Positions 1-45,564 of a stretch of DNA of 45,564 nt are shown in pieces. This DNA is from Pirellula sp. (lineage in GTDB: Bacteria; Planctomycetota; Planctomycetia; Pirellulales; Pirellulaceae). Where the stretch lies: the NCBI GenBank assembly GCA_021299695.1, contig JAJTEK010000054.1, positions 1 through 45,564 on the forward strand. The letters run 5' to 3'. The first letter of the stretch is position 1. Every line of letters starts with the position of its first letter. The position numbers were made by a program, and so were the translations under genes. A model generated the notes under the pieces. It saw only the letters and a program-made list of their open reading frames with translations. It did not search any database and was not told where the DNA came from.

Positions 1-2735
1 CTCAAGGCCGCCGAGGTATGATCGCGCTCGACGTTCCGCAACGTTCCGAGCAGATTGCGGCATCGTTCGAGCATGCCGTCGAGTCTCGAGCGTTCGAGCC
101 TGAGCGTTTGGTCGAACTCCTTGACCGTCGCCTTCGAGGCATCCATCCAAGACTTGGCTTTGTCGACCTCGGCCTCGCAGCCGGTCAATGCAGCTTGGCA
201 AGCCTCGACTTTGCCTTGCAGCAAAAGCGTCGACGCGGCTTCGAGATTCTTGCGAGCCATGCTGGCCGCATCGTCGGGATTGAATCGGCCTTCGATGAGC
301 ACTTTGTCCTCTGGCAATCGCAGGGACTTGGCCAACTCGCCTCGGTTGCTCTTGATGAGTCCGGGCAACTCGGAGAGCTTCGGCTCGGTCTGTTCTTTGA
401 GGTGTTTAGCCAGACTCAAGGCCTTCTTGGCTTTTTCCTGCAGGGCGTCCATGGACAAACCAAAGGCGTCGATCTGATCGGCGATCGATTGCTTGGTCGC
501 TTTTTCAAACAACTCGTTGGCTTGCTTGGATTGTTCGTGCAAATCGGCGTCGATCCAATGGGTGGTATATCCCATCGCCCGAAGGGCCTCGGAGGTGGTC
601 TTGAGTTGGTCGAAGTACTTGCCTCGGTACTCGGCGATCATCGAGCCGAGTTTCATCCCTTGGGCCAATTTCCACGACGCGGATTGAGCCGGTCCCTGCA
701 TGGCCGATACCGCATCGTGGGTCGATAGGGATTCGGCTTCGGCAAGGTCCTTTTGGATCGAGGGGATCAGGGCTTCGAAATAGCTTGGGACGGGAAAGAA
801 GTTGTCTTGGGCCAGCTCCGACAATCGTCGTTCTTGGTTGACCATCTTTTGAAGTTCGGACTGGCATCGATCGAGTTCGTCGTTGACCCCTGTCAGAGAG
901 TAGTCGATGACCTTGAGCGTTTCGCTGGCTCGCTTGCGCTTGCCCTGGATGGCTTGAAAGATTTCGTCGAAGGTCATCACCACTTCGTCGGGGACTTCTT
1001 TGGGTGGCTCTTCTCCGGTTTCGAGAGCCCGTTCGCGCAGGATTTCCATGGCGATGGTTGGAATCCCTGTCGACTTGTTGAATTTCAGGGGTTTGCCTGA
1101 CAATTGACGGATCGATTCTTCATACGGGCCAGCGCTGAAGTTGTTGATAATTTTCTCCCAAACGCCGGGCGGGTAGACCAGCTCCTTGGCTTGTCCGATC
1201 ACTCGTCTTGCTTCCTTGGACATGATGAACAGATCATCGATATCACCGAGTGTACCTTCGCCAAGGGATTTGGTTTTCCCGGTGTAGCCGCGTTCTTTGA
1301 TCCGTTCACGGGAGCCGAGCAAATCGCCACTTTGGGTAAAGAGCTGATCGAGTCCCTCGGTTTCCTTGGCGACGGATTCCTCGCGCTGCTTGAGGTTCTC
1401 GACGGCTTGGTCCATCGCGGGTTTGCGTTTGCGATGAAAGAACCACAGGATTCCGGCGAGCAAGAGCCCGAAGAGGCTCGAGATGGTCGCTATGACCTGT
1501 CGAACCATGCGACGGAATTTGGTCTGCTCTTCGATCCGTTTTTTCTCTGCGTCGATCAACTGGTCTGCTTCGCGAAGCATGGGCTCAAAGCCTCGCATCT
1601 GCTCGATAAGGTCCAAGTCCCCGTTGCGGAATTTCACATCGGCGAATTCGAGCTCCTTGCGAGCCTTGATCACCATGCCATTGGCCACCGAATTCGGGGC
1701 CCGTACAAGTTCGGAAATCTGGCCTTCGAGCTCCTTGCGATGCTCTGGGTACCCTCGCACTGCGGCATACCCGTTGAGGTATTGATCGAGCTCGGTTGCC
1801 AGTTGACGCAACTGGGGCAGAGTGTTGCTGGCGGTCTCTAGCTTGGTTTGACTGGCGAGCTCATCGAGGCGAGCTTTCCATTCGGGCAAGGGAGGATTGG
1901 CGAGCTGACCGGTCGCTGCGGTGTTGCTTTCGCGAAAGGCCTTGGCATCTTCCTGGACTTGATCGTAGACCTCGCGCAAGTGCAAGGCTGCTTCGGTCGC
2001 CGTTTGAAAGTCTCGCTGTTGTTCGAGCTCTGCGTTTCGGGCCGTCTCGGTCTCGGCCTGGACCATCCGCTCGAGCCTTTGATTGATCGACTTGACCGTG
2101 TCTCGAACCGCATCGAGGACCCGTCCACCTGACCGCATAGCGCGAACGGCGGGTTGGTCCAACTCTCCAAACCAGTGGGATTCGCCCAGTCCACGGCGAT
2201 CCTGAGCCTCGGAGCCGAAGTAACTGAATTTGCGGTTCTTGAGCATCAATACAAAAATCGCGCCATCGGTCTCGTGTGTCACCGGATGGACCAACTCGCC
2301 AAAGTTGGTCTGATTGCTAAGCCCCATTCCTAGGGCGACTTCGACCGCATCGATTCCAAACAAGGGGCGTCCATCGGCGGCCACGTAGTATTCGCCATCG
2401 GCGTTGTCGAGCAGGACAATCGTCCAATGAGGTCCATTGTTGGCCAACCATGCCTCGAGCTCTCGGAGCTGATTGGCACTTGCACCGACATTTCCCTTGA
2501 CGTACAAGTGACGCTCAGGAGACCAGGAACTCAGGACATCCTGCACCTTATCGATCTGGGTGAACCCCTGCTGAGCATAACTCGTGGACGAACCCCGGTC
2601 TTGGGCCAGGAGCTCTGGTGCGATGCCGATTCCAGAACCAATGGCTAGCAGAAAGCCGATCGATTGGAGCCAAGCAACAGCGGATCGAATGGACAAAGAA
2701 GGACGGAGCTTTTGATGAGGCGACTTCGGAAACAT
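1..2735 (-). CDS. membrane-anchored coiled-coil protein, partial (runs off left edge)
   Basis: I do not recognise this protein with certainty. The frame is open from an ATG at 2735 to the window edge, giving about 911 visible residues without a stop. It starts with a basic stretch and a hydrophobic segment ending in an AQD-like cleavage site (residues about 18-45), which suggests a signal peptide. A globular segment (about 60-200) recalls TPM-type extracytoplasmic domains, but only weakly. A long Glu/Lys/Gln-rich coiled-coil region follows, then one clear membrane helix (about residues 408-430, ending FFHRKRK), and then about 480 residues of mostly helical, coiled-coil-like sequence. By the positive-inside rule the N-terminal part is outside and the C-terminal part cytoplasmic. 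It lies 80 bp downstream of the B3/B4 gene on the same strand, so co-transcription is possible. The ribosome site is weak (AGG, 7 bases before ATG). Confidence 0.8.
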   Translation of the reverse strand, partial: MFPKSPHQKLRPSLSIRSAVAWLQSIGFLLAIGSGIGIAPELLAQDRGSSTSYAQQGFTQIDKVQDVLSSWSPERHLYVKGNVGASANQLRELEAWLANNGPHWTIVLLDNADGEYYVAADGRPLFGIDAVEVALGMGLSNQTNFGELVHPVTHETDGAIFVLMLKNRKFSYFGSEAQDRRGLGESHWFGELDQPAVRAMRSGGRVLDAVRDTVKSINQRLERMVQAETETARNAELEQQRDFQTATEAALHLREVYDQVQEDAKAFRESNTAATGQLANPPLPEWKARLDELASQTKLETASNTLPQLRQLATELDQYLNGYAAVRGYPEHRKELEGQISELVRAPNSVANGMVIKARKELEFADVKFRNGDLDLIEQMRGFEPMLREADQLIDAEKKRIEEQTKFRRMVRQVIATISSLFGLLLAGILWFFHRKRKPAMDQAVENLKQREESVAKETEGLDQLFTQSGDLLGSRERIKERGYTGKTKSLGEGTLGDIDDLFIMSKEARRVIGQAKELVYPPGVWEKIINNFSAGPYEESIRQLSGKPLKFNKSTGIPTIAMEILRERALETGEEPPKEVPDEVVMTFDEIFQAIQGKRKRASETLKVIDYSLTGVNDELDRCQSELQKMVNQERRLSELAQDNFFPVPSYFEALIPSIQKDLAEAESLSTHDAVSAMQGPAQSASWKLAQGMKLGSMIAEYRGKYFDQLKTTSEALRAMGYTTHWIDADLHEQSKQANELFEKATKQSIADQIDAFGLSMDALQEKAKKALSLAKHLKEQTEPKLSELPGLIKSNRGELAKSLRLPEDKVLIEGRFNPDDAASMARKNLEAASTLLLQGKVEACQAALTGCEAEVDKAKSWMDASKATVKEFDQTLRLERSRLDGMLERCRNLLGTLRNVERDHTSAAL

Positions 2736-2815
2736 CTTGAACCTGAAAATGCTAGGACGATAACCACTCGGGCATTGGCCCGAAAGGGAAAGGAAAAGGT
2801 CGAAAACAATCGCAT

Positions 2816-3448
2816 TTAAGTGGCAAACTGCTCAATGCTCGTTTGAAGCAACAGTGCCCACTGCTCGAGCCAAAGCGCACTGTCGCCATCCCGAGGCGCA
2901 TATAGGATACACACGATCCGCGAAACCGTCTTATCAATCTTGCCGGCCATCGAGTCCTTGACCGGGGTGCCTAAGGGTTTTTGCTCATCGGAACCGCCGC
3001 ACACGACGATCAGGTTTTCTAGGTCTAGCTCCTGGCCGACGGAGTTAAAAACGTAGCTTTCACCGGGTTTTCCTAGGCGAATGAGCATCCGGTCCGAGAA
3101 CGCATCTCGGTCGAGCATCGAAATCGGGATCCCGCTTCGGACCGAAATCGCATTGAGGCAATCGACCGCCGGATGGACCCTGGGAAACTTAGACTCATCC
3201 AAGCATCGCGCTAGGTATTCCTGAGCCGGTTTGCTTCGCCCCGAGGGCTTGAACCCACCTTGGCGCAATAAGGCTCGAACCGCTTCGCGGCGAGCCTCCC
3301 AAGCCTCGGTGGCTTTCTCTCGAATCGCCTCTTGGCACTGCTGCTCGACCCATCGATCGAACTGCGGGGTACTCGGCTGATGGCTCAGGCCGTCGACTTC
3401 AAATACCGCGACTTGTAGGTAATCGAGCTGGTTTTCGATCGCGATCAC
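2816..3448 (-). CDS. B3/B4 tRNA-binding domain protein (PheRS beta-like)
   Basis: A 210-residue stand-alone B3/B4-type domain (COG3382-like), related to the editing region of phenylalanyl-tRNA synthetase beta. The core is seen in the segments SVRSGIPISMLDRDAF, a 'GESYVFNSVG' stretch, NLIVVCGGSDEQKPLGTPVKD and KTVSRIVCILYAP, which follow the order of the fold. Proteins of this kind are proposed to act on mischarged tRNA or a related aminoacyl substrate in the cytoplasm, but this is not established for solo versions. The start is GTG at 3448. The overlapping ATG at 3451 reads ATG-AAG-TGA and cannot be used, and a GGAGAG ribosome site lies just upstream of the GTG. The large coiled-coil membrane gene follows after 80 bp on the same strand. 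Confidence 0.75.
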   Translation of the reverse strand: MIAIENQLDYLQVAVFEVDGLSHQPSTPQFDRWVEQQCQEAIREKATEAWEARREAVRALLRQGGFKPSGRSKPAQEYLARCLDESKFPRVHPAVDCLNAISVRSGIPISMLDRDAFSDRMLIRLGKPGESYVFNSVGQELDLENLIVVCGGSDEQKPLGTPVKDSMAGKIDKTVSRIVCILYAPRDGDSALWLEQWALLLQTSIEQFAT

Positions 3449-3566
3449 TTCATCTCTCCGGCGATTGGGACAACCCAGAGTAGATTAACCGCGAGGAAGC
3501 GATTCGCCAAGCAATCGCAAAGCTAAAAAGAATACGGTATTGAACCGAACCTTTCTTTCCCTATCC

Positions 3567-3775
3567 GTCGCTCTTTGACTTGGAGGACTTGGCGGACTTG
3601 GCGTCTTTGCGGTGAGTTTCTGAGGCTTTCCCGACGGGCGTGTCGAGGCATCCCATCGTGCTCGTGCTCAGTCCGCCGTAGCGTTTTGAAGTTGCGCTGT
3701 CTTGGCTTTTATCGTACTCGATGGCGTATCTTCGAGTACGAGTACGAGTACTGCTGGCGCGGAGTACGAGTACGA
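3567..3775 (+). repeat. intergenic direct repeat, copy 1
   Basis: Copy 1 of a near-identical pair (copy 2 at 3901-4100). It opens with tandem GACTTGGCG-like units; this copy has one more unit than copy 2. A CGTGCTCGTGCTC block follows at 3657-3669. Next is a perfect 10-bp stem (3712-3721 pairing with 3732-3741, TCGTACTCGA/TCGAGTACGA) around a 10-base loop. The copy ends in GAGTAC hexamer runs on both sides of TGCTGGCGCG. The loop reads TGGCGTATCT here and TGCTGTATCT in copy 2, so the stem is kept while the loop varies. Confidence 0.9.
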
Positions 3776-3858
3776 AAAGCCAGGGAAAACATCGATTGAA
3801 ACTCCGAAACATGCGAATAGCGCAACTTCAAAGCCGTGGCGGACGGTGCACGAGCACG
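3657..3858. repeat. long imperfect inverted repeat enclosing copy 1 core
   Basis: The left arm (about 3657-3698) and right arm (about 3819-3858) are imperfect reverse complements. Both contain, in mirrored order, the CGTGCTCGTGC block, the GTCCGCC block and the GAAGTTGCGCT block. Between the arms lie the 10-bp hairpin and the GAGTAC hexamer runs. The unit therefore looks like a bounded element of about 200 bp with terminal inverted repeats but no coding capacity, resembling a miniature or REP-like element. Copy 2 lacks a clear right arm. Confidence 0.7.
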
Positions 3859-3900
3859 AAAAACAGCCAGAACAAAACGATGCGCTGAAGTGGCCGGTCG

Positions 3901-4100
3901 GTCGCTCTTTGACTTGGCGGACTTGGCGTCTTTGCGTTGAGTTTCTGAGGCTTTCCCGACGGGCGTGTCGAGGCATCCCATCGTGCTCGTGCTCAGTCCG
4001 CCGTAGCGTTTTGAAGTTGCGCTGTCTTGGCTTTTATCGTACTCGATGCTGTATCTTCGAGTACGAGTACGAGTACTGCTGGCGCGGAGTACGAGTACGA
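3901..4100 (+). repeat. intergenic direct repeat, copy 2
   Basis: Second copy of the repeat, same orientation and nearly identical over its length, one tandem GACTTGG unit shorter than copy 1. The hairpin stem is conserved (4037-4046 with 4057-4066). The sequence diverges sharply right after the last GAGTACGAGTACGAG run at 4100, and the right terminal arm found in copy 1 is missing or degenerate. It ends about 50 bp from the stop codon of the small membrane protein gene. Confidence 0.9.
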
Positions 4101-4150
4101 GGAAATCCGATGCGATGCGCGAACATCGGACGGACAGTGCGACCTGTTGG

Positions 4151-4537
4151 TTACTCGAGCGACCCGTAGCATAGGTAGACGGCAAGCAGGATTTGGCACA
4201 GGCTAACCCCCATCCCGATTGGGTGCCCGAGCCGGGCTCGACGTCGGGTGATCCAGAAGATCACCAAGAGAACAATCGCAGTCCCGAACGCTTTGGCAAG
4301 CAAAAACAACGACACGTCTGGGATGCTGTTTTTGGGGATGTGATCCAATTGCATGAGCCATCTTCCGACGGGGTTCATTTCGAGTTGCTTGAGACTCTCG
4401 GCATAGCGGACCGTGAGAATCATGTCGTAAAAAGAAATCGCACCGATGACGGCAAGATAAGAAAGCAGCAGGGCGTTGGAAACTCCGCGGAAGATAGGGC
4501 GATGCGATGGAAGCTGTGATTCAAGGGGGTAGTGCAT
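4151..4537 (-). CDS. small three-helix membrane protein, unknown function
   Basis: A 128-residue hydrophobic protein. I see three membrane segments: about residues 20-43 (containing SYLAVIGAISFYDM), 70-93 (LLAKAFGTAIVLLVIFWI) and 104-124 (the final hydrophobic stretch before YGSLE). Between helices 1 and 2 is a short MNPVGRWL motif, which recalls small DUF5658-like membrane proteins, but I am not sure of the family. A basic RRRAR loop after helix 2 suggests a cytoplasmic face. The ATG at 4537 is preceded by a GAGGA ribosome site about 9 bases upstream, which supports this start. It is divergent from the antiporter gene, with 344 bp between their start codons. Confidence 0.65.
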   Translation of the reverse strand: MHYPLESQLPSHRPIFRGVSNALLLSYLAVIGAISFYDMILTVRYAESLKQLEMNPVGRWLMQLDHIPKNSIPDVSLFLLAKAFGTAIVLLVIFWITRRRARLGHPIGMGVSLCQILLAVYLCYGSLE

Positions 4538-4717
4538 GACTCAGAATCCTCGTAGTTTGTGGTTTGCTTGCCAGGGCAAGCGCGACTCAGGACTGCAAGT
4601 AATGCGTTTTGCGTGCCAAACAAGAAGTCTTTTGTGAACCTTCGAACAAAATAAAAACAGTGGGAATTGCACCCCCCTTGTGGGGCGAACTAGGTGCTGG
4701 ATTTTCCAGATGATCTT

Positions 4718-4739
4718 TTGAGGTCCCATTGAGGTCCCA
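4718..4739 (+). repeat. perfect 11-bp tandem duplication
   Basis: TTGAGGTCCCA occurs twice head to tail (4718-4728 and 4729-4739). It lies about 145 bp upstream of the antiporter start and could be a pair of binding sites or a simple slippage duplication. Confidence 0.8.
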
Positions 4740-4762
4740 AACGCATGTTGGGGAGCGATTGG

Positions 4763-4789
4763 CAGTGTGCGGGAGATTTAGGCACACTG
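4763..4789. promoter_or_regulatory. 8-bp inverted repeat upstream of antiporter
   Basis: CAGTGTGC (4763-4770) and GCACACTG (4782-4789) are perfect reverse complements with an 11-base spacer. The spacing suits either an operator for a dimeric regulator or an RNA hairpin in the 5' leader. There is no T-run after it, so a terminator is unlikely. Confidence 0.45.
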
Positions 4790-4845
4790 GCGTTTGAAAG
4801 TTGGGCAGGGCCCGGAAAATAGTCGCTGGGCTGATGCTTGGTAAT

Positions 4846-4875
4846 GTTGTTCAAACAACTATTGTTTGTACAATA
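4846..4875. promoter_or_regulatory. two adjacent dyads just before the antiporter start
   Basis: GTTGTT-CA-AACAAC (4846-4859) is followed at once by TATTGT-TTGT-ACAATA (4860-4875). Both are perfect 6-bp arm dyads, and the second ends 6 bases before the ATG at 4882. AAAAGG, the only ribosome-site-like stretch, lies between the second dyad and the ATG and is unusually close to it. A protein or RNA fold here would directly affect translation or transcription of the antiporter gene. The function is inferred from position only. Confidence 0.45.
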
Positions 4876-4881
4876 AAAAGG

Positions 4882-6141
4882 ATGAGTAACCTCCAACTTG
4901 CCGTCCAATTCTTCCTGCAAATCGCCATCATCCTGGGTTTCTGCCGCATCGTTGGGGTACTTGCCAAACGGCTCGGACAGCCTCAGGTCGTTGCCGAGAT
5001 GATCGCAGGGGTGCTTTTGGGACCCTCACTCTTCGGGTTCCTGGCCCCTGAATGGCAGCAATCGCTGTTTCCATGGGATCCCAAGCAATCGACTCGCGAC
5101 ACTTCGTCGTACTTGTTTCCGGCCTCGCAACTGGGACTTGCGCTCTACATGTTCATCGTCGGCTTGGAATTCCGGGTCGACATCGTCCGCAAGCACTTCA
5201 AGAGCTCACTGGCCGTATCGAGTGCGGGGATGATTGCTCCTTTCGCACTCGGGGCTGGCCTGGGTTATTGGTTTCATTCCTGGGGTGGATTGTTTCCCGA
5301 ACGGACAACGGCTACCGAGGCGATGCTATTTCTGGGAGCCTCGATGTGCATTACGGCCTTTCCCATGCTGGCTCGGATCATCCATTTCAAGGGTCTTCAT
5401 GGGACGTTGATGGGAACGGTAGCGATTGGTGCCGGTGCGATCGACGATGCTGTCGCGTGGTGTTTGTTGGCCATGGTTTTGGCAAGTTTTGACAGCGATC
5501 CGTCTCAAGCCATCCGGAGCATCGGGGGGGGGCTGGCGTTTGCAATGTTCGTGACGACGATCGTTCGTCCAACGCTCGGGCGGCTTGAACGGTTCTTTTT
5601 GGACTCAGCGGGCAAACTCAGCGAGTCGGGATTGGTCCTGGCCTTGATCCTCATGGCCTTGGGGGCGTGGTTTACCGACTCGATCCATCTTCACGCTGTT
5701 TTCGGCGCGTTTCTCATGGGGACAGCGATCCCGCGAGGGGAAGTCCACTCGGGGGTTGTCGAGAAGATCCAGCCGTTGACCGTGGCGTTGCTCTTGCCGT
5801 TGTTTTTTACCTATTCAGGGCTCAACACTCGGATAGGCTTGCTCAACGCCTGGTGGCTCCTGGGGGCCTGCTTGGCGATCCTCATCGCGGCCATCCTGGG
5901 CAAGTGGGCTGCATGCACTCTGGCGGCGAGGCTTTCGGGTTTGAGCCTTCGCGATGCGATGGGGATCGGTGTGCTGATGAATGCCAGGGGACTCATGGAG
6001 CTGATCATCATCAACAAGGGGCTCGAGCGGGGCATTATCTCGCCTGAGCTTTTCGCGTGCCTTGTCATCATGGCCATCGTAACGACCTTGATGGCTTCCC
6101 CTCTTTTCGATCGGATGATTGGAAAGAGGGAGGCTGTTTAA
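4882..6141 (+). CDS. CPA2-family cation/proton antiporter, membrane domain only
   Basis: A 419-residue integral membrane protein with about a dozen hydrophobic segments, of the monovalent cation:proton antiporter-2 (Kef/NapA/CHX) type. Diagnostic stretches are LGQPQVVAEMIAGVLLGPSL near the N-terminus, the CITAFPMLARI motif, and GAIDDAVAW with adjacent Asp188-Asp189. The Asp-Asp pair is the NapA-type ion-binding signature, where Kef channels have Gln-Asp; the ITAFP/AVAW context is closer to CHX/Kha1-like members. There is no C-terminal RCK (TrkA-N) domain, so direct nucleotide or glutathione gating is unlikely. It probably exchanges Na+ or K+ for H+ across the inner membrane; the ion is not predictable. 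I chose ATG 4882 because the family N-terminus (LQLAVQFFLQ) begins there. An in-frame TTG at 4801 and an ATG at 4834 would add a poorly conserved leader. The gene is convergent with giant gene A. Confidence 0.9.
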   Translation: MSNLQLAVQFFLQIAIILGFCRIVGVLAKRLGQPQVVAEMIAGVLLGPSLFGFLAPEWQQSLFPWDPKQSTRDTSSYLFPASQLGLALYMFIVGLEFRVDIVRKHFKSSLAVSSAGMIAPFALGAGLGYWFHSWGGLFPERTTATEAMLFLGASMCITAFPMLARIIHFKGLHGTLMGTVAIGAGAIDDAVAWCLLAMVLASFDSDPSQAIRSIGGGLAFAMFVTTIVRPTLGRLERFFLDSAGKLSESGLVLALILMALGAWFTDSIHLHAVFGAFLMGTAIPRGEVHSGVVEKIQPLTVALLLPLFFTYSGLNTRIGLLNAWWLLGACLAILIAAILGKWAACTLAARLSGLSLRDAMGIGVLMNARGLMELIIINKGLERGIISPELFACLVIMAIVTTLMASPLFDRMIGKREAV

Positions 6142-6206
6142 CTGGCAAGGAGCGAGCAAATCGTGCTCGAGGCAATTCGAGCGAGTGCTATTCATCTTTC
6201 GATTAC

Positions 6207-6248
6207 GAGCACGAGCACCGTCCGCCAAGGCGGACTGAGCACGAGCAC
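6207..6248. repeat. hairpin element related to the repeat island
   Basis: A perfect 7-bp hairpin, GTCCGCC-AA-GGCGGAC (6220-6235), is flanked on both sides by GAGCACGAGCAC in the same direction (6207-6218 and 6237-6248). The right half (GGCGGACTGAGCACGAGCACG, 21 bases from 6229) is the exact reverse complement of part of the left arm of the repeat island (3657-3677). It sits in the 141-bp gap between the convergent antiporter and giant gene A. It could act as a bidirectional transcription barrier, but no T-run follows. Confidence 0.75.
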
Positions 6249-6282
6249 GACGAAGATCATGTACAAAATCATGCACCGAATT

Positions 6283-9200
6283 CTACATCCAGGTGCCTTT
6301 GAGGAATTCCTCGTCGATGTCCACCGACGGATCCTTATCGGATTGGCGTTCGGCGAGGCTCGCCCAGAATTCCAATGACTCATCTTCCTGACTTTCGATC
6401 GGGAAGATCGCCGGTCCGTAGAAGTCCGGTTCACGGGTCATCGCTGCCCAAGCGTTTGCTTGGTTCCCGGCGGTGTTGAACAAGACGGCTTGTTCGACCA
6501 CACGAGGTTCTGGGGCAGCAAGGAGTCCGATCGCCAAACGGCTCGTGGAGTTCAAGGCCTCATCTGGGCCTTCTCCAGATCCGCTATTGCCCGAGGAGTT
6601 GATGAAGTCGATTAGGCTAAGCACGTCGGTCGCATCGATGAAACCATTTCCGTTGACGTCGTAGAACGGTGGCGGAGGTGGAAGTTGCTCGACGGGAATC
6701 GACGCACCTTGGGAGTTCAGCAGGTTGATCACCATCAACACATCGATCGGGGATACGAACGAATCGTTGTTGACGTCGAACCTGTTGGTGGGATTCTGAT
6801 AGAGCGACGCTACGACTTGGACCGTTACGTTGGCGATGTTGCTCGAGAGCCCATCGTTGTCCGAGACGGCGTAAGCGAAGGTAGCAGTCCCTGTGAATCC
6901 AGCTTGTGGGATAAACAGGATTCGTCCATCGCTCTGCGCCACAGCGGTACCGAAGTTCGGAGGAGTGACGATGTTGACCGTGCTGCGGTTGATCGTGCCA
7001 TCGGTGTCGAAATCGTTGGCAAGAACATCGATAACGATCTGGGTATCGCGTTTGGTGATCGCAGAATCCGCGATGGCCACCGGTGCGGTGTTGACGTTCA
7101 CGGTGACGGTCGCTTCTTGGGAGTACTTCCCAAGCGAATCGCGAACGCGGTAGGTGAAGGTGTCTTGTCCGCGGAAACCGGTGTTGGGGGTATAGCGGAT
7201 GGTCCCTGAGGACGTCGGGGCGACGGTTCCGTTGACGGGAAGTCGTCCGATTTCGATCGATCCGATATCCAATGGCGTATCGACATCGGTATCGTTTGCC
7301 AGGACAGGGAGGAGTTCCGAGACGTTGAATGGCACGGTGAACGTGTCATTGTTGGCAACAGGGGCGTCATTGATACCGGCGACGGTGATCGAGACGGTCG
7401 CGACGTTGCTGAGCAACCCTGCAGCATCTCGGGCACGGTAGGTGAACGTATCGACAAGGCTCTGTCCGTCGACCATCGCACGCAGAACCGCCGAGACCGT
7501 CGGATTGTAGATGACCGATCCGTCGTTGCGAACCGTCACCGCGGCTCCGAATTGCGAGCTGGATTGGAACGACGCAACGCTCAAGGTATCGTTCGGAAGA
7601 TCTGGGTCGGTATCGTTTGCAAGAACACCTGGAGCCGTCACGTTGAGGATGGTTTGCTCGTCGGTGCTGTAGCTATTGTCCAGAGCGATCGGTGCATCGT
7701 TGACTGGATTGATCGTTATCGAGAACGTCTTGGCCTGCGAACGATTGATGTTCGGAGGCGTGCTAGGGCCATTATCCGTGGCGATCACCGAAACGATTGC
7801 AACACCTGATGCGTTCGGAGCCGGCGTGAACCGCAGCACCCCGTTGGCATCGATCGTCGGTTGCGAGGTAAACAGAGCCGGACGATCGGCTGTTGCCGAG
7901 ATCGTGACGGTTTGGTTCGCCTCGTCGAGAGCCGTCGGAGGGTTGCTGTTCATTCCTTCGGCCGGAACGATATCGGCAAGGATGATACCGGTAAATGCAC
8001 CGGAGTCTTCGTCGACGGTAAGGTTCCTGGTGGTGTTGAATCCTGGTGGATCGTTGACCGGTGTGACCGTCAGGGTGAAGGTAGCCGCTGGGGAGCGGTT
8101 GTTGTTCGGCGGAGGAGCCGATGGACCACTATCGACAGCGACAACCACGATGCTCACCGCACCGTTGGCATCTTTGGCCAGGGTGAAGCTCAGTTGACCG
8201 GCTGCGTTGACTGCCGGACGGACTGAGAACATCGCATCGTTGTTGGTGGTTACCTCAAAGGAGACGGTTTGGGCATTCGGGCCGGTGTTTTCATCGGTCG
8301 CAGCCGGTGGGCCTGCCAAGATATTCGTGGCCCAAGGAGCCAAGTACGCAGCGGAATCCTCGAGGACCGTCAGGTTGCCACCAGCGGTGAACTGAGGTGG
8401 ATCGTTGATCGCTCCGACGCTCATGGTGATCGTACCAGTGGCGCTTTGCTGACCAGGCTTGTAAGTCGCATCGTCGGTAACGACGTAGCGGATGAAGTCT
8501 TGGCCGACGAAGTTCAATGGTGGAATGTAATCGAATCGAACGATGCGACCGTTGCTAAAGACCGGCAGGACAACACCACCCCTAGAGGTAAGTTGTTCGA
8601 TGTTGGTCATACGAATGGTTTGGCCTTCGGCGACTTCATCGGCAGGACCAGGCAAATCGTTCGCTAGAACATCTGCGGTTTGGACCGTGACTCGGGTGTC
8701 TTCGGGGGTGGTTGTCAGGTAACCGGCCGCTATCGGCGGATCGTTTACAGGAACGATGTTGATCGTGAAAACACTTTGGACCGAGACATTGGTGTTCGGC
8801 GGCGGAGCCGTCGGGCCGTTGTCCCTCAAGGTCACTCGAACCCGAGTATCCTTACCCGAATTGCTGTTGATGTCCCTGGCCGTTTGGTAGACCAAGGTAC
8901 CATCGACTCCAATGGTGGGTTGCACCACAAACGCAGTGGGGTCAAAGGCGACGACTTCGAACGACAATTCTTGGTTGGATTCATCGGCTGCGGTGATTGG
9001 ACCTGGACGGATACCCGTTGCAAAACCAGGAACCGATACGACACCTTGGTCTTCGTCGGCCGTCGTCGACGTCGGAATCGTGAATTCCGGAGCGTCATTG
9101 ACCGGTCGAACGATGATCGAGAACGTCGCATTCGGGCCGATGTTGTCGTTGGGGAACGGACCGGTGCGACCGTTGTCGACCAAGTTGACGATGATGATGG

Positions 9201-12200
9201 CCGTCCCGTTTTGGTTCGGAGCCGTCACGAAGGTCAACTCACCGGTCGAGGAGATTCGCGGCTGGGTGCTGAACAGCCCTGTATTGGAGTTGAACGTCAC
9301 GTTGAATGTCAACGTTTGGGACACCTCGTCGATGGCCGTCGCAGGTCCAGGTCGCACGTTGGTTGCAAAACTGACGATGCGTGTGGGAGTCACTCCGGTG
9401 ACCGATTCGTTGTCTTCCAGGACCGAAACGAGCGTCGTGGGAATGGTGTACTGAGGCTCGTCGTTGATATCAGCCACATTGAGGGTCAAGAGTTTTTCGG
9501 TGCTCTCGGACGGAACCCCATTGTCGGTGGCGACCAATCGGATTCGCGTGTCCTTGAACAAGCTATTGACGTCCGGGGCCAATTGGAATGTCAGATCCCC
9601 GGTGCCCGTTACCAAAGGCTGGATGGTAAAGGCGGTCGGATCGACAGCCACAGCGATGATCGTGGTCGTTTGGTTCGATTCGTCCGTCGCGGTCAATGGG
9701 CCTGGGCCGAGGTTCGTGATGAAGCCCGGAAGAGTTAGGAACCCATCGTCTTCCCTCATGTTGAACGTATTGAAGGCCATATCGAAGATCGGTGGATCGT
9801 TGATCTCCCTGACCCGAATGGTGAAGGTCTGGGTTGTCGAACGGTTGACGTTTGGCGATGTATTCGACCCATCATCGAACAGGCTGACGCGTACCAAAAT
9901 CGGTCCGGAGTTGAGGATGTTGACATCCGGAGCAAGGTCATAAGTCAATGTACCCGTCGGCGAGATGCGAGGCTGACCGGCAAGCCCGTTGAATTTGCTC
10001 GTGTCGATGGCTTGGACGTCAAACTGAAGGGTCTGTGCAGGGACACCCGCAACGAGTCCTAGTTCATCGATCGCCGTCAGGGGACCTGCGGTGATGTTGG
10101 TCGCAAAATTCACAATCGGTGAATTTTCGAGGTCCTCATCGATGCTGATGATCGGATTGGGGATCGTAAACAACGGAGCGTCGTTGACCGCATTGACCAG
10201 CAATGTCACGGTGATTTCCGCCGATGAGTTCACATCGGGGATTCCGGGACGAGAGCCTGGAGCAGGTCCGTTGTCTACCGCACGGACTCTGATCAAGATC
10301 GGCCCGGAGTTAACGACGTTGACATCCGGAGCAAGATCGTAGGTCAGTACTCCGGTTGGGCTGATTTGTGGTTGTCCAGCCAAGCCATTGAATCGTGTTG
10401 GATCGACAGCGCTTACCGTGAAGGAAACGGTTTGCGAGGCGAGTTCATCGACTGCGGAGCTAGGCCCTGGTTGGATTCCAGCAAGGAAACCACTCAGTGG
10501 TGAATTTTCAAGATCTTCGTTGATGGTGATCGTCGAGTTCGGGACGCTGAACTCCGGCGCATCGTTGACGTCTTGGACGCTGATGGTGAAGGTCTGAGGG
10601 GCAGAGCGATGTACGTCGGGGATACCTGGGCGAGAACCGGTCGCGGGCCCATCGTCTTGGGCGATGACTTCGACCAAGATCGGTCCGGAGTTGATCAGGT
10701 TGACGTTGGGAGCTAGGTCGTAGGAGAGCGTTCCGTCGGCAGTGATCTGGGGTTGAACGCTAAATCGTGTTGGATCGAGCGCTCTTACGATGAAGCTGAC
10801 GGCTTGTCCCGGAGGTCCGATTTCATCGGTGGCTGTTGGAGGTCCAGCGACGATATTGGTCAAGAAGCCTGGCAGCGGAGAGCTTTCGAGATCTTCTTGG
10901 ATCGAGATGATCGGACTTGGAATACTGAATCCTGGAGCGTCGTTGACGTCTTGAACTCGGATCGTGAATGTTTGCTCGATCGAGCGGTTGACGTCAGGTA
11001 TACCGGCTCGGTCGCCTGCCGCAGGACCATTGTCGACGGCTACGACGCGGACGAGGATCGGTCCGGAGTTCAGGAGATTGACATCGGGAGCGAGGTCATA
11101 GGTCAACTGACCGGCTGGGTTGATGCGAGGTTGTCCGGCCAATCCATTGAATCGAGTTGGGTCCAACGCGGTGACTTCGAACGAAACGGTCTGCCCAGGA
11201 GTTGGTGGATTCAATCCCAGTTCATCGGTCGCCGTCGGCGGACCGGCGACGATATTCGTTACGAAGCTAACGACCGGCGAGACCTCGAGGTCCTCTTGGA
11301 TGTTGATCACCGCATTAGGAATCGTAAAGAGCGGAGCATCGTTGACCTCGACCGGCAGGATCGTGAAGGTCCTGGGTACCGAGCGATTGTCATCTGGACG
11401 TCCAGGACGCGAGCCAGCGGCGTTGCCATTATCGATCGCGATGACTTCGACCAAGATCGGCGACGAGTTCAACGCGTTGACATCGGTATTGAGGGTGTAG
11501 GTCAAGGTTCCGTCGGGAGTGATCGCCGGTTGGCCGTCGGAAGTAAATCGCGTTGGATCCAACGCGGTGACTTCGAACGAGACGCTTTGCGGATCAATTC
11601 CCGCGACAAGCCCCAGCTCATCGTCGGTGGTGGACTTGCCTGGGAAAATCAGGTTCAAGAATCCAGGTGCGCTGACGCTTGCATCCTCAAGGGGCGTTTG
11701 CGTCGGGCGAGGGATGTTGAACAATGGCGGATCGTTCACATCGTTGACGTTGATCGTCAGGGTGCTGTAGATCAAGGTCGGAGGCATATCGTCCATTCCT
11801 GGACGCTTGGGTTGTTCGTCGCCACCGGCAACACCGGAATCCTCGATCAGGATACGGACCAGTACCGGTCCGTTGATCAGGTTGTTGTAGTCGGTCGGTG
11901 GGGTGTAGGTGATGCGGTTGTTGATCAGAGTCAGCGTTTCACCCAGACCGCGGTCGGTGACGAGTTCGGCATCGACGATTCGGAGTGTTTGCCCCGACTC
12001 GTTGGTATCGTAGATATCCCCGTCGGTTCCGGTTGGACGATCCGGTTGGGTCCGATCGTTGGCCGTAAAGAGCGACCCATCCCAAGTGATGGTCTGATCT
12101 TCGTTGATGGTTGCCACATCGTCCACGGCGACCGGTGCATCGTTGACCGGCGTGACGGTGATCGTCACGGTTGCAGCCCTGTTGCTGGTCATGCGAGGAT

Positions 12201-15200
12201 CGGTAGCTAGGTAGACGAAGGTATCGGTTCCGAAGAAGTCTTGTTTCGGTAGATACACAAAGGAGCCGTCGGCCGAAAGCGTCAGGTACCCATGCTCTGG
12301 GCCACGGACTGGCTGGACACCGGGTTGGGTGAGGTCCGAGTCAAACACGCGAATCGGCTGGCTATCGACATCGGTGTCGTTGGTCAAAACGCCTGCGGCT
12401 GGGATGATCAGGACATTGTCTTCTGCAACAATGAAGGTGTCGGCATTGGCCACCGGCGGGGAACCGGCAAGGACCTCGATCAGATGGTCTTCGACTTCGC
12501 CGCCGATTCCCAATCCGTAGGTAAAGAGTCCACCTGTGCTGCTGATCCGGAACCTTGCGGTCGTAAAGCCGATCGCAGCGCTCGCTGGGGTCGTGACGTA
12601 GAAGGTGTTCGAACCTGCGATCACCGGTTGAGCACTCAGGATCCGTTCGCCTGGATCTTCGAAATCGTTGTCTTGGTTCCAGTCGAACCAAGCGTCGATG
12701 AACCCGCTGGTCGAAGCGGTGATGCTCACGGGGGTCGACAGGGATTGCGAGTTGAACCAGCTACCGAACTCTACGCCGTCTTCATCGTCGGCCGAGACCG
12801 TCAGTGCATTGTTCACCACACTTACGGTAGGAAGCTTGAGCTTCGAATCGTTGATCGCTTTATTGATCGCAGCGGCAAGTGCCGTCGCGAAACTGTTCGG
12901 GGTGACCGTCGCGAGGTTGACCGAGACGGCAACGTTACCGACTCCGAGCACCGTCGGTGTGGCCAGTGGGTCGGTATCGATGACTTGGAAGCCTACGGAA
13001 TTCCCAAAGCCATCGGACAAGAACATCGTGTTGCCGGCCGCGAGGCCTGTGAGGTTCGATTGCACGAGGACTTCGTTGGTCCCGGATTGAACTCGAGCCA
13101 CAGCGCCAAGTGCGTTCGTCAAATCGAATCGATGGCCGCTGGTTCCGCCGAGTGAGAGGACATCACCGGTGACATTTGCGTGAATGCCGGTGATGCTGCC
13201 ATCGAGGATCGAGGCCAGAACGACCGCTTGCAACCTCGAAGCGACATCTGCAGCGGTAACTGCACCGTTAAGGTCGACGGCACGGGCACCGGGGATCAAA
13301 GCGGGTGCACCGTCGGTGAACTCGTAAGTGACCGACTTGGAGACCGTATCGGAGATCGTCAGCGACTTGCCGACCATGGTCGGATCGAACGCCGAGGCGA
13401 TCAGTCGAGCGGGGCCTTTTGAGGAAATGCTCAGGAAGTTCCCGAGGGTCCCGAAGTCGATTGCCGAATCGAAGTCATCGGCATCGGCTGCAGGGGAGGG
13501 TTGGCCATCGATTTCGCCGTCGGCGTAGACTCCTAGGACCAACAGGTCTGCATCGTCGGGATAAAGCCCGTGTCGAACGCCGTTATCGGCCAGCAGCGTG
13601 CTGCTGTTTGAACCGGTTCCGGGTCGTTGAACCGCATCGCCGTAGTCGACAGAGACTTCTGGCATGAGGATCGTAAACTGGGTCAGCGAGTTTGCTCGGT
13701 TGGCTTGGAGGTTGTTCCCGGCCAAGTCTTGGATCGCAGGGATCGAGAGCGAGGCGGCCATGCCCGTGATCGAGTTGACCCCTTCGACGAAAATCAATCC
13801 GTTGGCAAGCGAGTAGGCCTTTACGCCCGAACCGACTTGGTTGAGGGCTTGGGTCAATGCCGTGGACATCGCGATCGCATCGAAACCGGCCACTGGAAGG
13901 AACTTCACAGGGATCGCACCGGCAGCAACACCGGGGGTACCTGAAAGGACCAGCGAGGAGTTCGATACATTCATCGTATCGCCGACGTTACCCCCGACGA
14001 CGACTCGTCCACCGGGGATGGCTTGAACAGGCCATCCGTTTTGACGGATCAGCGGATTGACAACGGCTGCGATCTTGGCGGCGAGTTGATCCGGAGTGTC
14101 GGTGGCCAAGAACGTGATGACCTTCGAGGCGAAAATCGTTTGCGTGTTGCCTGCGAGGTTGAATTCGAATCGGATCGTCTCACCGCCGGCAGGGGTGTAG
14201 GTGAAGGTTTGGCCATCGGCCACACCACCGGCTGGAACCGTCAGGACGAATCCGCTATCGAGTTCCAGGGAACGAGTGCCACCGCTTGCAAGCGAAACGG
14301 TGAAGCGATCGCCATCGATACGATTGGCCGCGTCGTCTGGGGCGATGACACGAACCGTCGGCTTGTTGATTAAGGTCAGTTCGTAGACGCTGTCTTGGCG
14401 CCAGAAACCAGCCAAAGGTGTCAAGCGGATCGTGCGGCTGTTGAAGCTATAGCCAAAGACGTAATCGACGCCGGGGCTGAGCATTCGACCGTTCTCGGTC
14501 AGAACGACGTTGTCCTGGGTGATTGTCAATGGATCCGGACCGGTTCCTTGGCGTTCATCGATGAGGATTTCGAAGTAGTCGATATTGCCGGCCTTAAGTT
14601 GCACATACGTATTCGAACCGTCCAGGTCGACCCCTGCGGAGTCATTGTCTAGAGGTCTCTGGAGGATTGCCACAGGTCCATCGAGATCGACGCGATCGAG
14701 GGCACCTCGGTCGGCAAAGACATTCGAGCCTAGGCCACCTGGGGTGCTCACCGACGGATCGTCGCTACGGAGCAAGCCGTAGGCATCGAATTCAGGAGCG
14801 ATGATCGGGCTCGTTGGCAGACCGACGGCCGAACGGACTTGGTCGAGCAAGTTTCGGTCTTCGAGCGAGGCGATCGACGAATCGATGGCTCGAGAGAACG
14901 CTCGCAGGTAGAAACGATCTCGGGTCGGGTCGGTAAAGAGCGGTTCGGAGGCCGTTAAGGTGATCGGGAACGACTGAGATCCATTGAGGGACGCAGGCAG
15001 GATGTTTGCCGCGTTGCCCTGATAGAGGTTCGCACCGATGACGATCGAGTTCAAAAGTGCAGGGTCATTGGCAACGTTGATCCCACGAGCCAGATTGGCC
15101 AGGATGTTGCTCAGGATGGTCGGACTTGTGTTGGCCTCGACCTCGATCCCCGACTGGTTGGCTCCCGCGTTCAATCCGTAGATCGTATTGTTGACGATCC

Positions 15201-18200
15201 TCGTGACGCTTACCGGCGAACTGGCTTGGTTCACGAAGGCTGTATCGCCACCGACTCGGATACCGCCGTTGGAATTTCCGGCAAGGATATTGTTGACGAT
15301 GACCGCACCTGGAGCCAACTGGCTATTGTTCAGGGTGATCATGTTGCGAACCGATCCCGGATAAGGTCGGTTCCCCGCCTCGGTAGAGATCGGAACTTGT
15401 CGCGACTGGATCGGCTGCGTGGAGATCTGATCCATGTTGATGAATCGATCGCTCAGATCCCGAGGAGCTGGGATCAGGTTGATGCCGTACTGGGAGGATC
15501 GCGATACACCGACGCCCGAGATGATGAGTTGTCCTTGGTCTCGCAAGGTGTTCGCATCACCGGAATCTTCGCCCCACTGGGTGTCCTGTCCGTACTTGAT
15601 CGTGTTGAAGCCCACAGGAACTGGGTTGCCGTTGGCATCTCGGAATCCGAAGGTGGAGTTTCCGAAAAGATCCGAAGCGACCGCGCCGTTGAATTGCAGG
15701 GTCGTCGAGTGGGCAGCGTTGTAAAGGGACGTACCGAACATATCGCCAGTATTTTCGACCGTCAGTCCGAGCAATGCACGAACGGCAGGATCGTTGATGG
15801 CATTTCGAACTGCGAAAGCGATTTGGACGTCCGTCGCGTTGGGAGCCAAGGGGATGCGGATTCGTCCGGGAATGTCCGGACGGAATGCCGGATCGCTGAC
15901 GTTGGCCGTGGTGAACACATTGAATTCGAACGTAACGGCGTTGATGCCATTGCTGACGGTAAAGGAGTAACCGTCACCGATTTGACCGGCAAGACCAGTC
16001 GTATCGATCGCCATGGCTTTGACCAAGCGGTCATTGGTGTCGAAGGTCCGACCTTTGGGTCCCACGAAGGGGACCGGTTCGATGGCCAAGTTTTGGCCTT
16101 CGGTTTTCCCGTAGTCCGGGGCGGTTCGCATTTCGAGTTGGTAGGCACCGGTCTCGATTTCCGGAGCGCCTGCACCCCCTGGACCACCGGAGAGTTCGTA
16201 CTGGAACGTGTCGTTGAAAATCGGTTGCAACGATTGGCCGTTGGAGACCATCTCACCGCGTTCGGCAAAGCTGATGACGATGTCATCGATCGTTACGCTC
16301 ATCGGTGCGGCAGGGATGCCGCGACTTGTTCCGTTGTTCAAAGCGCGACGAGCTGCTTGGGTGACAGGGAAGTTCGTATCGACAGGACCGAAGCTATCTC
16401 CGAGTCGCGAGCCGCTCAGGCGCAGGACCCCTGGGTCGTCTACCGAGACACCGGTACCAAAGAACTTGATCGTGTCTCGATCGAACCGCCAAACATCGAG
16501 GTTGTTTTCCTGTCCGGCGACATTCAAGGCACCGGCCAAGGCGATGATCATCTGATCCCGCACGTTCGGGGCTATTGGAGGGGTACTGTCGAAGGCGGGC
16601 ATGGAATTATCGATAAAGACCGGAACGTTTCCTGCTTGGACCCCGGGTTTGCCGGTGATCATCGCGCGGTCAGGTCCGAGCAGATCGTAATCGCTTGGCA
16701 AGACCGACGCGGGCAGTCGTACACCGTTGAGTTCGGTGATGTTCAGCACGTTGCCCGATGCGGAGCTGGCCACGACGGTATAACCAGCGGCGGTCAATAC
16801 ATTCGTGATGGACGCAGCGATGTCGGCAGGCGAATCGGTGCTGGAAAACGGTATAAGGTTCGGACCTGCAGCGGTCGCGAAGGTATAGATGTCGGTGCCG
16901 ATCTTGAGTTGGTCGCCGACTCTGAAGCTCTGACCGCTACCGACGTTGAGGACAAGCCCGAGTTCGAATTCGAAGGTTACAGTTCCGGTTGGCGCGGTGA
17001 CCGTGAACGCGTCTCCGTCGGAAATCCTTTCGCCTGGAATTGCAGAAAGTTCGATTCCACCGCGCTCGGGGTCATTGGTACGGAAGTCACCGCCGGAGTT
17101 GAACTCGAAGCGGATCTTGACGTCTCGCTTTCCGGCTAGAGAGGCCAGGTTGACGCGCGCTTGTCGCCAACCTTGGTTATCGAAGGCCGACGAGGAGATA
17201 AAGCTGCGACCGAAGGCGTCTTGGTTGCCGTTGCGAGGCACATCGTATTCGCTAAACGGAGGGAAAATCGCCCCGTCGGCATAGGATTGATCGACGTAGC
17301 CTGCCGAGTTATTGGTTGTCAGCAGGATCCATTGTCCATCTTCGCCTGCCCCGTAAACCCGGAACGAATCCAAGAATGGATTGTTGCCACCATCGCCAAA
17401 AATATTTCCGTCGTTGTTGGCCGTCGCGTTCTCGGTTCTGAGGTTGTAATTGAAATACATCACCGGCTGATCGCTCGATGAGTAGCTACTGAGGTCGAGT
17501 AGACGGCTTTCGAAAGCCCCCGATGCTCCACCTGGCATCGCATAGGTGTTGACCGTATTGGCGAAGTTATCGATACCGAAGCGGTTTCCAGGGTTGTTGA
17601 AAGCAAACCGCAGGGTATTATTCCCACCGCTTTGGGAGGAACCCGAGCGATTGAACGTTTGGGTTCGACCGTGACCGGCCGAAGCCGAATCCGGATCGGC
17701 CGAGGGAGTCGACACGTGCCAAAGGTTCGCATCCAAGGCACTGAAGTCGATGCCGGCGATCGAGGCGACACCTAAGTCGATCGAGCTTGCACCGAACGGG
17801 AATACCGGTTGTAGTTCCCCGGCGGTGTTGAAGGCATACAAAGTTCCGGCGGTCGATACACCGAAGAGGACATCGGCGAAGAGTCCATTTTCCACGTTGG
17901 CAGGGCCGCGAGAGAGCCCCGTAAAATTGATCGGATTACCAGTGGTCGGGTCGTTGATGACCACTCGGGTCGGAAGGGCTGGTACACCAACAATCACCGG
18001 AGTGACCAGCTCTCCCTGGTTGGTGACCCCATAAACCTGATTGCCCAGCGTCGTGACACCGTTGACGGTTCCGGTGGCGAGCAAGAAGGATCCAGCTTCC
18101 TGAATGTTCGTCCCGGCCGTCGTACCCATGTTGTAGACACCGTTCTCATAATCGGTATCGGTACGAGTCGGTAACCCTTGCCAATTGATCGCAGCTCCCG

Positions 18201-21200
18201 TGTCGGGATTCAATTGATAAATGATGTTTCGAACCACTGGCAAAGGAGCGCTCGGAGTTTGATTAAAACTACCAGTCAAGCGACGCGAGGCGACACCAAA
18301 GAAATTGGATCGGCCTGATGCACCCAAGCTCGTGTAGGTCAGTGCCGTGAAGACCATTCCATCGCCGATCGCATTTCCGTTGGCGTCTTGGGACTGTCGT
18401 ACATCGAGGGCTCCGTTGGCATCGAAGTATCGTCCCCAGGTGATGATTCCCGAGTTGGTAACTCCGGGGATGGCAAGTCCTGTATCGCCGATATCGATGC
18501 CGAAGAATTGCCCCGCATTGGTATCGGTGATCGGACCTGGGTCTTGGATCCGGAAGCCCATGGCCGTCCCGGCTGGCGACACGGCCATGTCACGCGTGAT
18601 GAAGCCGTTGGTGAAGGTGTCTTCGGAGTTTCCACCGCGGCTCATGTGCGCTTCGACCGCACCGGTCATCGGATTGAGGAAAGAGACCTTACCGGCATCG
18701 ATTGCCGTATCGGTCCGCGCCACGAAGAGCGTTACATCCGCAAGGGTGAAGGGAACTTGTCCACCCCTGAATAGTTCAGGCGATCCACTGGCGGTCGTCA
18801 GGACCGGTTGTGGCTCGAATCGGTCTTCGCCTAAGCGGGCTACCGAATCGAGAGGTTCGAGTCGGATCTCGAGAGCGCCTGGAATGCCCGAGAGGTCCGA
18901 TTGGGTGAACTGTCGGAGCCCAAAGTAGCTGACCGCTTTATTGGTTACGGCCACCGCGTAGTCGCCTGGGGGCAACTCGATAGGTCCGATGTATGCATCG
19001 CGTTTGCCGAGTGATCCTCGGGACAGGTCGGTCTGATCGGTTCCTTTGAGGATCGCAGGCTGGTCGTCTTGGATGTTCGAGTCATCGCCGGTGAGTACCA
19101 GCGTCATGTTGCCGCCAGCTTCGCGTCTAAAGACCCACAACTGGGTGTTGGCACGTCCGGTTCCGTCGGAGTAATCCAGATCGAAGATCAACGATCCGTG
19201 AGCGTCGACTCTCAATGCCGTATTGGGCGTGTTGCCCGGCAGTTGTTGGATGGAGTCTTCGTCGCGCCCAACCGAGAAATTGAACCAGTCGACATCGGCT
19301 GCCGTCGATAAATTTCCAGCGATCGAGACACCGGCTCGGTCGTTGACCATGACATTCCCTACATCGATCGCTGTCGATGAGGCGCTGCCTAGGTCAAGAG
19401 CCGGTTCAGCGAACTCGCCGACCAATGGCGAATGCATGGTATTGCCGAAGATTTCGATGCCATTGGTTGCAAACCGAAGGTCTGCATAGCGAACCGTCGA
19501 GCCGGCGATCTCTTGGCGTTCTTGGAGTCGTACGTGGAGTTTGTACGCACCGATGGTGATCCCCGAGGTGGTATCAAACGGATCGGTTGCGACGCCGGGT
19601 TGTTTGTTGCTCGAACGGACTCGGACGTAATAGAGGTTCGAGGTTCCGGCGACTCCAGGCAATACGATGCGCATGCCTGCATCGCGCGGGTTGGTCGCTT
19701 GGAAGTCGACGTTGGATCCTGCGGCTTGGGAGTTCTGAACTTCGGTAGCGAGTTGATCCATTGGGAAGGCACGGATCGCCGGATTGTAGTTCGGATTTCC
19801 CAGAGCTTGATCGGCGATCGATTCGGCCAGCGAATCATCGCTCAGAGCCATGATCTGGCCACTTTCGTCGATGAGTTCAACGATCGAATCGAGCGAACCG
19901 GAGGATTGATCGATATCGAGCCAAACGGTCGACCCTGCGACACCGGAGAATCGGTACACGTCCATGTCCTTGGGCGAGGCGATCGTACCGGTCAGGGTCA
20001 CGCCCAGACGCAGGTTTTCGTCGCCGAGGCTCAAGTTCGCTGCAAGCTTGCCGATGTCTTCGGCTTGGAATGGATTATCGTTGCTGCCGCTCGAGGCGAT
20101 TCGATCCGATTCCTTCTCGTACGTCATATCGACGTTGCGATCGTTGCTAAACGGAGTAAAGCGGATGCTGCGCCAATCTCCGGGTTGGGGCGAGCTCGCC
20201 GAACCGTTGTTGTTGGTGTCTCGGAGCGATGCACCTTCGTCATCGAATCCAGCACCGATCGAATCGTCGGCCAGGGAGGTAATCACGACCGGGAAACCTT
20301 GGGACCCAAGGATCTGGACGGTCCCTCCGATGCGGTCTTTGATATCCAAAGGTCGGCCCGCAGCGGTGATACCCGCGTTGTTGCTGGCTTTGATGACCAA
20401 GCTCGAGTCGACTTTGCTGACGAGTCGTAGGCCACCGAAAGTATGGAAATCCGGAACGATGATTTCGCTTTGAAGGATATGCACGATGTCGGTATCGTCC
20501 ATGACCGTTTCGGTCAGGAGCGTACCGCCCCGGACACGCATTCCGTTGAGTCCATTTCCGCCCAAGCGGTTGTTGAAGACGAGCGGGCCGTAGTTTCCGA
20601 TACCCAAGTCAGTCTCGCGTTGGTTCAGGCCGGTGGATCGACCGAAATCGCGGACCACTTTGGTCGACAGACTTGTGTGATCGACGCTGATCGCGGCGGT
20701 ATCTGCTGCCGAATTGTCGCGGATTACGTTGTTGATGATGACCGGTTGGCTTGAGAGAACAAAAATCGCCGATCCGTCGTTGTTCCCCTTGGCATCTCGG
20801 TTCGTTCCACTGGTATTGGTGCGTCCCGAAGCATTTCGTTCGATGAGAGAATTCGCAACACGCGCGGAGGCTTGATGCACCTCGATTGCATTGAACGACG
20901 CAAAACCGCCCGGAATACGCGACTCGCCGCCGGCGAAAGTCACGACGGCATTGTCGAGGCTCAATTCGCTCATGTGGCGAGCAAGGATACCCGACCAATT
21001 GCCGGCTGTACCTGTGGTTGCCGACCCATCGTTGTTGGTATCAAAGGTTCCGCCAGCCCCGTAGCGATCGTCGAGTCGGGAGGTAAAGATCACCGGCTTG
21101 GCTTTGCTTCCTTCGGCGATCAGCGTCGCTCCGATGCCGACTTCGATGCGCGTGCCGAGCAATTTGGCCACGATCCCCGGATCGATCACCAAAGTGCTGT

Positions 21201-23415
21201 CTTGTCGGGAACGATTCAGTTCCGTTAGACCGAGTGTTTGGATCGCACCGTTGAGGGTGATGTTGTTATCGACAAAGGAAGTATCGTCTTTGTTCAGAAC
21301 CCCGGCTAGTTGGTAAGCCCCCGTGTTGTTGATCCGACGGTAGATTTTTCGCGAAACGTAATCGCTCGTCGCGACAGGGATGTTGGTCAGTCGAACCGAT
21401 CGGTTCGCAGGCACGACAATGTTCCTACCGGTGCTAGGCAGACTTTCCTGGCCATAGCGATCCATGTAGGTGACGATGTACTCGACGGCCGAGGCACTGG
21501 TAAATCCGCTACCGGAGGTGGGTGCAACGTCGGTCAAGAGGGTCAGCAACGTGTTGGGACCTGCGATCTCGTTGAGGGCTCCCCCTGGGGTACCGGAAAT
21601 CAGAAGGTTTTCGCCGAATACGAGGGTGATTTCCGCGTCGTCGATCCTGCCATGGGTCGTAAGCGACTTGGTCGGTTGCCCCGGTAGGGTTTCGACGCGA
21701 ACAAACAAACCATTGATGGTATTGTTGCGAATGTCATTGTTGTAGATGACCGGACCGACTCGTCGGTAATCGGGGATGAACGCCCCTGCGTTTTGGTAAC
21801 GAGGCTCTGTGAAGAGAGTTTCCTCGAAGCTGTTCGGATCGGCGCTGATTGCCGAGTCGGCGCTGCGGGTGATCGAATTGCCGAGAATCAACGGACGTGC
21901 TTCGCTCAGCTCGATTGGGCTGGTGACTTTGGCTTGGGCTCCGGAGCCTACGAGACCTCCGCCGAAGGTCATCCTGGCGTTGGAAATCGTATTGAGGAAG
22001 ATCCCTTCGCGTTCGCGGTCAAAGCGGCCTTGAGAACGATCGACTTCGTTTCGAATTTCAATACCGCCCCAGTCACCAGCTTTCGGGGTGGTTTCCAATG
22101 GATTTGTGTCGATCCCCAGGGACTGGTCGGTGTAGGAAGTAAAGAACACCGGGAGGGTCGGAGTGCCGAGGACTTGGATCGCCGCTCCGGATCGATCGAG
22201 AACTCCATCGCTACCGACCATAATGCGGGCGTTGCCGAGCTTGAGAATCGCGCCTGCGTCGATCATCAAGGTAACCCCTCGGGGGACTTCGAGGCGATCG
22301 CCATCGGAGAGGGTTGAACCGAAAGCACCCCTACCGATTTCGTAGGCTCGGACGCTGGTCAACGAGGGAATCGGGTTGGCTTCATCGAGTCCTGCCAAGC
22401 GGATGATATCCCCGGGAAGCGAGGCGCTGACGGCCGACGAGATCGTCTTGAAGGGCTGGTCCAAGGTACCGAGGGTCGTCAGGCCCGTGTAGGCTTTGTC
22501 GACGATGAGCGTCCGAGGGGAGCTTGCACTGGCCCCGTAACTTCCAGCGGTGCGGAACCAGAAGTTGAAATCGCCACCAGCGATTCCATCGCCGTCTCCG
22601 TCGAGGGCCGAACCGAAGGCCGTCGAGGTGAAGCTCTGCTCGGAGATATTGCTCGCACTGGTCCCTTTGAAATCGAATCGGAGCTGATAGCGACCTTGGC
22701 TGGTCGCACCGCTACCGGTATCTAAAACCTGGGGATTGTTGTCCTCGTTACCCTTGCCGGTTACGGCGACAAAGTACTCGCCTGCGGTCAAAGGAACATC
22801 GATCAGCGAATCTTGGCTGATGTAATTGTTGTTGACCGAAACGATCGAGAGTTGTCCGGTGAGCGAATCTCGTTTGAGCAATGTCAGGTGGGTATCGAGG
22901 TTGCTCGAGTTGTTCAATCGTTCGGCGATGGTTTCCAATCGGACTTGTCCGTTGGTGACCAGTTCAAAGCGGTACAGGTCGACATCGCGGTTATCAGGTC
23001 GGAGAGCATGCTGACCGTGGGTTTGGTCGATCACCCCTGGGAAGATCTGTTCGAGTGGATTGGCATTGGAGTTCAAACGGGTTCCTACCACAGCCCCATT
23101 GGCGTTGGTTACCCCACCGTTGCTATCGCTACCCATGATCGTCCCTGCGGGTAGATCGTAGGTGTGGTCGAGGCCGAGCAGATGGCCTATTTCGTGCATA
23201 GCGGTTGTAAAGAAGCTAAACGGACCGGCTTGGGCGATGGGGTTATCTGGGACGACTTCGCCGCCGAGAGGCTTTTGCGAAACGCCGAATCCAAAGGCAT
23301 TGTCCCAAGGTTCAGAACCATCGAGGATGACCATATCCCAGGAGGTAAAAGGATCATCTGGGTCGGTCGCTTGGCCCGCGACGCCGAGGAGATCTCCAGG
23401 GCCGCTGATGGTCGC
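6283..23415 (-). CDS. giant surface protein A, main part (after frameshift)
   Basis: The bulk of giant gene A (whole gene 24794 to 6283, about 6,170 codons). The frame opens after a TGA at 23416-23418; the first ATG (23334) lies inside a domain and is not a believable start. Order of parts: a metalloprotease-like domain with HEIGHLLGLDH (23164-23196); a PPC-type domain (DVDLYRFEL onward); beta-helix blocks with repeated DWGGI/NNxI motifs; a second PPC-type segment; an A-specific insert (about 17050-18830); more beta-helix and 'DG-x-F' modules; DYGDA and GEVED segments (about 13660 and 12490); about 15 Ig/cadherin-like repeats (about 12150-6810); two dockerin-type loops; and an acidic tail ending GTWM. 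It is probably exported and surface-bound or released, perhaps for adhesion or polymer attack, but the substrate is unknown. Gene B lies upstream on the same strand. Confidence 0.9.
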   Translation of the reverse strand, partial: ATISGPGDLLGVAGQATDPDDPFTSWDMVILDGSEPWDNAFGFGVSQKPLGGEVVPDNPIAQAGPFSFFTTAMHEIGHLLGLDHTYDLPAGTIMGSDSNGGVTNANGAVVGTRLNSNANPLEQIFPGVIDQTHGQHALRPDNRDVDLYRFELVTNGQVRLETIAERLNNSSNLDTHLTLLKRDSLTGQLSIVSVNNNYISQDSLIDVPLTAGEYFVAVTGKGNEDNNPQVLDTGSGATSQGRYQLRFDFKGTSASNISEQSFTSTAFGSALDGDGDGIAGGDFNFWFRTAGSYGASASSPRTLIVDKAYTGLTTLGTLDQPFKTISSAVSASLPGDIIRLAGLDEANPIPSLTSVRAYEIGRGAFGSTLSDGDRLEVPRGVTLMIDAGAILKLGNARIMVGSDGVLDRSGAAIQVLGTPTLPVFFTSYTDQSLGIDTNPLETTPKAGDWGGIEIRNEVDRSQGRFDREREGIFLNTISNARMTFGGGLVGSGAQAKVTSPIELSEARPLILGNSITRSADSAISADPNSFEETLFTEPRYQNAGAFIPDYRRVGPVIYNNDIRNNTINGLFVRVETLPGQPTKSLTTHGRIDDAEITLVFGENLLISGTPGGALNEIAGPNTLLTLLTDVAPTSGSGFTSASAVEYIVTYMDRYGQESLPSTGRNIVVPANRSVRLTNIPVATSDYVSRKIYRRINNTGAYQLAGVLNKDDTSFVDNNITLNGAIQTLGLTELNRSRQDSTLVIDPGIVAKLLGTRIEVGIGATLIAEGSKAKPVIFTSRLDDRYGAGGTFDTNNDGSATTGTAGNWSGILARHMSELSLDNAVVTFAGGESRIPGGFASFNAIEVHQASARVANSLIERNASGRTNTSGTNRDAKGNNDGSAIFVLSSQPVIINNVIRDNSAADTAAISVDHTSLSTKVVRDFGRSTGLNQRETDLGIGNYGPLVFNNRLGGNGLNGMRVRGGTLLTETVMDDTDIVHILQSEIIVPDFHTFGGLRLVSKVDSSLVIKASNNAGITAAGRPLDIKDRIGGTVQILGSQGFPVVITSLADDSIGAGFDDEGASLRDTNNNGSASSPQPGDWRSIRFTPFSNDRNVDMTYEKESDRIASSGSNDNPFQAEDIGKLAANLSLGDENLRLGVTLTGTIASPKDMDVYRFSGVAGSTVWLDIDQSSGSLDSIVELIDESGQIMALSDDSLAESIADQALGNPNYNPAIRAFPMDQLATEVQNSQAAGSNVDFQATNPRDAGMRIVLPGVAGTSNLYYVRVRSSNKQPGVATDPFDTTSGITIGAYKLHVRLQERQEIAGSTVRYADLRFATNGIEIFGNTMHSPLVGEFAEPALDLGSASSTAIDVGNVMVNDRAGVSIAGNLSTAADVDWFNFSVGRDEDSIQQLPGNTPNTALRVDAHGSLIFDLDYSDGTGRANTQLWVFRREAGGNMTLVLTGDDSNIQDDQPAILKGTDQTDLSRGSLGKRDAYIGPIELPPGDYAVAVTNKAVSYFGLRQFTQSDLSGIPGALEIRLEPLDSVARLGEDRFEPQPVLTTASGSPELFRGGQVPFTLADVTLFVARTDTAIDAGKVSFLNPMTGAVEAHMSRGGNSEDTFTNGFITRDMAVSPAGTAMGFRIQDPGPITDTNAGQFFGIDIGDTGLAIPGVTNSGIITWGRYFDANGALDVRQSQDANGNAIGDGMVFTALTYTSLGASGRSNFFGVASRRLTGSFNQTPSAPLPVVRNIIYQLNPDTGAAINWQGLPTRTDTDYENGVYNMGTTAGTNIQEAGSFLLATGTVNGVTTLGNQVYGVTNQGELVTPVIVGVPALPTRVVINDPTTGNPINFTGLSRGPANVENGLFADVLFGVSTAGTLYAFNTAGELQPVFPFGASSIDLGVASIAGIDFSALDANLWHVSTPSADPDSASAGHGRTQTFNRSGSSQSGGNNTLRFAFNNPGNRFGIDNFANTVNTYAMPGGASGAFESRLLDLSSYSSSDQPVMYFNYNLRTENATANNDGNIFGDGGNNPFLDSFRVYGAGEDGQWILLTTNNSAGYVDQSYADGAIFPPFSEYDVPRNGNQDAFGRSFISSSAFDNQGWRQARVNLASLAGKRDVKIRFEFNSGGDFRTNDPERGGIELSAIPGERISDGDAFTVTAPTGTVTFEFELGLVLNVGSGQSFRVGDQLKIGTDIYTFATAAGPNLIPFSSTDSPADIAASITNVLTAAGYTVVASSASGNVLNITELNGVRLPASVLPSDYDLLGPDRAMITGKPGVQAGNVPVFIDNSMPAFDSTPPIAPNVRDQMIIALAGALNVAGQENNLDVWRFDRDTIKFFGTGVSVDDPGVLRLSGSRLGDSFGPVDTNFPVTQAARRALNNGTSRGIPAAPMSVTIDDIVISFAERGEMVSNGQSLQPIFNDTFQYELSGGPGGAGAPEIETGAYQLEMRTAPDYGKTEGQNLAIEPVPFVGPKGRTFDTNDRLVKAMAIDTTGLAGQIGDGYSFTVSNGINAVTFEFNVFTTANVSDPAFRPDIPGRIRIPLAPNATDVQIAFAVRNAINDPAVRALLGLTVENTGDMFGTSLYNAAHSTTLQFNGAVASDLFGNSTFGFRDANGNPVPVGFNTIKYGQDTQWGEDSGDANTLRDQGQLIISGVGVSRSSQYGINLIPAPRDLSDRFINMDQISTQPIQSRQVPISTEAGNRPYPGSVRNMITLNNSQLAPGAVIVNNILAGNSNGGIRVGGDTAFVNQASSPVSVTRIVNNTIYGLNAGANQSGIEVEANTSPTILSNILANLARGINVANDPALLNSIVIGANLYQGNAANILPASLNGSQSFPITLTASEPLFTDPTRDRFYLRAFSRAIDSSIASLEDRNLLDQVRSAVGLPTSPIIAPEFDAYGLLRSDDPSVSTPGGLGSNVFADRGALDRVDLDGPVAILQRPLDNDSAGVDLDGSNTYVQLKAGNIDYFEILIDERQGTGPDPLTITQDNVVLTENGRMLSPGVDYVFGYSFNSRTIRLTPLAGFWRQDSVYELTLINKPTVRVIAPDDAANRIDGDRFTVSLASGGTRSLELDSGFVLTVPAGGVADGQTFTYTPAGGETIRFEFNLAGNTQTIFASKVITFLATDTPDQLAAKIAAVVNPLIRQNGWPVQAIPGGRVVVGGNVGDTMNVSNSSLVLSGTPGVAAGAIPVKFLPVAGFDAIAMSTALTQALNQVGSGVKAYSLANGLIFVEGVNSITGMAASLSIPAIQDLAGNNLQANRANSLTQFTILMPEVSVDYGDAVQRPGTGSNSSTLLADNGVRHGLYPDDADLLVLGVYADGEIDGQPSPAADADDFDSAIDFGTLGNFLSISSKGPARLIASAFDPTMVGKSLTISDTVSKSVTYEFTDGAPALIPGARAVDLNGAVTAADVASRLQAVVLASILDGSITGIHANVTGDVLSLGGTSGHRFDLTNALGAVARVQSGTNEVLVQSNLTGLAAGNTMFLSDGFGNSVGFQVIDTDPLATPTVLGVGNVAVSVNLATVTPNSFATALAAAINKAINDSKLKLPTVSVVNNALTVSADDEDGVEFGSWFNSQSLSTPVSITASTSGFIDAWFDWNQDNDFEDPGERILSAQPVIAGSNTFYVTTPASAAIGFTTARFRISSTGGLFTYGLGIGGEVEDHLIEVLAGSPPVANADTFIVAEDNVLIIPAAGVLTNDTDVDSQPIRVFDSDLTQPGVQPVRGPEHGYLTLSADGSFVYLPKQDFFGTDTFVYLATDPRMTSNRAATVTITVTPVNDAPVAVDDVATINEDQTITWDGSLFTANDRTQPDRPTGTDGDIYDTNESGQTLRIVDAELVTDRGLGETLTLINNRITYTPPTDYNNLINGPVLVRILIEDSGVAGGDEQPKRPGMDDMPPTLIYSTLTINVNDVNDPPLFNIPRPTQTPLEDASVSAPGFLNLIFPGKSTTDDELGLVAGIDPQSVSFEVTALDPTRFTSDGQPAITPDGTLTYTLNTDVNALNSSPILVEVIAIDNGNAAGSRPGRPDDNRSVPRTFTILPVEVNDAPLFTIPNAVINIQEDLEVSPVVSFVTNIVAGPPTATDELGLNPPTPGQTVSFEVTALDPTRFNGLAGQPRINPAGQLTYDLAPDVNLLNSGPILVRVVAVDNGPAAGDRAGIPDVNRSIEQTFTIRVQDVNDAPGFSIPSPIISIQEDLESSPLPGFLTNIVAGPPTATDEIGPPGQAVSFIVRALDPTRFSVQPQITADGTLSYDLAPNVNLINSGPILVEVIAQDDGPATGSRPGIPDVHRSAPQTFTISVQDVNDAPEFSVPNSTITINEDLENSPLSGFLAGIQPGPSSAVDELASQTVSFTVSAVDPTRFNGLAGQPQISPTGVLTYDLAPDVNVVNSGPILIRVRAVDNGPAPGSRPGIPDVNSSAEITVTLLVNAVNDAPLFTIPNPIISIDEDLENSPIVNFATNITAGPLTAIDELGLVAGVPAQTLQFDVQAIDTSKFNGLAGQPRISPTGTLTYDLAPDVNILNSGPILVRVSLFDDGSNTSPNVNRSTTQTFTIRVREINDPPIFDMAFNTFNMREDDGFLTLPGFITNLGPGPLTATDESNQTTTIIAVAVDPTAFTIQPLVTGTGDLTFQLAPDVNSLFKDTRIRLVATDNGVPSESTEKLLTLNVADINDEPQYTIPTTLVSVLEDNESVTGVTPTRIVSFATNVRPGPATAIDEVSQTLTFNVTFNSNTGLFSTQPRISSTGELTFVTAPNQNGTAIIIVNLVDNGRTGPFPNDNIGPNATFSIIVRPVNDAPEFTIPTSTTADEDQGVVSVPGFATGIRPGPITAADESNQELSFEVVAFDPTAFVVQPTIGVDGTLVYQTARDINSNSGKDTRVRVTLRDNGPTAPPPNTNVSVQSVFTINIVPVNDPPIAAGYLTTTPEDTRVTVQTADVLANDLPGPADEVAEGQTIRMTNIEQLTSRGGVVLPVFSNGRIVRFDYIPPLNFVGQDFIRYVVTDDATYKPGQQSATGTITMSVGAINDPPQFTAGGNLTVLEDSAAYLAPWATNILAGPPAATDENTGPNAQTVSFEVTTNNDAMFSVRPAVNAAGQLSFTLAKDANGAVSIVVVAVDSGPSAPPPNNNRSPAATFTLTVTPVNDPPGFNTTRNLTVDEDSGAFTGIILADIVPAEGMNSNPPTALDEANQTVTISATADRPALFTSQPTIDANGVLRFTPAPNASGVAIVSVIATDNGPSTPPNINRSQAKTFSITINPVNDAPIALDNSYSTDEQTILNVTAPGVLANDTDPDLPNDTLSVASFQSSSQFGAAVTVRNDGSVIYNPTVSAVLRAMVDGQSLVDTFTYRARDAAGLLSNVATVSITVAGINDAPVANNDTFTVPFNVSELLPVLANDTDVDTPLDIGSIEIGRLPVNGTVAPTSSGTIRYTPNTGFRGQDTFTYRVRDSLGKYSQEATVTVNVNTAPVAIADSAITKRDTQIVIDVLANDFDTDGTINRSTVNIVTPPNFGTAVAQSDGRILFIPQAGFTGTATFAYAVSDNDGLSSNIANVTVQVVASLYQNPTNRFDVNNDSFVSPIDVLMVINLLNSQGASIPVEQLPPPPPFYDVNGNGFIDATDVLSLIDFINSSGNSGSGEGPDEALNSTSRLAIGLLAAPEPRVVEQAVLFNTAGNQANAWAAMTREPDFYGPAIFPIESQEDESLEFWASLAERQSDKDPSVDIDEEFLKGTWM
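6600..6798 (-). other. dockerin-type repeat pair, C-terminus of giant A
   Basis: Two EF-hand-like dockerin segments, DVNNDSFVSPIDVLMVINLL and DVNGNGFIDATDVLSLIDFI, are joined by a Pro-rich linker with a run of five prolines. Asp/Asn are present at the calcium-ligand positions of both loops. Dockerins bind cohesins in cellulosomes, but in planctomycetes the partner of such C-terminal pairs is unclear. Giant B ends with the same arrangement. Confidence 0.9.
6810..12150 (-). repeat. array of about 15 cadherin-like repeats in giant A
   Basis: Each unit begins with a V/I-NDxP motif followed by an EDxE/EDQ segment, as in cadherin-like and tandem-95 repeats. Unit starts on the minus strand are near 12148, 11745, 11344, 10947, 10568, 10189, 9802, 9468, 9098, 8750, 8410, 8058, 7706 and 7365, plus one more. 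The units from 11344 to 9802 are the most alike and are 379-397 bp long. They share phrases such as TYDLAPDVN and SGPILVRV, which points to fairly recent duplication. Acidic EDE positions suit calcium binding. Giant B has only about six such units. Confidence 0.85.
17050..18830 (-). other. giant A-specific insert (propeller-like and jelly-roll-like)
   Basis: About 590 residues, from EDRFEPQPVL to the IPGERISDGDAF junction, have no counterpart in giant B, where the flanking parts are nearly adjacent. The first half has repeated short strands (FFGIDIGDTG, IIYQLNPDTG, LYAFNTAGEL), like a beta-propeller of the 'DUF4394/first-person-log' kind. The second half (YFNYNLRTEN, DSFRVYG, WRQARVNLASLAG, VKIRFEFNSGG) looks like a MAM/jelly-roll carbohydrate-binding fold. 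Both assignments are by eye. Confidence 0.55.
23164..23196 (-). other. zinc metalloprotease site in giant A
   Basis: HEIGHLLGLDH matches the HExxHxxGxxH zinc-binding consensus of metzincins, with the catalytic Glu in second position. It is preceded by FFTTAM and followed by a TYDLPAG stretch. It lies about 75 codons downstream of the frameshift, so in the sequence as given it is cut off from the N-terminal part of the domain. Confidence 0.9.
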
Positions 23416-24794
23416 TCAATTCCCGGTGCGGTCGGCCCGGAGTATTCTTGGAAATCGACCCCAAGGTATCGCGAATAGAATTCGAAGACTTCGCGGATGC
23501 GTTGTTTCTGTTCCGTGGAGATCGAGGTGAACAAACGACGCCCCGAGGTGTCGACCCCGTAAGCTTGATTCTCCATGAAGTTGTACCTGATCGTACGGAT
23601 TTCAGGATCTGCATCGGGAGCAAAGTTCGGTGGTCCCCAAATCACATCCGGAGACCGAAGCGAGCGATCTTCTTGGATATCGCGGTGTCCGGGTTCTTGG
23701 CTGCTGCCAGGAAAATCCAATTGGAGCGCATTGGCGACCGTACGGATCTCTTGCTCAAGGATCGAGGAGAAGCTTCCGGTGATCGGCAACCCCGAATTGA
23801 TGTTGTAGGCGCCGCTGAGGAAGCCTTGTGGGTCGACTCCTGGAACATCGAACGGAACGGTTCCTGGATTGGTCACGGACGAAACCGGTGAATCGGATCC
23901 GATCCGTAGGCGGTACGTGCCGCTGCCACCGAGCGAATGGATCGGGCCTGCGAATTGAAGCGATGCCATCCGGGTTGCCGGATTGAAGGTCACTCGGATC
24001 GGATTGAAGACTCGATCGTCGAAGGGACTAACCGAATCGGCTGTTGCGATCAGGTTGTAAAAGCGAGGATCGACGACGGTCGGATCGGCAAGGGGCGCAA
24101 GATCCCCTGTGGAAATTTGCCGATCGTAGAGTTCCGAGTCGTTGAAATAGACCTCGATCGTATCGAGATCTTGGGAGAGCGTCCCGTTTGCATCGCGATT
24201 GAGGGGTTGGGGAACGATCGCCGTGATCTTCGAGCCGAGCTCGAGATTGAATACGTAGCTATCGCGGTCGGTTCCATTCTTACGCGGCTTGAGCGGATCG
24301 TTGGCGACGTTTCGAACGGCGTTGATACCTTGGGCTGGCAGATCCACTCCGAAAATCTCTACGTTATAGAGATCATCTGGAAGAGGTTGCGAGAACCGCG
24401 CGACGACGACGCGGCGGTTGGCCGCATCGGCAAAGTCGAGGTATTCGGGCGTGACGATGATATCCGACGAGACTCCTGCTGAGCCGAAGACACCGTCACC
24501 TCCAGAGCGCGAGATGCGGATCCCGCTTCGAAGGGTCGATTGGCGAACGTCATCGCCACCGGCAAAGCGGAAAATCAGTTCCCTAGGGGACTCACTGAGG
24601 GTGTTGGACCGAGTCGTCGAGAAAGTCTCGCCGGTATTCGGAGCGACCGACAGGAGACGGAAGTCTAGGTCGAGGATATCTCCTGCCATGACTTCGCGTC
24701 GCTCCAGATTCTCGCAAAGTATGTTGCGAAACCCGTTGCGTCGTTCTTGCTGCTTGGAACGATTGTTTGCTGATCTCGAAGCGTCAATTCCCAT
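23187..24794 (-). CDS. giant surface protein A, N-terminal part (frame-shifted)
   Basis: N-terminal fragment of giant gene A. I start it at ATG 24794 (MGIDASRS) and not at the upstream in-frame codon at 24824, because giant B begins with the matching MGIDESRS and both share the leader AAGG then AAATGGGAATTGA. Residues 1-29 are basic and polar, followed by LERREVM at 30-36; there is no classical hydrophobic signal peptide. Two Ig-like segments follow (SESPRELIFRF, LGSKITAIVPQP), then the start of the metalloprotease-like domain (RIREVFEFYSRYLGVDFQEY), collinear with B. After about GIER (near 23415) the frame becomes nonsense and stops at 23187, while the correct continuation (ISGPGDLLGVAG) is in another frame. 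Real coding in this frame therefore ends near 23410. Confidence 0.85.
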   Translation of the reverse strand: MGIDASRSANNRSKQQERRNGFRNILCENLERREVMAGDILDLDFRLLSVAPNTGETFSTTRSNTLSESPRELIFRFAGGDDVRQSTLRSGIRISRSGGDGVFGSAGVSSDIIVTPEYLDFADAANRRVVVARFSQPLPDDLYNVEIFGVDLPAQGINAVRNVANDPLKPRKNGTDRDSYVFNLELGSKITAIVPQPLNRDANGTLSQDLDTIEVYFNDSELYDRQISTGDLAPLADPTVVDPRFYNLIATADSVSPFDDRVFNPIRVTFNPATRMASLQFAGPIHSLGGSGTYRLRIGSDSPVSSVTNPGTVPFDVPGVDPQGFLSGAYNINSGLPITGSFSSILEQEIRTVANALQLDFPGSSQEPGHRDIQEDRSLRSPDVIWGPPNFAPDADPEIRTIRYNFMENQAYGVDTSGRRLFTSISTEQKQRIREVFEFYSRYLGVDFQEYSGPTAPGIERPSAALEISSASRAKRPTQMILLPPGIWSSSMVLNLGTMPLDSAFRKSLSAAKSSQITPSPKPVRLASLQPLCTK

Positions 24795-24851
24795 TTGAAC
24801 GAACCTTGGAACCGTACGGTACAAAAATGGAAGGTAATGGAAGAGTCAATA

Positions 24852-24888
24852 GATCGAGCGGAACGTTGTTGCCAACGCTCCGCCGATC
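24852..24888 (-). terminator. intergenic hairpin between giant B and giant A
   Basis: GATCGAGCGGAACGTTG (24852-24868) pairs with CAACGCTCCGCCGATC (24873-24888) around a 4-base loop, giving about 15 pairs with one bulge and one G-U pair. It lies 15-50 bp after the stop codon of B and about 60 bp before the start of A, on the minus strand. No U-run follows, so a canonical rho-independent terminator is doubtful. It could instead be a partial terminator, a processing site or a 3' stabiliser that sets the ratio of the two giants. Confidence 0.5.
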
Positions 24889-24903
24889 GTTTGGTGTGTA
24901 TTG

Positions 24904-27900
24904 TTATTCGCCGAACATGTCCAAAAGGGCCTGATCGATCGAGGAGTTTTTGTCATTCAGCTCGCCTGTGTTCTTGGGTTGACTTCCCATCAGACCGGCT
25001 AGGTCATCGAAGTCATCGTCCCAAGAGTTGTTGGCGAACATGCTAGCGAGCGGCATTGCTGCAAGCTTTGCTGCATTGAGGTTTCGGGAACCCATCATAC
25101 CAGCCCAAGCTGGGATTTGGGCTGAGGAACCTAGCCCCCTACCGACTTCGACGACCATCGAATCGACTCGTGGAGCGGTGTTGATACCGACGAATTGCTC
25201 GCCTTCTCCGCTACCGCTCATCGAGTTGATTTTGTCGACAACTGCCAGGACATCCAGCGGTGTGACGAAGTTGTCCCCGTTGACATCGACGTAATCAGGA
25301 GGTCCGGGTAGACCGGCGACCGGGATACTTGAGCCACGCGAGTTGAGGAGGTTGACGAGAATCAGAACATCGATCGGCGAGATAAACCCGTCAGCGTTGA
25401 CGTCCCATTGCTGGCTTGGGTTTTGGTAAACCGGAGCAGGAGCACGTCCGATGGTGATCGTGACGGTCGTCTGCGGGCTCGCAGCGCCGAAGGCGTCGAT
25501 AGCTCGGTAGGTAAACGTGTCGGTCGATCCGAACAGAGCCGTCGGACCAGGGGTGTAAGTGAACGTTCCGTTCGGGTTGAGCGTTACGGTACCACGGGTC
25601 GGACCGCTGACGATCGAAGCGGTCATCGCGTCGCCTTCGGGGTCTCGGTCGTTGGCCAAGACACCGTCATCGAGGGTTGTTGCCGTGAGGATACCGAGCG
25701 GATCGGTCGTCACGAGCGTGACACCTTGAGGAGTCGCGTAGGAATCAGGCATCGCTACAGGTGCATCGTTGACCGGGGTGACCGTCAGGATGAATGAATC
25801 GGAAACAAACCGACTGGTCGTATCGGTGGCAACCACGGTGATGGTGGTTTGACCCGAAGCGTTAGGAACCAAAGTCAATTGGATCTTATTGCCCAGGATC
25901 GACACGGTGGCAACGTTCGTATTGCTGCTTGTGGCCGTGAAGGTCAGGAAGTCTCCGTTGATCACATCAGGGTCGAAGAAGAAGCCTGGGCTCAGGTCGA
26001 AGACCAGCGGCAAGGAATCTTCCGAGACGGTTCGATCCGGCAGTGGGCTGACCAAGCGTGGATCGTCATCGACAGGTGTCACGACCAACCTCAAGGTGTT
26101 GGTGGTCTTAAGTCCGGCCAAATCCATCGCCTCGACAACAATGGTCGCTTGACCGTTCTGATCGGCCTTGGGCCTTACGAACATCTTGCCGCCGGCGAAG
26201 GTCGGTTCAACGAGGCCTGTATTGCTGTTGCTTGCAATTCGGTAGGTCAGCACATCACCGTTGGTGACGATATCCGGATCGCTGAAGAACTCAGAGAGGA
26301 TGTATTCCTGCTCAGGCGAATCTTCGAGAACCGTGACGGTGCCAAAAGGCCTGAGCACAAACGGTGGGTCGTTGACCGGCGCGACGTTGACCGTGACGGT
26401 TCCTTGGCTGGTTTGCGGATCAGGTTGGCCATTGCTCAATCCGTCATCGGTCACCAGGTAGCGGAATGTATCGACACCGTTGAAGTGGCTCGGTGGGTAG
26501 TAGACCACGCGATTGCCGACAATTTCGACTCGACCACCTTGCGCCGTTGGGTTGATCAAACCGCTGAAGCTCAGGGTTTGGATCAATTGTTCATCGGCAG
26601 GACCGACGGTATCGCCTGCGATCAGATCGTCGATCGTGATGCTCACAGGGACGTCCTCGTCCGTATTGAGCGTTTTGTTGGTCGTCACGGGTGGATCGTT
26701 TTTATCCAAGACCGATATGAAGATGGTTCCGACTGCGGTCAGAGGATCCGGGAGGTTTCCAGTGATCCCGTTGTCGATGATCGTGTAGGTAAACGAGTCG
26801 TTTCCGACGAAGTTCGCCAGGGGGACGTAGGTGATCAGGCCACCGATGAATCGAACGCTGCCACCTCGTGCTGAAAGGGCATCGACTGAGAGGATCGTCA
26901 GCGATTGATCGCTCTCGTTAGCAGGTCCTGGAACCGAAGCAGCGATGACTACCGAGCCTGGAATATCCAAGCGTTGGTCTTCATCGATCGTGTAGGTAAG
27001 GTTTCCTGCGATCGGTGGATCGTTGACCGGACGGACATTGATCAAGGCCGTCGCTGGCAAGAGCGAATCGAGCACACCGTCGGTGACGATATACACGAAG
27101 GAGTCTTGGCCGAAGTAATCCGGGTTGGGGATGTAATCGAACGTTCCATCGGCGCGGAATTGGAAGACCAACGCATTCGTCGGTGGAGTGACCAAGCGAG
27201 CCGAAAGAGGCTTGCGATCGGGGTTGATATCGTTGGCCAGAACGCCGTTGTTACCAGGGAACCCGTCGGAATCAAAAGGATCGTTGGTGACCAAGCCACC
27301 GAATTGATCCTCGTTCATCGTGTAGGTGTCGTTGACTCCTACGGGCGGCGTGCCTGGGACGATCGTCACTCGATAGTCTTCGACTTCTCCATCTAGGGCC
27401 AATCCAACGGGAGTTTGGGTTCCTTCCGTGGAGACACGGAATCGTGCGAACGAGGTGGTTGCAACCGGGACGTTCGGAGCGGTCGCAGGGACACGAACCC
27501 GAAGGGTTTGGGTCAAGTTGGTTGCGGAAAAGACCACGCCGTCGAAAACATTTTCACCTGGGTCGGACCAGTCGCCGTCGAAGTTAAAGTCGATCCATCC
27601 ATTGAGCAGGCCGGGGGCCGACAACGTCACGGTCAACTCGGTATCGACGTTCTTGTTGAACATCGGAGTTTGGGTGGCCGTAAAGGTGTTGGCTTGGAAT
27701 CGGAACGACACGCCGTCGTCGTTTTCATCTCCATCGCCTGCCGGTTGCGGCTTGCCTTCGCTCTCGGTCGAGACTCCAGGTCCGAGTTGCAGTCCCGAGT
27801 TGCTCACGACGTGCCGAGCACCATCGTTTGCCTTGAGGGTTGGGTATCGGCCTAGAGTGGTCGTGAACGGATCCGGCGCGTCGCCGTAGTCGAGTTCGAC

Positions 27901-30900
27901 TCCTGGCATAATGATCGTGAACTTCGTCTCGTTGTCGATGCGATTGCTCTCGAGGAAGTTTCCTGCGTTGTCTTGGACTCCTCGGAGGTAGAAGCTGCTG
28001 AGTTCAGGGCTGATGCTCACAGCATTCTCGACAAAGAGAGTCGAACCACCACGAACCTTAGCGACCAGCGACGTACCGCCGGTTGCCGAGAGTCCGTTGA
28101 TCGCACGGATGATCGCATCGCGCATGTTGATCGAGCTGAACGATGGGTCCTGGATGAACATCACAGGAATCGCTCCGCCCGGAACACCCGTGCGACGCAA
28201 CGAAGGAGCGTTGTCGACGTTCGTCAGGTACCTGGCTGTGTCGAAGAGTTCGAGTCCCCGGCTGGTGATCTGGGAATCGAGGTTCAGGATCGACGACTTG
28301 ATCGTCGCCTGCATCGCTTCGTAGACCCGTTGTACCGAGTCTTGGTTGGTATAGCGGATCGGGACGCGAGACGGATCGCGACCGTTTCCAAGGCTCAGGT
28401 TCTCAAACTCAAACGTGACGGTGTTGGTTCCATCGGTGATGCTGAAGTAATCGCCATCCTGAGCGTTTCCGCGCGCTGTAGTCAGATTGCTATCGAGCAC
28501 GTTGACAGCCGCGTTTGCGAGCAGGCCGATATCGACTCGGCCGTTGCCAGCATCGCGAGCGTTGACCCCCAAGCCTGGGAAGGCGTTGATCGCCGCGATC
28601 ATCGCACTGACCACATCGTTCTGAGTCGAGGTACCGCCGAATCGAATCGTTCGGCTACCTGGGATGGTCGAACCGCTGAAGTTCCCATCGAATTCGAAGA
28701 TCGCAGTGATGTTTCGGTTCGTGATGGTAAACGACGTGTTGTCCGTCAGATCCGCACCGCCTCGGGGTGGAACTTGCAGGAGCAAGGTTCCGAAGATCTC
28801 CAAGTTCGTGCGGCCTTGGACTCCTGGTTGACCGAACAGGCCGACCGTCGGGGCATTGGCGACCGAGATCGAGTATTCCGAGGAGCCACCGATGATCACA
28901 TTCCCGTTGCCGACGTGCTGAGGTGCAAGCCCCAGACCGGCAGCGGCGATCGCAGCGGCCAGTGCTTGGCCGATTTGAGCTTGGGTGTCCGTCGGGCCAA
29001 AGAGCACCGGGATATTGCCTGCGGCGACCGCAGCATCGGTGGTGAATTCGAAGGTGGTCGTCGTGACCGATCCTGCGATGTTTCGCGAAATCGTGATCGT
29101 CTGGCCGTCTTGAATGGTTCGGGCCACGCCGACGATATTCAGTTCGGTGCTGACCACATCGACTCGACCTGCATTGGGCAAGGCTAGGTGAACGACGTTT
29201 CCATTGACGACCGTGGAGTTGATTGCAAGGCTCGAGCCATCGATAGCCACCTGGGTAGCCACAGCGACATCGTTGTCCGAGTTGGCCTGAGAGATATCCA
29301 CAAGCACATTTCCCGGTTGGGTTGTGCCATCGGAATCGTACTCAAAGACCACGGCGATTCTTCCGTCGGTGATGCTGAAGGTTTGTCCATCGGTGATACC
29401 ACCAGGACGAGTACCCAGCGACGGCACTCGCAAGCCGATGGTCGAATTGGGCTGTTGAATCGATGGAGCCGATTCGGTATCGACCGTCGTACCGATTGGT
29501 GCACCGATGAAGATGTTCCCGTCGTTCGTGAGGCTTGCGACTACCCCGGGTATTTGAGGGTTGTTGATCGCAGCGAGCAACGACGAGACAACCTGTTGCT
29601 TGGTCGAGAGCGAGGTGAACTGAATCACTCTTGCCGCTGGGTTGATGATGTTCGAATTGCTATCGAACTCGAAGGCGTAGGATGTTCCCCCGCTGAAGAT
29701 CGAGAATCGGTCGCCATCGAGGATTCCGCCCGCACCACCGCCTGCAAGGGGCAGGTTCAATTGCAGGCCTTGTGGGATCTGCAGGCGATACCCGCTATCG
29801 TATTCGAACGTCACGTTTCCGCCGTTGGAGTCTTTGATGGTGAAGCTATCCCCATCATTGATTTGATCGCCAGCGTCGGCATTGACTACAAAACGGTCCT
29901 TGTTGTTGATATTGATATCATAGACCTTGTTGTTTCTCCAAACTCCAGCCAGAGGCTTAAGCACGATCTCATTGGTGGTGGTGTTGTAGGAGAAGGCATA
30001 GTCGATACCTTCGACCAGAAGCCGACCGTTTTCGGTGATGGTCACCACCGAGCCTGGGAGGCGATTGCCGCCGGTTCGGCCGACAACCGAATCGTCGTTG
30101 ATGCCTGTTCCACCGCCGAGGTTGGCCGTTTCAAAACCATCCTTGAGTTGGATTCGGAATTCAGGATAGACACCACCGGTAAGCTGGATAATCGACTCGG
30201 TTTTGTCGCTGTCGACTTGTTGCGCATCGTTGTCGATCGGCACGAGCGACACGGCCGTCGGTCCGATGAAGTCCGCTCGGTCGACTGCACCACGGTCTTT
30301 GAACACGTTTGCACCCAGACCGCTCGGGGGAGCGATGTTCGGATCGTCGGCTCGGAAGATTCCGTAGAAGTCGCGATCGGGGGCTAGAATTGGGCTCGGT
30401 GCGACTCCAACTGCGGCTTTCACGCCGAGGAAGCCTTGTCGTTCTGGCAACGAGTTGATCGAGCTATCGATGATCTGGGAACCGCTTCCGGGTAGGAAGT
30501 TGTTTCCTGGGAAGTCGACCAAGAGTCTCTCGTTGTTGGCAGCGATGAAGTTAAAGTCCGAGCTGGTATTCGGAACATTCGTCGGGACCGCTTCGATGTT
30601 GCCCCAAGTCAAGTTCGAATCCGGTTTCGCTGGCTCGATGTACTGATAAGTGTTTCCGCCGACGATGACTGCCGAGGGACGAACTGAGGCTACAGGTCCT
30701 ATGATCGTACCTTCGTAAGCTGGTGGCTCCTGGACGATCGGACTTTGGACATTGATGAAGGTATTGTTCATCAATGTCGGCGTAGCGCCTGCAGAGATGG
30801 CGATACCGCTCTCAGGAATGAGTTGGTTTGCGTTGTTTCCGCCGGTTTGGCTGTTGATGCGACGCGAGAAACTTGAAGTGATCGAGTAGGCATTTCGAAC

Positions 30901-33900
30901 CACCACGAACTTCTCCGTCGTGCCATCACCTCGGGCGGTACCGAACGGACCGGACATCGTACGGTCATGACCAAAGCCCAGGGCCATATGGTTGGTACCT
31001 GGCGTGTTAGCAATGTCGAACGGCCCCCTATCGTTGGTTCCGTTCGGGGTTCTGTTCAAACCGGCTTCGAGTTGTGCCCCGCGGATATTGCCAGAGTTGA
31101 TTCCGAGATCCGGCCCGGCGGTATTGCTTGCCGTTGGGTTGTATCCGTTGATACCTCCGAGGGCAACTGCCGAGACAGGAGCCAGAGGGTTGGCAAACCC
31201 AAAAGCACCGTTTGCAAGGTTTTGGGCATTGCCCATACCGGCGTTGTTGATGGCTGCTGCGATTGCGCGAGCCACGTCAGGAACTCGGTATTCAGGACCG
31301 ATAAAGACAGGAATGTTGCTTCCTGAGACGGCTCCGGACCTTGTGAACTCGAAGGTTCTGGCGTTGTTGGTGGTGCCAACGAAGTCGGCAACTTGGCGGA
31401 TGGTGAACGTTTCCCCGTCGGCGTAGGAATTCACTTCGTCCACCGTGATGACAAACTGTTCGGGGCGAAGGACCTCGAGGGTCATCGTGTAATCACCACT
31501 GGTATCACCTCGGGATCGATCTGCGAACGAAAGCGGATCGTATGAGGTATTTCCAGAAGCGCTAACCGCAGCGTAGTAAACACCCGCCGTAGTCGCAGTG
31601 AAATCGATGTACGGATCCGATCCGAGGGATTCCCCAGGGGCCGCAACATTGTCGGCTGTGGTTGGATCGTTACCGTTGCTAACGATCTGAGCTACACCGC
31701 TTGCGTTGAAGATCTTCATAGCGGCGTTCAGAGAACCGGTGGAGTTCACATTGATCTTCACCCGCTCACCGATCTCGAGTTGGAACTTGTAGAGATCCAC
31801 ATCGGAGGAACCGGTCGATAGCGGATCGGCAGTCAGCGTACCATCGACTGAGTACTGCTGTGGATTGATGCCAACACCTTGGAATGTCTCGACGGCACCG
31901 GCGATGGTGTCATTGGTTTCCGAATCGAGGCGAACACCAGCCGAAGCTGCGCGTCCGTCGTTCCCGATGAAGGTATTGTTGACAACACGAGCGAATGGTG
32001 ATGCAGTGAATTCGCCAACACGTTGGATCTGCATCGGAGTGTTTACCCCTACGATGTATTGGGGGCCTCGCACTACGAGAGTCGCCGAAGGGTAGGTCCA
32101 CGTAAGCGGGTCGGCCGGATCGCCCACGATCACAGGCGTTTGAGGTTCGATCCAGGTGGAGATACGTTGGGTCGTACCGTTGGTAGTAAGCACACTTCCA
32201 TAGAACGAGTCCCGAATGGACTTGATCATCTCATCAGCCGCGTAGCCTGAGGGAGGAGGTGGAGAACCTTGACGCAAGTAAAGTGAACCACCGTCTTCTC
32301 GATAGTAGATCGGGATAAAATCAGGAGCCCATCCGTTACCGCCAACGATACCACTTCCGAAAAATGGGGCTGCAGTGGTCGCACCTGCGATGTCTTCAAA
32401 TTCGAAACGAACCCGAGTGCGTGCCAAACCGACTTCAAGCCTACTGGGGATCGCGTCGTCGAAGAAGAAGCCGGCGTGGGTAGCTTCGTCATTGACGGCA
32501 GCCGTGTCTGCACGACCGGGTCGAACGGTTAGTCTCCAGGTCGGCGTTTCGCCTTGGATGTTCACACCGCCGAGTCCCGATTCGTCGAAGATGTTGTTCA
32601 TCACGACGATGCCCGGGGTGACCCCTGCTCGTTCTGCGACCGATCCGGGAGCCACTCCAAATGGAACCGTGTTGGCCACCGGCAAGTTCCGTGTGTAGAC
32701 ACCACCGAGGGTCGGTGGCAGGGTCAGGTTCGTAGTCCCCAACGCGTTTAGCCGCGCTTGTTGTGCTCGTCCGCTTGCATAGTACTTGTCCGACGGAGCC
32801 GTCCAGACGGCAAAGTCACGGCTCTTGGTAATCACATTGTTCGAAACAATGAATTGCCCTTGGTTGCGAGCGATATTTTGATCGCTTGTACCATCGAAGC
32901 GTTGGATGCCAGAAACACCTGCAACGGTAAAGATATTCGACGGATCGATGACTTCGACGTTTCCGAACAGGTCGATAATCCCATTGCCGTTGCCGCTGAC
33001 AACCCGATTGCTGTCCGCCGCGCGAACATTGAGTTGCTTTTGTTGGAAAAGCTGATTGATGATGTCTCGGAACCTATCCCCGAGGCGAGCCGGGCTATCG
33101 GTGGCCGAGTAGAGAATTGGGATGTTGCCAAAGTTGACCGCGCCGGTGCGGGTGAATTCCAACGTCACACGGTTGGCTCCGTCGGTCACATCGACGGTGC
33201 TTCGATCCGCAATGGTCAATCCAGGTAGGAATTCAACCGTGGTGCTGTAGGAACCACGGTAGTTTCTCGGAAGGGTTGTCAGTTGATCCCCCCCGCGAAT
33301 CTCCATTTGATAAACACCCGCCTTGGTCGAGAAGACTTCAGCGTCGGTCACGATGACCTCGTAAGTTCCTCGTCGGAGTTCATCGGCGCCTAGGAAGCTC
33401 AGGAACGGGTCACCCGTTCCGACCGACCCTCGGGTCAGATCCACCAAATCCGAACCGGACAATGGACCTGGCAGGTCATCGACAATTGCCGAACGGGTTC
33501 GGTTCGTCGGATTGACGGGGATTCCAGGAGTGGTCGGGTCATTGTCGTCGTCCAAGAGGACTTGGACGTTGAGCCGCTTGCGGTTTAGACCATCGGCGTA
33601 ATCGACATCGATGATGACAGGGTAAGTCGCCGTGAAGCTTGGGGTTCGAACGTATTCACTCGTCAAATCCCCGACGGTGAATCGGAAGCGATTGCTTCCA
33701 CCGGCAAGCGTTCCAGCGACGCTGATTGCGCCTTTGTTGGTCAGGTGCAAAGGTCCAAGGTCAGTGATGCCATCGGTGGTCACACCGTCGTACATCGCCG
33801 AGTTGGCTTCGCCCGTCAGTGGCGAGTTGTTTGGCATTCCATTGATTTGGATGCCGTTGGTCGCATAGCGGATATCGGCGTACTGAACGGTCGAGCCACC

Positions 33901-35574
33901 GAACTCTTGTTGATCGCGCAAGCGGATTTGGGCCGTGTAGGAACCGGATGTGATCCCTGCGGCAGGATTGTCGATATTGGTGCTCTTGGAACGGACCCTA
34001 AAGAAGTAGGTGCTCGGTGCTCCTGGAAGACCTGGGAGCAAGACACGCAAACCTGCATCTTTCGAGTTGGTCGTCCCATCTTCCTTGAGCAATCCCGAGG
34101 CATTTCGACGGGCTGTCGAACGAGTCCTTTGGACGATTGGATTGACATGGTCAGGGTTGATCGACGGATCCTTGAACAGCAGCGATGGGTTGGTTTGTTC
34201 GGCGGTGCTATCATCGCTCCGAGCCAACAGGTCCCCATTGGCATTGAGGATCTCGATGACCGTATCGAGGCTCACTTGGGTGTAATCGATGTCGAACCAA
34301 ACCTCGGTTCCAGCCGTTCCGCTGAAGCTGTAGAGGTCTTGATCGGCCGGTTCGCTCAATACACCTTGGATAGTAAACCCAAGGAAAAGATTTTCGTCCG
34401 TGGTGGAGGTATCTGGGGCCAAGGCACCGAGGAACTGTGCCGAGAGGACCGAGTCATTGATTCCGGGGGCGACTACCGTTCTGGATTCGGTTTCAATCAC
34501 CGTCGCTACATTGCGATCGTTGCTGAACGAATCGAACAGCAGGCTGCGCCAATCGCCGGTGCGTGGAATGCTTGCGATACCATCGTTGTTCGTATCGGTT
34601 TGCGGACGACCGTCGGGTTGCGTACCTGCGCCGACGCTATCGTCGCGAAGGCTCGTCAGAACGACAGGGAAACCTGGCATACCGAGGACTTGCACCGTAC
34701 CACCGACCCGATCGCTGATGCTCGAGAAGTTACCCGTTGCGATCAGTCCTGTGCCGCGTTCTTGGTCAAAGTTCGAACCTTGACCTTCCATTTTCACCAC
34801 GAGCGATTCGTTGACAGCGCTCTGCAATCGGAGTCCTCCGACTTGCTGTAGGTTTCCAACGGTGACCGATTCGAACAGCACGTGCACGATATCGGTATCG
34901 TCCCAAACGCTATCGGTCGTCAGGTTATTGCGTTGGAGATCTCGGACAGCCAAGTTATCTTCATCGCGGTCGTTGGTCGCGGCATCGGCTCGTATTTCCA
35001 ATCCGTTGATGCTGTTGTTGAAGAGGCGATTTCCTCGGAACAGCGGTCCACGGTTCCAATCGACCGTCTTATCGCGATCCACGTTTCCAGTTTGGCGACC
35101 GAGGTCTCCTCGCAGTTGTGCATCCATCGAGTTTGCATCAATGGTGATGGCCGTCCCATTGTTGTTCTGGAACACGTTATTCAAAAAGATCGGCTGGGTA
35201 CCGCGTGCAAAGACCGTCGAGCCTCGGCTGTTGTTGTTGCCGAAAGGGTAGTTCTCATTCGCAGGTCGACCCAAGCGGTCGATCGGGCCTTGGCCTCCCA
35301 TCCCGTTGCCATTATTTTCGAAGACCGTGTTGACGATCCGTGCGGTGGCTTGCTGCAACTCGACCGGGCTGAAGGCCTTGAAGGTACCTTCGAGCCGCGA
35401 GATCCCGCCGGAGTAAGCGATAACTGAGTTATCAAAACTCAGGTTTGCACCTGGTGAGGCATAGATACCGCTCCAGTCCTGTTGGCGAGCATCGCCCGCA
35501 CCGTTGAGACCATTGTTGTTGGTATCGAACGGGCCAACATCTGGGTGCTGTGCCCAAGCTCGATCCTGGAACCT
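24904..35574 (-). CDS. giant surface protein B, C-terminal part (after frameshift)
   Basis: Main part of giant gene B (whole gene 42032 to 24904, about 5,700 codons). The frame opens after a TGA at 35575-35577 and is credible from PDVGPFDTNNNG (about 35540). The first ATG (35358) sits inside a beta-helix repeat. Order: beta-helix block; PPC-type segment (DQDLYSFSG); FFRVRSKS and STVQYADIRYATNG segments exactly like A; more beta-helix; another PPC segment (DVDLYKFQL); at least seven 'DG-x-F' modules; ELDYGDAP (about 27890) and GEVEDY (about 27380); about six cadherin-like repeats (27340-25440); a dockerin pair; and an acidic tail ending LLDMFGE. Giant A is collinear through most of this length. 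The role is likely extracellular and structural or adhesive; no catalytic site was seen in this part. Confidence 0.9.
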   Translation of the reverse strand, partial: RFQDRAWAQHPDVGPFDTNNNGLNGAGDARQQDWSGIYASPGANLSFDNSVIAYSGGISRLEGTFKAFSPVELQQATARIVNTVFENNGNGMGGQGPIDRLGRPANENYPFGNNNSRGSTVFARGTQPIFLNNVFQNNNGTAITIDANSMDAQLRGDLGRQTGNVDRDKTVDWNRGPLFRGNRLFNNSINGLEIRADAATNDRDEDNLAVRDLQRNNLTTDSVWDDTDIVHVLFESVTVGNLQQVGGLRLQSAVNESLVVKMEGQGSNFDQERGTGLIATGNFSSISDRVGGTVQVLGMPGFPVVLTSLRDDSVGAGTQPDGRPQTDTNNDGIASIPRTGDWRSLLFDSFSNDRNVATVIETESRTVVAPGINDSVLSAQFLGALAPDTSTTDENLFLGFTIQGVLSEPADQDLYSFSGTAGTEVWFDIDYTQVSLDTVIEILNANGDLLARSDDSTAEQTNPSLLFKDPSINPDHVNPIVQRTRSTARRNASGLLKEDGTTNSKDAGLRVLLPGLPGAPSTYFFRVRSKSTNIDNPAAGITSGSYTAQIRLRDQQEFGGSTVQYADIRYATNGIQINGMPNNSPLTGEANSAMYDGVTTDGITDLGPLHLTNKGAISVAGTLAGGSNRFRFTVGDLTSEYVRTPSFTATYPVIIDVDYADGLNRKRLNVQVLLDDDNDPTTPGIPVNPTNRTRSAIVDDLPGPLSGSDLVDLTRGSVGTGDPFLSFLGADELRRGTYEVIVTDAEVFSTKAGVYQMEIRGGDQLTTLPRNYRGSYSTTVEFLPGLTIADRSTVDVTDGANRVTLEFTRTGAVNFGNIPILYSATDSPARLGDRFRDIINQLFQQKQLNVRAADSNRVVSGNGNGIIDLFGNVEVIDPSNIFTVAGVSGIQRFDGTSDQNIARNQGQFIVSNNVITKSRDFAVWTAPSDKYYASGRAQQARLNALGTTNLTLPPTLGGVYTRNLPVANTVPFGVAPGSVAERAGVTPGIVVMNNIFDESGLGGVNIQGETPTWRLTVRPGRADTAAVNDEATHAGFFFDDAIPSRLEVGLARTRVRFEFEDIAGATTAAPFFGSGIVGGNGWAPDFIPIYYREDGGSLYLRQGSPPPPSGYAADEMIKSIRDSFYGSVLTTNGTTQRISTWIEPQTPVIVGDPADPLTWTYPSATLVVRGPQYIVGVNTPMQIQRVGEFTASPFARVVNNTFIGNDGRAASAGVRLDSETNDTIAGAVETFQGVGINPQQYSVDGTLTADPLSTGSSDVDLYKFQLEIGERVKINVNSTGSLNAAMKIFNASGVAQIVSNGNDPTTADNVAAPGESLGSDPYIDFTATTAGVYYAAVSASGNTSYDPLSFADRSRGDTSGDYTMTLEVLRPEQFVITVDEVNSYADGETFTIRQVADFVGTTNNARTFEFTRSGAVSGSNIPVFIGPEYRVPDVARAIAAAINNAGMGNAQNLANGAFGFANPLAPVSAVALGGINGYNPTASNTAGPDLGINSGNIRGAQLEAGLNRTPNGTNDRGPFDIANTPGTNHMALGFGHDRTMSGPFGTARGDGTTEKFVVVRNAYSITSSFSRRINSQTGGNNANQLIPESGIAISAGATPTLMNNTFINVQSPIVQEPPAYEGTIIGPVASVRPSAVIVGGNTYQYIEPAKPDSNLTWGNIEAVPTNVPNTSSDFNFIAANNERLLVDFPGNNFLPGSGSQIIDSSINSLPERQGFLGVKAAVGVAPSPILAPDRDFYGIFRADDPNIAPPSGLGANVFKDRGAVDRADFIGPTAVSLVPIDNDAQQVDSDKTESIIQLTGGVYPEFRIQLKDGFETANLGGGTGINDDSVVGRTGGNRLPGSVVTITENGRLLVEGIDYAFSYNTTTNEIVLKPLAGVWRNNKVYDININNKDRFVVNADAGDQINDGDSFTIKDSNGGNVTFEYDSGYRLQIPQGLQLNLPLAGGGAGGILDGDRFSIFSGGTSYAFEFDSNSNIINPAARVIQFTSLSTKQQVVSSLLAAINNPQIPGVVASLTNDGNIFIGAPIGTTVDTESAPSIQQPNSTIGLRVPSLGTRPGGITDGQTFSITDGRIAVVFEYDSDGTTQPGNVLVDISQANSDNDVAVATQVAIDGSSLAINSTVVNGNVVHLALPNAGRVDVVSTELNIVGVARTIQDGQTITISRNIAGSVTTTTFEFTTDAAVAAGNIPVLFGPTDTQAQIGQALAAAIAAAGLGLAPQHVGNGNVIIGGSSEYSISVANAPTVGLFGQPGVQGRTNLEIFGTLLLQVPPRGGADLTDNTSFTITNRNITAIFEFDGNFSGSTIPGSRTIRFGGTSTQNDVVSAMIAAINAFPGLGVNARDAGNGRVDIGLLANAAVNVLDSNLTTARGNAQDGDYFSITDGTNTVTFEFENLSLGNGRDPSRVPIRYTNQDSVQRVYEAMQATIKSSILNLDSQITSRGLELFDTARYLTNVDNAPSLRRTGVPGGAIPVMFIQDPSFSSINMRDAIIRAINGLSATGGTSLVAKVRGGSTLFVENAVSISPELSSFYLRGVQDNAGNFLESNRIDNETKFTIIMPGVELDYGDAPDPFTTTLGRYPTLKANDGARHVVSNSGLQLGPGVSTESEGKPQPAGDGDENDDGVSFRFQANTFTATQTPMFNKNVDTELTVTLSAPGLLNGWIDFNFDGDWSDPGENVFDGVVFSATNLTQTLRVRVPATAPNVPVATTSFARFRVSTEGTQTPVGLALDGEVEDYRVTIVPGTPPVGVNDTYTMNEDQFGGLVTNDPFDSDGFPGNNGVLANDINPDRKPLSARLVTPPTNALVFQFRADGTFDYIPNPDYFGQDSFVYIVTDGVLDSLLPATALINVRPVNDPPIAGNLTYTIDEDQRLDIPGSVVIAASVPGPANESDQSLTILSVDALSARGGSVRFIGGLITYVPLANFVGNDSFTYTIIDNGITGNLPDPLTAVGTIFISVLDKNDPPVTTNKTLNTDEDVPVSITIDDLIAGDTVGPADEQLIQTLSFSGLINPTAQGGRVEIVGNRVVYYPPSHFNGVDTFRYLVTDDGLSNGQPDPQTSQGTVTVNVAPVNDPPFVLRPFGTVTVLEDSPEQEYILSEFFSDPDIVTNGDVLTYRIASNSNTGLVEPTFAGGKMFVRPKADQNGQATIVVEAMDLAGLKTTNTLRLVVTPVDDDPRLVSPLPDRTVSEDSLPLVFDLSPGFFFDPDVINGDFLTFTATSSNTNVATVSILGNKIQLTLVPNASGQTTITVVATDTTSRFVSDSFILTVTPVNDAPVAMPDSYATPQGVTLVTTDPLGILTATTLDDGVLANDRDPEGDAMTASIVSGPTRGTVTLNPNGTFTYTPGPTALFGSTDTFTYRAIDAFGAASPQTTVTITIGRAPAPVYQNPSQQWDVNADGFISPIDVLILVNLLNSRGSSIPVAGLPGPPDYVDVNGDNFVTPLDVLAVVDKINSMSGSGEGEQFVGINTAPRVDSMVVEVGRGLGSSAQIPAWAGMMGSRNLNAAKLAAMPLASMFANNSWDDDFDDLAGLMGSQPKNTGELNDKNSSIDQALLDMFGE
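25215..25426 (-). other. dockerin-type repeat pair, C-terminus of giant B
   Basis: DVNADGFISPIDVLILVNLL and DVNGDNFVTPLDVLAVVDKI form two EF-hand-like loops with calcium-ligand Asp/Asn positions intact. They are preceded by a QNPSQQW lead-in, matching QNPTNRF in giant A. The tail after the pair differs from that of A apart from a shared SGSGEG linker. Confidence 0.9.
28340..29870 (-). repeat. cluster of 'DG-x-F' modules in giant B
   Basis: At least six tandem modules of roughly 80-110 residues. Each begins with a DGxxFTI-like strand and a VTFEFD-like strand, then usually an IPVxF or RxIxF strand, a helix of the type DTxAQIxxAIxAAI, and a closing GNGxVxIG strand. Starts are near 29865, 29725, 29395, 29125, 28760 and 28460. 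Further single copies are at about 31430, 33220 and 37680 in B, and at about 17030, 15990, 14320, 14220, 13390 and 13050 in A. I do not know a family name. The layout resembles the flagellin 'hook IN' motif. Confidence 0.7.
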
Positions 35575-38500
35575 TCAAGCTTGGCGATCAGGCCTGGGTC
35601 CATGACCAAGGATGCATCGAATCGCGGACGGACGTTTCCGGAGGTTTCCACACTCAGGGCGCCCGGCAGCGAGGTGCCATTATCGACGAGGCTGCTGATG
35701 GCTGGATCTCGAAGATCCGCCACGAGGGTATAGGGCCCAACACCACCGACACTGCTGCGGTAGATTCGTCGTCCAGCGTATCCGGTCTGGACTCCAGGAA
35801 GCGAGGTTAGCCGGATCGAACGGTTCGCAGGAATCGCACCGACGGCCGCGGTGGTCGTCGCCGATCCTGTCGCGTTCGATGCAAGACTTTCTCGACCCAT
35901 CGCGTCGACCATCACTACTCTGTAGTTGAACGCGCCGATCGGCAGGGTGCCACCGGCAATCGCATTGACGCCGACGGAGCTGACGACGGGCCGATCTCGG
36001 AGCAATGTCGCAAGCGCATCGCTGGGGTCCGAGAGCAATCCACCACGATCGGTGTAGGTCGTCGAGGTACCATCGAGTTCGGCGACCAGCCGGTAAGGAC
36101 CACCGACCGAATCGTTTCGGTAGAGTCGCCTGGAAACATATTCGCCAGAAACGCCCGGCAAACCGATGAATCGCACTGCGGTTTGTCCACCGCCGAGCGT
36201 TAAGCGTGGCGTGGCTTCCGAGGGAGGTGTTTCGTAGCCGTTCTTGTCGACAAAGGTCAACTTGTATTGGTAATCCCCTGGGGTCAAGTTCCCGCCCAAG
36301 GATGGGGCAAGGGAGATCAGATTCGAGGGCGCGATCGTGTTATCGAGCAGTCCGCCGCCTGGGTTGCCCGATACGACGATGTTTTCCGAGATCACGTGGA
36401 CGATATCGGTGTCGTTGAAGCGCCCCGGAACGGTCAGTTGTTTCAGTTCGCTTCCGGCCAGAGTCGAGACCTTGATGAACAAACCATTGATCGAGTTATT
36501 GATCAACAAGTTATCGTGGATCTCAGGTCCTACGCGATCGTAATCAGGGGTAAAGGATCCCTTGCGCTGGAACCGGTGATCGCTGAAGAGAGTTTCTTCA
36601 AAGCTATCGGGTGTGGCGCTCATGGCCGAATCGGCCCCTAGGGTGATCCGGTTGAAGGTCACCGTGGGACGCATGTCAGCAATCTGGATGCTATTGACGG
36701 TCTGCTGCACCGAATCGATCACGACCGAACTCGAACCGCCGTAGCGGATGTCTGCGTAATTGACGTACTGGCGGAAGACTCCTTCGTCCTCGAGGTCAAA
36801 GCGACCTACGGATCGGTCCAGATCCCTCTTGAAGACCAGTCCACCCCAATCGCCCGGAGCCGGAGTGGTGTTCGGCGCGTAGTTGTCCAAGCCGATCGAC
36901 TGATCGAGCCAGGAGGTGAAAAAGACACTGCCTGAGATGTCTGAGCCATCTGCGGCGCGGAGCGCGTTGCCGCTACGGTCAAGCAACTTGGGGGTCCCTA
37001 GGACCTGGAGTGCACCGCCGCTGCGATCGACACCCAGAGTCGAACTACCGACACCGATGCGGCTGCGACGCATCTTGAAGACGGTCCCTGCATCGACCAT
37101 GACGCTCACGCCTTTGGGCACGTCCATGGTCGATCCATCCGAGAGGACCGATCCGGCCAGGACGCCGAAGCCGACTTCGTAGGCAAAGTTATCCTCAACG
37201 GTTTCGAGTCGACCGTCGGCACCGCCGTTTCCAACGATGCGAACGATATCGCCAGGAACGCTGGCTGAAAACGCGTTGGCGACCCCGATTCCCGATATGT
37301 TATTGAAAGGTTTCGTCAGCGAACCATCTGCGTTGGGGCCTGCGGACTTGTCGACGAAAATCGTCTTGCCCGAAAGATCGATCGCCGTGAGTCCATTGGA
37401 GAGTTGGACCAGTCGCTCGCCGCGCAGCGTGATGCGGGCTCCGTTGGCCACTGCGGTGACACCCAATTCGGTGCGGGAGTTGATCGCGTTGGCAAGCGAG
37501 TTTGCGAGATCCGCAGCGGTGCTGTTCGAATTGAAAATCACGGCAGTATTGCCGATTCCCACGAGCGGATCGAGACTGAATTCAAAGCGCCGGACAGTGC
37601 CGTTTGCACCGGTAATCGTCACAATACGGGTATCTAAAGCCGCATTTCCACCGGAGTTGAATCGCATGACACGATCGACCGGTCGGGTCTCAAACCAGAA
37701 GTTGTAAATACCACCTGGGACTCCGTCTCCATCGCCGTCGAAAGCGACATTCAGATCGCTCGATCCATTGTCGACGTCTTGCAACGAATCGGTACCATCG
37801 GTCTGAGCGCGGAAGGCAACCCTCAAGTCGTAGCGACCTTGGGTTCGTCCACCCGTACCTGTTCCGGGCACCGATGCATCGTATTTGTCGTTGCCCGACG
37901 AGGAGATCCCGATGAAGTACACACCCGAATCGAGATTCATTCGAATCAGGGAGTCTTTGCCGAAATAGTCATCGTTTTGGGCGATGAGATTGACGTTGCC
38001 GCCGGTAAGGATAATCGGCGAGTAAGTGATATCTCGATTGCCGATACGGGTGGTCCGATCTCCCTTGAGCAAGTCAACTTTGACGAGGCTGCGAGCCGAG
38101 GGGTCGTTGTCCAGCGCGCGGAGGAATTCGTCGAGAGTCGATTCGCTACCCACGGTTGCATTCAAGTCGATCGAGATCGCATTGGGGAATGTATTGACGA
38201 TCGGTTGGGCGCCGACACCGCGGTTCGAGCGCGTGACGAATACCAAAAGGTTGTTGCCTTGCTTGCCGGGCTTGACTGCGGTGAACTTGACTTCGATTCC
38301 GCCGCCAGCTCCCATGTTTGAAACAGCACTGGCTTGGGTCTGTTTGTACAGAGCCAATCGGGTATCGAGTGGACTGCTGTTCTCGAGTCGCTCGGCCAGC
38401 GATTCGACCACCAAGGAACCTTGGCGGGATTGCCCGTTGGGTCCAAAGTCGATATCGAAGCGATACAGATCGATGTCGCTGCTTTCGGGTCGGTGCAGGT

Positions 38501-41500
38501 AGCTTGCGCGGAGCACATCGAGGTTGCCTGGGAAGACAGGTTCGTAGTTCCGATTGGTGCTGGTCGGGAAGTTGATAAAGCCAGCGTCGAAGTTCATCAG
38601 AGTCGAGGGATCGGCATCGCCTGCTCGGGCCAGACCGAGCATCAGTCCGATGCTAGCCATAGCGGCCCGAGTGAAGTTCTCTCCGTAGTTGTCGTTCCAG
38701 GTGTTGTCGGCCGAGAAGACCGCTAGGCTGTTTTGGTAAGCAGGATCGATACGTACGCCCCAACCACCGCTGGCGGCGTTTTCGACCGTAAGCCCACCCG
38801 AGGGCAAGGCTGCCAGTGCACCGAGGGCCATGGTAAAGCCGCTGTCGGGTGTCTCAACGAATTGGACACCGACGTACTCCGACCAGAGCGAGAAGGCTTC
38901 TCGGACACGGGCCCGTTGTTTTTCCGTGATCGCATTGGATTGCGCTGTCCCGGCAACGGCACCATAGCCATCCTTGAAGTTGTAATAAATCGTTCGGATG
39001 CCTTGGAAGTTATCCCCGGTAAAGGCCGGGTTGATGTAGTTCTCGAAGGCTTCTGGAACACTGCGAGTGCCCGGGTCATTGTTCGCGCCGATGAGGTCCA
39101 ACGCGTGGACTTCCGGATCGATGCTCGAGGTCAGCAGCAAGCTCGTCAGGGGAACATCCTTCGATCCGATCGTTCCGAGGTTCGTCGATGTATCGAACGA
39201 GGAACCCAGGCCGACTAGGGAGATCGGCGAGTAATTAATCACGCGGTTGCCCACGACGGTACTGCCGTTGCTACCGGGTTCGAGAGTGACGGTCATCAGA
39301 GGCGAGGAGACCGTCGAGACGTTCATCGCATCGGCGATTTCGTTGGCCGTCACATCCGCACGGACCATGTCGACGACAATCACTCCGCCGACACTGGTGA
39401 CCGTTGGAGTACCACCTGAGAGGGAGTTGACGAACGAGATCTGCAATCCCGAGCCGTTCTCACCGAGGGTCTTGGCGGTAAACCGAAGCTTGACGGCTCC
39501 GTTGGTGTTCAGGTCCGAGATGGCCGTTGCAGCGGTTTCATTCCGCACTGGTGCAAACGGTGTGGTCTCACGGGTTCCGATCCGGAGTCGGAAGCTACTT
39601 GCAGGAATGAATGGGCCTGGGAGCAGATCGATATCCGAAGAGAACCGAAGCGTGGCGGTGTTGGCCGAGGCGTTGTACGTCACTCGCTCGGGCTTGAACG
39701 TGATATCGTCGGTATTTCGAACGGTGTTTGCCGTGTAGAGCAATTGATAGAAGTCAGGATTCTCAGCGCTGCCTACGGTGGGGTTGCCGAGCGCATCATT
39801 TTCGACGAAGAGTTTTTCGTTATCGAAGTAAACAACAATCGTGTCGCGGCGTTGTTCGAGAACCCCCGCGACATTGCGAACTACAGGTTGCGGAACCACT
39901 GCAGTGACCTTGGAACCAAGATCGATGCGGAATTCAAGTGTGTCTTGACGCGTGTTTGCATCGCGAGGAACGAAAAGATCGCCGGTGGAATTGCGAAGCC
40001 CGGTGATACCTCGGAGCGTGTCGTCAAATCCGTAGACTTCCAAGCGATAATTATCGTCGGGAAGGTTCTCGGCAAAGCGCAGGGTGACTTCGTTTTCGTT
40101 CGGACGATCCCCGATGATGACCGCACCTGGAACGATGATTACGTCATTGCTCCGGGCGAGCAAAATCGGCGAGTAACCTACAGGGTCGACCGTCCCTAGA
40201 ACCGTCGATGCAAAACCGCCATTGATCTTCGCCGAAAGCTTAGGTGCTACCGGAGAGGATGGGGAGTTGATCAGATCGACCAACTGCTGCGCGGTGATTG
40301 TCGAGCCGACACGGGAGTTGAGCACGAGGCTGATGGTGTTGCCCGTCAGGCTCAATTGCGGAGGAGCCCCGATCCCTAAATCAGCCCGGGCAACATCGAT
40401 CCGAAGCGAATCGGTCGCGTTGCGTGAGGTCAATTGAATATCGACCTTTCCGGTGGTCCCAAAGTCGCTCGAAACGCTCGGCAGACCGAACGATCCGTCG
40501 CTACCGGCACGCGTGACGCGAATACCGCTGACGGTCGCCGGATCGATGATCTGGGCGTCATCGAATCGGAATGTCAACTCGCGAGGAGAAACCGTTCGGA
40601 CCGAACCGTTTTCGATCAGCTCGCTATTGTTGGGTTGAACGCCGATCAAGATCGGGCCCGTGGAGGTCGTCGCGTCGGCTTCGACTCTGAGGCTATACAT
40701 CTGCGTTTCGCCAGCAGCGCCGGCCAAGACTCGCAGGAAGTAGGCTCCTGGGCTGAGGCTGGGGCTCTGCAAGATTTCAGGCAAACCGGCAGGGCTCGAA
40801 TTGGCTACCGCGACGACTTCGCCGCTGATGCGCTCGATCTGAAACGAAAGATTCCTATTGATCAGCGTATTGACCGTCGAGATCTGTCCACCCTGCGGAC
40901 CGACGTCGTACTGAAGACCTTCAGGGATCAGCGTAACTCGCTTGAGCTTGGCATTTCCGATCGTGAAGAGAAACACATCGGTGTCTTCGCTTCGGTCGAT
41001 CGAAAGGTTATTGAATTGGTTGACGCCGTTGCCCAAAAGACCGAGATTCGAAGCTTGGCTCGTCGCGTCGTTTTGCTCGTAGGTATCGCCGTAAAGCGTT
41101 TGGGTAGCGAGGATATCGTCGTGCTGTGGTCCGAAGTAAGCGAACGAGACAAATGGCTCCATCAGCTTGGTCTGATCGGTCGGTATCACGTGACCGAGCC
41201 CGATCCCGTGCCCGATCTCGTGAGAGAGCACGTTGATCAAACCACGGTTCTCGCCCGTAGCGCCATCGGAACTGAGCTGATAGAAATTGTCCGACGTATC
41301 GATGACCATGTCGCCATCGGTACCGTTGTTGCCACTACCCGTCGGGTAGAACGCAAAAGCAAGAATACCCGAATTGCCGTCGATCGTGTTGCCACCGACG
41401 CGCATGTCACCACGCACACCAATCACACCGCGCGATGCTGCACCGTAGGCCGCACCATCGTCGATCGGTTCGTAGATGAAGTTCAGACCTGAGAGACTCG

Positions 41501-42032
41501 CCCAGTTGTCATAAGTTCGACGGACCAGATTGAACCATGGCCTATTGACCAAAGGCCCAGGGGCAGAACCATAGATACCGTCCATGAACGAGATAAAGTT
41601 CGATGGAGCCAAGCCACCACCGACGGTGGTGACTTGCGTGCCATCGGGAACGATACTCCAGGAGACCGTAGCCGGATCGCCGTTATTGGGACTCGAACCC
41701 CCTACAGGGTTGATCCATCGGTTCCCAGAAAGATTGATGTTGCCCCCGCCGTTGGCGCCACCCGCACCCCCGAGAAGATTGGCACCGCCACCGCCGCCAC
41801 CACCGTTGGCACCACCTTGGTTCTGACCGCCGTCGCCAGAACCCAGGAGCCTGAGCTGATCGGTCATTCTTGCGAAGTACGCTGGATCGGTGCCTGCATC
41901 GAAGATGCCAGCAGCATCCATCACCTCCCGACGTTCCAGATGTTCGCATAGCAATGAGCGGAAGCTCAAGCGACGCGAAGACCTCTGCTGCGAAGGGTGA
42001 CGGTTCTTGGACCTGGATTCATCAATTCCCAT
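35439..42032 (-). CDS. giant surface protein B, N-terminal part with matrixin domain (frame-shifted)
   Basis: Starts at ATG 42032 (MGIDESRS) with an AAGG ribosome site 13 bases upstream. LERREVM is at residues 32-38, then a Gly/Asn-rich linker (about 70-100), then a matrixin-like zinc protease domain (about 105-300) with HEIGHGIGLGH at 271-281 and a Met-turn-like LMEPF at 290. A PPC-type domain follows (DTDVFLFTIG), then Ig-like segments collinear with A. A second protease-like domain has lost its zinc ligands (see 38625-38657). A PPC domain, beta-helix blocks and two Fn3-like 'GPYxLVA' units complete the part. Three copies of one roughly 100-residue module are inserted at sites where A has none. 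The frame turns to nonsense near 35545 and stops at 35439, although the homologous sequence continues in another frame. It is probably the secreted, promoter-proximal partner of A. Confidence 0.9.
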   Translation of the reverse strand: MGIDESRSKNRHPSQQRSSRRLSFRSLLCEHLERREVMDAAGIFDAGTDPAYFARMTDQLRLLGSGDGGQNQGGANGGGGGGGANLLGGAGGANGGGNINLSGNRWINPVGGSSPNNGDPATVSWSIVPDGTQVTTVGGGLAPSNFISFMDGIYGSAPGPLVNRPWFNLVRRTYDNWASLSGLNFIYEPIDDGAAYGAASRGVIGVRGDMRVGGNTIDGNSGILAFAFYPTGSGNNGTDGDMVIDTSDNFYQLSSDGATGENRGLINVLSHEIGHGIGLGHVIPTDQTKLMEPFVSFAYFGPQHDDILATQTLYGDTYEQNDATSQASNLGLLGNGVNQFNNLSIDRSEDTDVFLFTIGNAKLKRVTLIPEGLQYDVGPQGGQISTVNTLINRNLSFQIERISGEVVAVANSSPAGLPEILQSPSLSPGAYFLRVLAGAAGETQMYSLRVEADATTSTGPILIGVQPNNSELIENGSVRTVSPRELTFRFDDAQIIDPATVSGIRVTRAGSDGSFGLPSVSSDFGTTGKVDIQLTSRNATDSLRIDVARADLGIGAPPQLSLTGNTISLVLNSRVGSTITAQQLVDLINSPSSPVAPKLSAKINGGFASTVLGTVDPVGYSPILLARSNDVIIVPGAVIIGDRPNENEVTLRFAENLPDDNYRLEVYGFDDTLRGITGLRNSTGDLFVPRDANTRQDTLEFRIDLGSKVTAVVPQPVVRNVAGVLEQRRDTIVVYFDNEKLFVENDALGNPTVGSAENPDFYQLLYTANTVRNTDDITFKPERVTYNASANTATLRFSSDIDLLPGPFIPASSFRLRIGTRETTPFAPVRNETAATAISDLNTNGAVKLRFTAKTLGENGSGLQISFVNSLSGGTPTVTSVGGVIVVDMVRADVTANEIADAMNVSTVSSPLMTVTLEPGSNGSTVVGNRVINYSPISLVGLGSSFDTSTNLGTIGSKDVPLTSLLLTSSIDPEVHALDLIGANNDPGTRSVPEAFENYINPAFTGDNFQGIRTIYYNFKDGYGAVAGTAQSNAITEKQRARVREAFSLWSEYVGVQFVETPDSGFTMALGALAALPSGGLTVENAASGGWGVRIDPAYQNSLAVFSADNTWNDNYGENFTRAAMASIGLMLGLARAGDADPSTLMNFDAGFINFPTSTNRNYEPVFPGNLDVLRASYLHRPESSDIDLYRFDIDFGPNGQSRQGSLVVESLAERLENSSPLDTRLALYKQTQASAVSNMGAGGGIEVKFTAVKPGKQGNNLLVFVTRSNRGVGAQPIVNTFPNAISIDLNATVGSESTLDEFLRALDNDPSARSLVKVDLLKGDRTTRIGNRDITYSPIILTGGNVNLIAQNDDYFGKDSLIRMNLDSGVYFIGISSSGNDKYDASVPGTGTGGRTQGRYDLRVAFRAQTDGTDSLQDVDNGSSDLNVAFDGDGDGVPGGIYNFWFETRPVDRVMRFNSGGNAALDTRIVTITGANGTVRRFEFSLDPLVGIGNTAVIFNSNSTAADLANSLANAINSRTELGVTAVANGARITLRGERLVQLSNGLTAIDLSGKTIFVDKSAGPNADGSLTKPFNNISGIGVANAFSASVPGDIVRIVGNGGADGRLETVEDNFAYEVGFGVLAGSVLSDGSTMDVPKGVSVMVDAGTVFKMRRSRIGVGSSTLGVDRSGGALQVLGTPKLLDRSGNALRAADGSDISGSVFFTSWLDQSIGLDNYAPNTTPAPGDWGGLVFKRDLDRSVGRFDLEDEGVFRQYVNYADIRYGGSSSVVIDSVQQTVNSIQIADMRPTVTFNRITLGADSAMSATPDSFEETLFSDHRFQRKGSFTPDYDRVGPEIHDNLLINNSINGLFIKVSTLAGSELKQLTVPGRFNDTDIVHVISENIVVSGNPGGGLLDNTIAPSNLISLAPSLGGNLTPGDYQYKLTFVDKNGYETPPSEATPRLTLGGGQTAVRFIGLPGVSGEYVSRRLYRNDSVGGPYRLVAELDGTSTTYTDRGGLLSDPSDALATLLRDRPVVSSVGVNAIAGGTLPIGAFNYRVVMVDAMGRESLASNATGSATTTAAVGAIPANRSIRLTSLPGVQTGYAGRRIYRSSVGGVGPYTLVADLRDPAISSLVDNGTSLPGALSVETSGNVRPRFDASLVMDPGLIAKLEGSRIELGHSTQMLARSIPTTMVSTVRAMLANRTGAVSMPHQVQT
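37994..38309 (-). repeat. inserted module copy 3 in giant B
   Basis: About 105 residues from GGIEVKFTAVKPGKQG to YSPIILTGGN. It sits inside a PPC-type domain: the flanks ALYKQ and QNDDYFGKDSL align with TLLKRD and VNNNYISQDSL of giant A, where nothing intervenes. It shares the GNxL, IxIDLN and NYSPIxL signature positions with copies 1 and 2. Confidence 0.75.
38625..38657 (-). other. degenerate zinc site in second protease-like domain of giant B
   Basis: Residues 1126-1136 read ASIGLMLGLAR where giant A has HEIGHLLGLDH. The flanks AM before the site and the LMLGL core align without gaps. All three zinc His and the catalytic Glu are replaced (by A, L, R and S), so this domain cannot bind zinc in the usual way and is probably non-catalytic. 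Confidence 0.85.
39210..39503 (-). repeat. inserted module copy 2 in giant B
   Basis: About 98 residues from GAVKLRFTAKTLGENG to YSPISLVGLG, lying between an Ig-like segment ending in FRLRIGT and the following linker. Giant A passes from YRLRIGS to the linker directly. It shares with the other copies the order: VxLxFTA strand, GNxL/GSGL turn, strand ending in GGVIVVDM or similar, helix with DAxN, and VGNRxINYSPI. Confidence 0.75.
40150..40456 (-). repeat. inserted module copy 1 in giant B
   Basis: About 102 residues from GKVDIQLTSRNATDS to YSPILLARSN. It falls between VSSD and VIIVPG; in giant A the same flanks (VSSD and IIVTPE) are directly joined. All three copies end in the same 11-base stretch ATCGGCGAGTA as read on the plus strand. 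I do not know a family name. Similar strand-helix modules occur in phage tail and planctomycete giant proteins. Confidence 0.75.
41190..41222 (-). other. intact matrixin-like zinc site of giant B
   Basis: HEIGHGIGLGH (residues 271-281) fits HExxHxxGxxH exactly, with LMEPF ten residues on as a Met-turn. The preceding domain has ISFMDGIYG and PWFNLVRRTYDNWASLSGLNF segments. The site is N-terminal and upstream of the frameshift, so it would be made even from the interrupted gene. Confidence 0.9.
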
Positions 42033-42050
42033 TTGCGGTAAACCTTCATA

Positions 42051-42064
42051 CCAATTTGGATTGG
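42051..42064. promoter_or_regulatory. small dyad in the giant B leader
   Basis: CCAAT-TTGG-ATTGG, a perfect 5-bp arm dyad about 19-32 bases upstream of the giant B start codon and just upstream of the AAGG ribosome site. It could be an operator or a weak leader hairpin. It has no counterpart in the giant A leader. Confidence 0.3.
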
Positions 42065-42125
42065 CGGGTCACAACGGCAGGAAATCCGCCTTTGAAGCAG
42101 ATTCCCCACAGAACATTTGCGTTTG

Positions 42126-42153
42126 AGTATAATTTAGCGGACTTCGGATGCAA
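42126..42153 (-). promoter_or_regulatory. candidate sigma70-like promoter for the giant pair
   Basis: On the minus strand, TATACT (42126-42131) matches the -10 consensus at five of six positions. TTGCAT (42148-42153) is a poor -35 (three of six) with a 16-base spacer. Transcription would start near 42119, giving a leader of about 85 bases for giant B. Confidence 0.35.
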
Positions 42154-42394
42154 CTTTCGGCCCTCTAGACATTTACGACTCGAGCGTTTCGGCGCGCTGG
42201 TTCTAAATGTCCTAGAAGACTCCAAGGGTATTGGAAGCCATTTTCCCGAAATCCAACTCGGCAAAACTCTTTGCCAACATTGAATTCCTCGAAAAACTTC
42301 CTAGACCTACGGACACAACGGTCCTGAGGCCTGTAACGTGAATTTGGATGCCAGGATGTTCGAATAGTTCCCATTGGATCCCTGGAAAGGATTG

Positions 42395-42973
42395 ATGGTG
42401 AGGGCAAAATTGTTGAATTCTCCCTTTGTGATCCTCCATCATACCTCGCATTTTTCCAAAGAACGTGGGGACCATTGGGACTGGCTGATCCGATTTCCAG
42501 AGAATTTCCTATCAGAATTAGCGCCTCGGATGCAAGCCAAGCATGATGAGCAATCCCCCAGTTTACTCTCTTTTGCTAGCGAAATTGATCCGAGAGACTG
42601 GACCTGCGCGACCCAATTTTGGAGATTAGCCCCCCACCGGCTGAAGTATTTGGACTACCAGGGTGAGGTCTCCGGCGGACGCGGGTTTGTCAAACGCGTT
42701 GCATCAGGAGAGTTGCAATGGACTTTTTTGAGCGATTTTGAACTCAAGTTCCGCTTGTTCCGATTGGGTTGGTTAGAGGATAGCCAACCGAGGCCCAACT
42801 CCTGGTTTGCCCAGTTGTCAAGCGATGCATCAGCCCTCGGGCCCTCGGTGGGGACTTCCATCGATTCCTCGATCGGACAATACTCTCTGAAATTGGACCC
42901 GGCCCGGACACCTGACCCTGCGCCCTGGAACTCCCGAGCGTCGGACACAGGCCCATTTTGGCGACTCTCCTGA
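42395..42973 (+). CDS. LigD-type phosphoesterase-domain-like protein
   Basis: A 192-residue protein resembling the 3'-phosphoesterase (PE) domain found at the N-terminus of bacterial LigD. Visible matches are SPFVILHH (10-16), DHWDWLI (26-32), which stands for the LHYDFRLE motif, and APHRLKYLDYQGEVSGGRGF (79-98), which stands for the 'DHPLDYADFEG..GEYGAG' motif. The putative metal ligands H27, D29 and H81, plus H15 or H16, are present, but the Arg of HYDFR is replaced by Leu. No ligase or polymerase domain is attached. I start at ATG 42395, preceded by AAAGGA; the in-frame TTG at 42374 is less likely. mutS follows after 51 bp on the same strand, so a shared transcript is plausible. A role in DNA end processing is inferred from the domain and context. 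Confidence 0.6.
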   Translation: MVRAKLLNSPFVILHHTSHFSKERGDHWDWLIRFPENFLSELAPRMQAKHDEQSPSLLSFASEIDPRDWTCATQFWRLAPHRLKYLDYQGEVSGGRGFVKRVASGELQWTFLSDFELKFRLFRLGWLEDSQPRPNSWFAQLSSDASALGPSVGTSIDSSIGQYSLKLDPARTPDPAPWNSRASDTGPFWRLS

Positions 42974-43024
42974 CGCATTAGTTATCTTGATTTTACTGGA
43001 TCTCCAGAGGATATACCGCAACGC

Positions 43025-45564
43025 ATGACCCTCTCGCCGATGATGAAGCAGTATGAGGAGGCCAAGGCGGCCAGTGGCGAAGCGATCCTGCTGTTTCGCA
43101 TGGGAGATTTTTACGAGCTTTTTCATGAGGATGCCAAGACGGCCGCCAGGGTCCTTGGACTGACCCTCACGAGCCGCGACAAGGGGGAGAACCCGATCCC
43201 GATGGCTGGTTTCCCGCACCATCAGCTCGAGGGGTATTTGGCGAGGCTCGTTCGGCAAGGATTTCGGGTGGCCGTCTGCGAGCAGGTCGAGGATCCGTCG
43301 GTGGCCAAGGGTTTGGTCCGTCGAGAGGTTCAGCGGATCGTCACGGCCGGTACTCTGACCGACGACGCGCTGCTCGATCCATCGACGAGCAATCTCTTGC
43401 TCTGCGTGTATTCACCCAAGCCTGGGCTAGCCTCTAGCGATGCGTTGGTCGGACTGGCATGGGTGGAGCTCTCGACGGGTCGATTCGAAGCGGCTTGCTA
43501 TCGCGCCTCTCAGTTATCGGATCAGATCTCACGGCTCGAGCCGGCTGAGGTTTTGATTCGCGAGGATGATTCGGCCCTGGGATCGAACGCTTCGGAACGA
43601 TGGTCCCTTTCGCGTCGGCCGGTCTGGCAGTTTGGGGTCGACGAGGCCAAGCGGGTCTTGCACGAGCACTTTGATGTGCTTGACCTAAGCGGCATGGGTT
43701 GGGAGTCGACTCCGGAGGATCGCATTGCGATCAGCGCTGCGGGAGCTGCGGTAGCGTATCTTCGCGAAACGCAAAAGTCGCCGATGGACCACATTCAGCA
43801 ATTGCTTCCGGCGAGGCTTTTTCAATGCATGGAGATCGACGCCTCGACGCGTCGTTCGCTCGAGTTGACTCAGACGATTCGGACTGCCTCACGCGAAGGT
43901 TCTTTGCTCGAAGTGATCGATCAGACCCAGACAGCCATGGGTGCACGGCGACTGGGCCAATGGCTTCAGTCCCCCTTGATCGACATCGAGCAGATTCGCG
44001 AGCGTCTAGGGATGGTCGATTGCTTGGTCGGCAACACCAAGCTTCGAAACGCCTTGCGCGAGGCACTTGGCGATGTGTACGATTTGGAACGACTGCTGGC
44101 TCGCGTAGCCACGGGGCGATGCAGCCCGAGGGATTTGCAGCAGGTGGGCCGTTCGCTTCTGCAAATCCCCAGAATCCAAGCGATCGTCGGCGAGCTTGAT
44201 GTCCCTAGAGCCGTTGCATTGCGCAATTCTCTGGACCCCTGCGATGGGCTCTGTTCAAGGCTGCGATTGGCTCTACAAGACGAGTGTCCGTTGGTCTCCA
44301 AGGCCGGTGGATTCATTCGACCCGGCTATGATGCTAGGCTCGATGAATTTCGTGGATTGGCGTCAGGAGGTAAGGAATGGATTGCGCGTTACCAGGCCGA
44401 TCAAGCCCAAGCGACGGGGATCACGAGTCTGAAGGTCGGGTACACCTCGGTCTTTGGTTATTACATAGAGATCACCAATACCAACCGGGATCGAATCCCA
44501 CCGAATTATGTTCGGAAACAAACGCTCAAGAACTGCGAGCGGTACATCACTCCAGAGCTCAAGGAGTACGAGGAGAAGGTCTTGACGGCCGACGACTCGG
44601 GCAAGCAACTCGAGTACGAATTGTTTTTGGAATTGCGTGAGACGGTCCACCGAGCGACCAAGCAACTTCAGGGAAACGCGTCGGCTCTGGCCGAGCTCGA
44701 TTGCCTTGCTTCGCTAGCGGAGTTGGCCGTCAAAAACAGTTACGTTTGTCCGACGATCACCCAGGAGCCGATCCTAGAGATCTACGAAGGCCGTCATCCG
44801 GTGCTCGATAGCATCATGGCCAAGGGTAAGTTCGTGCCCAACGACTGCATGATTGGGTCCGAGCATGGGCGTATTCAATTGATCACTGGTCCGAACATGG
44901 CGGGCAAGAGCACTTACATTCGTCAATGTGCGACCATTCTAGTTCTGGCACAGATAGGGAGTTTCGTACCGGCTCGCAAAGCGACCATCGGGATTGCCGA
45001 CAAGCTCTTTGCGAGGGTCGGGGCCAGCGACGAATTGTCCAAGGGTCAAAGCACGTTCATGGTCGAGATGGTCGAGACGGCTCGGATCCTCAATACCGCC
45101 ACCGAGCGCTCGCTGGTGATTCTCGACGAGATCGGTCGCGGGACGAGCACCTACGATGGCTTGAGCCTTGCTTGGGCGATCGTCGAGCAACTGCACGATC
45201 GCAATGGGTCGCGGACTCTCTTTGCGACCCACTACCATGAGCTCATCGAGCTGCAAAGGTCGTTGTCGAGCGTTCGGAATTGGAACGTATCGGTCAAGGA
45301 GTGGGATGATCAAGTCGTATTCCTGCACCGGATTGTTCCTGGCGGGGCCGACAAGAGCTATGGGATCCATGTCGCAAGGCTTGCGGGGATACCAAGAGGG
45401 GTCAACGAAAGGGCTAAGGAGATCTTGAGTCAACTCGAAGCCAATCAACTCAATCGCTACGGGCAGAGCAAAATCGCTCCGCCAGCGAAAAAGTCTGGTG
45501 CGATTCAACTGACGCTTTTTCAATGGCAGGAAAACGAAATCGTCGACGAGATCAAATCGCTCGA
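43025..45564 (+). CDS. mutS: DNA mismatch repair protein MutS (3' end outside window)
   Basis: The ATPase that recognises base mismatches and small loops and starts methyl-independent or MutL-dependent repair. 846 residues are visible, close to the usual family length of about 850-900, so only a few codons are missing. Residues 27-33 read GDFYELF, with Phe29 and Glu31 forming the Phe-x-Glu mismatch-reading motif. Connector, lever and clamp domains follow in normal order. The Walker A is GPNMAGKST at 622-630, the Walker B is LVILDEIGRG with D701 and E702, and the FATHYHEL switch comes after it. QLTLF at 828-832 is the beta-clamp-binding motif. ATG 43025 gives the typical MTLSPMMKQYEEAK start, although the nearest ribosome site (AGAGGA) is somewhat far upstream. 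No lesion is seen. Confidence 0.98.
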   Translation, partial: MTLSPMMKQYEEAKAASGEAILLFRMGDFYELFHEDAKTAARVLGLTLTSRDKGENPIPMAGFPHHQLEGYLARLVRQGFRVAVCEQVEDPSVAKGLVRREVQRIVTAGTLTDDALLDPSTSNLLLCVYSPKPGLASSDALVGLAWVELSTGRFEAACYRASQLSDQISRLEPAEVLIREDDSALGSNASERWSLSRRPVWQFGVDEAKRVLHEHFDVLDLSGMGWESTPEDRIAISAAGAAVAYLRETQKSPMDHIQQLLPARLFQCMEIDASTRRSLELTQTIRTASREGSLLEVIDQTQTAMGARRLGQWLQSPLIDIEQIRERLGMVDCLVGNTKLRNALREALGDVYDLERLLARVATGRCSPRDLQQVGRSLLQIPRIQAIVGELDVPRAVALRNSLDPCDGLCSRLRLALQDECPLVSKAGGFIRPGYDARLDEFRGLASGGKEWIARYQADQAQATGITSLKVGYTSVFGYYIEITNTNRDRIPPNYVRKQTLKNCERYITPELKEYEEKVLTADDSGKQLEYELFLELRETVHRATKQLQGNASALAELDCLASLAELAVKNSYVCPTITQEPILEIYEGRHPVLDSIMAKGKFVPNDCMIGSEHGRIQLITGPNMAGKSTYIRQCATILVLAQIGSFVPARKATIGIADKLFARVGASDELSKGQSTFMVEMVETARILNTATERSLVILDEIGRGTSTYDGLSLAWAIVEQLHDRNGSRTLFATHYHELIELQRSLSSVRNWNVSVKEWDDQVVFLHRIVPGGADKSYGIHVARLAGIPRGVNERAKEILSQLEANQLNRYGQSKIAPPAKKSGAIQLTLFQWQENEIVDEIKSL

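Follow-up and report, generated by a model that had tools for sequence, protein, structure and literature searches.

A candidate surface-decoration domain, related to flagellin and FliD repeats, at three fixed sites in the head of planctomycete giant proteins

The window analysed here, a stretch of 45,564 nucleotides from Pirellula sp., encodes two giant proteins, A and B, both of which are interrupted in the present assembly and lie on two open reading frames (ORFs) each. The original prediction, made from the letters alone, was that a module of roughly 100 residues sits three times in B at sites that are empty in A, having spread recently within that one protein. This raises the question of what the module is, and when and how it came to occupy three places in one giant and none in the other. 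The front end of the giants is a recurring head composed of two Ig-like domains, a matrixin-like domain and a PPC-type domain, and the features concerned are as follows.

35439..42032, minus strand: N-terminal ORF of giant B (P0001, 2197 aa), with Peptidase_M10 as its only Pfam domain
24904..35358, minus strand: continuation of giant B in another frame (3484 aa), with PPC, GEVED, cadherin-like/Big_9 and dockerin domains
41088..41405, minus strand: N-terminal matrixin (Peptidase_M10) of giant B, HEIGHGIGLGH intact
40473..40658, minus strand: host block U, opening part of the Ig-like domain, preceding site 1
40152..40487, minus strand: module copy 1 (site 1), within the first Ig-like domain of B (profile search; model mce3299454baf)
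39513..40151, minus strand: host block S, from site 1 to site 2, sharing 40% identity with A 23850-24470
39207..39536, minus strand: module copy 2 (site 2), within the linker that joins the second Ig-like domain to the internal matrixin-like one (profile search)
38838..39137, minus strand: host block D2, where the internal matrixin-like domain begins, the zinc motif of this domain being missing in B
38337..38507, minus strand: host block P1, opening part of the PPC-type domain, preceding site 3
38001..38339, minus strand: module copy 3 (site 3), within the PPC-type domain of B (profile search; model m3e86845c932b)
37803..38000, minus strand: host block P2, later part of the PPC-type domain, following site 3
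23187..24824, minus strand: N-terminal ORF of giant A (P0003, 545 aa), sites 1 and 2 empty
6283..23334, minus strand: continuation of giant A in another frame (P0004, 5683 aa), site 3 empty
24459..24479, minus strand: empty site 1 in A (AGVSSD/I), by alignment, from P0003 aa 116-122
23850..23894, minus strand: empty site 2 in A (linker after RLRIGS), by alignment, from P0003 aa 311-325
22825..22881, minus strand: empty site 3 in A (LLKRDSLTGQLSIVSVNNN), by alignment, from P0004 aa 152-170

Three in-frame segments of one homologous domain, at sites with clean boundaries, are indeed seen in the minus-strand ORF of B. Their three places had been predicted correctly and their extents had not: in the genome profile search each module reaches some 30 bases further at its 5' side, since the start that the copies share (A/S-x-x-S/T-D) is part of the module. 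Similarity among the copies goes beyond chance by BLASTP (copy 2 versus 3, E 6e-7; copy 1 versus 3, E 9e-5; database size 1e6); copy 1 versus 2 was unreported at this size and reached 0.16-0.17 at best in a three-sequence search. Alignment also recovers the expected module-free junctions in A (SAGVSSD/IIVTPE, RLRIGS/linker and LLKRD.../VNNNY). The window's own A was scored by HMM at sites 1 and 2 only, because A is broken, and the emptiness of its site 3 is read from alignment.

Structure models give the module pLDDT values of 84-97 (by tens) within PPC-type and Ig-like hosts, and in these models it is a separate alpha/beta domain inside host domains. The claim that one insertion lies inside a PPC-type domain holds in the predicted model of copy 3, with beta strands on both sides of the module; copy 1 likewise lies inside an Ig-like domain in its model. 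The host of copy 3 is named PPC-type by resemblance, Pfam PPC being without a score in P0001. For the host of copy 1, Foldseek returned PcoC (1lyq/1ix2, probability 0.97-1.00, E 5e-3 to 7e-2), with targets of about 100 residues spread over 233-250 columns at an rmsd of 6-11 A (residue-level alignment not displayed). This pattern is as expected for a predicted Ig domain of the CopC/SbsA type interrupted by one insertion. No structural relative of the module itself was returned by Foldseek at E<=0.001 with either model. The three window copies have no above-cut-off match in Pfam, NCBIfam or PHROG, and among 40 modules compared with Pfam no family rose above cut-off, including any splicing or nuclease (intein-type) family. 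The best single Pfam match (Secretin, 1/40, E 4e-4) and the best hit of the module in an hmmsearch of PDB chains (a secretin, PilQ, E 0.57) are presumed to reflect chance.

We then consider how the domain is distributed over the family. Heads were fetched from two lists (n=120, 94 + 26), with fragments, places at contig ends and repeats excluded by eye, and 80/88 relatives were taken in. Across 123 family heads the domain recurs at these three sites, with 0, 1 or 2 copies per site. Written as copies at sites 1, 2 and 3, the patterns are 000 (47 heads), 200 (30), 111 (11), 011 (7), 001 (5), 010 (5), 100 (4), 210 (3), 101 (2) and 110 (2), the remaining 7 rows being cut off at one or two sites; in two of the 001 rows (L060, L070) a weak site-2 module appears under a laxer search. 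Gap lengths are nearly discrete at site 3 (6-34 or 117-134 aa), and at site 1 they are 0-15, 102-127 or 224-242 aa, apart from five of 44-51 aa, which hold no module. Site 2 is a linker and takes other domains too. Spread limited to one protein, as first proposed, is contradicted by same-site orthologues in other genera, by a third paralog of the same genome with two tandem copies at site 1, and by the occurrence of the domain at E<=0.001 in 132/199 family genomes. Heads with three copies occur in other genera (L058, L061) and in 27/80 named loci. Within the window's own genus, L054 (= L200) is missing the site-2 copy alone; L059 and L202 are likewise without it.

A relative of the module was found in flagellar proteins. 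The module profile A4 matches central repeats of planctomycete flagellins and FliD caps (assigned as such by Pfam for L167, L168, L171 and L182, by eye for L169 and L174). In the reverse direction, an HMM built only from flagellin/FliD repeats, whose source proteins were selected because A4 had matched them, was run against the ORFs of 121 loci and the window giants: all 114 matches at E<1e-3 fall on modules, which make up 13% of the residues in module-bearing ORFs and 3.5% in all ORFs. At E 0.001-0.05, 22 matches fall on modules and 1 off, and at E 0.05-1 the numbers are 8 and 18. Trained on other genomes only, the same HMM matches a copy in B (aa 848-927, E 1.3e-9). The hhalign value of module against flagellin/FliD repeats is 98.3%, compared with 0.1-1.9% for controls (ten comparisons, five scaffold blocks). 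Profile similarity from either side, over most of the domain, thus shows homology between the module and the central repeats of flagellin and FliD. These central repeats, of about 95 residues each, lie like the module between conserved host segments and are placed in series in surface proteins. They differ in that the host is a filament or cap, that one to nine stretches per protein are matched, some of them partial, and that by eye they lack the YSP[IL]xLxG end seen in the window modules. Since Pfam finds neither a flagellin nor a FliD domain in P0001, giant B is, judged from its sequence, a homologue by module and not a flagellar protein. Flagellin_IN (PF07196, 55 positions) shares the flagellin/FliD context; 3/40 modules match it weakly at E<=1 (best E 0.019), none of the 40 reaches its gathering cut-off and the three window copies have no match. 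It lies apart from the full-length repeats in L167 and L168 and overlaps one partial stretch in L171. Kinship with the second repeated beta module of the giants (DGQTxTI...FEF) was not accepted, at an hhalign value of 20.6%.

Module trees bear on the age of the copies. In a 150-copy tree, site labels change 17 times, compared with 90 in shuffles and a possible minimum of 4; the imperfect grouping involves the first copy of the tandem pair (7 changes) and site-2 copies (8 changes), and the B site-2 group does not include L058_2 or L079_2. In a 68-copy tree, the B copies form one group for each of site 1 (support 100/98, three genera), site 2 (100/99, four genera) and site 3 (89/92, five genera). 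Because the B copies sort by site across three to five genera, each was placed before those genera diverged. On this 68-copy tree, of 112 columns and with bootstrap values that had not settled, a single clade of all site-3 copies has p 0.028, one of all site-2 copies p 0.076, and one of all B copies is not rejected (AU p 0.264), so that B may have had one donor or several and an old spread confined to the B lineage is conceivable. A common origin for every site-3 copy is thus nominally rejected, one of the site-2 copies is not, and repeated colonisation of one site by modules receives modest support from these sequence comparisons.

We give a probability of about 0.8 to the following reading. 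The module is an alpha/beta insert domain of about 110 residues, autonomous, exposed at the surface and outside any named family. It would be an ancient domain of surface decoration, which came into permissive loops of a protease-type head and has been inherited from then on. Three fixed sites of the head would accept the domain with the host fold undisturbed. The B-type head would have gained its copies after its split from the A-type head and before several genera of the family diverged; each copy would then have passed vertically at its own site, sometimes being lost cleanly, and copies would on the whole change faster than their host. Other paralogs and lineages would have acquired copies at these sites too, either one copy or a tandem pair, and probably did so separately. 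The route by recombination, and the order and number of the first insertions, we infer: copies most likely arose by in-frame duplication through recombination between giant genes, and a duplicated insert would be kept where its two ends can meet in a loop. By analogy with the outer domains of flagellin and FliD, the module most likely serves for decoration or binding on a secreted adhesin/protease head.

A wider reading is tentative. It holds that an unnamed fold has entered the same permissive loops repeatedly and independently throughout one bacterial class, copied by recombination between giants, and that its hosts may include giant adhesin/protease heads, cadherin-like giants and flagellar surface proteins. 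If this is true, surface heads could be retrofitted by adding or removing one exchangeable part.

The state of the zinc site suggests another possibility, which we regard as unlikely, namely that insertion was part of a change from protease to pseudo-protease or binding head in which occupied heads lost the zinc site. Raw counts favour it: the full HExxHxxGxxH motif is present in 14/78 occupied and 43/67 empty heads, and in the window A has the motif (HEIGHLLGLDH, in its continuation ORF) while the internal matrixin of B is without it. Against it, independent pairs on the tree (145/152 heads entered, any site) gave 0.7 the same way, 0.3 the other way and 4.0 with no difference, of 5, too few informative pairs to reach 0.05. 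The link between occupancy and zinc loss is thus clear in raw counts and unseen in independent pairs, at low power. In addition, heads have gained the module and kept the zinc site, both in family f17 of another order (full motif in 8/9 occupied heads) and in L080, L096, L097, L106, L116 and L120.

Rather than B gaining modules, the common ancestor of A and B could have held them and A could have lost all three, a scenario to which we assign little weight. Loss of a single copy does happen, as in L054, and the domain occupies the same sites in f17 (L163-L166, L172, L173, L176, L177, L179). However, A-type orthologues proved empty in 23/23 rows of the A clade, site 3 requires three changes on the host tree, and the f17 copies (L163, L164, L172, L173, L176, L177) do not group with same-site B copies in the 68-copy tree. 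Outside the family, a strong module match (E<=1e-10) was found in 9/46 genomes that have the head and was missing from 37/46, with 10-15 candidates scored per genome. Of 29 outgroup heads read individually, 9 had been fetched because they bear modules and the 20 others have none; the latter are a biased sample, picked after the module-bearing ones, and the 46-genome count points the same way. With 9/46 outgroup genomes matched and the A clade empty, gain on the B branch is the more parsimonious course, in agreement with the original prediction that the modules came after the two giants diverged.

The recency of that spread is a different matter. We consider it improbable that the domain spread recently within giant B of this lineage, once A and B had been duplicated. 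Consistent with it, A is empty at all sites, and a single clade of B copies survives the AU test above; copying within one protein may also happen, since in L089/L092 a protein's site-2 and site-1b copies are each other's closest kin (44-46% identity, weak support). However, the window copies are only 29-35% identical to one another, and so not recent, whereas same-site copies from other members of the genus are 42-100% identical to them. Copy-copy identity is also below the A-B scaffold identity of 41%, the reverse of what had been proposed as a sign of recent spread. The phylogeny of the copies likewise contradicts it, each copy going with same-site orthologues in other genera and the sites grouping separately in both module trees, as do the three-copy heads of other genera and named loci.

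A phage-derived or mobile-element-borne cassette is very improbable: the M1 model matches phage proteins in BFVD (five at E<=0.001, best 1.4e-5, query-length TM-scores 0.24-0.34), matches that may reflect the Ig host, and there is one weak Pfam match to SPP1_Dit (E 0.051), but weak negatives came from IMG/VR (no confirmed match, pattern scan only), 50,697 phage records (copy 2 as single query) and 72,556 plasmid records (copy 3 as single query), module GC (0.58-0.59) resembles that of host blocks (0.54-0.59), and the site-2 junctions printed for four sequences show no DNA-level trace of mobility.

Planctomycete giant genes are poorly annotated, and no description of the module or of such insertions in these giants was found in literature titles and abstract starts. 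The locus provides a countable, site-resolved case of domain insertion, with one domain, three fixed sites, 0-2 copies and both empty and occupied orthologues, and it names a testable surface domain common to giants and flagella. How whole domains enter loops with the fold unbroken could be approached through sister genomes and through insertion or removal of the module in a recombinant head. Among known systems, flagellinolysin is described as a metallopeptidase inserted in the flagellin variable region (PMC5595980); it resembles the present case in that a secreted protein carries an added domain in a permissive region of its surface, but its insert is an enzyme, whereas Pfam recognises no enzyme domain in the module. 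Giant flagellins of Oceanospirillales are reported with a duplicated DE region, and Blastopirellula marina is named as a planctomycete with a giant flagellin (PMC6248924); by description only, that region resembles the module as a repeated insert enlarging a surface protein stepwise. A paper on giant Pirellulaceae genes (PMC7717043) infers roles in adhesion or glycosyl hydrolysis, and its passages on them describe no inserted module. The Stieleria varia genes Pla52n_17480, 17490 and 17500, annotated there as Tandem-95 repeat, uncharacterised and Matrixin, bear three consecutive numbers and may represent the same kind of locus.

The original prediction placed three segments in giant B. All three are present and in frame in a minus-strand ORF, each a copy of one domain of about 110 residues (the module). 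The relevant features are:

6283-23334, minus strand: long ORF of giant A, with six stretches that match another repeated beta module, of the DGQTxTI...FEF type
24904-35358, minus strand: one of the two ORFs of giant B
35439-42032, minus strand: the other ORF of giant B, holding the three segments; the two B ORFs together have nine matched stretches of the DGQTxTI...FEF module
38508-38837, minus strand: internal matrixin of giant B, without HExxHxxGxxH
43025-45562, plus strand: divergent ORF, by its start a putative DNA mismatch repair protein MutS

Kinship of the DGQTxTI...FEF beta module with the three modules was not supported. Searching with an HMM built from the three copies revealed no clear additional copy in A or B (next-best stretches: E = 0.027 in A, 0.089 in B). 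Elsewhere in the window's genome, which totals 5.49 Mb in 229 contigs, it revealed two further copies at E<=1, both in tandem within a third giant on contig C216. The three paralogs were labelled A, B and C. Giant C has the same head (two Ig-like domains, a matrixin-like domain and a PPC-type domain); its two copies both occupy site 1, and neither site 2 nor site 3 has one. Within B, copy 2 matches copy 3 with E = 6e-7 and copy 1 matches copy 3 with E = 9e-5; the pairwise match of copies 1 and 2 by themselves is not significant. Between B's copies and those of C, identity is 28-38%. Pairwise identities among B's own three copies are 29, 34 and 35%, against 41% for the A and B scaffolds, which argues against the recent spread within B after its split from A that had been proposed, since copies more alike than A and B would then be expected.

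We took 120 homologous heads from genus and family genomes, many of them fragmented, using scaffold query A2 (built from A and B), which may overlook distant paralogs. Adding C and the window's two giants brought the total to 123 rows, in which the module and five host blocks (scaffold stretches flanking the sites) were placed by HMMs. Compared at the protein level, with DNA junctions printed at site 2 only, the same three sites recur in all 123 rows and insert size steps by one domain. Forty-seven heads have no module, 37 carry two copies at site 1 and 20 carry one there; in five, site 1 holds 44-51 residues that contain no module. Judged by length and by eye across the 123 rows, neither site 1 nor site 3 shows any other apparent domain. 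The linker that forms site 2 is filled in other paralogs by segments resembling PPC, by a beta module of another kind, or by a metalloprotease-like stretch several hundred residues long (names from reading the sequence, without a search). In an overlapping set of 80 named loci, the copies at sites 1, 2 and 3 follow the pattern 111 in 27, 011 in 14, and 001, 200 and 000 in 7 each, the remaining 18 being mixed or cut. This set spans Pirellula, Rhodopirellula, Stieleria, Roseiconus, Roseimaritima and others, with the same pattern repeated.

In a careful tree of 68 copies, the B copies at site 1 form one group across three genera (support 100/98), those at site 2 one group across four (100/99) and those at site 3 one group across five (89/92). 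Since each site has one group across genera, every copy in the window has long resided at its own site. Grouping by site is imperfect in a tree of 150 modules, with 17 changes of site label (shuffled mean 90, least possible 4). Relative to the window, four loci of its genus (L045, L048, L051, L054) have modules 50-71% identical and host blocks 71-74% identical. L054 is missing the site-2 copy alone, with a plain linker instead, and reads as a clean loss because it nests among occupied relatives. In L089 and L092 the site-2 copy is closest to a copy within its own protein, the one at site 1b (44-46%, weak support), and copying within one protein is possible. The B copies may go back to an old single spread within the B lineage, which was not rejected (AU p = 0.264).

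Outside the family, 46 genomes had the head at E<=1e-6, and nine of these (G313, G317, G373, G380, G400, G419, G425, G435 and G447, all of f17, a family of another order) matched the module at E<=1e-10 in a comparable draw of 297 genomes. We read 29 outgroup heads, nine picked because they bear modules and 20 picked later among unfetched places, so that these 20 are not an unbiased sample. The nine f17 heads have modules at site 1 (twice), site 2 and site 3, and three of them also carry one at a fourth position, between the first and second Ig-like domains; the 20 later heads have none (L266 is cut off at site 3). Because modules also sit in outgroup heads, the head-plus-insert arrangement is not confined to the family. 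On the 152-row tree with outgroups, none of the 23 rows of the A clade has a module or any sign of former ones; for the window's own A the HMM scores cover sites 1 and 2, and its site 3 was empty by alignment. The minimum number of occupied/empty changes on this tree is 7 at site 1, 12 at site 2 and 3 at site 3.

The three copies received no family name from Pfam, NCBIfam or PHROGs, and a PDB sequence search with the module gave nothing significant. Among 40 diverse modules compared with Pfam, single modules match unrelated families weakly (best Secretin, 4e-4), and Flagellin_IN matches three (best 0.019). Of 297 genomes sampled from the class, 61 match profile A4 (40 rows) at E<=1e-4, and 31 of these belong to the window's family; in a phylum-level draw of 246 genomes, 7 match. 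Many weaker matches fall in ORFs of about 740-1330 residues; of four such ORFs scanned, two proved to be flagellins, with Flagellin_N and Flagellin_C, and two to be FliD proteins, with FliD_N and FliD_C. In the reverse test, an HMM from flagellin and FliD repeats only, seeded by one FliD repeat, gave 114 matches at E<1e-3 in giant heads, all 114 on modules. Profile-profile comparison of module and flagellin/FliD repeat gave 98.3%, against 0.1-1.9% for the five scaffold blocks. Planctomycete flagellins and FliD (L167, L168, L169, L171, L174, L182) have a related repeat in their central region, in one to nine matched stretches. This kinship with flagellar outer repeats suggests that the module may serve in surface decoration or binding.

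Two AlphaFold2 models, PPC-type and Ig-type, made from the window and the named loci, predict the module with confidence. With a mean pLDDT of 81, the PPC-type model gives it the order strand, short helix, three strands, helix, strand; the Ig-type model (88) is similar without the short helix. Foldseek identified no structural relative of the module with either model. Its best PDB matches to the Ig-type model are CopC/PcoC copper proteins, with borderline E-values (5e-3 and above) and high rmsd; targets of ~100 residues align across ~250 columns, as would be the case for a CopC/PcoC-like domain interrupted by the module.

Giant B begins with a matrixin whose zinc motif is intact, followed by the head, and continues with PPC, cadherin-like/Big_9, GEVED and dockerin domains, a make-up of the secreted adhesin/protease type. 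In a published account of Stieleria varia, consecutive giants are annotated Tandem-95, uncharacterised and Matrixin, and the giants of that species are inferred to act in adhesion or as glycosyl hydrolases (PMC7717043). Giant A retains the internal motif HEIGHLLGLDH (P0004, aa 47-57). In raw counts across heads, loss of the internal zinc motif goes with module occupancy; a tie between module gain and protease loss was not borne out in independent pairs on the tree, a low-power test.

Compared with the closest genome (L183 and L037 on one contig of G177, with about 95-97% DNA identity and ORFs reported to be 5738 and 6199 aa long), both giants are frame-broken: the window is without 67 bases at 35531/35532 and 34 bases at 23417/23418, which may reflect either an assembly error or a true loss. 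The giants L180 (G001:C93; Cadherin_4 by Pfam) and L170 (G216:C65) also carry modules in series, adjoining Cadherin_4 or Laminin_G_3 domains, with no matrixin head within the fetched stretches (7.2 kb for L180). In L165 (G419:C217), a module is apparently split by about 290 residues (ORF aa 109-172 and 458-532), and something appears to be inserted inside the insert.
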